From: Acidithiobacillus acidisediminis
GTDB lineage: Bacteria > Pseudomonadota > Gammaproteobacteria > Acidithiobacillales > Acidithiobacillaceae
Direction: 5' to 3'
Assembly (NCBI RefSeq): GCF_023277115.1
Contig: NZ_JALQCS010000001.1
Coordinates: 2,102,001-2,166,000, forward strand
DNA: 64,000 nt
This document shows positions 1 through 64,000 of the stretch, one piece after another (the stretch's first letter is position 1; every line of letters starts with the position of its first letter). The position numbers were made by a program, and so were the translations under genes. The notes beneath the pieces are model-generated. The model searched no databases. It was not told where the DNA came from and saw only the letters and a list, made by a program, of their open reading frames with translations.

Positions 1-2
1 CC

Positions 3-2225
3 TATGCCCTCATCCACCAGATCGAGCGCAAGCTGAAGGACATCCAGCCCTCCCTGCCCAAGGGCGTGCAAGTTGTCACGACCTATAGCCAGGCCCCGCT
101 CATCCAGCGCAGCATTCATACCCTGACCGGCAAGCTGCTGGAAGAATCCCTGGCGGTGGCGCTCATTTCCCTGCTCTTTCTGCTGCGCGCGCGTTCGGCG
201 CTGGTGGCCCTCGTCGCCCTGCCGCTGGGAATACTGGCCGCCATCCTTATCATGTGGGGCATGGGTGTCCCCGCCAACATCATGTCCCTGGGCGGCATCG
301 CCATCGCCATCGGCGTGATGATGGATGCCCCCGTGGTCATGATCGAAAATATGCACAAGCACTTGGAGCAAACCCCCGGTGTCGATCCCTGGGCGGCGGC
401 AAGGGCTGCGGCGGAGGAGGTCGGTCCGGCCCTGTTCTTCTCGCTGATCATCATCGCCGTTTCCTTCCTGCCGGTCTTCGCCCTGGGCGGCGAGGAGGGC
501 AAGCTCTTCGCGCCCCTCGCCTTTACCAAGACCTTTTCCGTGGCCGCCGCCGCCATCCTTTCCATAACCGTGGTGCCCATTCTCATGGCATGGTTCATCC
601 GCGGTCGCATCCGCCCTGAAAACAAAAACCCCCTGAATCGGGTCCTGGCTTTCCTCTACCGTCCGGTCATCCACGGTGTCCTGCGCGCTCCCTGGATCAT
701 TTTGGTCCTCGCCCTGCTGCTCACGGCCACCCTCTACTACCCCTGGAACCGTCTGGGGTCGGAATTTATGCCACCCCTGAACGAGGGGACGCTGCTCTAC
801 ATGCCGGTCACCCAGGATCCGGCAGTCTCCATCGGCCAGGCGGCCACGCTCCTACAGCAGACGGACCGCATCCTGAAGACCTTCCCCGAGGTGGAGACGG
901 TCTTCGGCGAGGCCGGAAGGGCACAAACGGCGACCGATCAATCGCCCCTGTCCATGTTTGATACGGTGGTGAATTTGAAAAATCCCGACCAGTGGCCAGC
1001 CGGGATGACCATGCACAAGCTGCAAAGCAAGATGAACAAAGCCTTGCAAGTCCCCGGCCTGTCGAATATCTGGACGCAACCGCTCAAGGGACGGGTGGAT
1101 ATGCTGACCACCGGTCTCCAGACGCCATTAGGCATTAAAATCGGCGGAACGGATCTCGATACCCTGAACCGCCTGGGGCAGGAACTCCAAACGGTTTTGC
1201 GCAAGGTCCCTGGGACCCAAAGCGCCTATGCGGCCCGCGTCACCGGTGGCCGCTACATCGTTGTCCACACCGACCGCGCCAAGGCCGCCCGCTACGGCCT
1301 TTCGGTGGCGGATGTGAACCGTCTCGTGGAGACGGCCATTGGCGGCGAGGTCCTGACCACCGCGGTACAAGGGCTGGAACGCTTCCCAGTGGATCTCCGT
1401 TACCCCCGGGAACTGCGCCAGTCCCTGTCCACCCTGATGGAAAGCCGCATCGCCACGCCCGACGGTGCCCAGATCCCTCTGGCCCAGGTAGCCGATCTCC
1501 GGATCGAGGGCGGGCCTGCCATGCTTACCAGCGACAACAGTCGCCTGAACAGTTGGATCTATATCGACCCGAAGCCTGGCACCAACATCGGTGCCTATGT
1601 ACCCCGCGCCAAAGCGGCCATTGCGAAAGCCGTCAATCTCCCAGGAGGTTATACCGTCTCCTGGGTAGGCCAGTATCAGGTCATGGAGCAGGCCGCCAAG
1701 CGCCTGGAGCTGGTCATTCCTGCCGTCATTCTGCTGATCGCCCTGCTCCTCTACTTCAACTTTAAAAACTGGGTGGAGGTAGCCATCATCCTGCTCACCC
1801 TGCCCCTGTCCCTGGTGGGAGGCTTCTGGCTCACCTACTGGCTCGGCTACAAACTCTCGGTGGCGGTGGCCGTGGGCTTCATCGCCCTGGCGGGAGTGGC
1901 GGCAGAATTCGGGGTAGTGATGCTCCTCTACCTGGATCAGGCCCTCATCCGGCGGCAAGCTCGTGGCGCTTTGCAGACCTGGCACGACCTTCGGCTCGCC
2001 GTCATCGAGGGGACCATGCTGCGCCTGCGGCCCCTGGCCATGACCTTGACCCTGGTGGTGGGTGGCCTCTTACCCATCATGTTCAGCCATGGCGCCGGCG
2101 CCGATGTGATGAAGCGCATTGCCGCGCCCATGGTGGGCGGCATGTTCAGCGCCGCGTTACTGGCGCTGCTGGTGATCCCCGCCCTCTACGCCCTGTGGCA
2201 AAAGCGGCGATTGGGCCTGCGGTGA
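3..2225 (+). CDS. cusA: CusA/CzcA-type heavy-metal RND efflux pump, 5' end outside window
   Basis: Inner-membrane proton-driven pump of the tripartite heavy-metal RND family, probably exporting Cu(I)/Ag(I) with periplasmic adaptor and outer-membrane partners. The frame is open from the first bases, so about 740 residues of a roughly 1040-residue family are present and the N-terminal third is missing. Seen directly: a transmembrane block with MMDAPVVMIENMHKHLE, close to the CusA TM4 signature; hydrophobic segments typical of TM2-TM6 and TM8-TM12; the porter-domain stretch GLQTPLGIKIGGTDL between them. A CusF-like gene lies 1.7 kb downstream, favouring copper/silver over cobalt/zinc. The gene ends in TGA at 2223-2225. 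The family is certain; the metal is inferred from the neighbourhood. Confidence 0.93.
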   Translation, partial: YALIHQIERKLKDIQPSLPKGVQVVTTYSQAPLIQRSIHTLTGKLLEESLAVALISLLFLLRARSALVALVALPLGILAAILIMWGMGVPANIMSLGGIAIAIGVMMDAPVVMIENMHKHLEQTPGVDPWAAARAAAEEVGPALFFSLIIIAVSFLPVFALGGEEGKLFAPLAFTKTFSVAAAAILSITVVPILMAWFIRGRIRPENKNPLNRVLAFLYRPVIHGVLRAPWIILVLALLLTATLYYPWNRLGSEFMPPLNEGTLLYMPVTQDPAVSIGQAATLLQQTDRILKTFPEVETVFGEAGRAQTATDQSPLSMFDTVVNLKNPDQWPAGMTMHKLQSKMNKALQVPGLSNIWTQPLKGRVDMLTTGLQTPLGIKIGGTDLDTLNRLGQELQTVLRKVPGTQSAYAARVTGGRYIVVHTDRAKAARYGLSVADVNRLVETAIGGEVLTTAVQGLERFPVDLRYPRELRQSLSTLMESRIATPDGAQIPLAQVADLRIEGGPAMLTSDNSRLNSWIYIDPKPGTNIGAYVPRAKAAIAKAVNLPGGYTVSWVGQYQVMEQAAKRLELVIPAVILLIALLLYFNFKNWVEVAIILLTLPLSLVGGFWLTYWLGYKLSVAVAVGFIALAGVAAEFGVVMLLYLDQALIRRQARGALQTWHDLRLAVIEGTMLRLRPLAMTLTLVVGGLLPIMFSHGAGADVMKRIAAPMVGGMFSAALLALLVIPALYALWQKRRLGLR

Positions 2226-2293
2226 TGATGGCGCGCGAAGTGCAGAAGGAGAAGTTCGTGGCAACACTAACGAAGCGTAGGCGTGGAGGATCG

Positions 2294-2989
2294 ATGATGG
2301 AACCGAAATTATTGACATCGGCGAAGGTGGAAGGTGGGGGGCATGCTGGGATCCGCTTCCGTTTGGAAGGGGAATTAACCCCGATATTGACGTTGGACTT
2401 GGACCCTTTGAGTTTTGTGCTCTTCGAGCATCACACCCTATTGTGGAAAGACCCGAAAACCGTCATTTCGGCCACGTCGCCAAAAACCGTACGAAGTTTC
2501 TGGGGCCGTCCGTCGTGGCTGATGATGGCATCCGGACCCGGGTCACTGAGTCTCAGCCGGGATTGCGTCGGCAAGATATTCGGGGTGAAGCTGCATGACG
2601 GAAATACCTTGTTGGCACCCGCCCCGCACTTTCTGGCGGCGAGCGGCGCGGTCCACATTGAGAGCTTCTCCGGCGGAAGCGACGGACCTTGGGTTACCGG
2701 GGACACCGCGCCAAGCGTTGATCGCTTTTCCGTGGCGGGCGACGCGGAGGGGTTGGTTTGGTTGCACGGTCACGGTGATATCTGGGAACTCACACTGGCA
2801 AAAGGGGAGTCTTTGGACCTGGATCCGGGGGCATGGATCGCTCGTGATCCCTCAATCCAATGGGAACCCATCGGACTGGGATCGCTTTCTACGGATATGG
2901 CCGCAGGAGCGAACTGGGGCATATGCCGCGCACAGGGTCCCGGGACCATCTGGATGCAAAGCGGCGGAGTCGGCCCTGCGCGATGGTGA
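2294..2989 (+). CDS. AIM24/TIGR00266-like protein
   Basis: A 231-residue soluble protein whose repeated short beta-strands and motifs such as SGPGSLSLSRDCVGKIFGV resemble the AIM24 (mitochondrial biogenesis-like, TIGR00266) family, whose bacterial role is unknown. I start it at ATG 2294 because GGAGGA lies just upstream; the open frame extends further back into the end of cusA without a ribosome site. It follows the RND pump by 68 bases and precedes a cytochrome b561 gene by 57 bases, so co-transcription is likely. The family assignment is by eye and moderate. Confidence 0.6.
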   Translation: MMEPKLLTSAKVEGGGHAGIRFRLEGELTPILTLDLDPLSFVLFEHHTLLWKDPKTVISATSPKTVRSFWGRPSWLMMASGPGSLSLSRDCVGKIFGVKLHDGNTLLAPAPHFLAASGAVHIESFSGGSDGPWVTGDTAPSVDRFSVAGDAEGLVWLHGHGDIWELTLAKGESLDLDPGAWIARDPSIQWEPIGLGSLSTDMAAGANWGICRAQGPGTIWMQSGGVGPARW

Positions 2990-3046
2990 GGGCTGTTCCA
3001 CGGATATTTGTGGCCTGGTCAATGATACGCAGATCCTGGAGGAAGT

Positions 3047-3793
3047 ATGAAATCGACAACGGATAACCGTTATATCCTGCACCCTGTCTGGGACCCGCTG
3101 CTGCGGGCACTGCATTGGTGGATGGCGCTTGCCATGATGGCGCAATTCACCTCAGGCGCTACCCTCCTGGCCTTGGGTAACGACATGTCTGACACCCTGA
3201 TGGGGAAGATCGACATCATCCATTATGTCGGCGGCTATGCTTTCGCCGCCGGGCTGGCGCTGCGCATCCTCTGGCTCTTTGTCGGCCCGCCGACGGCGCG
3301 CTGGCGCGACCTCCTGCCCCTGACGTCAGCCCAGCGCCGCATCTGGCGGGAAACCCTCGCCTGCTATCTGAGCGGCTTCCGCCGTCCGATTTCCCCCTAT
3401 CGGGGACATAACGCTTTCGCTGGCCCCGCCTATCTCGCCTTTTTCCTGATTGCCGTGGCGCAGATCGCCTTGGGAATCAGCCTCTCACTTATGCCGGATA
3501 GTGAAGCGATGAACTCCCCTTTGATGGTGATGCATGAATGGGGTTTCTTTCTGCTGCTTGCCTTCGTCATTGTCCATGTGGCGCTCGTGATGGCGCACGA
3601 GATCGCGGGCCGCCACGGTTTGATATCGGCCATGATCCACGGCCACAAGGGATTCACCGAGTCGGAACACCAAGCCCTTCATGCCGATTGGGACGCTGCG
3701 CTCAGTGTCCAGGCGGACCCGAGCGGCGGGACGGAAGAGCTGGACGATATTACTTCAAATAACGGAGATGTCACAAAAACCAGGCATGAGTGA
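3047..3793 (+). CDS. Cytochrome b561 / Ni,Fe-hydrogenase-type di-heme cytochrome b
   Basis: A 248-residue integral membrane protein with four or five predicted helices and conserved histidines suited to two b-type hemes: LRALHWWMALAMM in helix 1, IDIIHYVGGYAF in helix 2, and VMHEWGFFLLLAFVIVHVAL in a later helix. This is the cytochrome b561/HyaC superfamily, which passes electrons between quinol and a periplasmic partner. The start ATG 3047 has GGAGGAAG upstream. The C-terminal 60 residues are hydrophilic. Its partner is not obvious. Placement between RND and CusF-like genes suggests membership in the metal-resistance operon, possibly a redox role for copper, which is inference. Confidence 0.8.
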   Translation: MKSTTDNRYILHPVWDPLLRALHWWMALAMMAQFTSGATLLALGNDMSDTLMGKIDIIHYVGGYAFAAGLALRILWLFVGPPTARWRDLLPLTSAQRRIWRETLACYLSGFRRPISPYRGHNAFAGPAYLAFFLIAVAQIALGISLSLMPDSEAMNSPLMVMHEWGFFLLLAFVIVHVALVMAHEIAGRHGLISAMIHGHKGFTESEHQALHADWDAALSVQADPSGGTEELDDITSNNGDVTKTRHE

Positions 3794-3921
3794 TGGATAG
3801 GCGAGTGGTACGGACGCGCAATTTCGCCGTGGGCGGAAAGGAGGGACACCGGAAATTATTGCCATAACCAAGTGTTTAAACTTTGACAAACGAACAGTTC
3901 AACAACAGCAAGGAGACGAAC

Positions 3922-4284
3922 ATGAAACGTTTTTATCTCACCCTCATCCTGGCGTGTTCGGCGGCGGCCACGCTTCCGGCATATGCGGCCACAGGCAACA
4001 TGCCGGGTATGGACAATATGCGCACCGTGTCGGGCCAAGCGACCAAGGCCCAAACCTTCATGGGGCAGGGCAAAATCAACAGCATCAGTCCTGATGCGAA
4101 CTCGGTCAATGTCGCCATGGGCCCCGTCAAGGCCCTTGGTTGGCCCAGTATGTCAATGAATTTCCTGCTCCAGAACACGGCCATGCTCAACAGCCTCAAG
4201 ACTGGAGAGATGGTGAATTTCGTCTTCGCAAAGGATACCGCCGGGGGGTACGTCATCACTAGGATCACGCTGGTCAGACAATGA
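3922..4284 (+). CDS. CusF-like periplasmic copper-binding protein
   Basis: A 120-residue exported protein: a signal peptide (MKRFYLTLILACSAAATLPAYA), then a small OB-fold-like domain with ALGWPSMSMNF. In CusF the copper ligands are His36, Trp44, Met47 and Met49; here W and the two methionines (WPSMSM) are conserved, but the position of the histidine pair reads AMG, so a methionine may substitute. I chose ATG 3922, with AAGGAGACG upstream, over an earlier in-frame ATG because it begins the signal peptide. It presumably hands periplasmic copper to the CusA-type pump encoded upstream. Confidence 0.8.
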   Translation: MKRFYLTLILACSAAATLPAYAATGNMPGMDNMRTVSGQATKAQTFMGQGKINSISPDANSVNVAMGPVKALGWPSMSMNFLLQNTAMLNSLKTGEMVNFVFAKDTAGGYVITRITLVRQ

Positions 4285-4399
4285 AAACACGAAGTAACTG
4301 TAATCCGGCCCATCGGGGAATACCACGGGGATATTATCGAGTTATATCATCCACTGGATCGCTACTAAATTCATCTGAATCAATACAGGAGGATTCGCC

Positions 4400-4708
4400 A
4401 TGACATTAGAAACATCCCACCAGGAGACATACAAAGAAATACGGATCATGACAATCAGACTTCGCCATGCTGCCCTGCGGGGTTTTATGATGACGATTCT
4501 TATGACCGCACCATTATCTGCCTATGCACGCGAAGATCATGCGCCAACCAATCCGAGGTATGAGACAAAAATACTGACAGATAAAGCAGAATATTTAACG
4601 TACACCATGATTGTACAGATCAAGGATGGTCACTGGAAGGAAGTCGTTAAGGACGCCCAAAAGGTTGCCGAGATTGGCAAACGAATACAGGCAATAAACA
4701 CTTATTGA
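4400..4708 (+). CDS. Small exported protein of unknown function
   Basis: A 102-residue product starting at ATG 4400 behind AGGAGGATTCGCC. A second ATG at 4448 would give a cleaner signal peptide (hydrophobic stretch GFMMTILMTAPLSAYA). The mature part is about 55 residues, hydrophilic, with an amphipathic end (VVKDAQKVAEIGKRIQAINTY). I do not recognise the family. The codons for KAEYLTY lie in a 20-base sequence that recurs exactly at 9646..9665, so this gene took part in a local rearrangement. Confidence 0.55.
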   Translation: MTLETSHQETYKEIRIMTIRLRHAALRGFMMTILMTAPLSAYAREDHAPTNPRYETKILTDKAEYLTYTMIVQIKDGHWKEVVKDAQKVAEIGKRIQAINTY

Positions 4709-4788
4709 TGTGGCCACCAGCGCCATTAGACCTTCGTGACGAGCAGGAACGCTAGCATCTATCAGCCGGGGATGGCTTGGTGTAACGG

Positions 4789-4929
4789 GACGATGCCTTT
4801 GTGGGCGAGGGACGGTCGGGCGGGAAATTGGTCGTGGCGCTGAAAGGTAAAACTCCCGTCATTTTGGCCGTCGAAAGTTCAGGAAAGAATGCATGCTTAA
4901 TTCTAAAAACAGCAGTTCCCTTTCGCTGA
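4789..4929 (+). pseudogene. IS1595-like transposase remnant
   Basis: A short open stretch, without a plausible start, reads DDAFVGEG followed by GGKLVVALKGKTPVILAVES. This resembles the catalytic core of IS1595-family transposases (D-D-A-Y-x-GG, then GK-TP-x-x-AV). It ends in TGA at 4927-4929. Neither the rest of the transposase nor terminal repeats are visible. Assignment is by eye from about 45 residues. Confidence 0.4.
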
Positions 4930-5230
4930 AATCATGAGATTCACCTGATAGGATGGGTTTTTCGTTGTGAAGATGGTTACCCAACGGCTGACCACTTGGC
5001 GGTTTGCTTCTCATGGTCTTTGGGGGTGGAAACACACTTGGACGGGCACGGACTGCTTGCGGTGCTACTGCAGAACCGCAAGCCCACCGTCATCGGGTAA
5101 AGGCTGCGCGGGATACAGCCAGCAGTGCGCTGCCGCTTGTTGGCGTAAGGCAAAATCACCATAACGGATTTTAGAGTTATTTTGGTGAGGTATTCGGGTA
5201 TATATTCGTCGAACAGCCGGTACAGAGGTT
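4930..5230. other. Gene-free stretch in rearranged region
   Basis: No convincing gene. Short open frames lack ribosome sites and family resemblance. The stretch ends where similarity to the second CDF-gene copy begins (5231). Confidence 0.4.
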
Positions 5231-5593
5231 ACGCTACCGCCAGGTACAGCAAACTCAAGGGATACCACAAATGGCTAATTGCTGTGAAGACAAAAGCTGC
5301 GAGATCGCCAATGTCGGTGTCTTACTAGCCGCCAGCAGCATTTACCTGCTTGTGCTTGCCTCGCGCTGGCCGGACATCATCGTCGGTGCCCTTATCTCCG
5401 GCGTGTTTCTCAGCTCCGCGCTTAATGTCCTGCGGCAATCCTTGCAAGCGCTACGTGCGCCCGTTTCATCCCGTTAAGGCGTGCAGCGGTTCGGCTTGCT
5501 CGGACAAGCCGTGACCGAAAGAAATCAGACAACAGCTTTGGACAAGGGGTTAACCGGGCTTTACGTTCCGGGCTCCCCCAAACCCCAATAGCG
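5231..5593 (+). repeat. Copy A of a duplicated CDF-gene segment
   Basis: Nearly identical to 9664..10446, from ACGCTACCGC upstream of the ATG to about 115 bases past the stop (common tail through CCCCAATAGC). Copy A lacks 426 internal bases of copy B and has a 6-base insertion. The two copies flank the intron, the merR gene and the first CDF gene, so recombination between them could delete that block. Confidence 0.85.
5271..5477 (+). pseudogene. CDF transporter gene with large in-frame internal deletion
   Basis: Encodes 68 residues: the first twelve (MANCCEDKSCEI) and the last 55 or so are almost the same as in the intact gene at 9704..10330, joined directly. The missing 142 codons include most membrane helices and the metal-binding helix. 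The junction falls at GAT, shared by both deletion edges (9736..9738 and 10162..10164), consistent with microhomology-mediated deletion. The reading frame survives, but transport function cannot. The extra six bases encode an added VL in the last helix. Confidence 0.85.
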
Positions 5594-5792
5594 ATAACTC
5601 CAAAAGCCAGCTTGAAAACCAAGGTTTTGTGACGGCATGGGCACCCGTTCCCGATGGCGCCCGGTGTCCGCCACTGGCACCCGCATCGTCACCAACCCTT
5701 AACCCACGACCACCCTCACACTCCCAATATGCACCATCTGCATGAATGAAGGCCTTAGTCGGAGTAGGAATGTCAGTCACCCAACACCCCCT

Positions 5793-5830
5793 CCACAGAT
5801 CCGTACGTGCGGGATTACCGCATACGGCTC
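5793..5830 (-). ncRNA. Group II intron domain V
   Basis: On the minus strand, GAGCCGTATGCGG pairs with the later CCGCACGTACGG-type arm to form the catalytic domain V hairpin. The maturase stop TAA (5817-5815) lies inside it, as in related introns. Confidence 0.75.
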
Positions 5831-7323
5831 CTGCCTCGGGTCGTGACGATCAGACGCTGGTTCGGGTAGGGGTGGCAGATGGAGGGTGTGGGCAACCAAT
5901 GCGCAATCAAGCGATGCATTCGACGCCATGGCAGGTGATGGGTCTGGCTGCGGCGGCACAAGGTGCGATGCCACAGCCGCCCGACCTGGATGCGGAATAC
6001 GCTCAGCCGCTCCCCGTTGTCGGGCACGCCGAAGTAACGGCCATGGCCGGCCACCACCGCGCGCAGGTACTGGCCCTGCTCTTTGATGGGTCGGTGCATG
6101 CGCCGCATGAGCTCCAGCTTGACCGCCTGCAGTTTGGCTCGCAGGCGTTTGGCATTGGTCAGCCGCAGTACCATGAACTTTCCCTTCCGGGTTTTCCCGC
6201 AGCAATGCGTGAAGCCCAGGAAGTCGAAGGTTTGCGGCTTGCCCTGTCCCCGGCGGCCTCGGTTGTCGCGGGCGAAGCGCCCGAACTCGATCAGCCGCGT
6301 CTTGTCGGGGTGCAGCTTCAGCCCGAACTGGCCCAGCCGCTCGGCCACCGCGCGCTCAAAGCGCTCGGCATCCCCCCGGAACTGGAATCCGGCCACCCAA
6401 TCGTCGGCGTAGCGCACGACGATCACGTCGCCTCGGGCATGGCGCCCCCTCCACTGATTCACCCACAGGTCGAACGCGTAGTGCAGGTAGATGTTGGCCA
6501 GCAGCGGGCTGATGCTCCCGCCCTGGACCGTCCCCAGCTCACTCTGCGTGATTCTACCCTCTTCCAGCACGCCCGCGTGCAGCCATTTCTTGATCAGCCG
6601 CACCACGCGCGCGTCAGCCACGCGGTGCTCGATGAACTTGACCAGCCAGTCGTGCTCGATCGTGTCGAAGAACTTGGCTATGTCCGCATCGAGTATCCAG
6701 TTCACTCGCTTGGCCCCCACCCCTACGCTCACGGCGTCCAGCGCGTTGTGCGCGCTGCGCCCCGGCCGGAAGCCGTAACTGAACCCGAGGAAGTCCTGCT
6801 CGTAGATGGCGTTCAAGACTTCGACCGTGGCGCGCTGGACGATCTTGTCCTCCAGCGCGGGCACGCCCAGGGGGCGCTTGCTGCCGTCGGCTTTGTCGAT
6901 GTACACCCTCTTGACAGGCTGGGGCCGGTAGCCCCCTCGGGCCAGCCGGTCGGACAGCTCCAACAGATTGCTCTGCAAGTCCCGCCCGTACGACTGCCAG
7001 GTCTGGCCGTCCACCCCGGCAGCCGCGTCGCGCTTGAGCGCAAGGTAGGCCGCCTCAAGGCGTTCGACCGCGTAGATGTGGTGCAGCAGTCCGGTGAACT
7101 TCGCACCACGGCGGCCTCTTGCCGTCTGTCGTATGCCATCGAGCGCGGTTCCCATGTCGTATGTCCGCATCGATCTGCGGGACATGCGCGCCGCGATGGC
7201 ATTTCCCTTGGCCCGCCGCCTTCCCTCCACCACCTCCGCCACCTCGGGAGTTGCACCCGCAGCTTTGTTCGGCAGCTTCTTCGGTACTACGCAGCAGTCC
7301 GACTTCCCACGCCTGTGGCTCAT
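5815..7323 (-). CDS. ltrA: Group II intron reverse transcriptase/maturase
   Basis: A 502-residue multifunctional protein needed for intron splicing and retrohoming. Seen: reverse-transcriptase blocks (KRPLGVPALEDKIVQRA, DADIAKFFDTIEHDWL, GTVQGGSISPLLANIYLHYA) and the catalytic YADD in VVRYADDWVAGF; then the thumb/X maturase domain; and the ending PYPNQRLIVTTRGRSRMR usual for this intron group. I see no HNH endonuclease. I chose ATG 7323 (MSHRRGKSDCCVVPKK) because relatives start this way; the open frame extends 103 codons further through structured intron RNA. The protein acts on its own transcript. Confidence 0.9.
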   Translation of the reverse strand: MSHRRGKSDCCVVPKKLPNKAAGATPEVAEVVEGRRRAKGNAIAARMSRRSMRTYDMGTALDGIRQTARGRRGAKFTGLLHHIYAVERLEAAYLALKRDAAAGVDGQTWQSYGRDLQSNLLELSDRLARGGYRPQPVKRVYIDKADGSKRPLGVPALEDKIVQRATVEVLNAIYEQDFLGFSYGFRPGRSAHNALDAVSVGVGAKRVNWILDADIAKFFDTIEHDWLVKFIEHRVADARVVRLIKKWLHAGVLEEGRITQSELGTVQGGSISPLLANIYLHYAFDLWVNQWRGRHARGDVIVVRYADDWVAGFQFRGDAERFERAVAERLGQFGLKLHPDKTRLIEFGRFARDNRGRRGQGKPQTFDFLGFTHCCGKTRKGKFMVLRLTNAKRLRAKLQAVKLELMRRMHRPIKEQGQYLRAVVAGHGRYFGVPDNGERLSVFRIQVGRLWHRTLCRRSQTHHLPWRRMHRLIAHWLPTPSICHPYPNQRLIVTTRGRSRMR

Positions 7324-7714
7324 CGTCGTACGCCCTTGGGCTTCACGATGCGCTCTGCATTCGTCGCTTCCCAGCGCGATGCAGAAGGACGCGGGATCTC
7401 CCGGTTCCCGAGCAAAGTGTTTCCGCGCGTGCGCGGGGTCTGTGACCGCGCGGGGTCCGGCGCTGCCTCGCCAATGCGGCAGCGCCGGTGTGGCCTTCGG
7501 CTTATCTCCACAGCCTCGGCACCCCGGACCTCCCGCACCAGGCGGTGCGGGGCATGTATTACGCGGCTCAATACCCGGCCTGCGCGTCCCCCTGTCAACG
7601 CTTCGCCCACACCCTTGCGGTTGTTGACGCATGACTCGGGGCCGCCGTGGCTGGCTAAGCCTTCAACGTATGACTCTTTCATTCACAACACTTTGCCGGT
7701 TTTGACCGGCGCAC

Positions 7715-8173
7715 GGAGATTTCTATGACCTCCGGGCTGTTCGGGGCCGAACCGCCGTGGCACACACACCCTTCCCCTTGGGCAGCGGTCACCAACTCAT
7801 GCAGGATACCGCATTCGGCGGTGGTATGCCGCCCGTGGCAGCATCCGCGCAGTTGCTCAAGCTGCCTCGCCAGCGCTTGTAGCGATTGGAGCCGTCCCTG
7901 TACATGAGCCAGATGCGTATTGATCAACCGATCCACGTCCAGGCAATCGTCCAGCGGATGATCCAGCAGATGCAAGAGTCGCTGCACGTCCGCGAGTGGC
8001 ATGTCCAGCGCCCGACAGTGGCGAATAAAGGCAAGCCGTTCCAGATGCGCGGGGCCATAAGCTCGATAGCCGTTCGCCCGCCGAACTGGCGCGGGCAAGA
8101 GGCCTATCCGTTCATAATAACGGATGGTCTCTGGATCCACGCCCGTGGCCTGCCTAAGTTCGCCAATTCGCAT
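7715..8173 (-). CDS. MerR-family metal-responsive regulator, 3' end interrupted by intron
   Basis: 153 codons encode an N-terminal MerR helix-turn-helix (MRIGELRQATGVDPETIRYYERIGLL), a dimerisation helix and a metal-binding loop with Cys-rich tail (LRGCCHGRH, CGILHEL, GCVCHGG). It resembles the CadR/PbrR/ZntR group, which sense Cd, Pb or Zn. ATG 8173 has GGGGGG upstream. It is divergent from the CDF gene at 8273, with a MerR-type promoter between. The intron enters immediately after codon 153, and splicing would supply TAA at once. Unspliced, it reads 11 more codons to a stop at 7679. Confidence 0.88.
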
Positions 8174-8204
8174 ATCATCCCCCCAAAAAGAGCAGTATAA
8201 ATCC

Positions 8205-8235
8205 TTGACCATGTAGTGACTACAAGGTTTTTAAT
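8205..8235 (+). promoter_or_regulatory. MerR-type promoter for the CDF gene
   Basis: TTGACC (8205-8210) and TTTAAT (8230-8235) are separated by 19 bases instead of 17. The spacer holds the dyad ATGTAGTGACTACAAGG. Long-spacer promoters with a central dyad are the hallmark of MerR-family activation, and the divergent merR supplies the regulator. Confidence 0.8.
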
Positions 8236-8272
8236 GGCAATTCATTCGGATTTTTGCAGAGAAGGATGATGT

Positions 8273-9229
8273 ATGGCACACGATTCTCATGACCATGCCG
8301 GCCATACCGCTGGTCACCATCATACCCACGCGCATAGCCATGCCCACGGTCCGGCAAACTACGGCCGCGCTTTTGCCATCGGGGTGGCGCTCAACCTGAG
8401 CTTCGTGCTGGCTGAGGTCGTGTTTGGGATGATTGGACATTCCCTGGCTTTGCTGGCGGATGCCGGACATAACATGAGTGACATCCTGGGCTTACTCATG
8501 GCTTGGGGCGCCACGGCACTGTCTCGCCGCCAGCCCTCGGCGCGCTTTACCTACGGGCTGCGCAGCTCGTCTATTCTGGTGGCTCTGGCCAATGCCGTAT
8601 TCCTTTTGGTGGTGACTGGCGGGATCGCCTGGGAAGCGATTCAGCGCCTGCTGCATCCCACGCCCGTGGCAAGCGACATAGTCATTGGCGTCGCAGCCTT
8701 CGGAGTGGCGATCAATACTGGGACCGCCCTGCTGTTCATGGCGGGGCGCAAGGGCGATCTGAATATCCGGGCGGCATTTCTGCACATGGCGGGCGATGCC
8801 GCTGTATCGCTCGGGGTGGTCCTGGCGGGGATCGGGATGCTGTTTACTGGCTGGTTTTGGCTGGATCCCACGGTCAGCCTGCTCATCAGCGCGGTGATCG
8901 TGATCGCCACCTGGGGCTTGCTGAGGGACTCCCTCAACCTGACCCTGCACGGCGTGCCCGAAGGAATCGAAACCCAGGCGGTACGCGCCTATCTCGCCGC
9001 CCTGCCGGATGTGGCGGCGGTACATGACCTGCACATTTGGGCCATGAGCACCACCGAAACGGCGCTGACCGTGCATCTGGTCATGCCCAACGGCTACCCC
9101 GGAGACGCGCTCCTGAACCGGATCGGCAATGAATTGCAGAGGCGCTTTCGCATCGACCACCCCACCTTGCAGGTGGAGGCTGGCGATCCGGCCCACCCGT
9201 GCGCACTGGCGCCGGATCATCGGGTTTGA
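8273..9229 (+). CDS. CDF (CzcD/ZitB-like) divalent cation efflux protein
   Basis: A 318-residue inner-membrane antiporter exporting Zn/Cd/Co-type cations. It has a histidine-rich N-terminus (HTAGHHHTHAHSHAHG) that can bind metal, six predicted helices, and the two HxxxD metal-site motifs (HSLALLADAGHNMSD in helix 2; HMAGDAAVS in helix 5). A cytosolic C-terminal domain follows (VHDLHIWAMS, ALTVHLV). It is under the MerR-type promoter at 8205..8235. Full length for the family. Confidence 0.93.
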   Translation: MAHDSHDHAGHTAGHHHTHAHSHAHGPANYGRAFAIGVALNLSFVLAEVVFGMIGHSLALLADAGHNMSDILGLLMAWGATALSRRQPSARFTYGLRSSSILVALANAVFLLVVTGGIAWEAIQRLLHPTPVASDIVIGVAAFGVAINTGTALLFMAGRKGDLNIRAAFLHMAGDAAVSLGVVLAGIGMLFTGWFWLDPTVSLLISAVIVIATWGLLRDSLNLTLHGVPEGIETQAVRAYLAALPDVAAVHDLHIWAMSTTETALTVHLVMPNGYPGDALLNRIGNELQRRFRIDHPTLQVEAGDPAHPCALAPDHRV

Positions 9230-9246
9230 GATTTTCCGGAAGGTTT

Positions 9247-9549
9247 ATGCAAGGATCCAAGAATATGGCTTCGAGAAGATTTCTTTTCCACAATTATAGA
9301 TACTCTGAAGACCAATGTCCTCATGGGATTAGGAAAGAGACAGGATATGCCATCAACACCTTTGAGGATCGGCTTGTCATAAACTCCGGTACTTGGTATT
9401 CAAGCGATATCGCCGACCGGCTGATCATATCGCCAATGCAAGCCGATGTTCGGCCCTTCAAATCCTCATCACCTGTACCTAATCAGTACAGATCGTTGAA
9501 CAGGTATTTCTTCGGTATGGGGGGCTATGGCCTGAATCAAAACTATTGA
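9247..9549 (+). CDS. Hypothetical protein, weak support
   Basis: A possible 100-residue product from ATG 9247 behind GGAAGG, 17 bases after the CDF gene. The sequence (MASRRFLFHNYRYSEDQ...) resembles nothing I know. The codon pattern is less regular than in neighbours and the following sequence is a rearrangement remnant, so it may be spurious. Confidence 0.25.
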   Translation: MQGSKNMASRRFLFHNYRYSEDQCPHGIRKETGYAINTFEDRLVINSGTWYSSDIADRLIISPMQADVRPFKSSSPVPNQYRSLNRYFFGMGGYGLNQNY

Positions 9550-9559
9550 GGAAAAGGTC

Positions 9560-9676
9560 ATGAACCCGACTGGAGCCCGAGGACCCACCCCCGAAGAAGC
9601 CCAAGACCGCCTCGCCCGCTTCGGCTCCCACCAGAAACATCGAGGAAGCAGAATATTTAACGTACGCTACCGCTAG
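9560..9676 (+). pseudogene. N-terminal remnant of a cation-transporting P-type ATPase
   Basis: Starts at ATG 9560 behind AGGAAAAGG and reads GPTPEEAQDRLARFG, the actuator-proximal N-terminal motif of many P-type ATPases (family form GLSxxEAxxRLxxxGxN). After about 27 codons it runs into the 20-base repeat shared with 4584..4603 and stops. Only the first 3 to 4 percent of an ATPase gene remains. Confidence 0.5.
9646..9665 (+). repeat. Exact 20-base repeat of 4584..4603
   Basis: AAGCAGAATATTTAACGTAC occurs here at the end of the P-type ATPase remnant and within the small exported gene at 4400..4708. It abuts the start of CDF-segment copy B (9664), marking a recombination joint. Confidence 0.85.
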
Positions 9677-10446
9677 GTACAGCAAACTCAAGGGATCCCA
9701 CAAATGGCTAATTGCTGTGAAGACAAAAGCTGCGAGATAGACGCCATGCGCGACAGTCACAGGCGTGTACTGTGGATCGTGCTCGCCATCAACGCTGTCA
9801 TGTATTTCGTGGAAGGCTCGGCGGGCCTAATCGCCCATTCAATTTCGCTGCTGGCGGACGCGCTGGACATGCTGGGCGATGCCTTGGTGTATGGGTTCAG
9901 CCTCTTCGCGGCGGCACGGTCGGCGCGCTGGCAGACAGTTGCTGCCTTGGTAAAGGGCGGCTTCATGCTCGCCTTTGGGCTTGGTGTGCTGGGGACTGTG
10001 GCCTACAAGGCGTTTCACCCCGTCATGCCGGGTATAGAAACGATGGGAATCGTCGGCATGCTGGCACTCATCGCTAATCTTGCGTGTTTTTTTCTTCTGT
10101 ACCGATCCCGTGGCCACAACCTAAACATGAGTTCCAGTTGGCTGTGCTCTCGAAATGACTTGATCGCCAATGTCGGTGTCTTACTAGCCGCCAGCAGCAT
10201 TTACCTGCTTGCCTCGCGCTGGCCGGACATCATCGTCGGTGCCCTTATCTCCAGCGTGTTTCTCAGCTCCGCGCTTAATGTCCTGCGGCAATCCTTGCAA
10301 GCGCTACGTGCGCCCGTTTCATCCCGTTAAACCGTGCAGCGGTTCGGCTTGCACGGACAAGCCGTGACCGAAAGAAATCAGACAACAGCTTTGGACAAGG
10401 GGTTAACCCGGTTTTACGTTCCGTTGCTCCCTAAACCCCAATAGCA
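9664..10446 (+). repeat. Copy B of the duplicated CDF-gene segment
   Basis: Full-length counterpart of 5231..5593. The flanks and gene ends match with a few substitutions; the 426-base interior (9739..10164) is unique to this copy. Confidence 0.85.
9704..10330 (+). CDS. Short CDF-family cation transporter with Cys-rich N-terminus
   Basis: 208 residues, shorter than the usual 300 because the cytosolic C-terminal domain is absent. It begins with MANCCEDKSCEI, a likely metal-binding Cys cluster. Helix 2 carries HSISLLADALDMLGDA (HxxxD), and a later helix has NMSSSWLCSRNDLIAN in place of the second site. About six hydrophobic segments are visible. Such short CDF proteins occur beside metal-resistance genes; the substrate is not evident. 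An internally deleted copy lies at 5271..5477. Confidence 0.8.
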   Translation: MANCCEDKSCEIDAMRDSHRRVLWIVLAINAVMYFVEGSAGLIAHSISLLADALDMLGDALVYGFSLFAAARSARWQTVAALVKGGFMLAFGLGVLGTVAYKAFHPVMPGIETMGIVGMLALIANLACFFLLYRSRGHNLNMSSSWLCSRNDLIANVGVLLAASSIYLLASRWPDIIVGALISSVFLSSALNVLRQSLQALRAPVSSR

Positions 10447-10703
10447 AAAACCCATGGTTGACATCTCCGTTTTCTACCGGTACAAAGGCCCCTGAATTCT
10501 TCACACAGGAGGGCCAGCGACTTGGACAGTGACCCTAGTTGCTTTCACAAAGCACCGTTGCAGTTCGTAGATCGGGTCATCCTGGCATAGTTGCTGTTGC
10601 CATCACCCGATCCTCGGGTGATGGAATATTTCCATTCGTTATCGTTGTTTTGTGCGCGCCGCCGTGAGTGCGTCCCAGTCGCATGCCCGCAAAGGAGCAT
10701 ACG
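10331..10703. other. Intergenic region with perfect hairpin upstream of the NRAMP-like gene
   Basis: No gene. The first 115 bases continue the duplicated segment. At 10600..10624, CCATCACCCGA and TCGGGTGATGG form a perfect 11-bp stem with a 3-base loop and no following T-run. It could be an operator or a 5'-leader structure for the transporter gene that starts 80 bases downstream. Confidence 0.5.
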
Positions 10704-12080
10704 ATGGCGACAGAGGTACAAACCAAAAATATCACTAACCTGTTGGCATCCCTTCCCGATGATCAGCGCCACCGGGTGGCTGACCGCTGGCGGGTCCACC
10801 AGCAACGGGAAGCATTGATTCAGCGCCCTTCCTTTTGGAAACGGTTCTGGCTTTTTCTCACCCTCATCGGGCCAGGAATTCTCGTTATGATCGCGGATAA
10901 TGATGCTGGTGGGGTGATTACCTATGCCCAAACCGGCGCCGCCTACGGTATCGGATTTTTCATTCCGTTTCTCATCCTCATGGTCCCCGTGGCCTATGTG
11001 GTGCAGGAGATGACCGTCCGTCTTGGCGCAGTGACACACCGCGGGCATGCCGAAATGATCTGGGGTCGTTATGGCCCTTTTTGGGGCGCCTTTTCCCTCT
11101 TCGATCTGGTCGTCGCCAACATCCTCACCCTCGTTACAGAATTCATCGGTATCACCATAGGGATGAAGATGTTTGGCGTGCCCGCTGTTTGGAGCGCATT
11201 GGGCGGATTTCTCATCGTTGCAGGAGTGCTTTTATTTTTGCGTTATCACACCTGGGAACGGGTGGCGCTTTGGGTTGCTGTTGGAAACTTGATTTTTGTC
11301 CCGCTGGCCATTGCTTCCCATCCACACTGGGGACAGGTGGTAAAGGCCTTGGGGAGCTGGCACATCCCTGCGGGTATCGCGGTAAGCGGCTTTGTTTATG
11401 TGATTCTCGCAAACCTGGGCACGACGATTGCGCCATGGATGCTCTTTTTCCAGCAATCGAGCGTGGTAGACAAAGGCCTGACAGAAAAGGATATCCCCAT
11501 TGGCCAGGCCGACACCGCCATTGGCACCATTCTGATGGGGCTGGTCGCCATAGCCTTGGTTGCCCTGACAGGATCTTGGGTGTATGGGTTGTCCGGCGCG
11601 GGAAATTTCGGAATACACCGTATCATGGCAGCTCTTGCACATAGCCCAATCGGGTCTGTCGGTACCGCGCTCTTTGGGCTGGGACTGGTCGAGGCCGGTC
11701 TGATTGCCGCCATCGCGATTACCGCAAGCACTTCCTGGGCCGTGGGCGAGGCGCTTAAACTGCCGCGAAGCATCAATTTACGGCCTCAACATGCACTCCC
11801 GTTCTATTTGTCTGGGCTTCTAGGTACGGCTTTGGCGGCCTTGATCGTCCTGCTCCCACATGCTCCTTTGGGATTTTTGAACCTCACCGTTCAAGTGGTC
11901 GCCTCCATCTTCATGCCAGCGGCAATGATGTTCCTGCTGCTATTGCTGAACGACCCTGAAATCATGGGTCAGCATGTGAATCGTCCTTGGCAGAATATGG
12001 CGGCATTCAGCATTGTGGGTTTACTGATGGTCGCCGACGGTCTCTATGGATTTACGGTGGTTTTCCCTCACGCACTTTAG
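10704..12080 (+). CDS. NRAMP-related divalent metal transporter
   Basis: 458 residues with about eleven helices and clear similarity to the NRAMP (SLC11) fold: helix 1 ADNDAGGVITYAQTGAAYG and helix 6 LANLGTTIAPWMLFFQQSSVVDKG. The canonical NRAMP helix-1 DPGN motif is replaced by DNDAGG, and helix 6 lacks the MPH motif, so this belongs to a divergent clade, and Mn/Fe transport cannot be assumed. I chose ATG 10704 with AAAGGAG upstream. A small membrane protein gene follows 10 bases after the stop. Confidence 0.82.
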   Translation: MATEVQTKNITNLLASLPDDQRHRVADRWRVHQQREALIQRPSFWKRFWLFLTLIGPGILVMIADNDAGGVITYAQTGAAYGIGFFIPFLILMVPVAYVVQEMTVRLGAVTHRGHAEMIWGRYGPFWGAFSLFDLVVANILTLVTEFIGITIGMKMFGVPAVWSALGGFLIVAGVLLFLRYHTWERVALWVAVGNLIFVPLAIASHPHWGQVVKALGSWHIPAGIAVSGFVYVILANLGTTIAPWMLFFQQSSVVDKGLTEKDIPIGQADTAIGTILMGLVAIALVALTGSWVYGLSGAGNFGIHRIMAALAHSPIGSVGTALFGLGLVEAGLIAAIAITASTSWAVGEALKLPRSINLRPQHALPFYLSGLLGTALAALIVLLPHAPLGFLNLTVQVVASIFMPAAMMFLLLLLNDPEIMGQHVNRPWQNMAAFSIVGLLMVADGLYGFTVVFPHAL

Positions 12081-12090
12081 GAGATGGCAC

Positions 12091-12306
12091 ATGCAAAATA
12101 AAGACTATTATCCTGACCCCAAGGAAACATTGGATGTCTCTGATGACTTTGCAAGCTTTCTTCAGGCAGAAGGGGGCGGAGAGTTGGCGCCATTATCCCG
12201 TGCACCCGTTCAAGGTGCGGTGAAAACCGCGTTTTGGGGGCTGCGGCTCTACATCGTCGCCATGCTGATACTGGTGGCGATTGGTTTTACCCGCGGGATG
12301 CATTGA
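12091..12306 (+). CDS. Small single-helix membrane protein paired with NRAMP-like transporter
   Basis: 71 residues: an acidic N-terminal half (DYYPDPKETLDVSDDFASF) and one C-terminal hydrophobic helix (LYIVAMLILVAIGFT). TAGGAGATGGC upstream of ATG 12091 is a good ribosome site overlapping the transporter stop. The tight linkage suggests an accessory subunit or regulator of the transporter, which is inference; I know no named family. Confidence 0.6.
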   Translation: MQNKDYYPDPKETLDVSDDFASFLQAEGGGELAPLSRAPVQGAVKTAFWGLRLYIVAMLILVAIGFTRGMH

Positions 12307-12449
12307 TTAGGGTGCGGGCTTATTAAGGAGGTGCCACAAATTGGGCAGTAAACGTTATATTTTATATTCATATACGAAAATTGTCTGTTTCTAAGCATAA
12401 CCGCTGATTCGTGGGAGTGCCCTGGCAGGCATTTTGAAAAGGAACCAAC

Positions 12450-13277
12450 ATGAATAAAATAAATTTTTTCCCTATTACCGCCTTGCTGGCAACGCTTATC
12501 ATGAGCATCCAAGCCGTACGTGCAGATGATGCCGTCCAAAATCCCTGCACCGGACCATCCGCATTACTCGCTCTGCTAGATCGGCCCACGGTGTCTGACA
12601 GCGCGTGCGTGGTGCAATACGGCCAAGCCGTACTGGAAGCTGGTTACCAACACGCCAACCTTACGGGAACCGGAGGCGGCACTGCCGATAATTTCCCCGA
12701 GGCGGAATTGCGCTTTGGCCTGCCGGGCCACAACGAATTCGTCCTGCTGCCGCCCAACGACAATCTCCAGCAGGTCCCAGGCAGCCCACATCTCCAGGGG
12801 TTCTCGGCCACCACGGTCGGCATCAAGCACGAATTGGGCTATACCAAACACTGGCTGGGGGCCGTGGAAAGCTTGTTTACCCTACCCTCCGGGAGCCCGG
12901 CGTTTGGCAGCCGGGGGACAGGAGTAGCCTTTAACGGCATCGTTACCTATGCCCCAAGCGACGACACCGGGATATCCTTGCAATTGGGCGTCACATCTCA
13001 GACCAATCCCGCACTCGCAGGAGGTGGTCGCTTCACCAGCGTTAATCCGGACATCACCTTTACCTGGTTGCCCTTGTGGAATCTGCAGTTCTATGGCGAG
13101 GTCTACGGACAAAGCCGCACGGGGCCGGGCCTGTGGTCCGGTTTTGATGCGGACGGCGGTGTGCAGTACCTGCTGACCCCCTCCTGTGAGATAGACCTCG
13201 AAGAAGGTGTGCGCCTGAGCGGAAACCTAGGTGGATTTACCCATTACTTCGGGGCAGGGATGGGTTTCCTGTTCTGA
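12450..13277 (+). CDS. Outer-membrane beta-barrel (transporter-like) protein
   Basis: 275 residues with a signal peptide (ending IQAVRA) and a two-Cys N-terminal segment, then alternating amphipathic strands ending in phenylalanine (AGMGFLF), typical of outer-membrane barrels. It resembles the 'transporter'/MetA-pathway-type barrels often found near efflux genes. ATG 12450 follows AAAAGGAACC. It may provide passage for the metal handled by the transporters upstream; this is inference. Confidence 0.65.
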   Translation: MNKINFFPITALLATLIMSIQAVRADDAVQNPCTGPSALLALLDRPTVSDSACVVQYGQAVLEAGYQHANLTGTGGGTADNFPEAELRFGLPGHNEFVLLPPNDNLQQVPGSPHLQGFSATTVGIKHELGYTKHWLGAVESLFTLPSGSPAFGSRGTGVAFNGIVTYAPSDDTGISLQLGVTSQTNPALAGGGRFTSVNPDITFTWLPLWNLQFYGEVYGQSRTGPGLWSGFDADGGVQYLLTPSCEIDLEEGVRLSGNLGGFTHYFGAGMGFLF

Positions 13278-14012
13278 TCCGTTAGGGTCCTTAAACAAAA
13301 GGGTATCAGATGTCCTGACAATGCAGCCGCCCCTCGCTCGCCGTAACAAGGCATTGCAAAGCGATGGGGGTGCGACAATTTGCCGCATGTAACCGTATCC
13401 GTATTAACTGTAAGATAATTTACCTGGGACGAGGAATCTGGTGTCTGTCAGCGATAAACAGCGCGGCCTAACTTTAACACTGTCTTTGGTATCGTGCTGA
13501 GGTGAAGGTTAAATTCCAGATCCAACCTGGGAGGTGGACGGTCCTGCTACTGTGGCCAAATATGCTGAACTCCTTCAATAACCCAGGTGTGCAAAGCGAA
13601 TTTTCGATCAACTGATGGGCATCATACCGATGGTCGCTGGTCTTTTACGGTCAAGTAACATCTTCCGATGCTGGATCTGTGGAGCGGGCGGGAAGGGACC
13701 CACATCCATGCTCCAAGTTGCCAGGATTCTGGATGTACAGTGTTCACAGTGTAGACAATACTGGAACCCTCCCCGTGGGGCGCTGTGCGCACGCAGTGAA
13801 TATCCAAAGTGCGTTGGGGGTGGCGGTGTTCGTCGCGTCGGTTATCCTCCATCACGCCATGCCGCCATCTGACATGCGCCAGCTTGCGTCATCGCAGTCC
13901 ATCTCGATAGTTAGCCCCATCGAGGTAGTTAAACTAACCATCACTGCACATGATAGCGCTTGAGCCAAGAGTGAGAGCGACTGATCGCATGATAATTGGA
14001 AAGGACGCCGTC
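13278..14012. other. 735-bp region without a recognisable gene
   Basis: No frame has both a ribosome site and family resemblance. A stretch at about 13790-13860 could encode a hydrophobic segment (LGVAVFVASVILHHAM) but lacks a start. The sequence looks like decayed accessory DNA between the metal transporter cluster and the copper operon. Confidence 0.4.
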
Positions 14013-14216
14013 ATGAATAAGCTCCTCGTCGCGCTGTTCGTAATAACCGCCCTTGCAGGGTGTTCGCGTTCCAATAATCTGGATGATAGCCATACCGTGA
14101 AATGGTACTTGGCGCACGATGCCGCCGCCTACCCCTCTTTTCTTGTTGGTTTTTTGGGGTCGGCGAAGTCAAATAATAACCACCCGCCCTCTGCGCCCAG
14201 GAAACCTGAAGCGTAA
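14013..14216 (+). CDS. EexN-like (entry-exclusion type) lipoprotein, short
   Basis: 67 residues with a lipoprotein signal (MNKLLVALFVITALAGC) and then HTVKWYLAHDAAAY, matching the TVxWYxxHxxE core of EexN-family lipoproteins of conjugative elements. The usual C-terminal part (KLAxC) is missing, and the tail is low-complexity, so it may be truncated. GGAAAGGACG precedes ATG 14013. EexN-type proteins are linked to blocking redundant conjugation, but function here is doubtful. Confidence 0.5.
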   Translation: MNKLLVALFVITALAGCSRSNNLDDSHTVKWYLAHDAAAYPSFLVGFLGSAKSNNNHPPSAPRKPEA

Positions 14217-14234
14217 AAGACCTCGTAAGGTGTC

Positions 14235-14503
14235 TAGTATCACAATGCCAACCCCATCCCCGGCGACGCAATGCATAGTGGAGCCCAGCACCTGCCTCCA
14301 ACGTGTCGAGACATACCCCTCGTGCAACCCAGGTAGTGGCTCTCGACAACCCAATACGTACAGGAACGCGCCGAGCGGTCCCGTAGCAATACAAAGCCCC
14401 ACTTGAGAACCTTGGACTCTGGTGTGGCGCGAATATCAACCGCAACAAACAGTACTGATAACGCGGTAAGGATAAACCACAAAAGCATCACGCCATTAAA
14501 CAT
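14235..14503 (-). pseudogene. DUF4396-domain membrane protein, frameshifted and truncated
   Basis: On the minus strand, ATG 14503 opens MFNGVMLLWFILTALSVLFV and continues AVDIRATPESKVLKWGFVLL; near 14390 the homologous reading moves to another frame (TGPLGAFLYVLGCREPLPG, then GSTMHCVAGDGVGIVIL). Both parts match the N-terminal domain of DUF4396 proteins. The rest of the gene is missing. Confidence 0.6.
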
Positions 14504-14716
14504 TTCCCCTCCTCCTGCGCCCATCCCCTTGAGCCACGCCCAAGTGATCGTTGCCGACAGATAGCACTTACATCTGGATCTGGAGCATCTCCAACCACCT
14601 TGCCCGAGTCAGAAGGCGCAATATTAAACGAGGAGAAGCATCCAGCTTGCTCTACGGTCCATCCTATGACCGTTTGTAGTCATTCATGTGCTTTTATCCC
14701 CATGTTCAGTAAAGTT

Positions 14717-14962
14717 TTAGGTCCCGGCCAGCAATTCATCAAGCCGTGGCTTCTGATGAGCAAATGTTCCCCATAACGCCTCGCCAGCGATCACCGTGAT
14801 TGGCGCGACCCGCACTCCGTAGCGTGATTTGGCTTCCTCAGCCACGCCGGGAGCAGTCACGTCACGTTCCTCGTATGCGACATCGTGTTCCTTGAGGTAA
14901 CGGCGCACGGCGGCGCAGTCGGGGCAGCCGGGACTGGTGTAGAGCAGTACCGGATCAGACAT
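14717..14962 (-). CDS. Glutaredoxin-family protein
   Basis: 81 residues, thioredoxin fold, with the active-site CPDC (LLYTSPGCPDCAAVRRYL) near the N-terminus and the cis-proline region VAPITVI. It is the last gene of the leftward copA-DUF302-copZ cluster, 20 bases after copZ. A role in reducing Cu(II) or protecting chaperone thiols is plausible but inferred. Confidence 0.85.
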   Translation of the reverse strand: MSDPVLLYTSPGCPDCAAVRRYLKEHDVAYEERDVTAPGVAEEAKSRYGVRVAPITVIAGEALWGTFAHQKPRLDELLAGT

Positions 14963-14982
14963 GACGGTCGGTGTGCGGGGCT

Positions 14983-15189
14983 TCAGCCCCGCACCTCCGC
15001 CTCATAGCCTTCTTCCTTGACCGCAGCGATCAATGCGGCGGTGCTTGCCTGACCATGCACTACAGCTTCTCCTGGCGTGAGAGTGACGTCCGCTTTTTCA
15101 ACGCCGGGCACGCCTTCCAGCGCCTTCGTCACGGCCCGCACGCAATGCCCGCAAGTCATGCCGGTGATCTTCAGATTGATATCGCTCAT
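14983..15189 (-). CDS. copZ: CopZ-like copper chaperone (HMA domain)
   Basis: 68 residues forming one heavy-metal-associated domain with GMTCGHC; the two cysteines bind Cu(I). It ends in EEGYEAEV, the usual loop. ATG 15189 follows AGGAGAAAACCC; an upstream in-frame ATG lacks a ribosome site. It delivers copper to the CopA ATPase encoded upstream in the same operon. Confidence 0.9.
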   Translation of the reverse strand: MSDINLKITGMTCGHCVRAVTKALEGVPGVEKADVTLTPGEAVVHGQASTAALIAAVKEEGYEAEVRG

Positions 15190-15251
15190 GGGTTTTCTCC
15201 TGTTGAAAATGAAGTGAAAGGGATTACTCGATACGCTCCTATAAGTATTAT

Positions 15252-15647
15252 TCAACCGCGCACGGCATCAGCTACACGCTGGAGTTTGTCGCGCACCTCG
15301 ATGCCGAGCGTGGTAATTTGCGGCTTGTCCACCATGCCGAGTACAGCGGCAGGATCCATGAACACCACGCTCACCTTGCCATCGTCGTCCTCACGCACCA
15401 CTACGTTGCAAGGCAGCAGGGCGCCGATGTCGGGCTCGGCCACCAACGCCTGATGGGCGTAGTGCGGGTTGCAAGCGCCAAGAATGACATAGGGCCGTCC
15501 CTCAATGCCCAGTTTGGCCTTGAGCGTGGCGGCCACGTCGATCGTGGTGAGCACGCCGAAGCCTTCAACCTTGAGGGCTTCGGTGACCTGCGCCACGGTG
15601 GTATCAAAATCGCCCTTGGCGGGTACGCTGAAAACGAACTGACTCAT
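15252..15647 (-). CDS. DUF302 protein
   Basis: 131 residues matching DUF302: FDTTVAQVTEALKVEGFGV at the start and YVILGACNPHYAHQAL, then DIGALLPCNVVV. The conserved ACNP and LLPCN cysteines suggest a metal or thiol role, but the family function is unknown. It lies between copA and copZ on the same strand with short gaps. Confidence 0.88.
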   Translation of the reverse strand: MSQFVFSVPAKGDFDTTVAQVTEALKVEGFGVLTTIDVAATLKAKLGIEGRPYVILGACNPHYAHQALVAEPDIGALLPCNVVVREDDDGKVSVVFMDPAAVLGMVDKPQITTLGIEVRDKLQRVADAVRG

Positions 15648-15674
15648 ATGGATTCTCCTCGTTTGAACGATTGC

Positions 15675-18185
15675 TCAGGAATGAGCGGGTTCGAGTGCGG
15701 TATTCGGTACCGCGCCCGGCGTTACCGTTGGCACATAAGCCTTGAGCCGTTTAAGGCGCAGGCTGTTGCTGAGCACGAAGACGGAGGACAGCCCCATGGC
15801 TACACCAGCCACCATCGGATTCAGATGGATGCCGATAGGCACGGCCACGCCAGCCGCAACCGGGATCAGCAGAATATTGTAGAAAAATGCCCAGAACAGA
15901 TTGCCACGGATATTGCTCAGTGTGCGCCGTGCCGCCGTCAGTGCCGTGACCACCTCGCCGAGCTGCCCGCGCGTGAGGGTCACGTCTGCTGCTTCGATGG
16001 CGATGTCCGTGCCTGAGGCGAGTGCAATGCCGACATTAGCCTGTGCGAGCGCTGGAGCGTCATTGATACCATCGCCGACGAAGGCGACCTGTCGGCCCTG
16101 TTCCTGCAACTGGGTGACGACTTTCGCCTTATCCTGGGGTAGCACCTCGGCGTGCACCTGCTCGATCTGTAATTGCCTGGCAACAGACTGAGCGGTAGCT
16201 CGCGTATCACCAGTGACCATGGCTACCTGCAGCCCACGCGCGCGTAATGCCTGTACCACCATATACGCTTCCGGTTTGATGCGATCGGCAATGGCGAGCC
16301 ACCCGATCAGCGTTGCGTCGACCGCGACGAATACCACCGTGCGCCCGTCGTTCTCTATTTGTGCCGCAGTCTCGGCGTTATCCCCCAGCAGTACATTTTC
16401 GCGCTCCATAAATCGTCGGGCGCCGACACGCACCATACGGCCTTCCACTTCACCTTCGATCCCATAGCCGGCAATAGAGCGGAAATTGTTGACTGTAGGC
16501 AAGTGAATGCCGCCCTCGCCGGCCGCAGTGACAATAGCCCGCCCGAGCGGATGTTCGGAAGCCGATTCCAACGCTGCAGCCAGACCCAGTGCTGTCGCGG
16601 GATCGGGGCCACCCTGATCAACGAGGGCGGGACGGCCTTCGGTCAACGTGCCAGTCTTGTCGAATAGTAGGGTGTCGACATGTGATAGCGTCTCCAGTGC
16701 CTCGCCTTTGCGAAACAGCACGCCGAGTTCCGCCGCACGTCCGGTGCCCACCATGATCGCCGCTGGCGTTGCCAATCCCATGGCACAGGGGCACGCCACC
16801 ACCAGCACGGCGACTGCCGCGACCAGTGCGATGCTGACATTGCCCGTCAAGGCTATCCAGACGCCGAAGGTTGTCAACGCGATGACCAGCACGACTGGGG
16901 TAAACACCCGTACCGCACGGTCGGTCAGCCCCTGAATCGGAAGTTTGCCGGTCTGTGCGCTCTCTACCAGATGGATGATATGTGCCAGTACGGTGTCGCG
17001 CCCGACGGAGGTGGCCTCTACGACCAATCGCCCATCCTGGCAGATGGTGCCACCCACTACGGTGTCATCCATGGTCTTGGCCGAAGGCAGGGGTTCGCCG
17101 GTCAGCATAGCCTCGTCTACATGTGCGCGCCCCTCGACTACGCGTCCGTCCACTGGAATGCGTTCACCGGGACGCACCACGATGCGCTCGCCAGTGCGCA
17201 GCCGCGATACCGGCACCTCTTGCTCGATACCATTCGCATCGAGCCTATGCGCGGTTTTTGCCTGCAAGCCGGCCAACTTGCGAATGGCCGATGAGGTGCG
17301 GCCCTTGGCCAACCCCTCCAAGTACTTGCCAGCGAGTACGGCTGCGATAACGACCGCGGCTGAGTCGAAATACACATGTCGTGCATCGAGTGGAAACCAT
17401 GCGGGCGCCACCAACACCAACACACTGTAAGCCCAGGCCGCGCCGGTGCCGGTGGCCACCAGGGAGTTCATGTCTGGCGACAGGTGGCGGTACGCGATCA
17501 GGCCTGGCCGGAAAAACCGCCGACCGGGTCCGAACAAAACGATACTGGCAAGCACAAACTGCACCCACTCCCAGAAATGCGCAAAGGGACTCGCGACCAT
17601 CAGCGCATGATCAAAGGCTGGGACGAATGTGGCACCCATGGACAGCACCAAAATCGCCAGGGCCAGCACCGCAGCTACGATGACATCACGACCCATGGCG
17701 CGCAAACTCACACGGCGCTGGTCTGCCTCGTTGACATCCTGCTCCCCGTCTTCCTGAACAGGATGCGCGGCGTAACCCGCCTCGCTTACGGTGCTGGCCA
17801 ATTCGTCCGTACTGATCATCGCCGGGATGTAGCGCACATGCGCACGCTCAGTAGCCAGGTTAACCACAGCCTCCAGTACTCCGGATTGCTGCCTGAGTGC
17901 ACGTTCTACGCGGCCCACACAGGAAGCGCAGGTCATGCCCTCTACCACAAGATCTATCTCATCGGTCACCGGTACGTAGCCGGTCTCGCGGATCGTCTCG
18001 GCGATACGTGCGGCATCGAGTTGCTGTGGGTCGAAAAGTACCTCGGCGCGCTCAGTCGCCAGGTTCACATTGGCCGAGGTTACGCCGGGCAGTTTGCCCA
18101 GCGCCCGTTCCACCCGCGCGCTACAAGAGGCGCAGGTCATCCCGTCTATGCCAATCTCAAGGTGTCCACGGGTTTTGTCATCCAT
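15675..18185 (-). CDS. copA: CopA-type copper-exporting P1B ATPase
   Basis: 836 residues. Order: two HMA domains (both GMTCASC), membrane helices, actuator loop (LTGEPLPSA), the CPC metal site in helix 6 ([15 protein letters not shown]), the phosphorylation site DKTGTLTEG, the [10 protein letters not shown] nucleotide motif and [16 protein letters not shown]. All P1B-1 hallmarks are intact. I chose ATG 18185 (CGAGGAGATATATTC upstream) over an earlier ATG. It exports Cu(I) from the cytosol, is first in its operon, and has a MerR-type promoter at 18278..18309. Confidence 0.95.
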
Positions 18186-18277
18186 GAATATATCTCCTCG
18201 GGTGATGCCCGCTGTGTACAGTGTATCACGTCTTAAAGAAGGATTCCGAGAAACTATATGCAACCCACTATCCGTCC

Positions 18278-18309
18278 ATCATAAACCTTGAAGCTTGCTA
18301 CAATGTCAA
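18278..18309 (-). promoter_or_regulatory. MerR/CueR-type promoter of the copA operon
   Basis: On the minus strand, TTGACA (18309-18304), a 20-base spacer with AGCAAGCTTCAAGGTT, and TATGAT (18283-18278). The long spacer is the signature of MerR-family activators such as CueR. No cueR gene is in the window; the merR at 7715..8173 is a candidate only if its specificity is broad. Confidence 0.7.
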
Positions 18310-18479
18310 GAGTATTTGATTGCGTTTAGCTCTCGCAAACGAAACTCCGACAGTCTGCTAGGGCAGGAGAGCGATGAGAGAGCAGCGATTGAAGGTGCGT
18401 CGCAGGCTGCAAAACTGATCCACGGGACCACAGGTCCGGCGGCACGACCCATGATTGTGCTGATTCCTCTGATCCGTCC

Positions 18480-18707
18480 GTGAATGATCGCGCGCGCCAA
18501 TTCAGCCAGGAATCTGGGCTCATTTCGGGATTGTTTGAGGCTATGCCGAAGGAGTGGTTGAGTGACCAAGCCAAGATCGATCTGCAGATGACCATACTCT
18601 GTTCGCATCTGGAGAAGGGCCACGTTGTCCAGAATTTTGTGGATGTGGTGAGTAAACATACCCAGGATGGGGCATCTGGTTGCGCTGCTCATGTGTCATG
18701 GGTATAG
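18480..18707 (+). CDS. Possible small protein, weak support
   Basis: A 75-codon frame from GTG 18480 with protein-like composition (LFEAMPKEWLSDQAKIDLQM, then HLEKGHVVQNFVDVVSKHT). There is no strong ribosome site and no family I know, and an overlapping minus-strand frame of similar length exists. The rest of 18186..18903 holds no other recognisable gene. Confidence 0.25.
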   Translation: MNDRARQFSQESGLISGLFEAMPKEWLSDQAKIDLQMTILCSHLEKGHVVQNFVDVVSKHTQDGASGCAAHVSWV

Positions 18708-18903
18708 CGCAAGCACAAGGGATTCCTGCCGACAGACGTCAGGATGAAACTTTATTGTTCTAGGAATGCGCTATTCTCTCAGAGACACATCGACTCAGGA
18801 TGGAACATTGTTTTTCCCGTTAAATCCGGAGAGCAATAAATCAATAAGTTACATATTTTCTGGGATGATACTTTTTTGTCCGTTAATATCATCCCCTGCC
18901 AAT

Positions 18904-19185
18904 ATGACGGCGGTGGATGACCCGGAAGGACTGGGGGAATACCAGCTGGCCATCGATCGTTTGCTTCGGGAGGAATCCCCTTCCCTGATTTACCTGCGAT
19001 CTGACGATCCAGAGGATTTGTCGGTCGTACGTAAAGCGCTGGAGTATCTGGCATGGACGGGTGGGGAGATTGCGGTCGCAGAGCAGATCCCGGAGGAAGA
19101 AATTGCCGAAATGTTTGGGGTCTCTGTTGCGCATTACCGTGCGGCGGTCAAGGATCCAGACGGGCCGGTTGTTTCTTTTGGGTGA
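18904..19185 (+). CDS. Hypothetical acidic protein
   Basis: 93 residues from ATG 18904 (longer starts to 18766 are open). Strongly acidic and helical (DDPEDLSVVRKALEYLAW, EEEIAEMFGVSVAHYRAAVK). The last part looks like a small helix-turn-helix-type helix pair (IPEEEIAEMFGVSVAHYR). Unknown function. It is the first gene of the plasmid-backbone half. The start is uncertain because no candidate has a good ribosome site. Confidence 0.45.
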   Translation: MTAVDDPEGLGEYQLAIDRLLREESPSLIYLRSDDPEDLSVVRKALEYLAWTGGEIAVAEQIPEEEIAEMFGVSVAHYRAAVKDPDGPVVSFG

Positions 19186-19311
19186 TCTGCTTCTGTGGCG
19201 TGGCTCGCCGTACCCTTTCATCCCTGCTTTCACGGGGCAGACTTTAGTGTTAGGCCAGAAGCAGTGGGATAATTATTAGCGGCATTTTGCCGCCGGTCAA
19301 CTCTGTCCAGA

Positions 19312-19336
19312 TATACCAGTAACCTGTCGCTATACC
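19312..19336 (+). promoter_or_regulatory. Plasmid-type TATACC promoter element (tandem)
   Basis: Two TATACC hexamers start at 19312 and 19331, 19 bases apart; the second is in the full form GTCGCTATACCC. The following gene starts at 19370. There is no GCCATG box at the standard spacing. Confidence 0.5.
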
Positions 19337-19369
19337 CATGGGTCAGACTTTGGGTTGAGGCAGCGGGCA

Positions 19370-21181
19370 ATGTTTATCGAGTCCCCGGATGGTGGTGTAG
19401 ATTTTGGTTATCTACCCAAAGAGGTGTCGAGGATCATTCGACGCCAGGCAGGACCAATTCGCTTGCTGGAGAGTGACCTTCGGCATATTGAAGAGCGGCA
19501 TTCTAAGGAAATCATGCAGGCCGGGTATGAAAATGCCATTGAATTTGTTCATCAATCAGCGAACAGTTATAACGCTATATATCGCGGGAAAAAAGGAACG
19601 CTGTTCCTCGTTACCGATTTTGATGGAGAAATTCCGAAAAATGTAATAATTCGGTTGACGCCAATGCCTGATATGAGCATTGATTATTGGGCAGTAAAAA
19701 CTGCGTCAATCATGAGAAGGGAATATTTTAACAAGAGAGAGCTGCTCTTGTTGCGCGACTCGCCATATCACACGCAAACCTTGGATACCAAGGTCCCCTT
19801 TAGCGCTAGGCCAAGAGCAGATATTGAGATCGTAGAACATCCCGAGGCGGACGTCAACGGGGTTTATAGAAAACTTCTGGAGCAGGCCGGGCCCAGCCTG
19901 CCTCTCGCGAGAGATCCCTTCGACCCTGGGACAGAAAACCCACTTCCGCTACGCGACGCACAAATTGCGAGATCTCTCCTGGAAGAAACGCCATTTGACG
20001 CTGGGCCAGAAGCGGATGGTTCGATTCTTGACCGCAGCCATCGGGATGTCAAGCGCCCGAGAGTGGGCGAATTGGTTGCCGATGCAGAGCGATTCCATCC
20101 CCCTCCAAGCGGCATACCGCACTCAACCCATGAACAAAGTTTTCTTTCCTTTGCAACACAGGAGCACCAAACCATGGCAACACAACCAGAACCCCTCTTT
20201 TCCCATGGCCCCCTGTCCATCGTCGCCAGTGACGATGAACAGAAGTCGGGCATTACGGTCCTGCATGACGAGTGGGACAATGGCGAGTTCATTTCCCAGG
20301 AAGACCCTCTCCACAAGGAATTCCTGAATCTCATCCAGAAGAACAAAAACAGTCTGGGCTTCGTTGCCAACCAGATCCAGGCGCGCCTGGAGCAGGTAGG
20401 GCGATGGGCAGGACTATCTCTTGAAGATGAGGGAGTCATTTTCGGACCGGCGCGTGGTGTCCAGGAGATTGAAGCAGAGGTGAAATCTTCGGAAGAAGTT
20501 GTGGCACCCGCAGAGGGTCAGGTCAAAAGGCCTGTTCCTGGCGAACAGGAACCATCTGTGTCCACGGAATCTAGCGAGAGCCTGGCAAAGCCAGAAAAAG
20601 CCGAAGAAGAAAAGCAGACCGAGATCCAGCCTGCTGGGCCGGAAACATCTGCGTCATCTGATCTCTCTGAAAAAACGGCAAAGTCTCAAGAACAAGAGTC
20701 AGAAAAAACCAATGCAGACATCCTGCAAAACTGGCCTGAAGGTGCAGCCGAAAAAGGTCAGAAAGCTGAAGAGAAGCAAAAGACTTTTGTGCACCTGGAA
20801 ACTCCTAATATATTGCTATCTCACAACAAGAGGCCCTTGGTCCTCGACTATGGTTACCAGATTACGGTCACTAACCGTGCCCTGTTCGGTATTGGTCGAG
20901 AATCGCAAAAAAAGCGCGAAAATGCCGTGGGAACGGCTTTGAGTGCCGCGGTCGAGCGCTTTGGGGAACCCGTCCATGTTGTCGGTAACAAGGCATTCTT
21001 GAAGCAGACTGCAGAGATGGCAGTGAAAATGGGCATCAAGCTGGAGCCTGGCGACGAACAGGCGCGGAAGATTTATCAAGAGGCTCTGGATCGGGCTGCC
21101 AAGGAAAAAGGGAACGTGCTCTCCCCTGCCCGTTCCGCACCGAGCAAAAGCAAAGAGCAGGACTTGGGCATAGAGCGGTAA
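19370..21181 (+). CDS. Polyvalent protein: BECR-like nuclease domain plus LPD7 domain
   Basis: 603 residues. Residues 20-140 (SDLRHIEERHSKEIMQAGYE, then NSYNAIYRGKKGTLFLVTDF) resemble the barnase-EndoU-colicin-RelE fold nuclease domains of phage and plasmid polyvalent proteins. A long acidic, low-complexity linker follows. The C-terminal 120 residues (RFGEPVHVVGNKAFLKQTAE, then MAVKMGIKLEPGDEQARKIY) match the LPD7 large-polyvalent-protein domain. Such proteins are thought to enter recipients or act on incoming DNA/RNA; that is family-level inference. An internal ATG at 20174 has a strong ribosome site (ACAGGAGCACCAAACC) and could give a separate 335-residue C-terminal product. Confidence 0.6.
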   Translation: MFIESPDGGVDFGYLPKEVSRIIRRQAGPIRLLESDLRHIEERHSKEIMQAGYENAIEFVHQSANSYNAIYRGKKGTLFLVTDFDGEIPKNVIIRLTPMPDMSIDYWAVKTASIMRREYFNKRELLLLRDSPYHTQTLDTKVPFSARPRADIEIVEHPEADVNGVYRKLLEQAGPSLPLARDPFDPGTENPLPLRDAQIARSLLEETPFDAGPEADGSILDRSHRDVKRPRVGELVADAERFHPPPSGIPHSTHEQSFLSFATQEHQTMATQPEPLFSHGPLSIVASDDEQKSGITVLHDEWDNGEFISQEDPLHKEFLNLIQKNKNSLGFVANQIQARLEQVGRWAGLSLEDEGVIFGPARGVQEIEAEVKSSEEVVAPAEGQVKRPVPGEQEPSVSTESSESLAKPEKAEEEKQTEIQPAGPETSASSDLSEKTAKSQEQESEKTNADILQNWPEGAAEKGQKAEEKQKTFVHLETPNILLSHNKRPLVLDYGYQITVTNRALFGIGRESQKKRENAVGTALSAAVERFGEPVHVVGNKAFLKQTAEMAVKMGIKLEPGDEQARKIYQEALDRAAKEKGNVLSPARSAPSKSKEQDLGIER

Positions 21182-21184
21182 TGG

Positions 21185-21209
21185 TATACCCGCTATCCGG
21201 GTCTATACC
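21185..21209 (+). promoter_or_regulatory. Plasmid-type TATACC promoter element (tandem)
   Basis: GGTATACCC and GGGTCTATACCC place TATACC at 21185 and 21204, 19 bases apart as at 19312/19331. The next gene starts at 21259. The flanking GG/CC makes partial palindromes similar to those at 35139..35187. Confidence 0.5.
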
Positions 21210-21258
21210 CAATTGCAAGGGGATGGGCCCGGCGTAATTCAGATGCAGGAGAACAGTC

Positions 21259-22419
21259 ATGCCAGTACGAATGATGCAGCGTAACAACCTGGTCAACGGG
21301 TTCATCCCCGTTGGAGATGAAAAGACCAACGAGGCCCTGGCGCAGGCCAAGGCGGAATTGGGCGATGCAGTGTGGAAACAGGGGTACTCCAAGGAGTCCG
21401 AAAAGGTCGTTCGCGATGCTTTGAAGGCCAATGGGGTCCGCTATGAGACCGAGTTGTCCGGCAAGCTCACGGGTATCGACCTGGCCGAGACGCAGGCTAA
21501 TGGCTCCACCTTCAAGAAATTGCGGGTGACGCTGGAAAACGGTGCCGACAAGACCATCTTGTCTGCGGATCTGGACAGTGAGTTTGCCCAGCGCCTGATC
21601 GCCAAGCTCGACAATGCCATCGAGAAGAATGCCGGTCAGCAGGTGACCATCGGCGGCTTTGCGGAGACCGTGGAGCGTGACGGCAATACCTTCGTCAATC
21701 ACATTGCCACGATGAAGGACGCGCAAAAGCAGGAGATCACTGCTGCCAAGGGGCACTTTGAGCAGGCGCAGGAGCGCGTTGCCAAGGCGCAGGAGCCTAT
21801 GCGCCAGGCGGGTATGGGCGAGAACAAGGAGGTCATGAGCAAGATCGCGAGCGCGACCCGCGAGACCTACTTCGCCGAGGTCGTGCAGGGTCTTGCCGAG
21901 CGCATGCAGGAGAAGGGTATTGCCCCCACGCAGCAGTTGCCCCGTCTGGAAAGCCACCAGAAGGATGAGCAGGGCACCTGGCGCACCGTCGGTTTCTATG
22001 TGGACCAGGAAGGCAAGGCCCATGGCAGCTTGCGCATCAATAACCAGGAACAGGGACTCGACGAGCGTCACAAGCTGGAGTTCCGTGAGCGCACTTCCCA
22101 GTCAGGGATTCCGATGCTGGCCGCATCGGTCACCCGGGAAGATGGCAGCAAGCTCTATGTGAACGTTCTGCCCGGTGAGAACGGCACGACCGGAGAGAAG
22201 TTCCTCTCCGCGGCTTTGGGTCATAAGGGGCCGGAGCAGGATGCCGAGTTCCAGCGCATCGAGGGCAGGGGTGGTGGCTTCAAGCCCAATGAGGCGATGA
22301 TTGCCCGCGGTGACCAGGATCGCACGGCGCAGTTCGTGAAGGAAAAGCTGGGTGTTGATGTTCTCGAAAACACCCGTGCGAAGACCCAGGAAAAGGCTGT
22401 GGCTGGAGTTGAGCGGTGA
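21259..22419 (+). CDS. Plasmid backbone protein of unknown function
   Basis: 386 residues, soluble, no signal. The middle (KLRVTLENGADKTILSADLD, then QVTIGGFAETVERDGNTFVN) is beta-rich, perhaps an OB-like fold; the rest is helical and charged. ATG 21259 follows GCAGGAGAACAGTC. It overlaps the next gene by four bases, so the two are translated together. I do not recognise a named family. GC-rich, regular codon use argues for a real, expressed gene. Confidence 0.7.
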   Translation: MPVRMMQRNNLVNGFIPVGDEKTNEALAQAKAELGDAVWKQGYSKESEKVVRDALKANGVRYETELSGKLTGIDLAETQANGSTFKKLRVTLENGADKTILSADLDSEFAQRLIAKLDNAIEKNAGQQVTIGGFAETVERDGNTFVNHIATMKDAQKQEITAAKGHFEQAQERVAKAQEPMRQAGMGENKEVMSKIASATRETYFAEVVQGLAERMQEKGIAPTQQLPRLESHQKDEQGTWRTVGFYVDQEGKAHGSLRINNQEQGLDERHKLEFRERTSQSGIPMLAASVTREDGSKLYVNVLPGENGTTGEKFLSAALGHKGPEQDAEFQRIEGRGGGFKPNEAMIARGDQDRTAQFVKEKLGVDVLENTRAKTQEKAVAGVER

Positions 22420-22691
22420 AAAACGAGCAATCCCTGGATCAGTGGGTACACCAGGAACTGGATCGTACCCGTTATGAAGGGCGCCGCAAGCGGCTGGAGA
22501 AGCTGCTTGCGGATCTGCACAAACACCAGAGCAGCATGAGCCTGCCGGTTGGCTCGCCTCAGCGCCTCGTGGCCGAGCAAAACGAGCGCAAGGTGCTGCA
22601 GCAGGCCATGTCCATGGGATACCAACCACCCGAGCAACAGATCAAGGATCTGGGCTTGCATATTGGCTTGGAATTGGGATTGGGGCTTTAA
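22416..22691 (+). CDS. Small helical plasmid protein
   Basis: 91 residues from GTG 22416, overlapping the upstream stop (GTGA). Charged coiled-coil-like helix (LDRTRYEGRRKRLEKLLADL) and a second helix. Unknown family. A rho-independent terminator follows 16 bases after the stop, ending the operon that starts at 19370 or 21259. Confidence 0.65.
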   Translation: MKNEQSLDQWVHQELDRTRYEGRRKRLEKLLADLHKHQSSMSLPVGSPQRLVAEQNERKVLQQAMSMGYQPPEQQIKDLGLHIGLELGLGL

Positions 22692-22707
22692 CGAGTAACG
22701 GCACTTG

Positions 22708-22731
22708 GCGGGCTTCGTGCCCGCTTTTTTT
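22708..22731 (+). terminator. Rho-independent terminator
   Basis: GCGGGC (22708-22713), 5-base loop, GCCCGC (22719-22724), then seven T. Ends the 21259..22691 operon. Confidence 0.88.
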
Positions 22732-22767
22732 GTTGGTGACTCTCCTTTTCCCCTGCGCTGCTCTTGA

Positions 22768-22818
22768 TATAATCAACCAAATATGGTTTATTTTGACTGA
22801 TATTTTGCCATATTTTGG
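22768..22818 (+). promoter_or_regulatory. hipBA promoter with paired operator-like sites
   Basis: TATAAT (22768-22773) lies just after TTGA. CCAAATATGG (22777-22786) and CCATATTTTGG (22808-22818) are near-inverted copies of each other, 22 bases apart, placed between promoter and hipB start. Autoregulation by the antitoxin is the usual arrangement. Confidence 0.55.
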
Positions 22819-22825
22819 TGATTCC

Positions 22826-23152
22826 GTGGATATCCCCTCCTCAGCAGAGCAGTCGCTGATCCGTCTGGCAGGGCGCCTGGAAAACGCCCGCAAGAGGCGG
22901 CGGTGGACGCAGCAGAAAATGGCCGATCTTCTGGGGATTGGCCTCAACACCTACCGGCGGATGGAATCCGGCTCACCAAGCGTGTCCATTGGCAGTTGGC
23001 TACATGCCCTCTACCTGATGGGCACCCTAGAAGAAGTGGATGGACTTCTGCTTTGGGACAACGACCGGCTTGGTGCAGCATTGGCCCGACAGAAAAAAGC
23101 GGTAAGAAAGGGAAAGGCAGAGAGCATCCACGATATTGCTGATCGACTCTAG
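22826..23152 (+). CDS. HipB-like antitoxin (Xre-family HTH)
   Basis: 108 residues from GTG 22826. An Xre helix-turn-helix (LENARKRRRWTQQKMADLLG, then IGLNTYRRMESGSPSVSIGS) precedes a helical tail. It ends 10 bases before the HipA start, forming a two-gene toxin-antitoxin operon. The start is uncertain: the frame is open to 22730, but that lies in the preceding terminator. It should neutralise HipA and repress the operon. Confidence 0.8.
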   Translation: MDIPSSAEQSLIRLAGRLENARKRRRWTQQKMADLLGIGLNTYRRMESGSPSVSIGSWLHALYLMGTLEEVDGLLLWDNDRLGAALARQKKAVRKGKAESIHDIADRL

Positions 23153-23162
23153 CCGGGGAACT

Positions 23163-24476
23163 ATGTATCGGGACATATTCGTTTTTGCACATCTGGATAC
23201 CGAGAAGCCGGTCATTGCAGGGGTTCTGCGCTACGATGAATCTGGTGGGCTGGGGAGTTTCCGCTATGCGAACAGCTATGTTTCCAGAGCGGATGCCCTG
23301 CCGATTTCCATACAGCCAGGCCTCATCGAGCTTGGTTCAACCGTGATTACCGAAACCAACAACCAGGGACTTCCCGGGCCTATACGGGATTCTCTCCCGG
23401 ATTACTGGGGCAGACTGGTGTTCGCCAGCAGGATGAAGATCCCAGCGGAGAAAGTGAGCAACGTCGACCTGTTGCTCTCCCCTATTCCTGAGCGATTTGG
23501 GTTTCTGGACTTTTCGGATAGGGCAGATCGCTGCCCAACACCATCCGCACCTGTCGTGATCCCCGTTCTGGAACACCTGGACGCCTTGATCGAGGTGGCA
23601 GAAGCCCTACAGGAAAACCGGAAGCTGAACCAGCAGGAAGAGTGGGCGATCGCACTGCTTGCGCAAGGCACCAGCCTCGGTGGCGCAAGGCCAAAAAGTG
23701 TCATCCGCGACAATGGAGAGCTATGGCTGGCAAAGTTCCCGACAAAAGACGACAGGTATGATGTCTGTGGGGTGGAGTTTGCGACGCATGCCATGGCAAA
23801 CGAGCTTGGGATTCGTGTGCCAGAGGCAAAACTTTCTGCATTCCCTGATGGTCGGAGAATTTTTCTGACCAAACGTTTCGATCGCGACAGCCAAGGCAGG
23901 CGGCTACCAGCATTAAGCGCCTTATCTGCTTTGGGTCTGGACGAATCAGAAAATGCTCTTGGTTCCTATCCAGCAATCGCCAGAATTCTGCAGAAGCTTG
24001 GTGATACGCACGGCAGACAAGAGTTGTTCAAAAGAATGGTTTTCAATGCAGGCATTCGCAATACGGATGATCACTTGCGAAACCATTGCATTCTCTATTC
24101 CCGTGCACACTCTGCCTGGAATCTGTCCCCTGGCTTTGATATCAATCCGGGCATCAAGAGAACCGGTATTGGTGAGCAGTTCAACCTGTCCATTGGAATA
24201 GGCAAGCATGGTAGATCTGTCACAGCAGAAAACCTCTTGTCTTCTGTTACAGACTTTGGGCTCACAGAAAAAGAGGGCAAGCAGATCATAGGTGACGTGG
24301 CAAATGTCCTCTCCAGGTGGAGGGAGCATTTTGCCTCTGCCAAAATTGATAATGGCACGATGGAACTGTTCTCCGAGACCTTTCTTTCCGGGCAAAAAAT
24401 GCTTAGGGAATGTCTTTCGACGTCGGTGATGCTGAACCGCAAGCATCCCGGGGTGAAACCATCCGGCATCGAATAG
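23163..24476 (+). CDS. HipA-like serine/threonine kinase toxin
   Basis: 437 residues, full length for HipA. N-terminal subdomain (GSFRYANSYVSRADALPIS), phosphate-binding loop region (QGTSLGGARPKSV), catalytic NTDDHLRNH (23 residues before the DFG-like LSPGFDINP). All hallmark residues are present, so it is predicted active. Known HipA toxins phosphorylate glutamyl-tRNA synthetase; relatives vary in target. ATG 23163 follows CCGGGGAAC. On a plasmid it can serve in maintenance. Confidence 0.88.
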   Translation: MYRDIFVFAHLDTEKPVIAGVLRYDESGGLGSFRYANSYVSRADALPISIQPGLIELGSTVITETNNQGLPGPIRDSLPDYWGRLVFASRMKIPAEKVSNVDLLLSPIPERFGFLDFSDRADRCPTPSAPVVIPVLEHLDALIEVAEALQENRKLNQQEEWAIALLAQGTSLGGARPKSVIRDNGELWLAKFPTKDDRYDVCGVEFATHAMANELGIRVPEAKLSAFPDGRRIFLTKRFDRDSQGRRLPALSALSALGLDESENALGSYPAIARILQKLGDTHGRQELFKRMVFNAGIRNTDDHLRNHCILYSRAHSAWNLSPGFDINPGIKRTGIGEQFNLSIGIGKHGRSVTAENLLSSVTDFGLTEKEGKQIIGDVANVLSRWREHFASAKIDNGTMELFSETFLSGQKMLRECLSTSVMLNRKHPGVKPSGIE

Positions 24477-24535
24477 CGCCAGGCAGCCGCTGCGCCATGG
24501 GCGTATCAGTGCTGCCATTGCTCACCAAAAGCAAA

Positions 24536-24559
24536 GGCCCCGTCACTGATGGCGGAGCC
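24536..24559 (-). terminator. Candidate terminator for the leftward PemK gene
   Basis: On the minus strand, GGCTCCG (24559-24553), 10-base loop, CGGGGCC (24542-24536), then TTTGCTTTT. It would have ended the PemK-like gene before the insertion sequence separated them. Confidence 0.5.
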
Positions 24560-24699
24560 CCGTTAGACACCACGCTGGATTGCAATCTCCGTGTGCGTAG
24601 CGGCCTCACAAGGAGGACTTGTGCCCGATGCCGAAGCAGAGCGGGAACCCTGGCACTGTATATGCTCAGAGGTAACCTGTCAAGCTGGTCAGCCCAAGG

Positions 24700-26133
24700 T
24701 GTTAGCCCCAAGCAGTAATGTCCCCTTTGTCCAATTCTAGAATGTCCCCTTTTGCGTTGTGGGGGCGGCATGGGCGAGGAGTACAACACGATGAGCTATC
24801 GAGAGATGGATCGACTGGAGTTGCTGCAGGCTCTGATGGGTAAGCAGCTCCGGCAACGGGAGGTCGCCGAGCGGCTGAGTCTGAGCGTGCGCCAGGTCAA
24901 ACGCCTTGTCGCACGGTATCGGGCCGAAGGGGCCGCCGGGCTGGTGTCCCGGCAGCGCGGCAAGCGGCCCAACAACCGGATTTTGGACTCGGTCCGTGAA
25001 TCCGCCATCCAGTTGGTGCAGACGCACTACGCAGACTTTGGGCCAACGCTGGCTCGGGAGAAATTGGAAGAACGACATGGCTATCAGCTCTCTACGGAGA
25101 CGTTGCGCCAGTGGATGATGGCCGAAGGTCTGTGGGTGGCGAAGCGGCGCAAGGCGGCCCGTATCCACCAACGACGGCCCCGACGCCCTTATCTCGGTGA
25201 ACTGGTACAGATCGACGGCTCGCCCCACGACTGGTTCGAGGAGCGTGGCCCCCGCTGTACCCTCATCGTCTTCATAGACGATGCTACTAGCCGCCTGATG
25301 GCTTTGCATTTCGTACCAGCCGAGACTACCCAAGCGTATATGGAGACGCTGCGAGCGTACCTGAAAGCGCATGGTCGCCCGGTAGCCCTGTACTCCGACA
25401 AGCACAGCATCTTTCGCGTCAATCACCCCGATCAGGAGGGAGTACCCACCCAGTTCACTCGCGCCCTGCAGACCTTGGATATCCAAGCCATCCACGCCAA
25501 CAGCCCGCAAGCAAAGGGGCGGGTCGAACGGGCCAATCAGACTCTACAAGATCGCCTGGTCAAGGAGCTACGCCTGCAGGGCATCTCCGATCTGGAGGCT
25601 GCCAACGCCTTCCTGCCGGAGTTCCTGGCCGATTACAACCGGCGCTTTGCTGTCTCCCCGCAACATCCCCAGGATGCGCATCGTCCCGTACTGCACAACC
25701 CAGAAGAATTGTCCCTGATCTTCTGCCTGCAGCACACCCGCAAGCTCTCCAAAAACCTGAGTTTTCGCTTCCAGAACCGCGAATACCAACTCACGAATTA
25801 CAGCAGTGGCTACCGCCTACGCGGTGCCAGTGTAACCGTCTGCCAAGCCTTCGACAGCAGCATTACCTTGCTGTATCAGGGACAGCCCCTAACCTACCGG
25901 ATCCTCGCCGAGGGTGAGCCCCCCATCCCCTTGGACGATGAGAAAAGCCTGCACTTACGTATTGAGCAAGCTGTGAAGGAGCAGGCCCAACGGAGCCACT
26001 GGAAACCCGCGCCCGACCATCCCTGGCGACGATACCCTCAGTCTAAGCCCGCTCACACATCCACCCCCTGAACTCCCTCCAAGGGGACATTCCTGTCTTG
26101 CTCAAAAGGGGACATTCCTGCTTTGGGTTGACA
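24700..26133 (+). mobile_element. Complete ISNCY-family insertion sequence, 1434 bp
   Basis: The left end TGTTAGCCCCAAGCAGTAAT and the right end (read inward) TGTCAACCCAAAGCAGGAAT are imperfect inverted repeats, each followed by AATGTCCCCTTT and a second GAATGTCCCCTT copy. The element is flanked by an exact 16-bp duplication GCTGGTCAGCCCAAGG (24684-24699 and 26134-26149). One transposase gene occupies it. It interrupted the 3' end of a minus-strand PemK-like gene. Confidence 0.92.
24791..26071 (+). CDS. ISNCY-family transposase
   Basis: 426 residues: helix-turn-helix (LSLSVRQVKRLVARYRAEG), then an integrase-type DDE core with QIDGSPHDWFEERG (first D), YSDKHSIFRVN (second D) and GRVERANQTLQDRL (E). 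It ends shortly before the right terminal repeat. ATG 24791 follows GAGGAGTACAACACG. Complete and predicted active. Confidence 0.92.
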   Translation: MSYREMDRLELLQALMGKQLRQREVAERLSLSVRQVKRLVARYRAEGAAGLVSRQRGKRPNNRILDSVRESAIQLVQTHYADFGPTLAREKLEERHGYQLSTETLRQWMMAEGLWVAKRRKAARIHQRRPRRPYLGELVQIDGSPHDWFEERGPRCTLIVFIDDATSRLMALHFVPAETTQAYMETLRAYLKAHGRPVALYSDKHSIFRVNHPDQEGVPTQFTRALQTLDIQAIHANSPQAKGRVERANQTLQDRLVKELRLQGISDLEAANAFLPEFLADYNRRFAVSPQHPQDAHRPVLHNPEELSLIFCLQHTRKLSKNLSFRFQNREYQLTNYSSGYRLRGASVTVCQAFDSSITLLYQGQPLTYRILAEGEPPIPLDDEKSLHLRIEQAVKEQAQRSHWKPAPDHPWRRYPQSKPAHTSTP

Positions 26134-26538
26134 GCTGGTCAGCCCAAGGGCGTGAAGCATACATTCTTGAATTTTAAGCAAATCAGATTCATCGATCACT
26201 CTAACATCGTACTTTCTTTCCCCTGATGCGTCTTTCCTGTCGAAGGGCAGGTGGAGTCTATCGAACGATACGGTGTACAGCATGTCTGCCTTCACCCAAT
26301 GAAACGAGGCGTCATACGGTTTTGGGAGAACGGGATCTACATGCAGCTTGAAATGGTAGGGAGCTACTGGGTTCGGGGCCGTGGTGCTCAATGGAACAAT
26401 TGTGCACAGACGGTCGCGCCGGCGAAGGCGCGGAGAAACGACAACGGCGGGGCGACGTTTGACCATCTCGGGTTGGACGAACCCGCTGAAGTCGCAGATG
26501 ACAATGGTGCCTTGCTCAGGATGAAAATGGATAGCCAT
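26053..26538 (-). CDS. PemK/MazF-like toxin gene, 3' end replaced by insertion sequence
   Basis: Encodes FHPEQGTIVICDFSGFVQPE and VKRRPAVVVSPRLRRRDRLC, a PemK/MazF-type endoribonuclease N-terminal barrel, continuing to the C-terminal helix (ESDLLKIQECMLHALGLTS). At 26134 the insertion sequence begins; the current frame runs 26 codons into it (to 26053). Joining across the element restores LTGYL and a TGA at 24668-24666, giving an original protein of 140 residues. Only five native residues are lost, so toxicity may survive. No antitoxin gene is visible next to it. ATG 26538 chosen; an upstream ATG 18 bases earlier is possible. Confidence 0.75.
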   Translation of the reverse strand: MAIHFHPEQGTIVICDFSGFVQPEMVKRRPAVVVSPRLRRRDRLCTIVPLSTTAPNPVAPYHFKLHVDPVLPKPYDASFHWVKADMLYTVSFDRLHLPFDRKDASGERKYDVRVIDESDLLKIQECMLHALGLTSCQPKAGMSPFEQDRNVPLEGVQGVDV

Positions 26539-26619
26539 GCGCCATTTTTCCGTCATTCGCAAGAAATGGCAAGTATCGACTCCTTTAGGGCACTGCGGCG
26601 ACACCACGATCCACGCTGC

Positions 26620-26640
26620 GCCATGGGCGCTGGCTATACC
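26620..26640 (+). promoter_or_regulatory. Plasmid-type promoter: GCCATG box and TATACC
   Basis: GCCATG (26620), nine bases, TATACC (26635-26640), preceded by GGC (extended -10). Drives the L,D-transpeptidase operon starting at 26667. Confidence 0.6.
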
Positions 26641-26666
26641 ACCATGGATTGGTTTTCTCGGAGTTC

Positions 26667-27704
26667 ATGGTGGAAAGACGTGTACTCAAGACCCTGCTTT
26701 TGGCGAGCGTTATGGCGCTTGGTGGATGCCTTGCGCAGTCGCCAGAACATACGGCTGCCCGAGTTGTTCATGGGCGAACGGTAGCCGCAACGCCTGCGGC
26801 TTCGCCGTCTGTCCCTATCCAGCGACCCTCTCCATCCTTTTCCCCATCCCCTGCCCCACACGACTTCTCCGATGTTGTGACGAGGCTGCAGGACCTGGGA
26901 TACCTGCCGTTGGTACACGCACACATTCACGGCAAAGACAGAAACATCCGGCACGATGCCTGGCTTTGGCCGGTGTCGACGGCTCTCCAGAATGCAGCGG
27001 ATGAGTACCCATGGAATGCCGGGAATCCGTTTATTCGTGGAGCGGTTATCCAGTTCGAGCGTGCCAACGGGATTCTGGGACCAAAGGGGGTTTCCGAAGG
27101 GAAATTGCACAAAACGGTCATGCAGGCGCTGTCCGAGAAGCATGCCAATCCGGATCCTTGGCCGTACGAGTGGGTGTATGTGACCAAGGCGAACGGTACC
27201 CGACAGCCAGAGCAGTTGCATGTCTGGGAGCACGGAAAGGGCTGGATCTGGCATACCGTAGTGAACACTGGTGTGTTGGGTTCCACCCAGGATGGCACGT
27301 GGCCCATCTATCAGCGGCTCCCCAAGACCACCATGCGCGGAGTGTTTCCGCAGCCGATCTCCTGGGCTTCTTACCACGGGCTGGCCGGACAACGGGTCCC
27401 CCAATGGGCAGGAAGCTCATTGATGCAGCCAGCCCGTGGCACCGTTGGCGGCAGCCCTGTGCGTTGGGTACCCTACAACGATCCCGGCATCCTCTGGGTG
27501 AACTACTTCGACGATGGCCGCGGCATCCACTACTACCCCAGGGCTGCCTATGGATTCCCGCAGAGCGCCGGTTGTGTCGAGGAGCCGTACCATGCGGCGC
27601 CGGTTACCTATCGCCTGCTGCATTACGGGGTTCCGGTGACCGTAAGCGGAGCGCTTTTTGGGCTTGCTATACCTACTCATGGTACTCAAGCCAAAAAAAA
27701 TTGA
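26667..27704 (+). CDS. Lipoprotein with L,D-transpeptidase (YkuD-like) domain
   Basis: 345 residues. Lipoprotein signal (LLLASVMALGGC), Pro/Ser-rich linker, a helical peptidoglycan-binding-like segment (DVVTRLQDLGYLPL, FIRGAVIQFERANG), then a catalytic-type domain with GIHYYPRAAYGFPQSAGCVEEP. L,D-transpeptidases have H-x(14-17)-SHGC; here the histidine (27523 region), serine, glycine and cysteine are present but the motif reads SAGC, so one conserved His is Ala. Probably remodels peptidoglycan to admit a conjugation apparatus, with the SLT gene at 28504. GTG or ATG starts are close together. Confidence 0.7.
   Translation: MVERRVLKTLLLASVMALGGCLAQSPEHTAARVVHGRTVAATPAASPSVPIQRPSPSFSPSPAPHDFSDVVTRLQDLGYLPLVHAHIHGKDRNIRHDAWLWPVSTALQNAADEYPWNAGNPFIRGAVIQFERANGILGPKGVSEGKLHKTVMQALSEKHANPDPWPYEWVYVTKANGTRQPEQLHVWEHGKGWIWHTVVNTGVLGSTQDGTWPIYQRLPKTTMRGVFPQPISWASYHGLAGQRVPQWAGSSLMQPARGTVGGSPVRWVPYNDPGILWVNYFDDGRGIHYYPRAAYGFPQSAGCVEEPYHAAPVTYRLLHYGVPVTVSGALFGLAIPTHGTQAKKN
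27668..27673 (+). promoter_or_regulatory. Isolated GCTATACC element
   Basis: TTGCTATACC inside the end of the upstream gene, 11 bases before ATG 27679. No GCCATG box at the standard spacing. Possibly an internal promoter giving a leaderless message, or coincidence. Confidence 0.3.
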
Positions 27705-28488
27705 ACCTGGTTGGGCGCGCCGATGGACGCTGCAGTCGATCGATCTGTTCCGCAGGTCGCCGGCGCTTGCCCTGAGTGTCGGGCTAGCCTTTGTGCTGAT
27801 CAATGTATTTGTCCCGCAACCGTTGGTGCTGAATGTGCCGGCCATGGTCTTCATGGAGGGACTGCTTTTTTGCTCCCTGCGGGCGGCAGATCAGGATAGC
27901 GGCAATGCATGGTCAGCCACATGGCACTATTTTCGCCTGGTTGTGCGGGATTTGGCACAGCTTGCGCGGGACGCATTCCTTTGGATGCTGTTGATATCGA
28001 TCGCTGTCGGGGTCTTTTTTGCTCTCTATAAATCAGCAACGCATGGGCTTACGGCAAACCATGCCGACCATGCGTTGTACAAAGCACTCCCCTGGTGGAT
28101 GCGGCAAGGGTTGTCGCAAGAGAATGGCATGGATCTTTTGGGGATATTCCTTCCAGGAGTTCTTCAACTTGTGTTCCTGACGATGAGCGTAGGAAATCAG
28201 CCTGTAGCACATTATAACGTTGGTGTTCAGTCTGCAGTATTAAATTTCGGGGTTTGCAGTGTATTTTGCCTCTCCGGGATGGTTTTGTGTGAGTTTTTGC
28301 TTGTGGCATTCCCTGATGTGGCATCTCCTGTTGCTGGATACCTGTTATTGATCCTTTACACGGCTTTATTCTGGTGGTTCGGAACGTGGGGTTATCTATG
28401 GTGCAGGGAAATGTTTGATGGGCACACCGAGAACTCCAAGGAAACGGTGCGAAAGAAAGCGTTTGTCTTTTCTGAGAATTCAGCTTGA
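27679..28488 (+). CDS. Multi-pass inner-membrane protein of unknown function
   Basis: 269 residues with five or six hydrophobic helices (ALALSVGLAFVLINVFV, LWMLLISIAVGVFFALY, LLGIFLPGVLQLVFLTMSV, others). ATG 27679 overlaps the preceding gene's end, so it belongs to the L,D-transpeptidase operon. I do not recognise a family. A membrane partner for cell-wall or transfer functions is plausible from position only. Confidence 0.6.
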   Translation: MVLKPKKIEPGWARRWTLQSIDLFRRSPALALSVGLAFVLINVFVPQPLVLNVPAMVFMEGLLFCSLRAADQDSGNAWSATWHYFRLVVRDLAQLARDAFLWMLLISIAVGVFFALYKSATHGLTANHADHALYKALPWWMRQGLSQENGMDLLGIFLPGVLQLVFLTMSVGNQPVAHYNVGVQSAVLNFGVCSVFCLSGMVLCEFLLVAFPDVASPVAGYLLLILYTALFWWFGTWGYLWCREMFDGHTENSKETVRKKAFVFSENSA

Positions 28489-28503
28489 TATCAGGAGTTT
28501 TTA

Positions 28504-29073
28504 TTGATAAGATTGCAACCAATAAGTAACAAAGCTTCTTTGCTGGCAGCCATTTCTCTTATTTTTTCAAGCAATCAACTGCCACAGGATCATCTTTTGG
28601 GATCAAGTAGCGCATTTTTTTCCTGCTACAGTCCTGGTTTTTTTCTTCGCGAGAACCCAGACCGCGTAGATGGAGGCTTGCGCAGGCTCGCCGGTCCATA
28701 CGCGGTGGCAGTGAAGAAAGCTGCAGAGAAAGCACACGTCCCGCCGAAGCTCGTGGCTGCGGTTGCGTATGTTGAGAATGGCGGCGATTTCCATGGTTCG
28801 GCGACCAGGGTGTCGCCAGCCGGAGCGATTGGCGTCATGCAGTTGATGCCTGGCACGGCCTGGGGTTTTCTGCATGTCAATCCCTGGAGTGTCCGGCAAA
28901 ATATCGAGGGGGCGGCCAAGTACCTTGCGTATCTCCTGCACCAGTTCCATGGTGACCAGCGGCTTGCGGTGATGGCCTACAACGCTGGCCCTACTGCCAT
29001 TGCACATGGCTATCGCCCCTTGGCAGCGGTTACGTATGCGCAGGAGGTCCTGCAGAAGGAAAGGCTTGTTTAG
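28504..29073 (+). CDS. SLT-type lytic transglycosylase
   Basis: 189 residues starting with TTG 28504 (CAGGAG upstream; no ATG nearby). The SLT domain spans residues 65-180: catalytic glutamate in AAVAYVENGGDF, then GAIGVMQLMPGTAWGF and VMAYNAGPTAI. The N-terminus is a poor signal or anchor. Cuts peptidoglycan; VirB1/TrbN-type enzymes do this for conjugation. Its TAG stop lies within the 10-bp target duplication of the adjacent IS4 element, which left the gene intact. Confidence 0.82.
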   Translation: MIRLQPISNKASLLAAISLIFSSNQLPQDHLLGSSSAFFSCYSPGFFLRENPDRVDGGLRRLAGPYAVAVKKAAEKAHVPPKLVAAVAYVENGGDFHGSATRVSPAGAIGVMQLMPGTAWGFLHVNPWSVRQNIEGAAKYLAYLLHQFHGDQRLAVMAYNAGPTAIAHGYRPLAAVTYAQEVLQKERLV

Positions 29074-29076
29074 GTT

Positions 29077-30536
29077 CAATACTGTTTAGATAGATTACTT
29101 TCTGTCAGAATGCTCTCCTGTTCTGTTACTTGGGGGCATGACGATGGCACGAACCAAAGCACAACTCTCTTCGGGCGCTCGACTAGCGGACTATCTGACG
29201 GTGGGATATCTGGCAATGCGCTGTCCTATCAGCAAGGTGCGTGAGACCCTGGCGCAATATGAGGTGGAAAGCCAGCGGCGACGTGGATTGCCACACGAAG
29301 TATTGGTCTATTTTGTGCTGGCGATGGTGCTGTATGCCAACGTAGCTTATGAGGAAGTTTTGCGCCTGGTAATCGAGGGATTACGATCCGTTCTTGGGGA
29401 TGATGGGCTGGCCCAGGCCGTCGTCAGCAAAGGGGCCATATCCCAGGCGCGGACCCGCGTAGGGGCAGGACCGTTGAAAACGCTCTATCAACAGCAAGTC
29501 GGTCCACATGGTCCCGAGGGCATGACTGGGGTGTGGTACCGAGGCCTACGGATCATGGCCATAGACGGCTCCACGCTGGACATGCCTGATGAAGCCCCCA
29601 ATGCAGAGCGATATGGATATCCACCCTCTGCGCGAGGTGCATCCGCCTTTCCCAAGCTCCGCTTTGTCGCCATGGCGGAATGCGGTACCCACACTTTGTG
29701 TTACGCCGAGTCGGGTCCCTATGCACAAAGTGAGAGAGAACTTGCCCGCGCTGTCATGGCTCATGCCGACGCCTCTATGCTGGTGACAGCTGACCGCGGC
29801 TTTTACAGCTACGACTTCTGGAAGCTAGCCCATGCCACCGGTGCCAACCTGCTGTTTCGCCTGAGCAGCACCCTCACCTTGCCCCGTGAACAGGAATTGC
29901 CAGATGGATCCTACCTCAGCACGATCTATCCCAGTGGAGCGAACCGAAAGCAGGATCGCCAGGGTATCCGTGTGCGGGTCATTGAGTATACCTTACAAGG
30001 TATCCCAGACGCCGAGCCGAGCTATCGACTGATCACCAACTGGATGGATCCGGTACAAGCCCCGGCACAAGAATTGGCAGCACTATACCATCAGCGCTGG
30101 AACATCGAGTCCAGTTTTGATGAACTCAAGACCCACCTGGCGGATCGTCGTGTCGCGTTGCGGAGCAAGCGTCCGGAATTGGTCGAGCAGGAGTTCTACG
30201 CTCTTCTGCTGGTCCATGCTGCCATCCGCCACCTGATGACCGAGGCCGCAGCACAAACAGATCAAGCGGCTCAGGATCTATCCTTCATCCATGCGGTGCA
30301 CGTCCTTCATCGCCGTCTACCTGCGGTCGGCGCTATTCCCCCCTCAGGGTAGGGCAGACTGGCTTCTGGGCATCCTGAAGGAAATCGCCACGGTTCGCGC
30401 CGTCACGAGCCGGGGTAAGCGCAATCCACGGGGGGTCCGCAGAAAAATGAGCAGCTATCCGATCAGGGATCGCGGCGATCCTCTCAATGTCGACTGTAAA
30501 CCAGACCCAATGGTGATCGCTAAATAAACAGTATTG
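29077..30536 (+). mobile_element. IS4-family insertion sequence, 1460 bp
   Basis: Ends are CAATACTGTTTA (29077) and its inverse TAAACAGTATTG (to 30536). An exact 10-bp duplication TGTTTAGGTT flanks it (29067-29076 and 30537-30546), as usual for IS4. It separates the SLT gene from the HU-like gene. Confidence 0.9.
29138..30352 (+). CDS. IS4-family transposase with C-terminal frameshift
   Basis: 404 residues: N-terminal IS4 domain (KVRETLAQYEVESQRRRGLP), DDE core (MAIDGSTLDMPDEAPNAERY; LVTADRGFYSYDFW) and the Y-(2)-R-(3)-E-(6)-K motif in YHQRWNIESSFDELKTHL. The frame ends at 30352, but homology continues one base over (WLLGILKEIATVRAVTSRGK, then NPRGVRRKMSSY) to 30527. The change occurs at a run of six C (30338-30343), so either one C has been gained or frameshifting is used. 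The missing tail is about 55 residues. Confidence 0.85.
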   Translation: MTMARTKAQLSSGARLADYLTVGYLAMRCPISKVRETLAQYEVESQRRRGLPHEVLVYFVLAMVLYANVAYEEVLRLVIEGLRSVLGDDGLAQAVVSKGAISQARTRVGAGPLKTLYQQQVGPHGPEGMTGVWYRGLRIMAIDGSTLDMPDEAPNAERYGYPPSARGASAFPKLRFVAMAECGTHTLCYAESGPYAQSERELARAVMAHADASMLVTADRGFYSYDFWKLAHATGANLLFRLSSTLTLPREQELPDGSYLSTIYPSGANRKQDRQGIRVRVIEYTLQGIPDAEPSYRLITNWMDPVQAPAQELAALYHQRWNIESSFDELKTHLADRRVALRSKRPELVEQEFYALLLVHAAIRHLMTEAAAQTDQAAQDLSFIHAVHVLHRRLPAVGAIPPSG

Positions 30537-30556
30537 TGTTTAGGTTTTTCTGCATC

Positions 30557-30577
30557 GCAACGGAACGTCGCTATACC
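30557..30577 (+). promoter_or_regulatory. Plasmid-type promoter: GCAACG box and TATACC
   Basis: GCAACG (30557), nine bases, TATACC (30572-30577) in GTCGCTATACC. Upstream of the HU-like gene (30615). Lies only 20 bases after the IS4 target duplication. Confidence 0.55.
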
Positions 30578-30614
30578 AACGCGAGCAATGTAGCTCGTTT
30601 TTGGAGTTTGTTCG

Positions 30615-30917
30615 ATGGAAAAAGAAAAAGAGGTTGTCACCCAGGCAGAGCTTGTCGAATTTCTGGCAGAGCACCACGATCTGCCAAAAGCCAAAGCGCT
30701 GCGGGTGCTCCACAGTCTGGTCGATTATTGCACGGTGTCTCTGGCCCAAGGCAAGCGCGTTCGCCTGGTTGGTCTGGGGACACTGGAAACGCACGTTTCG
30801 CCGGCACGTACGGCACGCAACGTCCTCACCGGAGAGCCAGTCCAGGTGCCAGAAAAGCGCCGCGTCCGTTTGCGCGTATCCAGTGAGATGAAGCGCGCCA
30901 TTAACAGCGGCAAGTGA
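30615..30917 (+). CDS. HU/IHF-family nucleoid-associated protein
   Basis: 100 residues: helices (VTQAELVEFLAEHHDLPKAK), then RVRLVGLGTLETHVSPARTA and RNVLTGEPVQVPEKRRVRLR, the beta-arm and saddle typical of HU/IHF (family form GRNPxTGxxIxIPAxxxVxF). DNA-bending role; on a plasmid it may serve replication, transfer or silencing. It overlaps the next gene by four bases. Confidence 0.85.
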   Translation: MEKEKEVVTQAELVEFLAEHHDLPKAKALRVLHSLVDYCTVSLAQGKRVRLVGLGTLETHVSPARTARNVLTGEPVQVPEKRRVRLRVSSEMKRAINSGK

Positions 30918-31324
30918 ACAAGCCATCTTCCTGGCCGCATGGCCGGTTACCAGACGCTTGCTCAATCCAGGATGCCTGGGTGGTGAGCTATGCCGGCTGG
31001 TACCGGCATTTTCTGGCAATGCAAAAAGTTCATGATCATCACGCCTTGCGTTGGGCGGAAAACATGGCCGACGCAATAGTGGAGGGGGATTGGTTTTTTC
31101 CCTATTCGTCGTCTCCAGATCGTTACCAACGCCTCAAAGAGGGCTTTTCCAGGATGAAAGAACGGTTTCGTGCGGACCAGGAAAAGTGGTTGCGAATAGC
31201 ACGCGAACATACGGAACTGCCAGAAGCGGAGGCTGCTTTGGATGCAACCGCACCTTCACCGATACCAGACCGTCAATCCCCGCCGGCAACGCCAAAAATT
31301 AGACAGATGGATTTGTTTGGCTAG
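30914..31324 (+). CDS. Hypothetical protein
   Basis: 136 residues from GTG 30914 (GTGA overlap with HU-like gene). Tryptophan-rich N-terminal part (AWVVSYAGWYRHFLAMQKVH), a basic helix (RYQRLKEGFSRMKERFRADQ) and a Pro-rich end terminating in RQMDLFG, a C-terminal motif resembling beta-clamp-binding peptides (QMDLF). A sliding clamp is encoded at 63135, so clamp binding is conceivable. No family recognised. Confidence 0.6.
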   Translation: MNKPSSWPHGRLPDACSIQDAWVVSYAGWYRHFLAMQKVHDHHALRWAENMADAIVEGDWFFPYSSSPDRYQRLKEGFSRMKERFRADQEKWLRIAREHTELPEAEAALDATAPSPIPDRQSPPATPKIRQMDLFG

Positions 31325-31328
31325 GACT

Positions 31329-31349
31329 GCCACGGATAGCTGCTATACC
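31329..31349 (+). promoter_or_regulatory. Plasmid-type promoter: GCCACG box and TATACC
   Basis: GCCACG (31329), nine bases, TATACC (31344-31349) in AGCTGCTATACCC. Next gene starts at 31373. Confidence 0.6.
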
Positions 31350-31372
31350 CAAAGGTCAGGCAGGAGAAGGTT

Positions 31373-32350
31373 ATGTTGCTACGATTCATTGCGCAAAATT
31401 TACGGATTCCGGATCCGGCATCGTCAACCGAAGGCCGATTCACTCAGTGGTACATGGAAGGGCTGACTCGGGAAGAGTCTGCCCGTCTACCCATGGATCA
31501 AGCCGATCAAGGGAATGGGTCCAGAGAGCAGGACTTCCCTCCCCTATCCATTCCGCGAAAGGCCTCTGTTGAGGAACCGATGCCGGCAGTTGAGAGTGGC
31601 GACGTGGCCCGCAAGCGTTTGGGGGCTTCCCGGAGGTATTCAGATGGTCGGGCAGCAAAGAAAAAGCGTCTGCCAGCTTTCCTTATGGTTTCCGCTATCC
31701 CTGTGGCTTTTGGCGCTGCAGGTGTGGCAGCGTATTTCTATGATCCCGCGTTGATTCCGATGGTTCAGGAGAAAATCCAGGCATTGGTCGGCGGGTCGGG
31801 TGGTCAAGTGCCGCCGGCGCATGTCCTGGCTCCCAAAGTGGCGCCGGATATTGCCTACAAAAAGCCTGATACGCCACACTTGCCGATGGAGAAGGCCCCT
31901 GTTGGGGTCAAGCCTGTCTCTCCGACATCCTCTGTGGTGTCGGCCATGCTGCCAAAAGCAAAAATGCTTTTGCCGCCGCTAAATGTTCCTACACCAGATC
32001 TTGGCAATCCAGCGATGGAAACGACGTTACCGCCAGGTGCCAAGATACTGGCCACCACGCGCTCTGTAGCGAATCCGCCTGCAGTAGCGCCCCAGAAGCC
32101 GGTAACAGGTTCTTCACTGCCAGAACGCGCCGCAGTGCCTGCTGCTGATGCTCAAAAACCCATTGCAAAATCGTCTGGTGGATCTGGTCAAGCCATCTAT
32201 AAAACGGCTCCAGTACCGGTACAGGCCCCGGTATATCACCCCGTCTATCACCCGGTTTGGCATCCGGCGCCATCTCCAGTGGTAGCGCCACCTCATGTAG
32301 TCCGTCATGCGTCAAGCAGGGCAAGAGAAGCCATAGATTCGGTATTTTAA
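31373..32350 (+). CDS. Single-pass membrane protein with Pro-rich periplasmic region
   Basis: 325 residues: about 105 cytosolic residues, a stop-transfer preceded by KKKR, one helix (FLMVSAIPVAFGAAGVAAYF), then a long Pro/Ala/Val-rich region with YHPVYHPVWHPAPSPV near the end. The layout recalls TonB- or VirB10-like envelope-spanning proteins, but no conserved domain is visible. GAGAAGG precedes ATG 31373. The following gene begins 13 bases later. Confidence 0.6.
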   Translation: MLLRFIAQNLRIPDPASSTEGRFTQWYMEGLTREESARLPMDQADQGNGSREQDFPPLSIPRKASVEEPMPAVESGDVARKRLGASRRYSDGRAAKKKRLPAFLMVSAIPVAFGAAGVAAYFYDPALIPMVQEKIQALVGGSGGQVPPAHVLAPKVAPDIAYKKPDTPHLPMEKAPVGVKPVSPTSSVVSAMLPKAKMLLPPLNVPTPDLGNPAMETTLPPGAKILATTRSVANPPAVAPQKPVTGSSLPERAAVPAADAQKPIAKSSGGSGQAIYKTAPVPVQAPVYHPVYHPVWHPAPSPVVAPPHVVRHASSRAREAIDSVF

Positions 32351-32362
32351 TTAGGGGACTCC

Positions 32363-32920
32363 ATGTTGTCAGAGAAAAAAACGGCTCAGCGAAAGCCGAG
32401 CAAACGGGATCGTGCTGGCCGTGTGTTACCGATTTCCCAATTGACCATAAGCATTCTGGAAGCCCGCCTTTTTCTGGAGCAAGGAGTTCCTCCGGTACCC
32501 CCTGGGGCCTTGCACCGCGGCCCAATGGTTGGTTTGCTCATGGACGCAGTTATCCGTCCTTCTGTGCGAAACATGGAGTTTTTGGGGGTGGATGTCGACC
32601 GGCATGCGGTCGTCATCCGCAATGCTCCGTGGATGGTGGCCCAGAGTGAAAAACCCAGCGTCCCCGACGACTATGTCGATATGTTTTCTGCGCCTGCTGG
32701 CTGGATCGTTGGATGCCTGCTGTTCCGCTATCTGGTGGCGCTGACGGATGACAGTACCTTTGCGCATCGCAGTTATCGGAATGCCGCCAAAGGCCAGTCT
32801 CTGATAGTGGATGTGGATGCCGGGCAATCGACGATCCAGATCCATCTACCGCGGGAAGTGGCGCTGGCGATCGGCCATGCAGTAGCGTCGCATTATATCC
32901 TCGGCAAGAGCGTACCTTAG
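32363..32920 (+). CDS. Hypothetical protein
   Basis: 185 residues. Basic N-terminus (EKKTAQRKPSKRDRAGRVLP), then alternating hydrophobic segments (GWIVGCLLFRYLVALTDD, LPREVALAIGHAVASHYIL) that could be amphipathic helices. ATG 32363 has TTAGGGGACTCC upstream. In the operon from 31373. Unknown function. Confidence 0.55.
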   Translation: MLSEKKTAQRKPSKRDRAGRVLPISQLTISILEARLFLEQGVPPVPPGALHRGPMVGLLMDAVIRPSVRNMEFLGVDVDRHAVVIRNAPWMVAQSEKPSVPDDYVDMFSAPAGWIVGCLLFRYLVALTDDSTFAHRSYRNAAKGQSLIVDVDAGQSTIQIHLPREVALAIGHAVASHYILGKSVP

Positions 32921-32962
32921 CAACCATTTCCATTGCCGCCCTGTATCACCCTGGCCTGTCGC

Positions 32963-32968
32963 TATACA
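32963..32968 (+). promoter_or_regulatory. Plasmid-type TATAC element
   Basis: CTGTCGCTATACA, same as the 19331 and 30572 sites just upstream of the hexamer; no clear GCCATG box at the standard spacing (ACCCTG there). Next gene at 33002. Confidence 0.45.
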
Positions 32969-33001
32969 CAAGGGAGTATAGGCAGACCGAGGGTGTCTCC
33001 G

Positions 33002-33436
33002 ATGTTGCAGACCGACTTTGACGCATTATCCGCTGCTGCCGCGGCGCGCATGTTTTCTTCCCTGTTGTGGTTCTCGCAGTGCACGAATCCGGTTGATGGG
33101 CTTTCCGACTTTGAAAGCCGGTCAAGTGAGTTGCTGGCTGACATCGAGGCTGGACTGTCCAAAGGCAATCTCGATGGGGAAGCAGGCGGATTTGCCTGGC
33201 AGTTCGAGCATGCGGCGAGGGGTGCTTACGACCACGATGTCGTTGGTGTCGCGGCTGAGCAGATTCTTCGTGATTTGCAGCGGGCTTTTGATGGTCTGCC
33301 GCAGGATGCGGCAACGGCCATTTTGGGATGGTTACGGGAATACGGATCTACGGCGCATGGCCAGGCCTGGCTTTTGGAGCAGGCGGCTTCGTTATTGGTG
33401 GCGGATGGCATCGCTTCTTCGGATGCAGTGCACTAA
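33002..33436 (+). CDS. Hypothetical alpha-helical protein
   Basis: 144 residues, acidic, almost entirely helical by composition (MLQTDFDALSAAAAARMFSS, EQILRDLQRAFDGLPQDAAT). ATG 33002 chosen after the promoter element at 32963. It precedes the coiled-coil gene at 33449 by 12 bases. Family unknown. Confidence 0.55.
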   Translation: MLQTDFDALSAAAAARMFSSLLWFSQCTNPVDGLSDFESRSSELLADIEAGLSKGNLDGEAGGFAWQFEHAARGAYDHDVVGVAAEQILRDLQRAFDGLPQDAATAILGWLREYGSTAHGQAWLLEQAASLLVADGIASSDAVH

Positions 33437-33448
33437 GGGGGATTGGCC

Positions 33449-34678
33449 ATGCTGCAAGATACGGTTGGCGTTGTAGGGGACCAGAAGTCTCTCCCAGGGG
33501 CCATTCGCCAGGGCGGGCAATCTGGGATGATAGGTCGCATTCTGGAAAGAGCCGAGAGCGCTGGGTACCCAGCTGCTGCGTTGGAGGATCTGCGGTCTCG
33601 GGCCGATATGTTGCAACGGGTTGCGAGGATTGCTGAAATCGATGTGGATGCGGAGGCAAAGCTCGTATGGGAGCGCACTGCCGAGATTCGCAGGCAACGT
33701 GCAGAGCTGGAAAAAAAGGCCGCAGAAAAGTCCAAGGACCCCGTCGATCGCCTTTCTGGCCTGCAGCGCGCGCAGCAACTGGAGTTGCAGGCGAAGAAAT
33801 TGGAGAACCCTGGTGTGGATGAGGGCTTCAAGGCTCGTGCTGTTGCTACCGAGTTATCGATCCGGCTGAACGCCAGGATGCGCGGAATCCGTTTCTCTGT
33901 GTCAGATGTGGAGCCCTCCAGTTTACGGATTTTCGAAAAGTCTTTTCAGGATCATGCCAAGGGCGTCCAGTCTTTGGGATCGTCGCGCGCAGAGGCGGAG
34001 CATACGGCGCGGATGGCGTTTTTGCAGGCTATGGCTGAGGTGGATGCGATGCCTGATGATCCGACTGGGTTGCGGTCTGCGATTGTGCAATATCGCCGCA
34101 ACACCACCAGGGACTTTGGTCCGGAGTCCGGGCACATGAAGGATCAGCCTTTGGAAGCGACCCCAGAGATCCAGGACATGGCGGCGCCAGTATTGGATGG
34201 TGATGAGGACGTGCGCAAGGGATCGCGGGAAGTGTCGCGCTTGCGCAGTGCGTTGGATCTTGCTGCTGCGGTGGAGTTGTCGGACCGGCATTATGCGGTG
34301 TATCGAGTTTTGGCGGCGAACACGCACTTGTTCGACTGGAAGATGAAGCAGAACGATTACGGGATCGATCAACTGGTTTTTGTGAAAAGGCAGGGTGCGG
34401 ATCGCGGGGAGAATATTGCGCAGAAGGTCATGGAAGATGTTGGTGGCTATTCTGGCCGCGGTGCTGCCTATCGGGCTGTACATGAGACCATCGATCGTGT
34501 TTCCGAGGCTTTGGAGAAGCTAGGACGGAATGTATCGATCGATGGCTTGACGCAGGATCAGCGTGCGCAGGCTGCGGTTCGTCTGACGGCGAGTCGCGAG
34601 CAGATCAACGCTGCGGCAAAAAGCGTTGTCCGTTCCGGTGGTAATCGCAAGGTACGCCAGCGCGAAGAGATCGAGTAA
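33449..34678 (+). CDS. Coiled-coil plasmid protein of unknown function
   Basis: 409 residues, with a charged coiled coil around residues 60-120 (WERTAEIRRQRAELEKKAAE) and further helices. No membrane segment, no recognised catalytic motif. The last part (SIDGLTQDQRAQAAVRLTAS) is also helical. ATG 33449 follows GGGGGATTGGCC. Ends with a good terminator 35 bases downstream. Confidence 0.6.
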   Translation: MLQDTVGVVGDQKSLPGAIRQGGQSGMIGRILERAESAGYPAAALEDLRSRADMLQRVARIAEIDVDAEAKLVWERTAEIRRQRAELEKKAAEKSKDPVDRLSGLQRAQQLELQAKKLENPGVDEGFKARAVATELSIRLNARMRGIRFSVSDVEPSSLRIFEKSFQDHAKGVQSLGSSRAEAEHTARMAFLQAMAEVDAMPDDPTGLRSAIVQYRRNTTRDFGPESGHMKDQPLEATPEIQDMAAPVLDGDEDVRKGSREVSRLRSALDLAAAVELSDRHYAVYRVLAANTHLFDWKMKQNDYGIDQLVFVKRQGADRGENIAQKVMEDVGGYSGRGAAYRAVHETIDRVSEALEKLGRNVSIDGLTQDQRAQAAVRLTASREQINAAAKSVVRSGGNRKVRQREEIE

Positions 34679-34713
34679 TTCGAGTAATCAGGCGTCTCCC
34701 ACCTGTGATGTTT

Positions 34714-34738
34714 CCCGCCCTTGTGGCGGGCTTTTTTT
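34714..34738 (+). terminator. Rho-independent terminator
   Basis: CCCGCC (34714-34719), 5-base loop, GGCGGG (34725-34730), C and seven T. Ends the 33002..34678 operon; its T-run overlaps the stop of the convergent gene. Confidence 0.88.
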
Positions 34739-35099
34739 AGCTGTTGTTGTCCGCTTCCTGTACCAGAAAGAGTGTGGTTCTTCCTTTTCTGGCGAATCCT
34801 GGCTTGAGGATTCCGGTTTCTGCGATCTTCCGTACACAGATTTTGGCGTATGGCCTTGTGCATCCGGCCATGAAAGCCAGGGTCGATATGGGTCCATCGA
34901 AGACCCAGTATCCTTTTTCCATCCTTGTTTGGGCGAGTATTTCCATCAGCACCTGCACTGACTTTGTGGTGAAGGTGCCGGTGTTGATGTAGGACAGCAT
35001 GATGAGTCCCTGTAGCTCTTTGGGCATCAGGATGTGATGGGCCAGTGCCCGACGCCGCTCACGGACTTTTTGTTCTACCGTCATTTGATACCGGTGCAT
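34737..35099 (-). CDS. Small winged-helix-like DNA-binding protein, candidate plasmid regulator
   Basis: 120 residues, basic N-terminus (MTVEQKVRERRRALAHHILM) and a C-terminal helix-turn-helix/wing-like segment: ISTLAFMAGCTRPYAKICVR followed by KIAETGILKPGFARKGRTTL. The pattern (two helices, then a glycine-rich hairpin) fits a winged helix. I start at ATG 35099, with GGAGG 13 bases away; ATG 35084 is possible, and a longer frame runs through the upstream palindromes. It stands alone, convergent to the 33449 gene. The GGGTATA/TATACCC palindromes 40 bases upstream look like its own operator; its role as the master regulator is inference. Confidence 0.55.
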   Translation of the reverse strand: MHRYQMTVEQKVRERRRALAHHILMPKELQGLIMLSYINTGTFTTKSVQVLMEILAQTRMEKGYWVFDGPISTLAFMAGCTRPYAKICVRKIAETGILKPGFARKGRTTLFLVQEADNNS

Positions 35100-35138
35100 G
35101 GGTAAGTGTTCGCCTCCTGGAGGTGTGGTCCCCAAAGT

Positions 35139-35187
35139 GGGTATAAAAATATACCCGGTTTCTGAAACCGGGTATATAAATATACCC
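35139..35187 (-). promoter_or_regulatory. Double GGGTATA/TATACCC palindrome
   Basis: GGGTATA-AAAA-TATACCC (35139-35156) and GGGTATA-TAAA-TATACCC (35170-35187), joined by CCCGGTTT-CTG-AAACCGGG whose arms share the outer CCC/GGG. The 49-bp block is an elaborate operator-like structure upstream of the winged-helix gene. The half-site TATACCC is also the core of the plasmid's recurrent promoters. Confidence 0.7.
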
Positions 35188-35521
35188 AGTTTGTAAGACA
35201 TTGTATTCACATCTTAGGTAAAACGTAACGCAAGATAAAGGGAGTACAGAATGGTATAGCTCGCATGGAAAGCGGGCCGGTGGTGCCCACGCGCTTGGCC
35301 CGGGCCACGGGGTGGTGCTGTAATTTGTCGCCTATCCCGCCCACGGATCTGCCCCGTGCCATAATCTGGGCAGGGACAGGACCAAACATTCACGCCTGTC
35401 CAATTGGGCAACCGCCCTCCCCTTACAGCGCATGTCGAATCGCCGCCCACAACAAATTCTTGTTGCATGTAACGACTTTGCCGAGTAACATGTAACACGC
35501 AACTCGTTAGGAGGCTTTGGA
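35188..35521. other. Intergenic region upstream of the mazEF-like pair
   Basis: No gene. A minus-strand GCTATACC at 35259-35252 could be a distal promoter for the winged-helix gene. Near 35465 and 35489, GCATGTAACG and ACATGTAACA recur 24 bases apart before the antitoxin ribosome site (TTAGGAGG), perhaps its operators. Confidence 0.4.
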
Positions 35522-35743
35522 ATGGCAACGCACGTTAATCAGCGGGTTCAAAAGCACCGCGATGCACGGCGAAAGGCGGGGCTTCGTCCGGTTCAAATCT
35601 GGGTGCCGGATACGCGCCGCCCAGACTTCGCGGAGGAGTGCCGTCGCCAATGCCTGCTAGTAGCTCAGGCTGACAGTGCCGACACCGCCATGCAGCAGTT
35701 CATGGATGAAGCCTTGGCAGATGTGGACGGCTGGACGGAATGA
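35522..35743 (+). CDS. MazE-family antitoxin (DUF3018-like)
   Basis: 73 residues: basic N-terminus (VQKHRDARRKAGLRPVQIWV) containing a ribbon-helix-helix-like strand, then an acidic C-terminal tail (MDEALADVDGWTE), as in DUF3018 antitoxins. ATG 35522 follows AGGAGGCTTTGGA. The stop overlaps the toxin start (ATGATG), the classic antitoxin-toxin order. Confidence 0.85.
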   Translation: MATHVNQRVQKHRDARRKAGLRPVQIWVPDTRRPDFAEECRRQCLLVAQADSADTAMQQFMDEALADVDGWTE

Positions 35744-36066
35744 TGCGTGGTGACTTTGTGACCATCGCCATGCAGGGCGACTTTGGCAAGCCACGCCCAG
35801 CGCTTGTCGTACAGGCCAACCAGTTCAGCGAGCACAGCAGTGTTACCGTGCTGCTGGTTACCAGCACGCTCGTGGCCGCGCCGTTGCTGCGCGTCACGGT
35901 TCAGCCGAACGCAGAGAACGGCTTGCAGAGGCCATCACAGGTGATGGTGGACAAGGCGATGACCGTGAAGCGGGACAAGGTTGGGCCAGCCTTTGGGCAC
36001 ATCGATGGGAATACTCTGGTGGATGTCGATCGGTGCCTGGCCGTGTTTTTGGGGATTGCGAAATGA
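35740..36066 (+). CDS. PemK/MazF-family endoribonuclease toxin
   Basis: 108 residues with the MazF barrel: RGDFVTIAMQGDFGKPRPAL, the TVLLVTSTLV strand, and GLQRPSQVMVDKAMTVKRDK containing the conserved pattern D-K before the last strands. Complete. Cleaves mRNA when free of its antitoxin; provides plasmid maintenance. It is a different lineage from the PemK-like gene at 26538. Confidence 0.88.
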   Translation: MMRGDFVTIAMQGDFGKPRPALVVQANQFSEHSSVTVLLVTSTLVAAPLLRVTVQPNAENGLQRPSQVMVDKAMTVKRDKVGPAFGHIDGNTLVDVDRCLAVFLGIAK

Positions 36067-36313
36067 TCCTGTGAGCCGATTTGGTGACGGCTCTGCTTTA
36101 AGCTTTTGATACATATTGGCTTGCCCACTGCGATGCAATTTTCCGTATTTTAGTAGGTAAACCCAATTATAACAATAAGTTATCCAGAAACCGGGACAAT
36201 CAGAACAGCAACCCAGCGCCTGCCCCTTGGCAGGTGAGGGAGTTGTTGCCATGAACTACTTCGATTAGTCGACACCCTGCTCCCTCCCCCGCTTCGTAAC
36301 CCAGCGTCTTGGC
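36067..36313. other. Short AT-rich intergenic region
   Basis: No gene. Contains a small hairpin, CCTGCC-CCTT-GGCAGG (36219-36234), not followed by a T-run, and the plasmid-type promoter just beyond. Confidence 0.4.
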
Positions 36314-36334
36314 GCCATGAACCCTTGCTATACC
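36314..36334 (+). promoter_or_regulatory. Plasmid-type promoter: GCCATG box and TATACC
   Basis: GCCATG (36314), nine bases (AACCCTTGC), TATACC (36329-36334). GGC precedes the box as at 53163 and 62621. Drives the methyltransferase gene at 36366. Confidence 0.65.
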
Positions 36335-36365
36335 CAGTCGTGTGCATTTTTGGGTTGAGTTGGCA

Positions 36366-38837
36366 ATGCAGAAAATCCGACTGGGTCACGTTATCGACCG
36401 GCTGCGCGAGATGCCGGACGGCTCCGTGCAGTGCGTGGTGACGAGCCCGCCGTACTTTGGGTTGAGGGATTATGGTTTGGAACCCGTAATCTGGGAGCCC
36501 GTCCAGTATTCCCCCATGCCTGGGATGCCAGTAATGGCCGTTCCTGGGCACGCCAACCCCCAAGCGTATGCGACCTGCGAACACGATTGGGGGGAATGGT
36601 CCGAGTCGCACGATGTACGGGAGAAGCCGATCAGTGGCAAGACCCGTACCACGGATCGCAGCTACGGCGATGCCTCTCGCCGTTTCGATGGAAACCACCA
36701 GAAACACTCCCATGGGCGGTTCTGCCGCATCTGTGGCGCGTGGCGTGGCTGTTTGGGTCTGGAGCCATCGCCGGAACTCTATATCGGGCATCTGGTGCAA
36801 GTCTTTCGGGAACTGCGCCGCGTGCTGCGGGAGGACGGCACGCTCTGGCTGAACCTGGGAGACAGTTATGCCTCCGGGAATATGGCTACCCGAGACACCG
36901 ACAAGAAATTGTCCGCCAGGGGTATGGATCTCCGCCCCTCTGATCCCCCCGGCATCAAGCCAAAAGATCTCATGGGTATTCCTTGGCGGGCAGCCTTTGC
37001 GTTGCAGGCGGATGGGTGGTTTTTGCGAAGTGACGTTGTATGGCATAAATGTCTTTCTGGTGGCGTGACAGTTTATGCCAAAGACAACGAAAGAGTATTT
37101 TCAACAACAATAAAAGATCTAGTCCGCCACGATCTCGGTAATGTTAGTTTGTGGGATGGGGGAAAATGGAACCCAATCATTTCTGTAACGGAGACTGCTA
37201 CCAACCCGGAAAGAAAAAACAGGAAGCACATGGAATATCTGGAAATCGTATTACGATCTGGTGAGAGGATTGGATGTACCGAAAATCATAGATGGCCGAC
37301 GCATCGCGGAGTGCTAGAAACAAAAGAATTACAGGTTGGTGATATTCTGGAATCGTGCGAGCTTCCTGATTCATCATACGACGTTCCAGGATTTTTGATT
37401 GACGACGCATTCTGGCTTGCTGGTCTTTTTCTTGCTGAGGGAAGCTATAGTGCGCAAACCTTACAAATTTCATTAAACGCAGACGAATCCTGCTGGTTTG
37501 AAAGAATATCCAATGTTGCAAGACATTACGGGAGCTCTTGCAATAAATACCGGTATGGGAACGGTCTACATATTAGTATAAATGGAGGAATAACAAAAAA
37601 CGTATTGGAGTCAATCGTGGTGTATCAAGGCTCCTATGGATCGCATTTGCATCACAATGTATGGATGTTCCCCAATCGCTTACTACGGTTGATTGCCAGC
37701 GGTTATCTTGATGGTGATGGTGGTTATGATGAACAGAATAATCGTTATCGTCTTGGTTTTGCTAGAAATTATTCATTAGAAAGGGATTTACGAACTCTTG
37801 CCGCAAGGCTTGGCGCAGTTCTTACATTGAAGCCCACGTTAAGCATATCCACAAATAATGGCAAATCTTTCCCATGTTTCAGAGGTGAATGGCGATGGAC
37901 GAAGCCGTCTGGCATGAGTTACAAGCCAAGAACAGAGGTTGTCGCTATTGCCAGATCCAGAGCAAGGAAGTTTTACGATATAGTCCTCAAAAACGATCCG
38001 CATCTTTTTTCGTTATCTTCTGGTGTGCTTACCCATAATAGCAACCCTATGCCAGAAAGCGTCACGGATCGCCCTACAAGATCGCACGAGATGCTGTTCC
38101 TGCTGACGAAAAACCAACGGTATTTCTATGACCATGTAGCGATTCGAGAGCCGCATAAGTCGGATTCCATTGCCAGAATACACCGTGGCCGTGCTGAAAA
38201 TCACAAGTGGAAGAACGGCCCCGGAGATCAGAGTATCGCCAACAATCTGTCTAAAGCATTACATCCAGATGGTCGCAACAAACGCGACGTCTGGCCGATC
38301 TCCACCAAGCCCTACAAGGGCGCTCATTTCGCCGTCATGCCGCCAGATCTGGTGGAGCCCTGCATCCTGGCCGGCACACCGAAAGCGGGGCGTTGTCCGC
38401 ATTGTGGCGCGCCATGGCGGCGGAGGATTGAGAGAGTCGCCTGCCAGCCTGACGAGGTTCCACCATCATATTGTGGGTCCAGTTTCCACAAAGGGAAGTC
38501 CAGAGACGCACGGGTCCACATGGCCGAAGTAAGCGATAAGCCCAGAACCGCCGGAACGCGAACCATAGGTTGGGAGCCCACTTGCCAATGTCCAGAGCAC
38601 CAACCAACTCCCTCTGTTGTCCTGGACCCGTTTGGAGGGTCCGGCACGGTTGGAATGGTCGCACAGCGATTTGGCAGGGATTGGTTGCTGATAGAAGCGA
38701 ATCCAGAGTATGCGGATTTGGCAAAGGACAGACTGAGCCAGCCTTCCAAAACCGCAGGCAGGTCAACCGTCAGGTGCGCAAAAACAACAGTAACGAAACA
38801 TCAACAGGTTTTGTCTTTGGAGATCTTTTCATCGTGA
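36366..38837 (+). CDS. DNA methyltransferase (N6-adenine/N4-cytosine type) containing an intein
   Basis: 823 codons in one frame; 330 are an in-frame intein. The host enzyme shows the catalytic motif TSPPYFGLRDYG near the N-terminus, ELRRVLREDGTLWLNLGDSY, the target motif SNPMPESVTDRPTRSHEMLF right after the intein, a Cys cluster (CPHCGAPW...CQCPEH) and the AdoMet motif DPFGGSGTVGMVAQRFGRDW at the end. The order SPPY first and DPFGGSGT last fits beta-class phage and plasmid methyltransferases. No endonuclease partner adjoins it, so it may protect the plasmid from host restriction or act in regulation. ATG 36366 chosen. Confidence 0.88.
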   Translation: MQKIRLGHVIDRLREMPDGSVQCVVTSPPYFGLRDYGLEPVIWEPVQYSPMPGMPVMAVPGHANPQAYATCEHDWGEWSESHDVREKPISGKTRTTDRSYGDASRRFDGNHQKHSHGRFCRICGAWRGCLGLEPSPELYIGHLVQVFRELRRVLREDGTLWLNLGDSYASGNMATRDTDKKLSARGMDLRPSDPPGIKPKDLMGIPWRAAFALQADGWFLRSDVVWHKCLSGGVTVYAKDNERVFSTTIKDLVRHDLGNVSLWDGGKWNPIISVTETATNPERKNRKHMEYLEIVLRSGERIGCTENHRWPTHRGVLETKELQVGDILESCELPDSSYDVPGFLIDDAFWLAGLFLAEGSYSAQTLQISLNADESCWFERISNVARHYGSSCNKYRYGNGLHISINGGITKNVLESIVVYQGSYGSHLHHNVWMFPNRLLRLIASGYLDGDGGYDEQNNRYRLGFARNYSLERDLRTLAARLGAVLTLKPTLSISTNNGKSFPCFRGEWRWTKPSGMSYKPRTEVVAIARSRARKFYDIVLKNDPHLFSLSSGVLTHNSNPMPESVTDRPTRSHEMLFLLTKNQRYFYDHVAIREPHKSDSIARIHRGRAENHKWKNGPGDQSIANNLSKALHPDGRNKRDVWPISTKPYKGAHFAVMPPDLVEPCILAGTPKAGRCPHCGAPWRRRIERVACQPDEVPPSYCGSSFHKGKSRDARVHMAEVSDKPRTAGTRTIGWEPTCQCPEHQPTPSVVLDPFGGSGTVGMVAQRFGRDWLLIEANPEYADLAKDRLSQPSKTAGRSTVRCAKTTVTKHQQVLSLEIFSS
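37050..38039 (+). other. Intein with LAGLIDADG homing endonuclease, inside the methyltransferase
   Basis: 330 residues from Cys1 (CLSGGVTVYAKDNERVF) to the C-terminal HN followed by Ser+1 (VLTHN then SNPMPES). Block B-like TENHRWPTHRG contains the conserved histidine. Two dodecapeptides, FWLAGLFLAEGS and RLIASGYLDGDGG, indicate a homing endonuclease. The segment is visibly AT-richer than the flanking methyltransferase, evidence of recent arrival. Splicing would rejoin VVWHK to SNPMPES. Confidence 0.92.
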
Positions 38838-39034
38838 GCGAAAAACCATCTGACCCGCAAACCATCCGCGAGATCACCAAGCATTGGCTGGACGCCATTC
38901 CGATGGAGTGGCTGGAAGCCGGTCATGCGCAGGTCTGCCAGGACAAGGCGGCACTGGCCGAGATCCGTGTGCTGGCCGCTCAGGGGTATCGGAGAGCGAG
39001 GCTGTTCCTGGCTAATTATTGTGAGGTGTCCTGA
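38834..39034 (+). CDS. Small protein coupled to the methyltransferase gene
   Basis: 66 residues from GTG 38834, overlapping the methyltransferase stop (GTGA). Helical, acidic (IREITKHWLDAIPMEWLEAG, QDKAALAEIRVLAAQGYRRA). Unknown family. Translational coupling suggests a partner of the enzyme or simply operon packing. Confidence 0.6.
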   Translation: MSEKPSDPQTIREITKHWLDAIPMEWLEAGHAQVCQDKAALAEIRVLAAQGYRRARLFLANYCEVS

Positions 39035-39095
39035 TGTTCTTTGACTTGAGTTGTAGTGCCAGACAAATCGTTATCGCCCAGCAAAGGAGTTTACC

Positions 39096-39518
39096 GTGAA
39101 AAAGAATCTTGTGTTGACCTCTGTCGTTGTGATTGCCGCAGCATCCCTGTCTGGTTGCAATTTCGGTGAGAGCAATCATCTCCTTGGAAACTGGAAGCTG
39201 GAATCCATTTCCGTGTCCAGCAATGCACCCGCCGAATACGCCAAGGTTGCCGCTTTGCTTTCCGCGCAATCGAAGGGAGAACGGCTCACCTTCACTCCGG
39301 AGAAGATCGTGTACCACATGCACGGCAACGTCATGAGCTTGAAAGTCTTGAAGTATGAGATCAAGGACGGCGGGCACAAGGTGGTGGTCGTGCAAAAGCA
39401 GCACAAGCTAGGCGCGGATGTGGTCGAATACCAGCCGGCGATGTTCCATGATGATTACCACAAGGTGGATCTTACGTCTGGCCTGCTGGTGATGCATCTG
39501 AAGCGGGAGCATGATTGA
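39096..39518 (+). CDS. Small lipoprotein
   Basis: 140 residues from GTG 39096 behind AAAGGAGTTTACC. Lipoprotein signal (VVVIAAASLSGC), then a lipocalin-like start (GESNHLLGNWKLESISVSSN) and beta strands (ERLTFTPEKIVYHMHGNVMS). Probably a small outer-membrane-anchored barrel of unknown role. Next gene starts immediately at 39519. Confidence 0.65.
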   Translation: MKKNLVLTSVVVIAAASLSGCNFGESNHLLGNWKLESISVSSNAPAEYAKVAALLSAQSKGERLTFTPEKIVYHMHGNVMSLKVLKYEIKDGGHKVVVVQKQHKLGADVVEYQPAMFHDDYHKVDLTSGLLVMHLKREHD

Positions 39519-39893
39519 ATGAACTGGCAAGAAATTCAGAAAAAATTATTGGAAAGCGGATGGCTCCCGATGGAGTCAGCGCCCAAGAATGTCCCCATCT
39601 TAGGATTCTGTATTCATGAGAGTGACCCGGATGTAGATGGAGCGGGAGAAGGTAAAATCTCTACGTATGCTGCACATGCCGAAAGTTTATCGCACGTTCC
39701 TGATGGTCCGCACGTTTTGGTATGGGGTGGTGAATATGAAGAAGTTGATTGGGATTCTGGCGCAGGATTTATTATCCCAGCCTGGTGGTTCCGATTTGGC
39801 AGCGACTTCGAGGAGCCAGCCGCTCCAATAGCTTGGAGGCCGGTTTTTGATCCATCGAATATCTGCATTTTGCCCCATGGTGTGGCAAGGTAA
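39519..39893 (+). CDS. Hypothetical protein of phage/plasmid type
   Basis: 124 residues. It opens WQEIQKKLLESGWLPMESAP-KNVPIL; 'WLPMESAPKN-PIL' resembles the start of a group of short phage and plasmid proteins related to DUF551. Trp-rich and acidic. Directly follows the lipoprotein stop. Function unknown. Confidence 0.55.
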   Translation: MNWQEIQKKLLESGWLPMESAPKNVPILGFCIHESDPDVDGAGEGKISTYAAHAESLSHVPDGPHVLVWGGEYEEVDWDSGAGFIIPAWWFRFGSDFEEPAAPIAWRPVFDPSNICILPHGVAR

Positions 39894-39982
39894 GCATTGC
39901 GTCTCTCTGATATCTGCAACCAGACCAGAACTTGCAAAGGTGGTATGATCGATCGGCGCAAGGACAAAGGACCGATGCACCC

Positions 39983-40276
39983 GTGGAAGAACAGAAAGAT
40001 TTTCCAACCCTGTTTCGTGTAGTTGGCCGCCGGCAGCCGCCGGAGGACCATATCTACCCGCTGGACACCCCGGAGCAACGGGAGGCCTACTACGCGCATT
40101 GGGCGAAGCTCACGAGGCGCAACGCGGCCTTGCGGCCGGCGCGGATCCTGCAACCCGGGGAACCCAGGGTAAAGCGGTTCCGCACGCTGGAAGAAGCCAA
40201 TGCTGACCAGGAAGAAGCCATGATGCGGGTCATGGAATGGATGCAACGCAGAGGGTCTAAGGAATTTCCCGGATGA
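39983..40276 (+). CDS. Hypothetical protein upstream of the alpha-CTD gene
   Basis: 97 residues from GTG 39983 (AAAGGA eleven bases upstream); the frame is open to TTG 39932. Charged, helical (DTPEQREAYYAHWAKLTRRN, RTLEEANADQEEAMMRVMEW). A TATGAT at 39943-39948 could be its -10. It overlaps the alpha-CTD gene start by four bases, so both are expressed together and may act together. No family recognised. Confidence 0.55.
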   Translation: MEEQKDFPTLFRVVGRRQPPEDHIYPLDTPEQREAYYAHWAKLTRRNAALRPARILQPGEPRVKRFRTLEEANADQEEAMMRVMEWMQRRGSKEFPG

Positions 40277-40503
40277 ACGATATTCTTTCCAGTTCTATAG
40301 ATGAATTAGAGCTTACAGTCCGCACTACAAAAAACCTCAAATTTTCTGGCATTTACCGCGTTGATGAATTGGTTCAAAAAACAAGGGTGGAATTATCCAG
40401 ACTGCCAAATATCGGGGCAAAATCGCTTTCTGATATTGAACAGGTTCTGGAGAAATACAATCTTTCACTTGGGATGAAAATCACGGAGTGCCAAGGGAAA
40501 TAG
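40273..40503 (+). CDS. Stand-alone RNA polymerase alpha C-terminal domain
   Basis: 76 residues that align over their whole length with bacterial RpoA alpha-CTD: SIDELELTVRTTKNLKFSGI, YRVDELVQKTRVELSRLPNI and GAKSLSDIEQVLEKYNLSLG (E. coli: PVDDLELTVRSANCLKAE..., [20 protein letters not shown]). The DNA-contact residues corresponding to E. coli R265, G296, K298 and S299 are kept (R17, G48, K50, S51); N268 becomes K, C269 becomes N, E302 becomes D. The alpha N-terminal assembly domain and linker are absent, so it cannot assemble as a polymerase subunit. It likely binds promoter DNA, sigma or activators. ATG 40273, overlapping the previous gene. Confidence 0.85.
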   Translation: MNDILSSSIDELELTVRTTKNLKFSGIYRVDELVQKTRVELSRLPNIGAKSLSDIEQVLEKYNLSLGMKITECQGK

Positions 40504-40520
40504 CCGTCCTTTTGGACGGC
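40503..40520. terminator. Hairpin between convergent genes, possible terminator
   Basis: GCCGTCC (40503-40509), TTTT, GGACGGC (40514-40520), right at the alpha-CTD stop and before the convergent gene's end. No T-run on the plus strand. Confidence 0.4.
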
Positions 40521-40609
40521 GACGCTCTCATCCCATCCCCTGAAGAGGATCGGTATTCCCGCGCCGTTCTATAAAAGACGACCAGAACAACTCTTGACGC
40601 AGGTATGGC

Positions 40610-41095
40610 TTATGCTATCCGTGTGCTTCGGAAGTTGTTGGATTTTGTCCGTGGGTCTTCCCGAACCTGGCGCATTCTCCTTCTCGCCCAGGACTCCACA
40701 GGAGTTTCCCGGATCGCGCGGTCTGCTGCGATACCGCCCAGGAGATCTCCTTGTGGTGGGGCGATGAAGGCCATCGTTGTCTCGGGATATCTTCCCCAGG
40801 CACGATGGACCAGATCTCCGAAAACCTTTCCTTTGCGATTGCGCAGGTCTTCTTTCGAGTACGCGCCGCCAGCGATGATCAAGGAGTTCCTCTGGAGGAT
40901 GATCAACGCCACGCCAGATACCCGAGCTTCTGTTCCCGCCGTGGAAAACAGGACGAAATAGTCCGGACGGGCGATTTGCCCGATCCTCTCCGCTTTCTGC
41001 CCAAACAGGACGGGTTGGCTATCCAGAAAATCCGACAGGACGCGCTGCCCGGTTTTCGGTTGTACCGGCAACCAGGAAAAATTGCGTTGTTCCAT
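40610..41095 (-). CDS. Hypothetical protein
   Basis: 161 residues from ATG 41095 (AGGGAGGCGTC upstream on the minus strand). Mixed alpha/beta (YFVLFSTAGTEARVSGVALI, LIIAGGAYSKEDLRNRKGKV); basic C-terminus. Not recognised. It follows the nuclease-methylase gene on the same strand after 145 bases and could be part of the same defence unit; the gap holds a possible own promoter (TATGAT near 41145). Confidence 0.5.
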   Translation of the reverse strand: MEQRNFSWLPVQPKTGQRVLSDFLDSQPVLFGQKAERIGQIARPDYFVLFSTAGTEARVSGVALIILQRNSLIIAGGAYSKEDLRNRKGKVFGDLVHRAWGRYPETTMAFIAPPQGDLLGGIAADRAIRETPVESWARRRMRQVREDPRTKSNNFRSTRIA

Positions 41096-41239
41096 GACGC
41101 CTCCCTCTGGTGAACTGCTCACCACTGCAACAGGTTGGACCATCATACAAAAGTAAAGGTTGCAAAACAAATCGCAACATTATGTTTTTGCGGAATTCAC
41201 GCAAACAGGAGATTTGCTGCTCTGGCACTTGGAGGTCGA

Positions 41240-44155
41240 TCAAAAAAGCTCGATCTGAGGGTTCGTCTTTTGGGGTAGCTCGTTTTTACCGAAAAGCGAC
41301 GTCTGCTCAGGCTTGGCGGACAGGCCCTTGCCTGTCAGACCGGGCTCGCGTGCGAGAAGATCGCGCAGCGGCTTCATGTCAGGCAGGCCGAGCGTTGCAC
41401 TGAGTGCGGCATCGATTTCCGCGCGCACGGGATCGACGTTGAGCTTGGCCAATGCTTGCAATTCCAGGTGGCCCAGACGGTCGTAGTCCTCAGCCAGCCT
41501 GGATAGCGCATCGGCTGGCAGGTTGCGCACATCGAGGACGGGCATGGCTTCCCACTGCGGCTGTTTGATCTGCATCCAGGCACCTTGGGTAACAACCCGT
41601 CGGGAGAGCATCAACAGCAGGGATGGTGTTGAATTGAGCCACAGCAGAAGGGCTTTTCCCTGTTGCTCATCCAGGCTCGTGCTCAATGCCCACCATGTAT
41701 TACCAAGAACCGCCTGCCCGAAACCGACCGCCAGAACACGATGGGTGTTCGTCCGCACTCGTTCCACCAGCAAGATGCGTCCGGCTCGCGGCCAAAGGCG
41801 AGTCGGCCCGTAATCTGATCCGCGGGGGGAGTCAATCCATGGGGACAGCCACGAATTCGGTTTCTGCTCGATCGTTGTGACGGTTTTGGCGTCGTGGTTC
41901 CAGAAACATGGGTATGGAGACCATTCGTTTTCCGAAACCTTGAAACCCTCGTGGATTCTTTTCCGATCGGGTCCAAGCGCCCCCAAATCTTCGATTTGGC
42001 AAAGTGGAAGAGGGGTGGGATTGTTGCCCGGAACGGCGAGTGCACCATGCTTGGACAGTTGAACCGCAACGCGCAGCGTCCAGGTCTGTGCGAACTGCAC
42101 GCCAATCCATTGTTCTGCACACTGAGACGGGGGCATGGAGACGAGTTCGGCGAGTTTGCGCCCGTCGCTTCCTATGATTGAGGTCACCGATCCGGTCTCC
42201 ACTTCCGCCGCGGGCGTTGCCGTGATGCGTGAGGCCACGTCCATGGCTTCGTAAATCGTGGTTGGGTTATACCAAAGATTCACGTAAAGCGTATGCCCTG
42301 GACATTCGTCACGCTTGAGTTTGCGCGCCACGAACATGATCTCCGACAGATCGGTGTTCTCGGAAAAGTTCGGACGTTGCGCGTCATGACTCACGATCAC
42401 GATTTCGAGGTGGTATCCATCTGCGATGAGTTTGCGGCTCTCACCCCAGGCTTCGCCTGTGGCCAGCGCGGCAGGCAGGATGAAGGCCATTCGCCCGCCC
42501 ACGCGCAGATGCTTGTCGGCAATGGCCATGAAAACGCTCCCAAGACCCGCTGTGACAGATGCTTTGAGGTTTTTGGCTCGCCGTTTGAGTTCACTTTGCA
42601 GTTTGTCGCGCTCATCGTCCGGCAGGCTGCCGAAAAGCAGATTACCCCCCACGGAGCGCACGAACGGCGGGTTCATTACACACAGATCGATGGTGGGTAC
42701 TTCGGCATTCGTGTAGTGCTCGGAAGCGACGCCCGTCTGCTTGACCTCCATCTGGCTATTGTCGAGTGTGAACTGTGTCTGCACCTTGCGATGTCCGATA
42801 AAATCCAGACTCCCCAGGCGCAGGGTTCGGCCCTCTACGCCCATCGGCATAGTGAACAAGTTCATTTTGCGATACGTTACCTCTGGCGCGAGCATTCCCA
42901 GAGTCGATGCGGTGAGATGTACTGCAGAGGGAAGCACGTCGTAACCGTAGATGACGTTTTCCATCAGTGTTTCATGCAGGTGTTTGAGGTCTGTTGGCTG
43001 GATACTCCGATTGGATGCTACGCGCTCGATCACGAACTTGTCGGTGATAGCCTGGGCGGTTGCCATCAGCAGCGTTCCAGTACCGCAAGCCAAGTCCGCA
43101 GCGGCAAAATCGGCCAGCTTTTTCGGTGATCCAAAATCAATATCCCATTTCTGCGCAAAGGTCAGTTTGAGCAGCATCGTCGCCGACGACGTGGCCGTGT
43201 AGTAGGTTCCAAGGTATTTGGCGTGATGCAGCAGCCAGTGATAGATGCGCCCCATCAAGTCGTGCCGGAGGGCGGACTGGTTGGCGCAGATTGATTTGGC
43301 TTCGTCCTTGAGCCATCGAACCGCCGCAATGGCCCCTTGCGTGATCGGGACTTCTTCGAGAATAGCTTCGCCGATCTGAAAAATCGGGACGTAATTGATG
43401 CGCGTCCAGATCCAGTGCCAGTGTTTCTTGATCTCGTTGATGGGATCTGCCGCGTTGTCGTAGACCCGCAGGGAGTCGATGCGTCCATCCGCGTTCGATG
43501 CTGCTAACTGTTCCTGGAAGATCATGGCATTGGCCAGCACAAGCGCAGATACTTTGGCCGCCGTTTCGCGGCGCGCATTGCGCTCATCCGCAGTCTCTCC
43601 GCGCTTCGGTGGCATGCCCAGAGCGTCGGAGAGCTTGTCACATACACCTCCCGCACCGGCCCACAGATCGGCTATGGATTGGATGCGTTGTGAGAGCCTC
43701 TCCGCAGAAGATGCAACGATGTCGTCTTTCGTCATCGCCTCGTGCGCGCGACGCAGAGAGGCAAGCACTTCATCGGGGCTGCCTTCGGCCCAGTCTGTCT
43801 CTCCGGTCTCGGAAATGACCAAGTGCTTCAACCTGCTTTTCGACAGCGAGGCCTCAAGCTCCGTGACGCGAACCGTCCGAAGTTGCTTTGGGTAGATCAG
43901 CGCTACGGCGATGTGACATACCCCTCTGCGAACGCGCTGTCTGGCGTCGTTGAGCACGACATTTTCTGCGTCGGGGACGTCTGCATACTTACCTTCGATT
44001 ACAACGCGCACGCCTCCGAGAAGAAACATTACATCTGGTCGATGTTGACCGCCCCGATGAATCGTTTCGGCATCAGCGTTTACGCCATGCTTACTCAAAA
44101 GGATTGCAAGCTGTGTATTGATGGTTTCTTCGCGGTGTCGGATTGCCTGAACCAT
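41240..44155 (-). CDS. Nuclease-N6-adenine methylase fusion (type IIG-like restriction-modification protein)
   Basis: 971 residues. The N-terminal part has RPDVMFLLGGVRVVIEGKYA, which fits the PD-(D/E)xK nuclease pattern (D-x(10)-ExK). The centre has AdoMet motif ADLACGTGTLLMATAQAI and the catalytic NPPF in LCVMNPPFVRSVGG, of the N6-adenine methylase class. The C-terminal 350 residues would hold target recognition. Nuclease, methylase and specificity in one chain is the type IIG plan; the family may also be a BREX- or DISARM-like methylase. ATG 44155 chosen; the longer frame continues into low-complexity sequence. Alone on its strand. Confidence 0.75.
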   Translation of the reverse strand: MVQAIRHREETINTQLAILLSKHGVNADAETIHRGGQHRPDVMFLLGGVRVVIEGKYADVPDAENVVLNDARQRVRRGVCHIAVALIYPKQLRTVRVTELEASLSKSRLKHLVISETGETDWAEGSPDEVLASLRRAHEAMTKDDIVASSAERLSQRIQSIADLWAGAGGVCDKLSDALGMPPKRGETADERNARRETAAKVSALVLANAMIFQEQLAASNADGRIDSLRVYDNAADPINEIKKHWHWIWTRINYVPIFQIGEAILEEVPITQGAIAAVRWLKDEAKSICANQSALRHDLMGRIYHWLLHHAKYLGTYYTATSSATMLLKLTFAQKWDIDFGSPKKLADFAAADLACGTGTLLMATAQAITDKFVIERVASNRSIQPTDLKHLHETLMENVIYGYDVLPSAVHLTASTLGMLAPEVTYRKMNLFTMPMGVEGRTLRLGSLDFIGHRKVQTQFTLDNSQMEVKQTGVASEHYTNAEVPTIDLCVMNPPFVRSVGGNLLFGSLPDDERDKLQSELKRRAKNLKASVTAGLGSVFMAIADKHLRVGGRMAFILPAALATGEAWGESRKLIADGYHLEIVIVSHDAQRPNFSENTDLSEIMFVARKLKRDECPGHTLYVNLWYNPTTIYEAMDVASRITATPAAEVETGSVTSIIGSDGRKLAELVSMPPSQCAEQWIGVQFAQTWTLRVAVQLSKHGALAVPGNNPTPLPLCQIEDLGALGPDRKRIHEGFKVSENEWSPYPCFWNHDAKTVTTIEQKPNSWLSPWIDSPRGSDYGPTRLWPRAGRILLVERVRTNTHRVLAVGFGQAVLGNTWWALSTSLDEQQGKALLLWLNSTPSLLLMLSRRVVTQGAWMQIKQPQWEAMPVLDVRNLPADALSRLAEDYDRLGHLELQALAKLNVDPVRAEIDAALSATLGLPDMKPLRDLLAREPGLTGKGLSAKPEQTSLFGKNELPQKTNPQIELF

Positions 44156-44200
44156 TGATCGTTTTATTCCAATATTTCCAAAAAAGAAGAGAAAAAACAC

Positions 44201-44241
44201 GCCAAATCTAAAAGCTATACCATAAGTGAAACAGCTATACC
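44201..44241 (+). promoter_or_regulatory. Plasmid-type promoters (tandem) upstream of topoisomerase
   Basis: GCCAAA (44201), nine bases, TATACC (44216-44221); a second TATACC (44236-44241) in CAGCTATACCCC. The two hexamers are 20 bases apart. Gene starts at 44270. Confidence 0.55.
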
Positions 44242-44269
44242 CCTGCAACTTCGCCAGCAGGGGTTTTTC

Positions 44270-46573
44270 ATGTCCACCGTCATCATTGCCGAGAAGCCCA
44301 GCATGGCGCGCGCCATCCGCGAAGGGCTTGGGAGCGCAGCCAGCCGGTACGAAATCACCAATGCCTTTGGGCACATTCTGGAACAGGCGGGGCCAGACGA
44401 GTATTTGCCCGGAGACGTGCCAAAAACCGCCAAGGGCAAAAAAATGTGGCGGATGCAGGATCTGCCCATTATCCCTGACCGTTGGGTGAAGTACCCAAAG
44501 AAAGACGCCAAAGAACAGCTGGGAAAGATTGGTGCGTTACTCAAAAGTGCAGACACGGTTATCAACGCCGGCGACCCGGACCGTGAAGGGCAATTGCTCA
44601 TCGATGAGATCCTGGAGCACTTCCACTATCGCGGCAAGGTCCAGCGCGTGTGGCTGAAAGCCCTGGATGCCGAGAACGTGCGCAAGGCCTTTGCCGGTCT
44701 GGAGTCCAACGAGAAGTATCGGCCACTGAAAAACGCTGCCGAGGCCCGCAGCCAGTCGGACTGGGTGGTGGGCATGAACCTGACGCGGGCGGTTACCGTG
44801 AAGTCCGGTTCCCTGTTCACCATTGGCCGTGTGCAGACCCCTACCCTGGCGCTGGTCGTGCGCCGCGACCTCGTGATCGAGAACTTCGTGCCCCGGGACT
44901 ACTTCGAGGTCTTTGCCCAATGCCAGCATCCCAAGGGCGCGTTTTTGGCGAAGTGGGAGCCCAAGAGCACCGACGGTCAGGGCTTTGATGAGGAAGGTCG
45001 CCTCATCGACAAAACCCTCGCGGAGCAGATGGCGGCCAAGGCCAAGGGTGCTGGGTCCGTCAAGAAATTCGAGGCCAAGGAACAAAAGCAGTCGGCTCCC
45101 CTCCCCTTCAGCCTTTCTGCACTGCAGAAGGTGGCTTCCAGTCGGTTTGGCATGAGCGCCCAACAAGTGCTGGATACCTGCCAGTCTTTGTATGAGAAGA
45201 AAATCACGACCTATCCGCGTACCGACTGCCGCTATCTGCCCGAAGAGCAACTGGCGGATGCGCCAAAAATCCTGCGCTCCCTGCCGATCCCGGAGGGCGT
45301 TGCATCCCTGGTCAACCCCCGGCAAAAGCACGTGGCCTGGAACAACAGCAAGATCACTGCGCACAACGCCATCATCCCGACGGGCCAGGCAGCCTCCGGG
45401 CTGAGTGCTGCGGAAGAAAAGCTCTTCGAACTCATCTGGAAGTCCTATGTTGCATTGTTTCTGCCGGAATACCGATACCGTTCTCTGTCGGCCACGGTCG
45501 ATCTGGGAGGCGAATCCTGGAAAGCGACGGGACGGCAGGATATGGATCTTGGCTGGAAGAAACTCTATGCCGGGGCTTCTCTGGAAGACGAGGACGATGG
45601 CGAGGATGGCAAGGCGCCACTGCCTGCGATGCAGACGGGCGATGCCATCCAGGGCAAGGGCGGCCAGGTGCAGGCCAAGCAGACCAAGCCACCGGCACGG
45701 TTCACGGACGGCAGCCTCATTGAGGCCATGTCCAACATTCACAAATTCGTCGAGGATCCACAAGCCAAGGCAAAACTCAAAGAGACCTCCGGCCTGGGGA
45801 CGGAAGCGACCAGAGCGGCCACCATCGAGAAATTGCTGGACACGGACTATCTCAAGAAACAGGGCAAACAACTGATCTCCACGCACAAGGCGCGGACGTT
45901 GATTGCCTATCTGGAAAAGCACGGTCTCGCGTCATTCGCTGATCCGGTGACCACGGCCCGATGGGAAGATGCACTGACCAATGTGGCCGAGGGGAAAACC
46001 GCGGCGGACCGCTTCACGAACGCGGTCGCCGACAACGTCAAAAAGGCCATAGATATCCTGAAGAACACCACGGCGGTATTGGAAGGTGGCAAGTCGGTCC
46101 CTACCCTGCCCTGCCCCATTTGCGGTAGTGACGCGACGATCCGGCGGTTCCAGTCGAAGAAAAACAAGTCGGTGTTCTTTTGGGCCTGTTCCAACAAGGA
46201 GGCACATCCTCTCCTGAAAGACGATAACGGCAAGCCTGGGGAACCCTTTGCGCCTCGCGGTTCGGAGCCTGCGGCAGATTCCGGTCCGGAAGGACCAGAG
46301 TGCCCACACTGCAAGGGAACCCCTACCCGCGGGCGGCAAACCAGCAGTGGCAAGGACTATTTCCGTTGTCCCTCCTGCGGTGCCGCATTCTGGCCGGACC
46401 GTGAGGATCCCCAGAAGCTGGGGGGTGAATGGCCGAAGCAGGAGAAGTCTTCTGGCCCCAGATCCTGGGGAGGATCATCCAGAAAGGGAGCGGCCAAGCC
46501 GGGTGGCAAGCCCAAGGCTTCGGCGGGGGGTAAAAAGCCGGCTTCCAGCGGGACCCGCGGGAGGAAATCCTGA
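44270..46573 (+). CDS. topB: DNA topoisomerase III (TraE-like)
   Basis: 767 residues of a type IA topoisomerase. Toprim motifs MSTVIIAEKPSMARAIREGL and INAGDPDREGQLLIDEILEH; active-site tyrosine in KKITTYPRTDCRYLPEEQ; C-terminal zinc-ribbon pairs (CPICGSD...CSNKEAHP and CPHCKGTPTRG...CPSCGAAF) and a basic, Gly/Ser-rich tail. Plasmid versions such as RP4 TraE act in decatenation and transfer. Overlaps the HIRAN gene by one base (TGATG). Confidence 0.95.
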   Translation: MSTVIIAEKPSMARAIREGLGSAASRYEITNAFGHILEQAGPDEYLPGDVPKTAKGKKMWRMQDLPIIPDRWVKYPKKDAKEQLGKIGALLKSADTVINAGDPDREGQLLIDEILEHFHYRGKVQRVWLKALDAENVRKAFAGLESNEKYRPLKNAAEARSQSDWVVGMNLTRAVTVKSGSLFTIGRVQTPTLALVVRRDLVIENFVPRDYFEVFAQCQHPKGAFLAKWEPKSTDGQGFDEEGRLIDKTLAEQMAAKAKGAGSVKKFEAKEQKQSAPLPFSLSALQKVASSRFGMSAQQVLDTCQSLYEKKITTYPRTDCRYLPEEQLADAPKILRSLPIPEGVASLVNPRQKHVAWNNSKITAHNAIIPTGQAASGLSAAEEKLFELIWKSYVALFLPEYRYRSLSATVDLGGESWKATGRQDMDLGWKKLYAGASLEDEDDGEDGKAPLPAMQTGDAIQGKGGQVQAKQTKPPARFTDGSLIEAMSNIHKFVEDPQAKAKLKETSGLGTEATRAATIEKLLDTDYLKKQGKQLISTHKARTLIAYLEKHGLASFADPVTTARWEDALTNVAEGKTAADRFTNAVADNVKKAIDILKNTTAVLEGGKSVPTLPCPICGSDATIRRFQSKKNKSVFFWACSNKEAHPLLKDDNGKPGEPFAPRGSEPAADSGPEGPECPHCKGTPTRGRQTSSGKDYFRCPSCGAAFWPDREDPQKLGGEWPKQEKSSGPRSWGGSSRKGAAKPGGKPKASAGGKKPASSGTRGRKS

Positions 46574-46872
46574 TGCGCCGCGTATCCAACCTCGCCTTTA
46601 ACCGCAAATTCACGGAAAGAACGGGAGTCGTAGGCTTTGGTGCGGGATCCGGTGTGCAGATCCGCCGTGATCGGGATAACCCCTACGATGCCGATGCCGT
46701 TGGTATTTTCCTGGCGGATTGCCCCGCGGTGCCTTTGGGCTGGCTGTATCGAAAGGATAGCAACCGCGATGCGGTGCTACGCCGGCTCGACGCCGACGGC
46801 ACGCTCGATGGTCGCCTGGAAGTCCAGAGAAGGGGTGGCAAGGAACAGAAGGTGGTGGTTTTCTGGTTGTGA
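46573..46872 (+). CDS. HIRAN-domain protein
   Basis: 99 residues resembling a HIRAN domain: GVQIRRDRDNPYDADAVGIF (family: REPDNPYDPNAV) and LGWLYRKDSNRDAVLRRLDA. HIRAN domains bind 3' DNA ends or branched DNA in helicases; here it is free-standing and translationally coupled to topoisomerase III, suggesting it targets that enzyme to forks, which is inference. Confidence 0.75.
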   Translation: MRRVSNLAFNRKFTERTGVVGFGAGSGVQIRRDRDNPYDADAVGIFLADCPAVPLGWLYRKDSNRDAVLRRLDADGTLDGRLEVQRRGGKEQKVVVFWL

Positions 46873-46879
46873 TCGTGGT

Positions 46880-46900
46880 GCCATGGCCTCTGGCTATACC
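46880..46900 (+). promoter_or_regulatory. Plasmid-type promoter: GCCATG box and TATACC
   Basis: GCCATG (46880), nine bases (GCCTCTGGC), TATACC (46895-46900). Upstream of the BRO-domain gene (46934). Confidence 0.65.
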
Positions 46901-46933
46901 CCTGTTGAATAGGTCCAAAAACAGGAGTCCAGC

Positions 46934-47779
46934 ATGTCTCAATCGATTGTGCCGTTTGATTTTCAGGGGAACCGGGTTCGTGTCATCGTTGATGAACAGG
47001 GTGAGCCGTGGTTTGTAGCAGTGGATGTATGTCGGTGTCTGGGTCTGGATAACTCAACTAGAGCAATTGAAAGGCTTGATGAAGACGAGAAATCGCAAGT
47101 CATTGATCCTTCTGTACTGAATAATAATCAGGGTACTGGAATCAATATTTTACTGAATACCATAAGTGAGTCTGGCCTGTACTCTTTGATCCTCACCAGT
47201 CGCAAGCCCGAAGCCAAAGCCTTCAAGCGCTGGGTCACCCACGAAGTCCTGCCCTCGATCCGCAAAACAGGCAGCTACTGCATCCCGCAGTCCCGCCCCT
47301 TGCCCGAAGTGCTGCGGCAGGAAGCGGACTGGAACCGTGCCGTGGCGGAACTCGCGAAATCCTATTCGCAGATGTACCTCTCCCTTGGGGTGCGTGGGCC
47401 TCGCCGCGTGCTGGCCATCGAGAACGCCATGCGGGAACGCCATGGCATCGAGATGGGCAAGGTGGCTCCCCTGCCCGGCCCGCAGACGGCGGACAATCGT
47501 TACGCGGTGATCGTCGAGGACCGCATCATCACGCCGACCCAGATTGGCGCCGCCCTGGGGCTCTCGGCCATTGCTGCCAACCTGCTGCTGGAAAAGCACG
47601 GATTCCAGGTGCGCCAAGGCAAGGATTGGGTACCGACGGCAAAAGGCAAGCCGCTCTCGGAATGGGTAGATACCGGCAAGCGCTATCATAACGGCGCCCC
47701 GGTGACGCAGCTACGCTGGAAAGAGTCGGCCATCCTTGATGCGCTGCAGGCAGAGCAACAGCAGGAAAGCCTTTTCTGA
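46934..47779 (+). CDS. BRO-N domain protein (antirepressor-like)
   Basis: 281 residues. BRO-N domain at 5-110: PWFVAVDVCRCLGLDNSTRA, then ISESGLYSLILTSRKPEAKA and FKRWVTHEVLPSIRKTGSYC, all standard. The C-terminal half (RIITPTQIGAALGLSAIAAN, LLLEKHGFQVRQGKDWVPTA) resembles the phage KilA/antirepressor C-terminal DNA-binding region. Phage antirepressors of this type bind or displace repressors; here it may modulate plasmid gene control. ACAGGAGTCCAGC precedes ATG 46934. Confidence 0.9.
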   Translation: MSQSIVPFDFQGNRVRVIVDEQGEPWFVAVDVCRCLGLDNSTRAIERLDEDEKSQVIDPSVLNNNQGTGINILLNTISESGLYSLILTSRKPEAKAFKRWVTHEVLPSIRKTGSYCIPQSRPLPEVLRQEADWNRAVAELAKSYSQMYLSLGVRGPRRVLAIENAMRERHGIEMGKVAPLPGPQTADNRYAVIVEDRIITPTQIGAALGLSAIAANLLLEKHGFQVRQGKDWVPTAKGKPLSEWVDTGKRYHNGAPVTQLRWKESAILDALQAEQQQESLF

Positions 47780-47883
47780 TTCTCTCCCGGAGGGTGCATA
47801 GGTGAGCATGCACACTCTTCCGCAGGAAACCATGCCCTGCCATGTGCCCGAGTCTTTTTATCGCCGAACCGCACAGGCGCATC

Positions 47884-47904
47884 GCCATCCCCCGCTGCTA
47901 TACC
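47884..47904 (+). promoter_or_regulatory. Plasmid-type promoter: GCCATC box and TATACC
   Basis: GCCATC (47884), nine bases, TATACC (47899-47904) in GCTGCTATACC. 30 bases before GTG 47934. Its presence argues against the earlier in-frame starts of that gene. Confidence 0.6.
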
Positions 47905-47933
47905 AGAAAGAACCCCTTTTGAGGAGCAAGCGC

Positions 47934-49172
47934 GTGGAAGCAAAGGAATTGGTTAATGTGCGGTTTATGAATGACCATGCCGCCGAGATTGCTCGCCTGG
48001 CCAAAGAGTACGGTTTCCCCAAGGCCATGGTTGCCCGTTTGGCAGTGGAGCATGGGATGAATCCTGGACTCGGGTCGCTCGAAGAGCATCTGGCGGCTTT
48101 GCGGATCGAGCAGTACCAGGCAAAGGCTGAAGAAAAGTCTGCAGGACAGAATGCCGAAGTGCCGCCCGCTTCTGGTGGTGTGGATAGCCTGTTGTCTACC
48201 GTTCTTTCTGATTTGCAGAACCGCATGACGGAACTGTCCATGCAGTGGGCGGCATTTCTGGAGAAGCAGGCGGAAGCTACCAACATGACCATTGGCGGGC
48301 ATGCCAATGGCGGGCCTGCCGCTGGCAGTCCTGCCGATGGCAGTGCTGAAAACCTGGAAGAAAAGGCGACGGATTCCTTGCCTTTGCCACTCGAAAGCAT
48401 CCCCTCTGTTGAGGTTCCGGTGCTGAGTGACGAGGATTTCATGGATGAGGATGCTCCGGCAACGAAGGAAGACATCGATGCTCTCCGGGAGATGATTTCC
48501 GGTCTGCGGGAGTACCTGAATGATCTGGATTCGCTGGTCCCACACGCGGAGCCGGCCATCGATCCGGTGATGATGGCAGACATGCGTGACCGGCTCTTGC
48601 AGATCTGGGAGCGGGTCAACAATCCTGGTTCAGCCTCTGTCGATGCCCCGGACAGCGAGAACGTTGTGACACTCGTGTCTGCGTCCATGGAAGACCTTCG
48701 TAACGCTTTGAACAGCCTCGTGGACGCCATGGCGACACAGTTGCCGGAAATGATCTCGGAAGCGGTGGCGCAAAAGATGTCGTCGACTGCCGCCACTGGT
48801 GGCGACCTCCCCTCTTCTCTGGAAGGCCGGCTGGAACGGATCGAATCGCTTTTGGGTGATTTGGCAGATAGCCACTTGGCCGGTGGCCATTCGCCCGCAC
48901 CGGCATCCGTGGTCGACCTGCAACCGCTGGAATCCCGTCTGGACCGCCTGCGTGACAACATGCAAACCCTGTTTGCCGAAGTGCAGCGCATGGCGCCACA
49001 CGCCAACGACGATTCTGCTGAGCGGATCGCCGCTGTGGAGGAAAAGGTGGATCGGGCCATGGAGTTGCTGCATACCTTGATCGAAGAGTCCGGAAAGCCT
49101 TTTTCTCTGGAGCCCAGCAAGGGATTTGGCAAGAAATTCGTCGGCAGCCTGCGGGTCGTCAAGGAAGATTGA
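47934..49172 (+). CDS. Large acidic coiled-coil protein at head of transfer operon
   Basis: 412 residues from GTG 47934 (TTGAGGAGC upstream). The N-terminal 45 residues (VNVRFMNDHAAEIARLAKEY, GFPKAMVARLAVEHG) look like a ribbon-helix-helix or MobC-like DNA-binding start; the rest is acidic with heptads (LEGRLERIESLLGDLADSHL, ESRLDRLRDNMQTLFAEVQR). It heads the gene string ending with the relaxase, so a relaxosome accessory role is plausible. Unknown family. Confidence 0.6.
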   Translation: MEAKELVNVRFMNDHAAEIARLAKEYGFPKAMVARLAVEHGMNPGLGSLEEHLAALRIEQYQAKAEEKSAGQNAEVPPASGGVDSLLSTVLSDLQNRMTELSMQWAAFLEKQAEATNMTIGGHANGGPAAGSPADGSAENLEEKATDSLPLPLESIPSVEVPVLSDEDFMDEDAPATKEDIDALREMISGLREYLNDLDSLVPHAEPAIDPVMMADMRDRLLQIWERVNNPGSASVDAPDSENVVTLVSASMEDLRNALNSLVDAMATQLPEMISEAVAQKMSSTAATGGDLPSSLEGRLERIESLLGDLADSHLAGGHSPAPASVVDLQPLESRLDRLRDNMQTLFAEVQRMAPHANDDSAERIAAVEEKVDRAMELLHTLIEESGKPFSLEPSKGFGKKFVGSLRVVKED

Positions 49173-49627
49173 TGCCTGCGGAGCGATTTCCGATGCGAGA
49201 GACAGGGCGCGGATTGTTGATTCTCGCCCGTCCCCATGTATCGCTCTGGGATGGGCCCCGCGTTGCCTGGTGGTTGTCCAAAGCATACGGGGTCCGCAAC
49301 GCCGTGTTCCCGGTTGACCCTGATTATGCCCGGCATCCCCTATGGGCACGGCTGCTGCGCCGGTACGGGGATTGGGTTGGCGGGCATCGGATGGTGCCCA
49401 TGGATACCCATAGCCCCTTTGGCTTGCGCCATCTGGCGAAAGCCCTGCATTGCGGGCAGACGGTGGTACTGTTCCCGCAAGGGACCGGGATCAAGAACCC
49501 TGGCCGACCAGATTTACCCGGGCATTCCTGGCTCATAGAGCGGGAGCGCCCGCGGGTGGTTCCGATAACCATTTCCCGATTCATTGCTGTTGACCGGCAT
49601 GCGGAGGATTTCTTTCATGCCAGATAA
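49172..49627 (+). CDS. PlsC-like acyltransferase domain protein
   Basis: 151 residues with the lysophospholipid acyltransferase hallmarks HVSLWDGPR (H-x4-D) and VVLFPQGTGIKNPG (FPxG), in the order and spacing of PlsC/Aas domains. It is shorter than chromosomal PlsC and lacks an N-terminal helix. Start overlaps the preceding stop (TGATG). Its place in a transfer operon suggests local lipid modification at the conjugation site, which is inference. The next gene overlaps by 11 bases. Confidence 0.72.
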   Translation: MPAERFPMRETGRGLLILARPHVSLWDGPRVAWWLSKAYGVRNAVFPVDPDYARHPLWARLLRRYGDWVGGHRMVPMDTHSPFGLRHLAKALHCGQTVVLFPQGTGIKNPGRPDLPGHSWLIERERPRVVPITISRFIAVDRHAEDFFHAR

Positions 49628-49892
49628 GGAATTATCTCCAGAGGAAGCAAAAAGGGCATTGCGGTTACTGGAAAATCCACAGTCCTTCTTCCCGTTGTAC
49701 TATGCTGCCTTGTCGATCCAGTCTGCCGAACAGGCAGCGGACTGGCTGGGCACCAGTGCCGGCAACGAGCCGGAATTGTTTGTGAAGTCGCAATTGCTTG
49801 CGGGAATCCGGGATACGTCCTGTACGGACCTGCGGGGATTTGTGCTGTTCCAGCTTCGCCGGCTTCTTCCCCATGCAGAAACCGTCCACTAA
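49617..49892 (+). CDS. Small hypothetical protein
   Basis: 91 residues from ATG 49617, overlapping the acyltransferase end. Helical (SPEEAKRALRLLENPQSFFP, LYYAALSIQSAEQAADWLGT). No family recognised. Overlaps the next gene by 20 bases. Confidence 0.55.
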   Translation: MPDKELSPEEAKRALRLLENPQSFFPLYYAALSIQSAEQAADWLGTSAGNEPELFVKSQLLAGIRDTSCTDLRGFVLFQLRRLLPHAETVH

Positions 49893-50682
49893 TCCCTCCG
49901 GCTCACGGGGGAGTACGAATGAGCGCCTGCTCCCGATGCCCTTGCGCCAGTTGCGTGGGGAAGATGCGGCTGGCGTATCGGTATCAACCAGGGTGCAGTC
50001 GAACAGCCGGCGGGGGCGGATCATTGGTCCCGATGGCGAACCCATCCCGCTCAAAATTTCCCCGGAAGAAACGGTTTGGCAACCGCGCTGGAAATGGGTG
50101 GGCAAGCTTCTGGGCCGTTCCGTGCCGGCGGGCCAGGACCCTTCTGTGCAAGCCCTCTTGCGAAGGGTCTACTGGACCGTGGAAGTCCAGGAGACCACAG
50201 AAGCATTGCAAGGCAATGCGGCTGCGCCAACCACGACTGCAGAGTCCCCCCAGACGAAATCCACGAGGGCCGCGCCTGCTTCAGGCGGGCCTGCTCAGGC
50301 CGCGCCTGTTCCGGCAGAACCCGCCAAGGCAGAACCCGCCAAGGCAGATTCTGCCAAGGATGCCGAGGCTTCGGAAGAAAAATCTGTCTCCAAGGGGTCC
50401 ATCAAGGAATGGGCGATGCCGTTGCTGGTGGTGTTTCTTGGAGCGATCCTCATCTTCGCCATGGGCACCCTGCTGGGGTATGCCCTGGCGACGGGGCATG
50501 CTGCCCCGAATTTCCTGGCGGCGATCGTCTATGCGCCGACAGGATCGTTGTTGCTCCTCCTGGGCGGTCTGGCCTGTCTGGTGCAGGGGCACGAAGAATC
50601 CAAAGTCCGGTATTTGTGGCTGGGTAGCGGCTGGATCCTGTTGCTGGTCTTTGCCTGGAGTCTTCTGGGGGGGTACTTTTGA
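49873..50682 (+). CDS. Membrane protein with Ala/Pro/Lys repeat linker
   Basis: 269 residues. A basic N-terminal half, then an imperfect repeat region (PAEPAKAEPAKADSAKDAEA), then two helices (MPLLVVFLGAILIFAMGTLL and GSLLLLLGGLACLV) and a third at the end (YLWLGSGWILLLVFAWSLLG). The layout is that of a TraM/TraQ-like or TrbJ-like accessory protein, not identified. The start is uncertain (ATG 49873 or ATG 49936). The stop overlaps the relaxase start. Confidence 0.55.
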   Translation: MQKPSTNPSGSRGSTNERLLPMPLRQLRGEDAAGVSVSTRVQSNSRRGRIIGPDGEPIPLKISPEETVWQPRWKWVGKLLGRSVPAGQDPSVQALLRRVYWTVEVQETTEALQGNAAAPTTTAESPQTKSTRAAPASGGPAQAAPVPAEPAKAEPAKADSAKDAEASEEKSVSKGSIKEWAMPLLVVFLGAILIFAMGTLLGYALATGHAAPNFLAAIVYAPTGSLLLLLGGLACLVQGHEESKVRYLWLGSGWILLLVFAWSLLGGYF

Positions 50683-52373
50683 GCGAAAAACGCTCTGAGA
50701 CTTCGGTTTCCGGGAAGTCTTTCGTCCGCGGCAAGACCATCGACGACGATGAACACCGTGGCCGACCCCAGGCCGCGCGTGTCATTCGCCGGATTACCGC
50801 CGAAAGGCGCGCCATGTCGGCGAAAGTCTCCGGGCGCGTGTCCAAGGGTGGTGGCGGACGCCTGTTGCGCAGGCTACCAAAAGGCCCTGCCGACCAGCAG
50901 GCCGCCCGGCGGGTCATGATCAAGCTCAGTTATGCGCCGAATCGGAAGGCTGGCCAGTGGGCGGCGCATGGCAGTTACCTGGAACGCGAAAATGCGCAGG
51001 TCGAGGGAGAAAAGGGCAAGGGATTCGACGCTTCCGAAGATGAGGTGTCCATCCGTTCGCGCCTGCATGCCTGGCAGATGGCTGGGGACCCCAGACTGTT
51101 CAAGGTGGTCCTTTCGCCAGAAGACGGTCAGCGCCTGAATCTTCCGGAATTCACCCGCGAGACCATGACGAGGCTCGCGCCACACCTTTCCGAAAACCCC
51201 GAATCCATCGAATGGGTAGCCATAGACCACCACAATACCGGCCATCCGCACGTGCATTTGTTGATCCGCGGCAAGGATGGACTACGGATCCAGAGAGACC
51301 TGATCAAGACCGGGATGCGCAATCTGGCCTCGGAAGTAGCGACGGAGCGCCTGGGCTACAAGTCGCCTGCTGAGCAACTGCAGTCCCGGGAAAGACAGGT
51401 CGAAGCCAGAAGCCTGACCAGCATGGATCGGGATATCGAGCGTCTTTCCAAGCCCTTGCCGGACGGCAGGGCGGTGTGGATGGAGCAAGTCAAGAAACCC
51501 AATGATCGCGGGTATGCCGAACAGAAGCAGCTTCTACGCAGGCTGGAAGCGCTCGAAAAACTTGGGCTTGCGGAAAAGGTCGGTTCTTCTACCTGGACGC
51601 TGGATGCCGGATGGACGAAAGCCTTGCGCGATCTGGAAGTGGTGCGCACGCGCACCAAGATGATCGCTGAGTCCCGTGCCCTCATGACTGAGCCACGCTG
51701 CCCGCCGCAGGTGACCAAGCTCAAGCCTGGTGAGCGGCTGGTAGGACGGGTGTTGGGAACGGGGCTCGATGAACAGTTTGACCGGTCCTACGTCATTATC
51801 GAGGGTACGGACTATCGTGCGCACATTGTCTATCAGAATGCGGCCATCGAGCAGGCCCGTGCCGCGCAGGATCTGCAGTTGCGGCATTTGGTGGCGATCG
51901 AGGGGAAATCCTTTGTAAACCGTGAGGGCAAGCCCATCCAGACCCTTTCGGTAGAGGATTATGGCCTGGTGATACCGGACAAGGCAGAGCCTTTTCGTGC
52001 CCCCGCAGAAGCCCTGGATGCAGCGCTCGACGCGGGCCAGCAGCCGGCGGGTGCGGAACAGGCAGCAACGGGATTCCAGCGGTATTGGCACGAACAGCTA
52101 CTGGAACGTTCCAGGGAGCGACAGAGGCAAGCGGAAAAGGCCCGTCTGGAGCAAGTGCGGCTGGAGCAGGCACGCCTGGAGCAGGATCGCCTGGAACAAG
52201 AGCGCATCGAACGGGATCGACAGGAAAAGGAGGCGCAGGCTCGCCTGGAGCAGGCTCGCATGAATCAGGTTCCCGCATCGCCAAAGCCTTCTGCGCCAGA
52301 GACCCAAAAACCTGGTGTGGGCAGAAACGGTGGCCGTGGCAGCGGTGGCCGCGGGGACGATGAACTCGAATGA
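50679..52373 (+). CDS. traI: Conjugative relaxase with DUF3363-type C-terminus
   Basis: 564 residues from TTG 50679 (GGGGGGGTAC upstream; overlaps previous stop). The nickase domain has the metal-binding three-histidine motif IDHHNTGHPHVHLLIRG; downstream, the region FDRSYVIIEGTDYRAHIVYQ fits DUF3363 relaxases of RP4/Ti-like systems. The C-terminal coiled coil is made of repeats ARLEQVRLEQARLEQDRLEQ, then a Gly/Arg-rich tail. The catalytic Tyr is not obvious to me; Y in VMIKLSYAPNRKAGQWAAHG is one candidate. Initiates plasmid transfer by nicking oriT, which I did not locate. Confidence 0.88.
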   Translation: MSEKRSETSVSGKSFVRGKTIDDDEHRGRPQAARVIRRITAERRAMSAKVSGRVSKGGGGRLLRRLPKGPADQQAARRVMIKLSYAPNRKAGQWAAHGSYLERENAQVEGEKGKGFDASEDEVSIRSRLHAWQMAGDPRLFKVVLSPEDGQRLNLPEFTRETMTRLAPHLSENPESIEWVAIDHHNTGHPHVHLLIRGKDGLRIQRDLIKTGMRNLASEVATERLGYKSPAEQLQSRERQVEARSLTSMDRDIERLSKPLPDGRAVWMEQVKKPNDRGYAEQKQLLRRLEALEKLGLAEKVGSSTWTLDAGWTKALRDLEVVRTRTKMIAESRALMTEPRCPPQVTKLKPGERLVGRVLGTGLDEQFDRSYVIIEGTDYRAHIVYQNAAIEQARAAQDLQLRHLVAIEGKSFVNREGKPIQTLSVEDYGLVIPDKAEPFRAPAEALDAALDAGQQPAGAEQAATGFQRYWHEQLLERSRERQRQAEKARLEQVRLEQARLEQDRLEQERIERDRQEKEAQARLEQARMNQVPASPKPSAPETQKPGVGRNGGRGSGGRGDDELE

Positions 52374-52409
52374 TGTTTCTTGAGGATCCTTCCCCTACCC
52401 GCCAATCGC

Positions 52410-52415
52410 TATACC
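52410..52415 (+). promoter_or_regulatory. Plasmid-type TATACC element
   Basis: AATCGCTATACCC; the position of the usual GCCATG box reads CTACCC, while GCCAAT lies six bases closer. 33 bases before ATG 52449. Confidence 0.45.
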
Positions 52416-52448
52416 CAGACAAGGTTTTGCTTCCGGGTATTTTGGGAT

Positions 52449-53129
52449 ATGGCTTTTTTCCGCAAGTTGCCGACGGTTTTCATCTTCGTCCTGTTACTGG
52501 TCATTGGATCCCTGGCGGGGCTTTTGGCCTACGCCAGAGTGGAGCACTGGTCGTTGAACAGCACGACCTGCATGCCTCTGGGGTTCTACCAGCGAGGTCC
52601 GATCCCCAGGGAACTGAAAGATGGTGACCGGGTGTATTTTTGCCCGGAGATCGGGAATCCCCTGCATTTGTCCTTTGTGGGGTTCCCTGCCTTCCAGAAG
52701 TCGGTCAAGGCTGGCGAGAATCCGGCCATGGCGCAGGCCATCGATGGCATGTGGCTGGAGCGCACACCCCAAGGGCACTGGCATTGCCCTCGGGATCTCG
52801 TACCCTTTGCCAAGGAGGTCGTTGCAACTGCCGGGCAGACCGTACAGATCACCAAGTCCGGGGTGGTGGCCAATGGGCATTTGTTGCCCAACAGCCAGAT
52901 CGTTACCAAGGTCGACGGGATGCCCGTGGTGCATCTTCCCATCGGCTTCCGGATGGTGATCCCCAAAGGGTACTTTTGGGACTATGCCCCCGGGACGTTC
53001 GCCTACACCAGTGCCTATTACGGGCCAGAGCCGGTCAAAAACATCCTGGGGGGCTTGCGCCCTGCCCTCGTCATTCCGGGGAGCCAATACTGGTACCCAG
53101 ACCATATCCAGAATTCCGGCGAGCACTAA
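52449..53129 (+). CDS. traF: TraF-type S26 peptidase, catalytic Ser replaced by Cys
   Basis: 226 residues, an N-terminal helix then NSTTCMPLGFYQRGP; TraF/LepB-type peptidases have NxTxSMPxGxY with the nucleophile Ser directly before MP. Here residue 41 is Cys. The general-base lysine is conserved (K122 in LVPFAKEVVATAGQTVQI), as are the box D/E-like regions GYFWDYAPG and the final PALVIPGS. Plasmid TraF matures and cyclises the TrbC pilin. A Cys nucleophile may alter activity. ATG 52449 follows the promoter. Confidence 0.82.
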   Translation: MAFFRKLPTVFIFVLLLVIGSLAGLLAYARVEHWSLNSTTCMPLGFYQRGPIPRELKDGDRVYFCPEIGNPLHLSFVGFPAFQKSVKAGENPAMAQAIDGMWLERTPQGHWHCPRDLVPFAKEVVATAGQTVQITKSGVVANGHLLPNSQIVTKVDGMPVVHLPIGFRMVIPKGYFWDYAPGTFAYTSAYYGPEPVKNILGGLRPALVIPGSQYWYPDHIQNSGEH

Positions 53130-53165
53130 AGCATGGGAATGCCATGGTCGCCATGCACCACTGGC

Positions 53166-53186
53166 GCCATGCGTCCCTGCTATACC
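53166..53186 (+). promoter_or_regulatory. Plasmid-type promoter: GCCATG box and TATACC
   Basis: GGC-GCCATG (53163), nine bases (CGTCCCTGC), TATACC (53181-53186). Drives the lipoprotein gene at 53221. Confidence 0.65.
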
Positions 53187-53220
53187 ACTACAGGAACGAT
53201 GTAGAACGGAGGACGTTATT

Positions 53221-53763
53221 TTGCACACGCCAAAATCCATCCGGGGGATCCCGGCAATATTGCTTTTGTCCATGCTGGCCGGCTGTGCGGTGAACCCGCC
53301 AGCCCAGAACCCAGTAGAAACCCATCCAGCCGCATCGGTGCTGCCTGCCGGGCAGTCGCCTGCCGGGCAGGCCTCGCCCGCCATCCCTGCCGTTCATCCG
53401 GCGCAGAAGTCTGCCGCGGATTTCTGCACGGCTTTGCAGGGCCAGACGCAATCCTGGTTGCGAAACCTGGTCGATACGGACAAGAAGCTTGCGGCAGATT
53501 GCCTGCAGGGAAAGGGTCTCTGTTGGCGGTTTCTCGCCCATACGATCGGGCGGCAGATCATGGGGATGCAGGCGGCGCCCGCAAGCTGTCCGGAAACCGT
53601 GCATCTGCAACAACTGGGCACGGCGTATCTGAACAGCGTCCAGGCGGTGGCGGTGAACTGCGGGGCCCGTGGTGGGGACCTAGCCTGCCTGCAGGGTAGG
53701 CAAGTGGAAAAGGCCATGGCTGCCAGGAAAAGGCTGGAAGCGGCCATTGGGGGACAGCCATGA
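53221..53763 (+). CDS. Cys-rich lipoprotein
   Basis: 180 residues from TTG 53221 (GGAGG eight bases upstream). Lipoprotein signal (IPAILLLSMLAGC), Pro/Ala linker, then a helical domain with seven cysteines (SAADFCTALQ, AADCLQGKGLCWRF, ASCPETV, VNCGARGGDLACLQ). Unknown. The DsbG-like gene at 60464 could form its disulfides. The next gene starts within its stop. Confidence 0.6.
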   Translation: MHTPKSIRGIPAILLLSMLAGCAVNPPAQNPVETHPAASVLPAGQSPAGQASPAIPAVHPAQKSAADFCTALQGQTQSWLRNLVDTDKKLAADCLQGKGLCWRFLAHTIGRQIMGMQAAPASCPETVHLQQLGTAYLNSVQAVAVNCGARGGDLACLQGRQVEKAMAARKRLEAAIGGQP

Positions 53764-54341
53764 GGGGTACCGTGGTTGCCCTGGATCTCGACGGGGTCCT
53801 GCTCAATTTTGAAAAGTCCTGGCGGCAATGCGCCGAGTGGGTATTGCGCCGTACTTTGCCGGATCCCTACGAAGACTACGATCTTGCTGACCGGTACGGA
53901 CTTTCCCGGCGGGAAGTGGAGAAAGTCTGGGGCGCATTCCACCGGGATAACTGGTGGGAGCGCATCCCGATGTACGAGGAATCGTGGGATGTCATCGAAG
54001 AGCTGGAGGCCATGGGCTGCAGCCTGTGGGCGGTAACCAATGTCGATGCGCGGCATCTCGATGCCCGATCGGTCTCATTACAGGGTGCGATCCCCTACGG
54101 CAGGATCATCACCCTGGGTGCCGAGGCCACACCGGAGGACCGTGTAGGGGTGTTGCGGGATCTGCGGGCAGTCGCCTTTGTCGACGATCAGAGCAAAAAC
54201 GTCAATGCGGCACAGCCGCATGTGGCCTGCACGGTGCTTCTGGACCGCGGTTACCGGTGCATGCCGGAACCAGCGCTTGGGATTACGGTCATCGACGATC
54301 TGCGGGATTTCCCGGAGACGATTTTTGGGATCGTTTCCTGA
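53760..54341 (+). CDS. HAD-superfamily phosphatase-like protein
   Basis: 193 residues with the HAD motifs: motif I LDLDGVLLNFEK, motif II SLWAVTNVDARH, motif IV VAFVDDQSKNVNAA. The cap-like insert is helical. Metal-dependent phosphatase fold; substrate unknown (nucleotide or sugar phosphate). ATG 53760 overlaps the upstream stop (ATGA). Confidence 0.82.
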   Translation: MRGTVVALDLDGVLLNFEKSWRQCAEWVLRRTLPDPYEDYDLADRYGLSRREVEKVWGAFHRDNWWERIPMYEESWDVIEELEAMGCSLWAVTNVDARHLDARSVSLQGAIPYGRIITLGAEATPEDRVGVLRDLRAVAFVDDQSKNVNAAQPHVACTVLLDRGYRCMPEPALGITVIDDLRDFPETIFGIVS

Positions 54342-54359
54342 TTATATAGAGGTGGTAAA

Positions 54360-54668
54360 ATGGGGAAATACACCAGGCAAGACTATATTCGAGCAGTAAT
54401 TTGTTCCCTGGAGATGCCGGCAATCGTTCTCGCGGTTGCCGTTCTGGCCGAGTTCATCGGATGGCTTTTGGTAACGACATTCCCAAGATTTTTCTTGGGC
54501 ACAACGTCATTGCCGGAAAGTTCCCTGGGAATGTTCCTTTTGGTCGTGACGTGCGGCATTGTTGGATTTCTGGTTTTGGTTCTGTTGGTAAAGGCTTATG
54601 ATTTTCTGTCTGGTTACTGGCAAGACTGCCTGCAGGAAGCCAATGAAGCCAATGAAGCCAAAAAATGA
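54360..54668 (+). CDS. Small two-helix membrane protein
   Basis: 102 residues with two long hydrophobic helices (AIVLAVAVLAEFIGWLLVTT and MFLLVVTCGIVGFLVLVLLV) and an EANEANEAKK end. AGGTGG precedes ATG 54360. It overlaps the next membrane-protein gene, so they probably form a complex; the family is unknown. Confidence 0.55.
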   Translation: MGKYTRQDYIRAVICSLEMPAIVLAVAVLAEFIGWLLVTTFPRFFLGTTSLPESSLGMFLLVVTCGIVGFLVLVLLVKAYDFLSGYWQDCLQEANEANEAKK

Positions 54669-55050
54669 AAAGCCTCACTCCGTGAGCGATCTGACCAGAT
54701 GGCTGTTTATTGTACGAACAATCCTCATTCCCGCTTTGTTCTTCAAGGCCTGGATATATGGATTTGGCTACAGCTTTGTTTATAGCTACAGCATCGTTCT
54801 GTCAAGGCTGTCTCCATGCCTGTCCGATTTTTCAGAATGGGGATACACGCACCATCCCCTGGCACTAACTGCCATGGCTGGGGTGCTGGCTGCTTTGGCA
54901 AGGCTGCTTTTGCTTGTGCTCCCATGGGTTTTGGCCACGTTGTTTGCTTACGTGGTAGTCCTCGGGCTGTACTGGATCAGCGTGTGGACAGGAATCGTGC
55001 CGCCATGGTCTGCACGCTTCACACTTTTCCGCGAAGAAGGCGAACTCTGA
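54643..55050 (+). CDS. Multi-pass membrane protein
   Basis: 135 residues from ATG 54643 (AGGAAGCCA upstream), in a tandem AAGCCAATG stretch. Hydrophobic helices (TRWLFIVRTILIPALFFKAW, MAGVLAALARLLLLVLPWVL) and a C-terminal basic stretch. Its stop overlaps the SGNH gene start (TGATG). Unknown function. Confidence 0.55.
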   Translation: MKPMKPKNEKPHSVSDLTRWLFIVRTILIPALFFKAWIYGFGYSFVYSYSIVLSRLSPCLSDFSEWGYTHHPLALTAMAGVLAALARLLLLVLPWVLATLFAYVVVLGLYWISVWTGIVPPWSARFTLFREEGEL

Positions 55051-55721
55051 TGCAGAAAAAGGCACTGCTTTTGGCCACTGCCCTTCTGACCATTGCCACA
55101 CAAGCCTTTGGCGCAGACATCACTGGCGCCACGAGCAACCGGGTGGCGATGCATCGCATCGTGCAGGATCGGGCAGTGGCGCCCCAGGCGGACTATGCCT
55201 GGGACCGGCCCTATTGCCTGCGCTATCGCAGCCAGCATCCGGATCTGTTGATCCTGGGAGACTCCATTTTAGATGGCTGGTCCGGGTATCTGTTGCACGT
55301 GTTCCCGCGTGCGTTGATCGATGCACGGGTTGGCCGGCAGTTTTCGTCTGCCATCCCGATTTATCGGGCGTTGTTGGGCTATCCGGGAGTGCGGGCCATC
55401 CGCACGGTGGTGGTGGAGTTGGGCACCAATGGTCCCGTAACACCGCAACAGGTAGCCGGATTCCTGCAGCTTGCAGGCCCCGGGAGAACGGTGGTGTTCA
55501 TCGTGCCGCAAGTGCCGCGTCCGTGGGCGCGTGAAGTGCAGAGCCTGTATGCCTCACTGCCGCAACAGTATCCCAACGTGCGCCTGGAATACTGGAACCG
55601 GCTGAGTTCCCTGCCGGACGGTCAGGAGAACATGGCGTATTTCTGGGGGGATGGCGTACACCCCAACTGGGCAGGGATACAGGTGCTGGTGAATGGTTTG
55701 CAGGGGGTGCTGGGTGGATGA
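55050..55721 (+). CDS. Exported SGNH-type hydrolase
   Basis: 223 residues with a signal peptide (LLLATALLTIATQAFGA). SGNH motifs in order: LLILGDSILDGW (nucleophile Ser), VVVELGTNGPV (N), and the D/H box in FWGDGVHPNWAG. A periplasmic esterase or O-acetyltransferase-type fold that could deacetylate peptidoglycan or a polysaccharide. Last gene of the operon started at 53221, followed by a palindrome at 55733 and the CRISPR array. Confidence 0.8.
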   Translation: MQKKALLLATALLTIATQAFGADITGATSNRVAMHRIVQDRAVAPQADYAWDRPYCLRYRSQHPDLLILGDSILDGWSGYLLHVFPRALIDARVGRQFSSAIPIYRALLGYPGVRAIRTVVVELGTNGPVTPQQVAGFLQLAGPGRTVVFIVPQVPRPWAREVQSLYASLPQQYPNVRLEYWNRLSSLPDGQENMAYFWGDGVHPNWAGIQVLVNGLQGVLGG

Positions 55722-55732
55722 GTATCTGAACT

Positions 55733-55749
55733 GTCAAGGATTCCTTGAC
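55733..55749. promoter_or_regulatory. Perfect palindrome in CRISPR leader side
   Basis: GTCAAGGA-T-TCCTTGAC. Twelve bases after the SGNH stop and about 100 before the first repeat. Operator or weak terminator; a TATATA (55765-55770) nearby may be a -10. Confidence 0.45.
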
Positions 55750-55846
55750 GGTTGCCATCTGCCATATATAGGCAAGGAATGTAGCGATCAACAGTGGTTT
55801 TGGAGAACCTGACAATCGGTTTGCAAAACATGGTGTTGCTCGAAGA

Positions 55847-56732
55847 GTCTGCCTTGCGCGTGCAGGGATGGAAGGAAGGAGACACGCAGATTCATGACGT
55901 ACGTGACCGTCGGCCCTGTGCGTGCAGGGATGAAAGGGATGAAGAAGTAGCGACAATTTTTGGCGTTGCCGTTTGCCCTGCGCATGCAGGGATGAAAGAG
56001 GCGGGGATTGGCCCAAAGGCGGGGTGACACCTTACGCCCTGTGTATGCAGGGATGGAAGGATCTCTCGCGTTTTCCCGACGCCCGTGGTCGGGTCTGCCC
56101 TGTGTGTGCAGGGATGGAAGGTTGCAGTTTGTCAGGGGCGGACTTTTGGAGTTGCCTGCCCTGTGCGTGCAGGGATGGAAGGTCAATCTTGACATGTTCT
56201 AAGCTGCCGGATTCCGTCTGCCCTGTGCGTGCAGGGATGAAAGGCAAGGTGAAATGGGCATGAGTGGCGCTCTCATCGTCTGCCCTGTGTACGCAGGGAT
56301 GAAAGGTTTGTGCGGATAAAAGCCCAGCCAGAAGGGTGGTCTGCCCTACACACGTAGGGATGGAAGATTGGGTGCTAGGCACGCCGGCCGGCTGCTTCTG
56401 TCTGCCCTGTATGTGCAGGGATGGAAGGATATGGGGGAATGATTGTGCAATTAATGGTGGCTGCCCTACGCGCGTAGGGATGGAGGTGAGGCTATCGGAG
56501 AATCCGTGGCAAAGGGCGTAATGTGCCCTGTGTATGCAGGGATGAAAGTGAGCCGCCATCGCTTCGCCTGCCTCGCCCTTAGTCTGCCCTGTGTACGCAG
56601 GGATGGAAGAATCAGGCCGGTTTCACCCTCATCGAGTTGATGAGTGCGCCCTGTGTACGCAGGGATGGAAGGTGCCAGTTTCCGTTGTGCTTCTTGCCCG
56701 TTTCGTGCGCCCTGTGTAAGCAGGGATGGGAG
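55847..56732 (+). CRISPR. CRISPR array, 15 repeats and 14 spacers, no cas genes in view
   Basis: Fifteen repeats of about 28 bases start at 55847, 55909, 55971, 56032, 56093, 56154, 56216, 56278, 56339, 56400, 56459, 56521, 56582, 56644 and 56705; spacers are 31 to 34 bases. Consensus: GTCTGCCCTG, a variable six-base loop region, then CAGGGATGGAAG. The stem CCCTG/CAGGG is kept, and two repeats have CCCTAC...GTAGGG, where both arms changed together. The 3' handle GATGGAAG and the period of 61-62 resemble type I-E/IV-A arrays. Plus orientation is inferred from the handle. Repeats differ more than in most arrays. No cas/csf genes lie within the window. Confidence 0.93.
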
Positions 56733-56821
56733 AAACAGGCATCGGCTTGACAAAAATGCCGGTTCGTATAAACATACATCCTGAGTTTACTGCCTAACGG
56801 CTTTGAATCTATCGAGGTTTT

Positions 56822-56853
56822 GGCCGCTGGACCAGCGTAGCGAATCAGCGGCC
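56822..56853 (+). terminator. Candidate terminator after the CRISPR array
   Basis: GGCCGCTG (56822-56829) and CAGCGGCC (56846-56853), 16-base loop, followed by ATTGTTTTTT. Could end the array transcript. Confidence 0.55.
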
Positions 56854-56922
56854 ATTGTTTTTTGGGTTGGTCACGTTGGCGGGTCGTCTTGTCCCAGCCT
56901 TGCAGCATACGGGCGTCCCAAA

Positions 56923-56950
56923 AAACGGCAAATGACCCAATTTGCCGTTT
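56923..56950. repeat. Perfect 11-bp inverted repeat
   Basis: AAACGGCAAAT, GACCCA, ATTTGCCGTTT. A further GCCGTTT follows. Lies just upstream of the promoter at 56987. Function unknown. Confidence 0.6.
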
Positions 56951-56986
56951 GCCGTTTCTCCAGACCAATCCAGGTCCCCGCCCCTC

Positions 56987-57007
56987 GCCATGCCCTGATG
57001 CTATACC
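56987..57007 (+). promoter_or_regulatory. Plasmid-type promoter: GCCATG box and TATACC
   Basis: GCCATG (56987), nine bases (CCCTGATGC), TATACC (57002-57007). Upstream of the SbcC/SbcD-like operon (57041). Confidence 0.65.
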
Positions 57008-57040
57008 CATGCAGTTCCGGTTTGCATGGGAAGGTGTGGC

Positions 57041-57355
57041 ATGGCGTCGGTCAAGATTGCGGAGTTGCTGGAGAAGTACAAGGCGCTGGAAGAGCGCAGC
57101 AATGCCTTGCGGGTGCAGGTGGCGCGGGATGAAGCCCGGCGCGAGAGCGACCAGCGACAGTACGACGAGATCCTGCAGCAGTTGCAGGAGCGGTTTCAGA
57201 CCCGCGATCTGGGCGCCATCCGCGAGAAAATCGAGCAGGAAAAGCAGGCCATCCATGCGGAACTCCTGGCTTTCGAGGAGTCCCTCTCCCGCGCCGAAGT
57301 CCAGCGGGAAACCTGCCAGAAGGCACTGGCCGAGATCGACGCGGCGGCATCCTGA
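57041..57355 (+). CDS. Small coiled-coil protein at head of the SbcCD-like operon
   Basis: 104 residues, one continuous charged heptad helix (AELLEKYKALEERSNALRVQ, REKIEQEKQAIHAELLAFEE). It overlaps the permuted SbcC gene by one base (TGATG). In ordinary SbcC two coil arms flank the zinc hook; this protein may supply or stabilise the arm shortened in the permuted protein. The function is inferred only from position and composition. Confidence 0.65.
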   Translation: MASVKIAELLEKYKALEERSNALRVQVARDEARRESDQRQYDEILQQLQERFQTRDLGAIREKIEQEKQAIHAELLAFEESLSRAEVQRETCQKALAEIDAAAS

Positions 57356-59376
57356 TGATGCCGGTGTTCCGTCCAGACGAACGTCTGGGGAAATTGCTGG
57401 AGGACGTGCATCGCCTGCGTGGCCGGATCGATGCCGCACGGGAAGAAAAGTCGCGCATCCTGCACGCCGTGGGTGTAGCCCGTGCACGGGTCGCCAAAAA
57501 AGACGAGGTGGAAGCGGTCCTGGAAGCCCTGGAGCGCCGTTTCCACGAAAAGAGCATGGGGGTTCTGGAATCCCTGCTGACGGCATTTCTGTCCGATGTG
57601 CTGCCGCGGGAAGGCGGGAAACAGCGCGTCGAGATGCAGATGAGCACCCAGCGCGGACTTCCAGCCCTGCAGGTGCAGATCAACAATGGCGGCGAGTCCG
57701 AAGATGCCTTGCGCGGACGCGGCGGTTCGGTGGCGAACGTCCTGTCCGCGGGGCTGCGGTTCATCGCCGTGGCGCGTTCTTCCGGCATGGCCGGCACCAG
57801 GATGGGCATGCGTCCCTTTCTGGTGCTGGATGAAGCCGATTGCTGGCTGTCGCCGGAACGGGTGGCCGACTTTGCCCGGGTGATCGACCAGCTTTCCCGA
57901 GACTTGCACTTGCAGGTGCTGGTCATCAGTCACCACGACTCCCGCCTCTTTCACGGATTCCCCGTGCACCTGGAGCGCGTGGAATCCACCGATCCAGAAT
58001 CTGGGGACCCCTACCCTTCCGTCCGGGTCCGTTATGTGCCGGATCGCATGGAAAGGCATGCTTCCGGATGGGAGCATGATGGAAACGGCAAGGAATACCC
58101 GCCACTGAAAAGCATTACCCTGAAAAACTTCCTGTCCCACAAGGACACGGTCATTCCGCTTTCGCCGGGAGTGACGGTACTGACCGGCGACAACGATGTC
58201 GGGAAAAGCGCTGTGGCAGAGGCCTTTCGTGCCGTGGCCTACGACGTTTCCTCGGACGCCTTGATCCGCCACGGCGCCGATCGCGCGGAAGTCACCATCG
58301 ACCTGCTGGACGGCACGGCGGTGCAATGGGTCCGGGTGCGCAAAGGCAACCCCAAAGTATTGTACCGATGGCTGCGCAATGGTGAGGTGGAACAGGAAAC
58401 CCCAGCCGGACGGGACATGCCGGAATGGGTTTCCCTGCGGCTCGGGATCGGTCTGCGTGACGATCTCGACGTACAGATCGGTGACCAGAAGTCGCCGGTG
58501 TTCCTGCTGAACGAAACGCCGGCAAAACGTGCGGCGATCCTCGACATTGGGCAGGAATCCCAATACCTGCGGACCTTGCGGGATCGCTGGAAAAAGCAGC
58601 TGGACGAGGACCGCAAAACCATCCGCGATGGCGAGAACCGCCTGCGGATCGTGGAAAGGATCCTGGAGCAGGAGGGAGCCATGAATTCCCTGCTGACCAC
58701 GACCGAAAGTCTGCAGTCGGCAGCGACACCTCTTGCGCGTCGCCTGGCCGACGTGGAATCGGATGCAGGCCGCCTGGACCGTGCGCAAGCCACATCTCAG
58801 CGCATGCAGGTCTGGAGAGCGCATCCGGTCGGGGTTCCGGAATGCCCGGACCGCACGGCAGCACTCGGGCGCATCGCGGATGCCGACCGGTTGTTGCCGA
58901 AAATCGCCACACTGCAAGCCCGCCTGCATGCCCAGAGGAGCCTGCCGGACAGTGCGGCGATACCGGATTTGCGGCCCATGCAAGTCCGTATCGAGGCCCT
59001 TGCCGAATCCGTACGTATCGGGCGGAATCTGCACGGCTTCCGCTTGCGGGTACAAGCCTGGGCGGCTGGCGTGCCGGTCGACACCCTCCAGGAAATCGAA
59101 GAGCGCCAGCGGCGGATCGTGGCCAGCTTCGAGGGGGTCAACGCCGCCATCGACCGATGGGGGGAGATGGCCAAGGCGGCACAACGGTTGAAAGCCGACA
59201 GGGAGGCCATAGAGGCCACCAGCAAGGAACTGTCTCTGGCTGTTCAGGAGCAGGAAGCGCTCTTGTCCGGCATGGAGATCTGCCCATTATGTGGGTCCCC
59301 CATGGATGCCACTGCTGCGCATGGCATGCACCAAAACGGGCACCACCAGGATTCCGGAGCGCAGCATGTCGAATAA
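57355..59376 (+). CDS. Circularly permuted SbcC/Rad50-like ATPase
   Basis: 673 residues with the halves of an SMC/Rad50 ATPase in reverse order. Residues 20-85 are coiled coil; 112-136 a signature-like GGESEDALRGRGGSVANVLS; 155-160 Walker B FLVLDE; 191-195 the H-motif ISHHD. Then, at 251, LKSITLKNFLSHKDTVIPLS begins a standard N-terminal lobe with Walker A TGDNDVGKS (277-285), a coiled coil, and the zinc-hook CPLC at 643-646 near the C-terminus. Normal SbcC has Walker A first and Walker B last with the hook in the middle. All catalytic motifs are present. It is followed by, and overlaps, an SbcD/Mre11 gene. Confidence 0.85.
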   Translation: MMPVFRPDERLGKLLEDVHRLRGRIDAAREEKSRILHAVGVARARVAKKDEVEAVLEALERRFHEKSMGVLESLLTAFLSDVLPREGGKQRVEMQMSTQRGLPALQVQINNGGESEDALRGRGGSVANVLSAGLRFIAVARSSGMAGTRMGMRPFLVLDEADCWLSPERVADFARVIDQLSRDLHLQVLVISHHDSRLFHGFPVHLERVESTDPESGDPYPSVRVRYVPDRMERHASGWEHDGNGKEYPPLKSITLKNFLSHKDTVIPLSPGVTVLTGDNDVGKSAVAEAFRAVAYDVSSDALIRHGADRAEVTIDLLDGTAVQWVRVRKGNPKVLYRWLRNGEVEQETPAGRDMPEWVSLRLGIGLRDDLDVQIGDQKSPVFLLNETPAKRAAILDIGQESQYLRTLRDRWKKQLDEDRKTIRDGENRLRIVERILEQEGAMNSLLTTTESLQSAATPLARRLADVESDAGRLDRAQATSQRMQVWRAHPVGVPECPDRTAALGRIADADRLLPKIATLQARLHAQRSLPDSAAIPDLRPMQVRIEALAESVRIGRNLHGFRLRVQAWAAGVPVDTLQEIEERQRRIVASFEGVNAAIDRWGEMAKAAQRLKADREAIEATSKELSLAVQEQEALLSGMEICPLCGSPMDATAAHGMHQNGHHQDSGAQHVE

Positions 59377-60403
59377 GGGATTGTTGTTCATTGGGGACCC
59401 GCACTTGTCTTCCCGCAGGCCTGGGCGGCGAACCGATGCGGATTTTGCCGGCACGGTGCTGGGCAAACTGGACCAAGCATTGATCCTCGCGCGGGAACAG
59501 GAATGGGTGCCCGTGGTCCTGGGCGACCTGTTCGACCGCGGGGACGATAACAGCCTGTCCATGCTCACCCGTCTCTTGCGCCTGTTGCGCACGCACAGGG
59601 AACAGGGGGGAGAGATTCCTTTGTGCCTGGTCGGTAACCACGATTTGCGGGATACCGATCTCGCGGACGACACGGCCATGGGCCTGTTGCGGGAAACGTC
59701 GTGGATCCGCATCCTGGAGACGAAGCACGATCCAGAGCCCGTCACGATCGAGGGAGTCGTTCACCTGTTGCCGGTTTCGTATGGCAAGAGCCGCGATGCG
59801 CTTTCCAGCATCGCAAAATCCCTGAAGGCAAAGGACCGCCTGCCGGTCATTGCCCTGACCCACGAGGACTTCGATTTCCAGGGCGCCTATCCTGGGGCGT
59901 CGATCATGGAAGAAATCCCTGGCGTGGACATGGTGGTCAACGGGCACATGCACAAGCCAGCGCCCTGGGTGAAGCGTGGCAAAACGCTCTGGTGCAATCC
60001 CGGCAACATCACCCGGATGAGCATCGATTGCGAAGGCTATCCGCCTTCGGTGTGGTCGTGGACCCCGGATATGGGAACCACCAAGGGACTGAACCAGCAC
60101 GTGCTGGTCCACCAGTCCGTGGTGTTCGATCGCACGGGCTTGCGCGTGGCGGCCAATGAGGGCGCCTTGCGCGAGGCCATTGGTGAAGCTCTCGATGCTG
60201 GCGCGGAGCAGGCCTTGCAGCAATCGGAGCGGGAAGCGGGCAGCGATTTTGCGGCACTGCTGAAAAACCAGCAGTTCGGCACGGTGACCGAGGATGCCGG
60301 CATCCTGCGCGAGGAACTGGATGCCGTTCTGCGCGAACAGCGAACGGATGACGTCACGGCGGGGATACTGCTTTCCCTGTTACAGGGAATCGCGGGTGGA
60401 TGA
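59366..60403 (+). CDS. SbcD/Mre11-like nuclease
   Basis: 345 residues with the metallophosphoesterase motifs: GDPHLSSRRP, VVLGDLFDRGDD, LVGNHDLRDT, ALTHEDFDF and VVNGHMHKPAPW. This is the Mre11/SbcD pattern with both metal sites complete. The C-terminal part is helical (coupling to the ATPase). ATG 59366 overlaps the upstream gene by 11 bases. Together with the permuted SbcC it should form a DNA-end-processing complex serving replication, repair or exclusion of foreign DNA. Confidence 0.9.
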   Translation: MSNKGLLFIGDPHLSSRRPGRRTDADFAGTVLGKLDQALILAREQEWVPVVLGDLFDRGDDNSLSMLTRLLRLLRTHREQGGEIPLCLVGNHDLRDTDLADDTAMGLLRETSWIRILETKHDPEPVTIEGVVHLLPVSYGKSRDALSSIAKSLKAKDRLPVIALTHEDFDFQGAYPGASIMEEIPGVDMVVNGHMHKPAPWVKRGKTLWCNPGNITRMSIDCEGYPPSVWSWTPDMGTTKGLNQHVLVHQSVVFDRTGLRVAANEGALREAIGEALDAGAEQALQQSEREAGSDFAALLKNQQFGTVTEDAGILREELDAVLREQRTDDVTAGILLSLLQGIAGG

Positions 60404-60412
60404 ACCGCTAAC

Positions 60413-60433
60413 GCCACGGACCCATGCTATACC
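60413..60433 (+). promoter_or_regulatory. Plasmid-type promoter: GCCACG box and TATACC
   Basis: GCCACG (60413), nine bases (GACCCATGC), TATACC (60428-60433). Next gene starts at 60464. Confidence 0.62.
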
Positions 60434-60463
60434 CTCCAGAAAACATTTTTCTGGGGGTGTCTT

Positions 60464-61348
60464 TTGGGTATCCGATTTGTGCCGTCTGGCAAAAAAATCC
60501 TCGCTGGTGCGACGATTGCCGCGTCCCTGTCCGCAATCGGAATCGTTGCGTTTGCCGATGGTTCGGCGGGTTCACAGGCACGCCCAACGTCTGTCGATCA
60601 TGTCGTTTATTCCCGCATGGTCCAGAAGCTTTCCCATGGCTCCCTGCGCCTGGTCGATACCTTCAATGGGCCGGATGGACTGACCGGACTGGTGGCCGAG
60701 ACTGCTTCGGGCAAGGGGCAAAAGACTCTGGCCTGGGGACTGGATGGGAAACTGCTCATTGCCGGTCCCGTGCTGGACGCCCAAGGGCAGAACCTGAGCC
60801 TGCAGGCGGCAAAGACACACGGGCTGTTGCCGAAGCCCATCGCTGGCGGAAAGCTTTCCCGGGCCATGCTGGACGCCCCGGGCTTTACCGTTGGGAGCAA
60901 GGGTCCACTCACTGCCGTCTTTCTGGATCCCAACTGCATCTTCTGCCACAAGTTCTGGAATGAGGCCTATCCGCTGGCAAAAGCCGGGAGAATCCGCGTC
61001 AAGGTGGTCCCGGTGGGCTTTCTGAAGCCGACCAGTCTGTCCAAGGCGGCAACGATCCTGATGCAAAAGGATCCTGCCACCGCCTGGGCACAAAACGAGG
61101 CGAAGTTCGATGTGGCTACCGAAGAAGGTGGCACGGTGCCGGCAAAAACGCTGGACCCGAAGATCGTCAGGGAAATCCAGGCCAATACGCAATTGCTTGC
61201 CCAGACCGGTGAGGTGGCGACGCCAACCATCGCGGCCTGTGCCAATCCCGGGGAAAAGACTCCACAAATCTTCCACGGCCTGGCGCCGGACATGCTCGGC
61301 AGCCTGGCCAAAGGTGGATCGCTCTTGCCTTCCGGTAACTGTTCCTGA
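60464..61348 (+). CDS. DsbC/DsbG-like periplasmic disulfide protein
   Basis: 294 residues from TTG 60464. Signal/anchor segment (ILAGATIAASLSAIGIVAFA), an N-terminal dimerisation-like region, then a thioredoxin fold with LDPNCIFCHKFWNEAYPL (CxxC = CIFC) and the cis-proline GEVATPTIAA. Matches the DsbC/DsbG plan. On conjugative elements (TrbB/DsbC) such proteins fold the pilus and channel proteins; targets here could be the Cys-rich lipoprotein at 53221. Overlaps the next gene start by one base. Confidence 0.82.
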   Translation: MGIRFVPSGKKILAGATIAASLSAIGIVAFADGSAGSQARPTSVDHVVYSRMVQKLSHGSLRLVDTFNGPDGLTGLVAETASGKGQKTLAWGLDGKLLIAGPVLDAQGQNLSLQAAKTHGLLPKPIAGGKLSRAMLDAPGFTVGSKGPLTAVFLDPNCIFCHKFWNEAYPLAKAGRIRVKVVPVGFLKPTSLSKAATILMQKDPATAWAQNEAKFDVATEEGGTVPAKTLDPKIVREIQANTQLLAQTGEVATPTIAACANPGEKTPQIFHGLAPDMLGSLAKGGSLLPSGNCS

Positions 61349-61773
61349 TGGGGAGAATCACTCTCCAGCATCTTCCCCCTGCCCTGCGTGCCCAGGTTCG
61401 CGCGGAACACGGTTTGGTAAGGGAACGGAAGACGGCAGGAGAAAAAAGTGTTTCCCCTTTTGCGGAACGGTTGGGACGCGCTCTCGAAGACCGCTTCCCT
61501 GGACTCGTCCAAAGGGAGTACCGGCCACTGGAAGACCGCAGGTATCGCATCGACTTCGCTTTTCCGCAGTCGATGTTGGCCATCGAGTTTGACGGCTACC
61601 GCCACCACGGCTTTTCCCGTGAGGGCTTCAGGCAGGGGCTTGCGCGGCAGAACGCCCTGGTACTGGCTGGCTGGAGGGTGCTGCGGTACACCCTTACCGA
61701 TGTCCGCGACCGCATGGACGGGATCCTTGCAGATATCGAAAAGGTGCTGCGCACGGCAGGGCTGGTTCCTTGA
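61348..61773 (+). CDS. DUF559-like (Vsr-related) endonuclease domain protein
   Basis: 141 residues: RYRIDFAFPQSMLAIEFDGY then AGWRVLRYTLTDVRDRMDGI. This is the D-x-E-x-D/H pattern of DUF559, a PD-(D/E)xK nuclease relative of Vsr (RIDFAFP, AIEFDGYRHH, RVLRYT). A DNA nuclease of unknown role. Start ATG 61348 overlaps the upstream stop (TGATG); stop overlaps the next start. Confidence 0.8.
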   Translation: MGRITLQHLPPALRAQVRAEHGLVRERKTAGEKSVSPFAERLGRALEDRFPGLVQREYRPLEDRRYRIDFAFPQSMLAIEFDGYRHHGFSREGFRQGLARQNALVLAGWRVLRYTLTDVRDRMDGILADIEKVLRTAGLVP

Positions 61774-62396
61774 TTCCTTTCGATACGCTCGTTGCACAAT
61801 GTGCCCCGCAAGTGGCGCCCAGAACCATGGCCGCCATCGTGCGGGTCGAGTCCGGCGGCAATCCGCTGGCGATGTGGAACAACAGCACCGGCCAGCGGAT
61901 CTTGCCCACCACTCTGCAACAGGCGCAAGCCTGTCTGGCGCAGGCGATGGCGGCAGGGCAAAAGGTGGATGTGGGCATCGCCCAGGTGGATACGGAGAAC
62001 TTCGCGGCCTATGGTTTGAATCTCGACAATGCCTTTGACGCCTGCACCAATCTGCGTGTGGGCGCGGAAATCCTGGCGTCCAACTACCGTCATGCGGTGG
62101 CACGTTTCGGCCCCGGTCAGGTAGCCCTCTACCATGCCTTTGAGGGCTACAACTCGGGGCATCTCTGGGGAGACAGCCACTATGCCAACCTGGTATTGCG
62201 ATCCGCCGGCATCCCCGTCCATGTGCAGTCCTCTGGACGCATGGTATTCCGCAAACTCGCCTACGTTCTCACTTGGGCGGCCCCCATAAGCTACGCAAAA
62301 CCTTCCGGATCAGTAGCCAAAACCGTTGCTGCTGCCCCGGACACATCCAGCGCCATGGTGCTCCGCCAGGGCGCGGCGTATGTGATGCGGTGGTAA
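61770..62396 (+). CDS. VirB1/TrbN-like lytic transglycosylase
   Basis: 208 residues from TTG 61770 (overlaps upstream stop, TTGA). The lysozyme-like fold begins CAPQVAPRTMAAIVRVESGG with catalytic Glu in RVESGGNPL, then KVDVGIAQVDTENFAAYGLN and VALYHAFEGYNSGHLWGDSH. This matches VirB1/TrbN-type enzymes that open peptidoglycan for the type IV secretion channel. No signal peptide is evident. Confidence 0.8.
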   Translation: MIPFDTLVAQCAPQVAPRTMAAIVRVESGGNPLAMWNNSTGQRILPTTLQQAQACLAQAMAAGQKVDVGIAQVDTENFAAYGLNLDNAFDACTNLRVGAEILASNYRHAVARFGPGQVALYHAFEGYNSGHLWGDSHYANLVLRSAGIPVHVQSSGRMVFRKLAYVLTWAAPISYAKPSGSVAKTVAAAPDTSSAMVLRQGAAYVMRW

Positions 62397-62418
62397 TTTC
62401 CCTTTTGGAGAATCCGAT

Positions 62419-62607
62419 TTGGCAAACAAAAACCACGGACTGGAGTCCGCACTTCTGCAATTTCTGAAAAACCCGCGAAAAGACAGCGAAATCCGGGCAC
62501 AGTTCGGCCTCAAGGGCTTCGATGCCCTCAACAACCTGCTGCGCACAGGGCAGATCCGGTATCTGCAGGAAGGCAAATACCAGGTGTCCGCAGCAAACCT
62601 ATCCTGA
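62419..62607 (+). CDS. Small winged-helix-like protein
   Basis: 62 residues from TTG 62419 behind GGAGAATCCGA. Helix-helix-hairpin pattern: LESALLQFLKNPRKDSEIRA, then QFGLKGFDALNNLLRTGQIR and YLQEGKYQVS, resembling a minimal winged helix. No family recognised. Confidence 0.5.
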   Translation: MANKNHGLESALLQFLKNPRKDSEIRAQFGLKGFDALNNLLRTGQIRYLQEGKYQVSAANLS

Positions 62608-62623
62608 GCCGCTCCGAAGCGGC

Positions 62624-62644
62624 GCCATGAGTCCCCGCTATACA
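62624..62644 (+). promoter_or_regulatory. Plasmid-type promoter: GCCATG box and TATACA
   Basis: GGC-GCCATG (62621), nine bases (AGTCCCCGC), TATACA (62639-62644). Lies directly before the 17-bp tandem repeats and the gene at 62779. Confidence 0.6.
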
Positions 62645-62650
62645 CAACTG

Positions 62651-62700
62651 GGCAGACAGCACGTCTTGGCAGACAGCATGTCTTGGCAGACGGCACATCG
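62651..62700 (+). repeat. Three 17-bp tandem repeats (iteron- or operator-like)
   Basis: GGCAGACAGCACGTCTT, GGCAGACAGCATGTCTT and a partial GGCAGACGGCACATCG follow each other without gaps. Inside, AGACA-GCA-TGTCT is a perfect dyad in the second copy. Candidate binding sites for a regulator or replication protein. Confidence 0.7.
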
Positions 62701-62778
62701 CCCGCGCCGGAGTCGTCCTCGTGCATTGACGAGACAATCCGCGCTTTGGTCAGGATGGTTCATTGTGGGGTTCGATCT

Positions 62779-63105
62779 ATGTCTTTTGCACGCGATTACC
62801 GCTATCAGGCTGCGCGGGATACCAGAAGAAGGTTCGGAAAGGCCGGGCTTGCCCTGATGGGAAGTTCACTGCGGGATTTCCGCCGCAAAAAGCTGGAATC
62901 TCTCCATCTGCAGGTAAACGACCAGGTCTGCTACGACTTCGGCGGGAAGATTCTGGATCTGCGTGTTACCGCCATCGACGGATTCCGCATTGTCACCCAG
63001 GACGCCGAGGGGCGCGTGTTCCGCTTCGGCGGGGTCGATGCCTTCGCACCCGGGGTCTGGGAAGGTAACCACAGCACGGTAAGTGCAGAACTTTTCAAGC
63101 GGTAA
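62779..63105 (+). CDS. Hypothetical protein upstream of the plasmid sliding clamp
   Basis: 108 residues from ATG 62779 (GGGG eight bases upstream; the frame is open to TTG 62683 inside the tandem repeats). Basic N-terminus (FARDYRYQAARDTRRRFGKA), then an all-beta part (NDQVCYDFGGKILDLRVTAI, EGRVFRFGGVDAFAPGVWEG). Unknown family. 29 bases before the dnaN start, so probably in the same operon. Confidence 0.5.
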   Translation: MSFARDYRYQAARDTRRRFGKAGLALMGSSLRDFRRKKLESLHLQVNDQVCYDFGGKILDLRVTAIDGFRIVTQDAEGRVFRFGGVDAFAPGVWEGNHSTVSAELFKR

Positions 63106-63134
63106 TTCCGAGAGAATTTTTTAGGAGATTTTTG

Positions 63135-64000
63135 GTGGAACGACAATTTTCCGTACAAACGCTGAAAACCTGGGCGCAGGCGTCGAGCCTGCTGGTAAAA
63201 ACCTCATCGATCCCCATTCTGGAGCATATCCTGATCGACCGGGGATCTGTGGTCCTGGGCAGTCAGGATTCTACCCTCGAATGGCGGATGGAAGATGCCG
63301 ATACGGTTTCGGAATGGAACCCGGTTGCCATTCCTGCCCGCGATCTGGAGCGCATCGTAAAAGTTTTCCCAGAGGAAGGGGTGGTATCGATACGGGAAGA
63401 TGGGACCGTCCGTTTTGGGAAGTCCAGATTCCACCTGCCGATCCTTCCGGGCAAGCAGTACCCAGTACAGGGCTGGCAACTGCCGGAATCCTGGATGACT
63501 TGCCAGAAAGCGGACTTTGACCGCTTCGCGCCATCCCTGCGCCGCTTTGCCGGCGTAAAGGATGCAAGAATCTTCCTGAACGGGATTCACTGGGCGCTGT
63601 CTGGCGGGAAACTGCGTATGGAAAGCACCAACGGACATTGTGCGGTGCGTGTCGAGATCCCCTTGCACGGGAATCTCGATTTGGGCCAGGAATCCGCGCC
63701 TCTGGATGCCATTCTGCCAACCGATGCGTTGGCTTCCTGGGGCAAGCTCTTGCAGACGCAGAACGTAGACCAGTTTTCTTTCGGGATGAAAAACGGTTTG
63801 TTCTGGTTGCAGGCGGGGAGTTTGCGCTTGCGCTTGTCTCCTATCGATAGCCGGTACCCAGATTTGGGGCATGCCTTACCCAAAGCGGATGGAAGGCCGC
63901 TGGTTTTACGTTGCGGGATCGATGAATTGCAGACGGCGCTGTCTGTGGCGGAAATCGCCCTCGAATCGGACAGGACCTTGCTGCTCGATCTCCAACCGGA
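63135..64000 (+). CDS. dnaN: Plasmid-borne DNA polymerase III beta subunit (sliding clamp), 3' end outside window
   Basis: 288 residues visible, open to the window edge. GTG 63135 follows AGGAG (TTG 63132 possible). The three-domain clamp pattern is visible: LLVKTSSIPILEHILIDRGS (family: xTTLPILxNVLL), GIHWALSGGKLRMESTNGHC followed by AVRVEIP (family: VLLELxxGxLxLVATDGHR), and LRLSPIDSRYPDLGHALP (family: LIDGxFPDYxxVIP). A second clamp on a plasmid could recruit a dedicated polymerase, the SbcCD complex or topoisomerase for replication after transfer. It is divergent from chromosomal clamps. Confidence 0.85.
   Translation, partial: MERQFSVQTLKTWAQASSLLVKTSSIPILEHILIDRGSVVLGSQDSTLEWRMEDADTVSEWNPVAIPARDLERIVKVFPEEGVVSIREDGTVRFGKSRFHLPILPGKQYPVQGWQLPESWMTCQKADFDRFAPSLRRFAGVKDARIFLNGIHWALSGGKLRMESTNGHCAVRVEIPLHGNLDLGQESAPLDAILPTDALASWGKLLQTQNVDQFSFGMKNGLFWLQAGSLRLRLSPIDSRYPDLGHALPKADGRPLVLRCGIDELQTALSVAEIALESDRTLLLDLQP

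Follow-up and report, generated by a model that had tools for sequence, protein, structure and literature searches.

The chain order of SMC/Rad50 proteins is treated as fixed, because the two ATPase lobes must meet after a long coil, and a locus of Acidithiobacillus acidisediminis raises the question of whether an SbcC/Rad50-type ATPase can have this order rotated. The locus occupies 57041-60403 of the analysed stretch of 64,000 nucleotides (the window), which lies on the main contig of a genome of 2.8 Mb assembled into 4 contigs. It consists of three overlapping + strand genes in the order S-P-D. S (57041..57355, +) encodes a small coiled-coil protein of 104 residues, or 109 if translated from ATG 57026. 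P (57355..59376, +) encodes a 673-residue ATPase and overlaps S by 1 base. D (59366..60403, +) overlaps P by 11 bases and encodes a 345-residue phosphoesterase, for which ATG 59366 is a more likely start than GTG 59291, the start of the longest ORF. D matched Metallophos (7.6e-12) and the SbcD-like phrog_100 (3.8e-9) and retains the SbcD/Mre11 active-site motifs GDPH, GDLFD, GNHD and GHMH intact. These ORF coordinates and D motifs bear out the initial annotation, which had described a separate 104-residue coiled-coil gene upstream of the ATPase and an intact SbcD gene downstream, all overlapping; an operon with SbcD/Mre11 is a property of SbcC/Rad50. The DNA of the window is island-like, with methylases and a CRISPR-like array.

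The motifs of P were located at residues 155-160 (FLVLDE), from 191 (ISHHD), 277-285 (TGDNDVGKS) and 643-646 (CPLC), where the initial annotation had placed the Walker B/H-motif, Walker A and the hook. The chain runs C-lobe, N-lobe, coil, terminal CxxC; in the canonical control, T4 gp46, Walker A is at 36, CPTC at 288 and LILDE at 501. Residues 7-82 of P (57373..57600, +) form two helices leading into the C-lobe (7-47 and 49-82 in the AlphaFold model) and would be the lower return coil. The C-lobe, residues 90-227 (57622..58035, +), contains the GGSxxN signature region (123-128), Walker B, the D-loop (D162) and the switch histidine (H193). It is followed by a linker, residues 228-250 (58036..58104, +), the new joint from the end of the C-lobe to the start of the N-lobe, which is mostly of low confidence (pLDDT <50 at 232-234 and 236-245) and variable in length among aligned homologues. 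The N-lobe, residues 251-395 (58105..58539, +), has Walker A (GDNDVGKS, 278-285) and an invariant Gln378 at a Q-loop-like position. The outgoing coil, residues 400-638 (58552..59268, +), was modelled as six helices with loops between them, and the hook, residues 643-673 (59281..59373, +), comprises the terminal CPLC and a His-rich tail.

Profile comparisons assign both lobes to the SMC/Rad50 superfamily. The first 234 residues of P matched the C-terminal half of Pfam SMC_N (profile 149-200 of 220, E 8.4e-5) and PHROG 15167 'ATPase' (5e-7), and a family profile of this part matched Rad50/SMC C-lobes in the PDB (4e-4 to 1e-3), in agreement with the ABC/SMC C-lobe that had been proposed for the N-terminal ~230 residues. 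Residues 253-450 matched AAA_23 (1.5e-12) and residues 251-296 the Rad50 N-lobe. This second part also matched phage SbcC profiles, and P matched NCBIfam Rad50 at 6.5e-12, yet far below cut-off. G124, N128, D159, E160, D162, H193, G278, K284, Q378, C643 and C646 are invariant in an alignment of 13 sequences. P therefore has the Walker A and Q-loop of an SbcC/Rad50 N-lobe and the signature, Walker B, D-loop and switch His of its C-lobe, the signature being a GGSxxN variant. In the AlphaFold model both lobes mostly have pLDDT 80-95 and are separated by a disordered linker (~228-245); nearly all of the best PDB structural matches were Rad50 and SMC heads. The model has a mean pLDDT of 77 and a pTM of 0.57, so the relative placement of the lobes is not claimed. 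Canonical SbcC/Rad50 runs Walker A-coil-hook-coil-Walker B with the CxxC at a coil apex between two arms, whereas P runs Walker B-Walker A-coil-CxxC with the conserved CxxC at its end; because order and hook position both differ, P is not classed as canonical SbcC/Rad50. It is a permuted derivative and probably works in a similar way, and the circular permutation proposed at the outset is supported, with both lobes SMC/Rad50-like and homologues in the same order.

The permuted order is common to 68 sequences, plasmid-borne and chromosomal, from alpha-, beta- and gammaproteobacteria and Acidithiobacillus, and in all full-length homologue ORFs LDExDC is followed by GxxxxGKS and then by CxxC. By tblastn, 21 plasmid records contained homologues that align colinearly across the fusion as a single piece (23-35% identity), on large plasmids of Variovorax, Bosea, Rhizobium, Acidiphilium, Methylorubrum, Pseudomonas, Vibrio, Alteromonas and Aeromonas. 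A genome scan gave 58 further loci, including more than 35 in Microvirga, several in Methylobacterium, and others in Roseococcus, Salipiger, Arenibaculum, Novimethylophilus and Acidithiobacillus. One copy lies on the chromosome of Microvirga sp. VF16, and the nearest homologue of P is in Acidithiobacillus sulfurivorans, a genome of the same family. The search for homologues with the permuted domain order thus recovered it from ~50 independent genomes and 13 plasmid loci. S is directly 5' of P in every module locus and D is 3' of P in every locus where the contig continues, with gaps of mostly -1 or -4 (S-P) and mostly -4 (P-D). Seven loci compared with the window shared no genes with it beyond S-P-D. 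In a sample of 399 Pseudomonadota genomes the module was present in one genome besides the window's own; it is sporadic overall and widespread in Microvirga.

The SbcC model had no full-length match in the 12 carrier genomes tested, the window's included. A long SbcC match was found in at most 3 of 29 genomes of the window's family (G021, G448 and, in part, G446), and a permuted C-lobe profile did not detect the module in the two long-SbcC genomes of the family that were checked. Replacement of canonical SbcC by the module in its carriers is a possibility, and is held at that strength because SbcC is rare in the window's family anyway.

With the permuted protein or its alignment as query, phage tblastn and two IMG/VR scans gave no permuted copy in viruses. 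Scans with the C-lobes of two split relatives, of a MAG locus against IMG/VR and of a Microcystis phage against viral sequences, also gave no match. The MAG locus (L072, bacterial) carries N-D-S-C as four genes, with an N-lobe-coil-CPTC protein of 371 residues, an intact SbcD and a C-lobe protein of 230 residues, and Microcystis phage Mvi-JY20 has the same order with all genes overlapping. The order is N-S-C in 27 of 27 Firmicute (pro)phage loci, on viral contigs fetched with the C-lobe of Bacillus phage vB_BboS-125; this phage, too, has N-hook, S and C as three genes. These parts correspond to phrog_16465 (N-hook), phrog_18563 (S) and phrog_15167 (C-lobe). Two other phages depart from this: in phage Tunturi_5 the N-hook gene is followed by S, and in an uncultured jumbo phage S and C are separated by a clamp-like gene. 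In hhalign comparisons the phage N-hook aligned with the permuted N part at E 6e-33 and phage C with the permuted C-lobe at E 1.9e-16; phage S aligned with module S at E 1.3e-4 (prob 54, turn motif aligned), a weak match of a kind prone to coiled-coil bias. All three phage parts are thus homologous to the module, S weakly so, and the arrangement differs, being three separate genes with N upstream of S-C in the phages and S-(C+N)-D in the module.

The initial annotation had suggested that the two halves of a split phage-type SbcC became fused in reverse order, and both the split relatives and the profile similarities support this. The likely source is a phage SbcC cut into N-lobe/coil/hook, S and C-lobe genes, and S-(C+N)-D is likely to be an N-D-S-C operon rotated, with C fused to N. 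Tandem duplication followed by fusion and trimming is the most likely route: tandem N-D-S-C copies would read ...S-C-N-D... across their junction, and fusion of C to N at the junction with loss of the outer parts would leave S-(C+N)-D. Because the split genes keep the canonical SbcC order, a change from split to permuted is the favoured direction; the tree is midpoint-rooted and does not prove that direction.

S was predicted by AlphaFold as two helices, 2-52 and 57-103 (pLDDT 96), with a conserved turn of FGTDD type between them. The S profile matched S of the window at E 7e-30, the window row itself being in the training set. Direct sequence matching of S to canonical arms gave no match, and a similarity to the post-hook part of phrog_77 (PHROGs, E 0.44) was dropped when it was not reproduced with the S family. 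The hook and Walker B of T4 gp46 lie 213 residues apart. Counting S together with the C-part as far as Walker B gives 227-261 residues, and the C-part alone gives ~150. The outgoing coil of P has ~240 residues, and S with the P N-terminal helices ~180. From the position of S before the C-lobe part, and from this spacing, S is read as the missing return arm of the permuted SbcC, on a balance of probabilities. That the small protein supplies the arm, as had been suggested, stands as far as gene order and coil lengths go; it is less secure on the modest profile match between phage and module S and on the two-helix prediction, which is also compatible with a hairpin accessory protein.

S may instead be a separate two-helix regulator or cap acting on hook, coil or DNA, with the permuted chain having a single coil that folds on itself. 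Two helices of 50 residues with a conserved turn would suit such a protein. The outgoing coil of P, built from a series of shorter helices, could fold back on itself, and in most of the pairs compared S has evolved more quickly than P and D. A free-standing regulator explains less well why S directly precedes P, or why in nearly all split loci it directly precedes the stand-alone C gene (the clamp gene intervenes in one phage), or why the hook-Walker B distance approaches that of T4 gp46 once S is included. We consider this alternative unlikely, though not negligible.

The reading preferred here is that S, P and D form one Mre11-Rad50/SbcCD-like complex with a permuted ATPase (probability about 0.6). 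Both lobes of one P chain would form one ABC head, the short linker replacing coil-hook-coil, and ATP would engage two heads with Walker A of one opposite the GGSxxN signature of the other. S, as return arm, would run beside the outgoing coil, with the P N-terminal helices below it and the hook above, and the end of the P chain would bind zinc via CxxC plus His. D would sit on the coil base via its conserved C-terminal block and, when allowed by the heads, would cut DNA ends or hairpins. We know of no nuclease or ATPase activity for any member of the module.

Heads could also be built between chains, the C-lobe of one P pairing with the N-lobe of another to give inter-chain heads or head chains, unlike Rad50. 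The inter-lobe linker is short and variable, and the pTM of the P model leaves packing in cis unestablished. A linker of ~23 residues should nevertheless suffice to close a head in cis, so that a swap is not required, and the N- and C-termini of the Rad50 head belong to the same globular unit, which further counts against a swap. This arrangement is improbable.

In the canonical hook one zinc is shared by two Rad50 chains. In P the CxxC is followed by a median of 23 residues to the chain end; His is present in this tail in 66 of 68 homologues (HxH or HH in 55) and makes up 13.3% of the tails against 2.1% elsewhere in the chain. A frequent ending of phage N-hooks is CPLCxxxxxxHxH. It is possible that the terminal CxxC and His form a self-contained C2H2 zinc site in place of the shared canonical hook.

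The nuclease has been lost in one lineage. Catalytic positions are missing in all seven gammaproteobacterial plasmid D proteins compared (H14 retained in 0/7, N92 in 1/7, H93 in 1/7, H195 in 1/7 and H197 in 0/7, numbered by the window row of alignment A3), and R23, D25, A43, L109 and the C-terminal F296, L300 and L339 are retained in 7/7. These proteins form one clade (support 95/93) with dN/dS of 0.23-0.28 where estimable; S, P and D are under purifying selection wherever this could be estimated. The ATPases of this megaplasmid clade keep all motifs. With the D motifs lost, D still under purifying selection and the ATPase intact, the complex has probably kept an ATPase and DNA-holding role after a single loss of the nuclease, and would only bind or tether DNA. 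A fuller picture, put forward tentatively and at somewhat less than even odds, is a heterotrimeric SMC-like machine with a permuted head chain, a separate-subunit return arm, a self-contained C-terminal zinc site and one lineage with a non-catalytic SbcD, that is, a nuclease-free Mre11-Rad50 relative maintaining giant plasmids.

The homology, together with neighbouring helicase, RecJ, RecQ, RdgC, topoisomerase or replication genes on several plasmids, suggests that the module takes part in the end processing and recombination of large replicons. Alternatively, it could serve megaplasmids as a defence system against plasmids or phages. Defence systems repeatedly include SMC-like ATPases, the window is in island-like DNA of the composition described above, and local PADLOC profile matches were obtained (best mad3 at 2.3e-14 and LmuB at 4e-11). 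The best of these matches are confined to Walker A or Walker B segments, D has none, and the presence of the module in more than 35 Microvirga genomes with its SbcD partner kept is unlike sporadic defence genes; a defence role is doubtful. An assembly or annotation artefact fusing two genes is refuted by single uninterrupted ORFs in the ~50 genomes and 13 plasmid loci, which come from different sequencing projects.

A conserved, permuted, multi-part version of this ATPase shows that the topology tolerates cuts at hook and arm with rejoining at the head, and the module offers natural tests of the purpose of a closed coil and hook. The split phage operon followed by the rotated fused operon is a record of the likely steps of a circular permutation, and in the nuclease-dead clade tethering is naturally separated from cutting in an Mre11-Rad50-type complex. 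If the proposed architecture is true, DNA would have to enter a ring or clamp whose arm is naturally open, by a mechanism different from that of Rad50 or SMC. Current annotation gives only 'AAA family ATPase', 'hypothetical protein' and 'metallophosphoesterase', and the system is therefore hidden in it.

No permuted or three-gene SbcC/Rad50 was found in the literature, within open-access papers; two of these give canonical descriptions (PMC5105663, PMC9389158). The archaeal ASRP/ClsN resembles P as an SMC-like ATPase with a zinc hook; its Walker A is N-terminal and its Walker B C-terminal, so that the order is canonical rather than permuted, and no SbcD partner is described in the parts consulted (PMC9389158). 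Mre11/Rad50 fusion proteins (Mimivirus R555 and relatives) are rearranged genes spread by viruses and plasmids, and the member from Bacillus phage 0305phi8-36, A7KV18, is without one of the two ATPase segments (PMC3175470). A7KV18 was the top viral structural match in this analysis. In the fusions nuclease and ATPase are joined in one polypeptide, whereas in the module D is a separate ORF and it is the Rad50 part itself that is permuted. The module shares with E. coli SbcCD and T4 gp46/gp47 the N- and C-lobes of the same superfamily, a CxxC hook and an adjacent metallophosphoesterase. It differs from SbcC/Rad50 with SbcD/Mre11 in the reversed lobes, the C-terminal rather than mid-chain hook, the return coil outside the P chain, the GGSxxN signature and the His-rich hook tail. 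The split phage SbcC corresponds in all three parts, with an N-hook ending at CxxC, often with HxH, and S before C; there the parts are three genes in the order N-(D)-S-C, whereas the module has a single chain in which C precedes N.

Phosphoesterase active-site residues were lost in the SbcD homologues of plasmid loci L003, L005, L006, L007, L008, L010 and L013, and each of these retained homologues is adjoined by an intact permuted ATPase. In existing annotation the SbcD homologues lacking the active site are labelled 'hypothetical protein' or are absent. The outgoing coil of the window's permuted ATPase (residues 400-638, window 58552-59268) and those of its homologues are broken by loops rich in Leu-Pro motifs, and a single continuous coiled coil is therefore unlikely.

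A short way upstream of the module formed by the small coiled-coil, ATPase and SbcD genes lies a CRISPR-like array (window 55849-56737), whose 15 repeats are degenerate and have a spacing of 59-62 nt. Genes for LPD7, type IA topoisomerase, DUF3363, thioredoxin-like and DUF559 proteins and an SLT transglycosylase were located at window 19355-21178, 44270-46570, 50679-52370 and 60464-62393, giving a mobile-element-like setting within the main contig. Two large DNA methylase-domain proteins are also encoded (N6_N4_Mtase, 831 aa, window 36342-38834; N6_Mtase, 1044 aa, window 41240-44374).

Across the window's family (G000, G001-G024, G445-G448), the SbcC model gave a long match in at most 3 of 29 genomes and only short local matches in most. 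In phage loci L103, L119-L145, L108, L106 and L104/L107, SbcC is divided among separate N-hook, C-lobe and small coiled-coil (phrog_18563) genes, the last of which carries no functional annotation.
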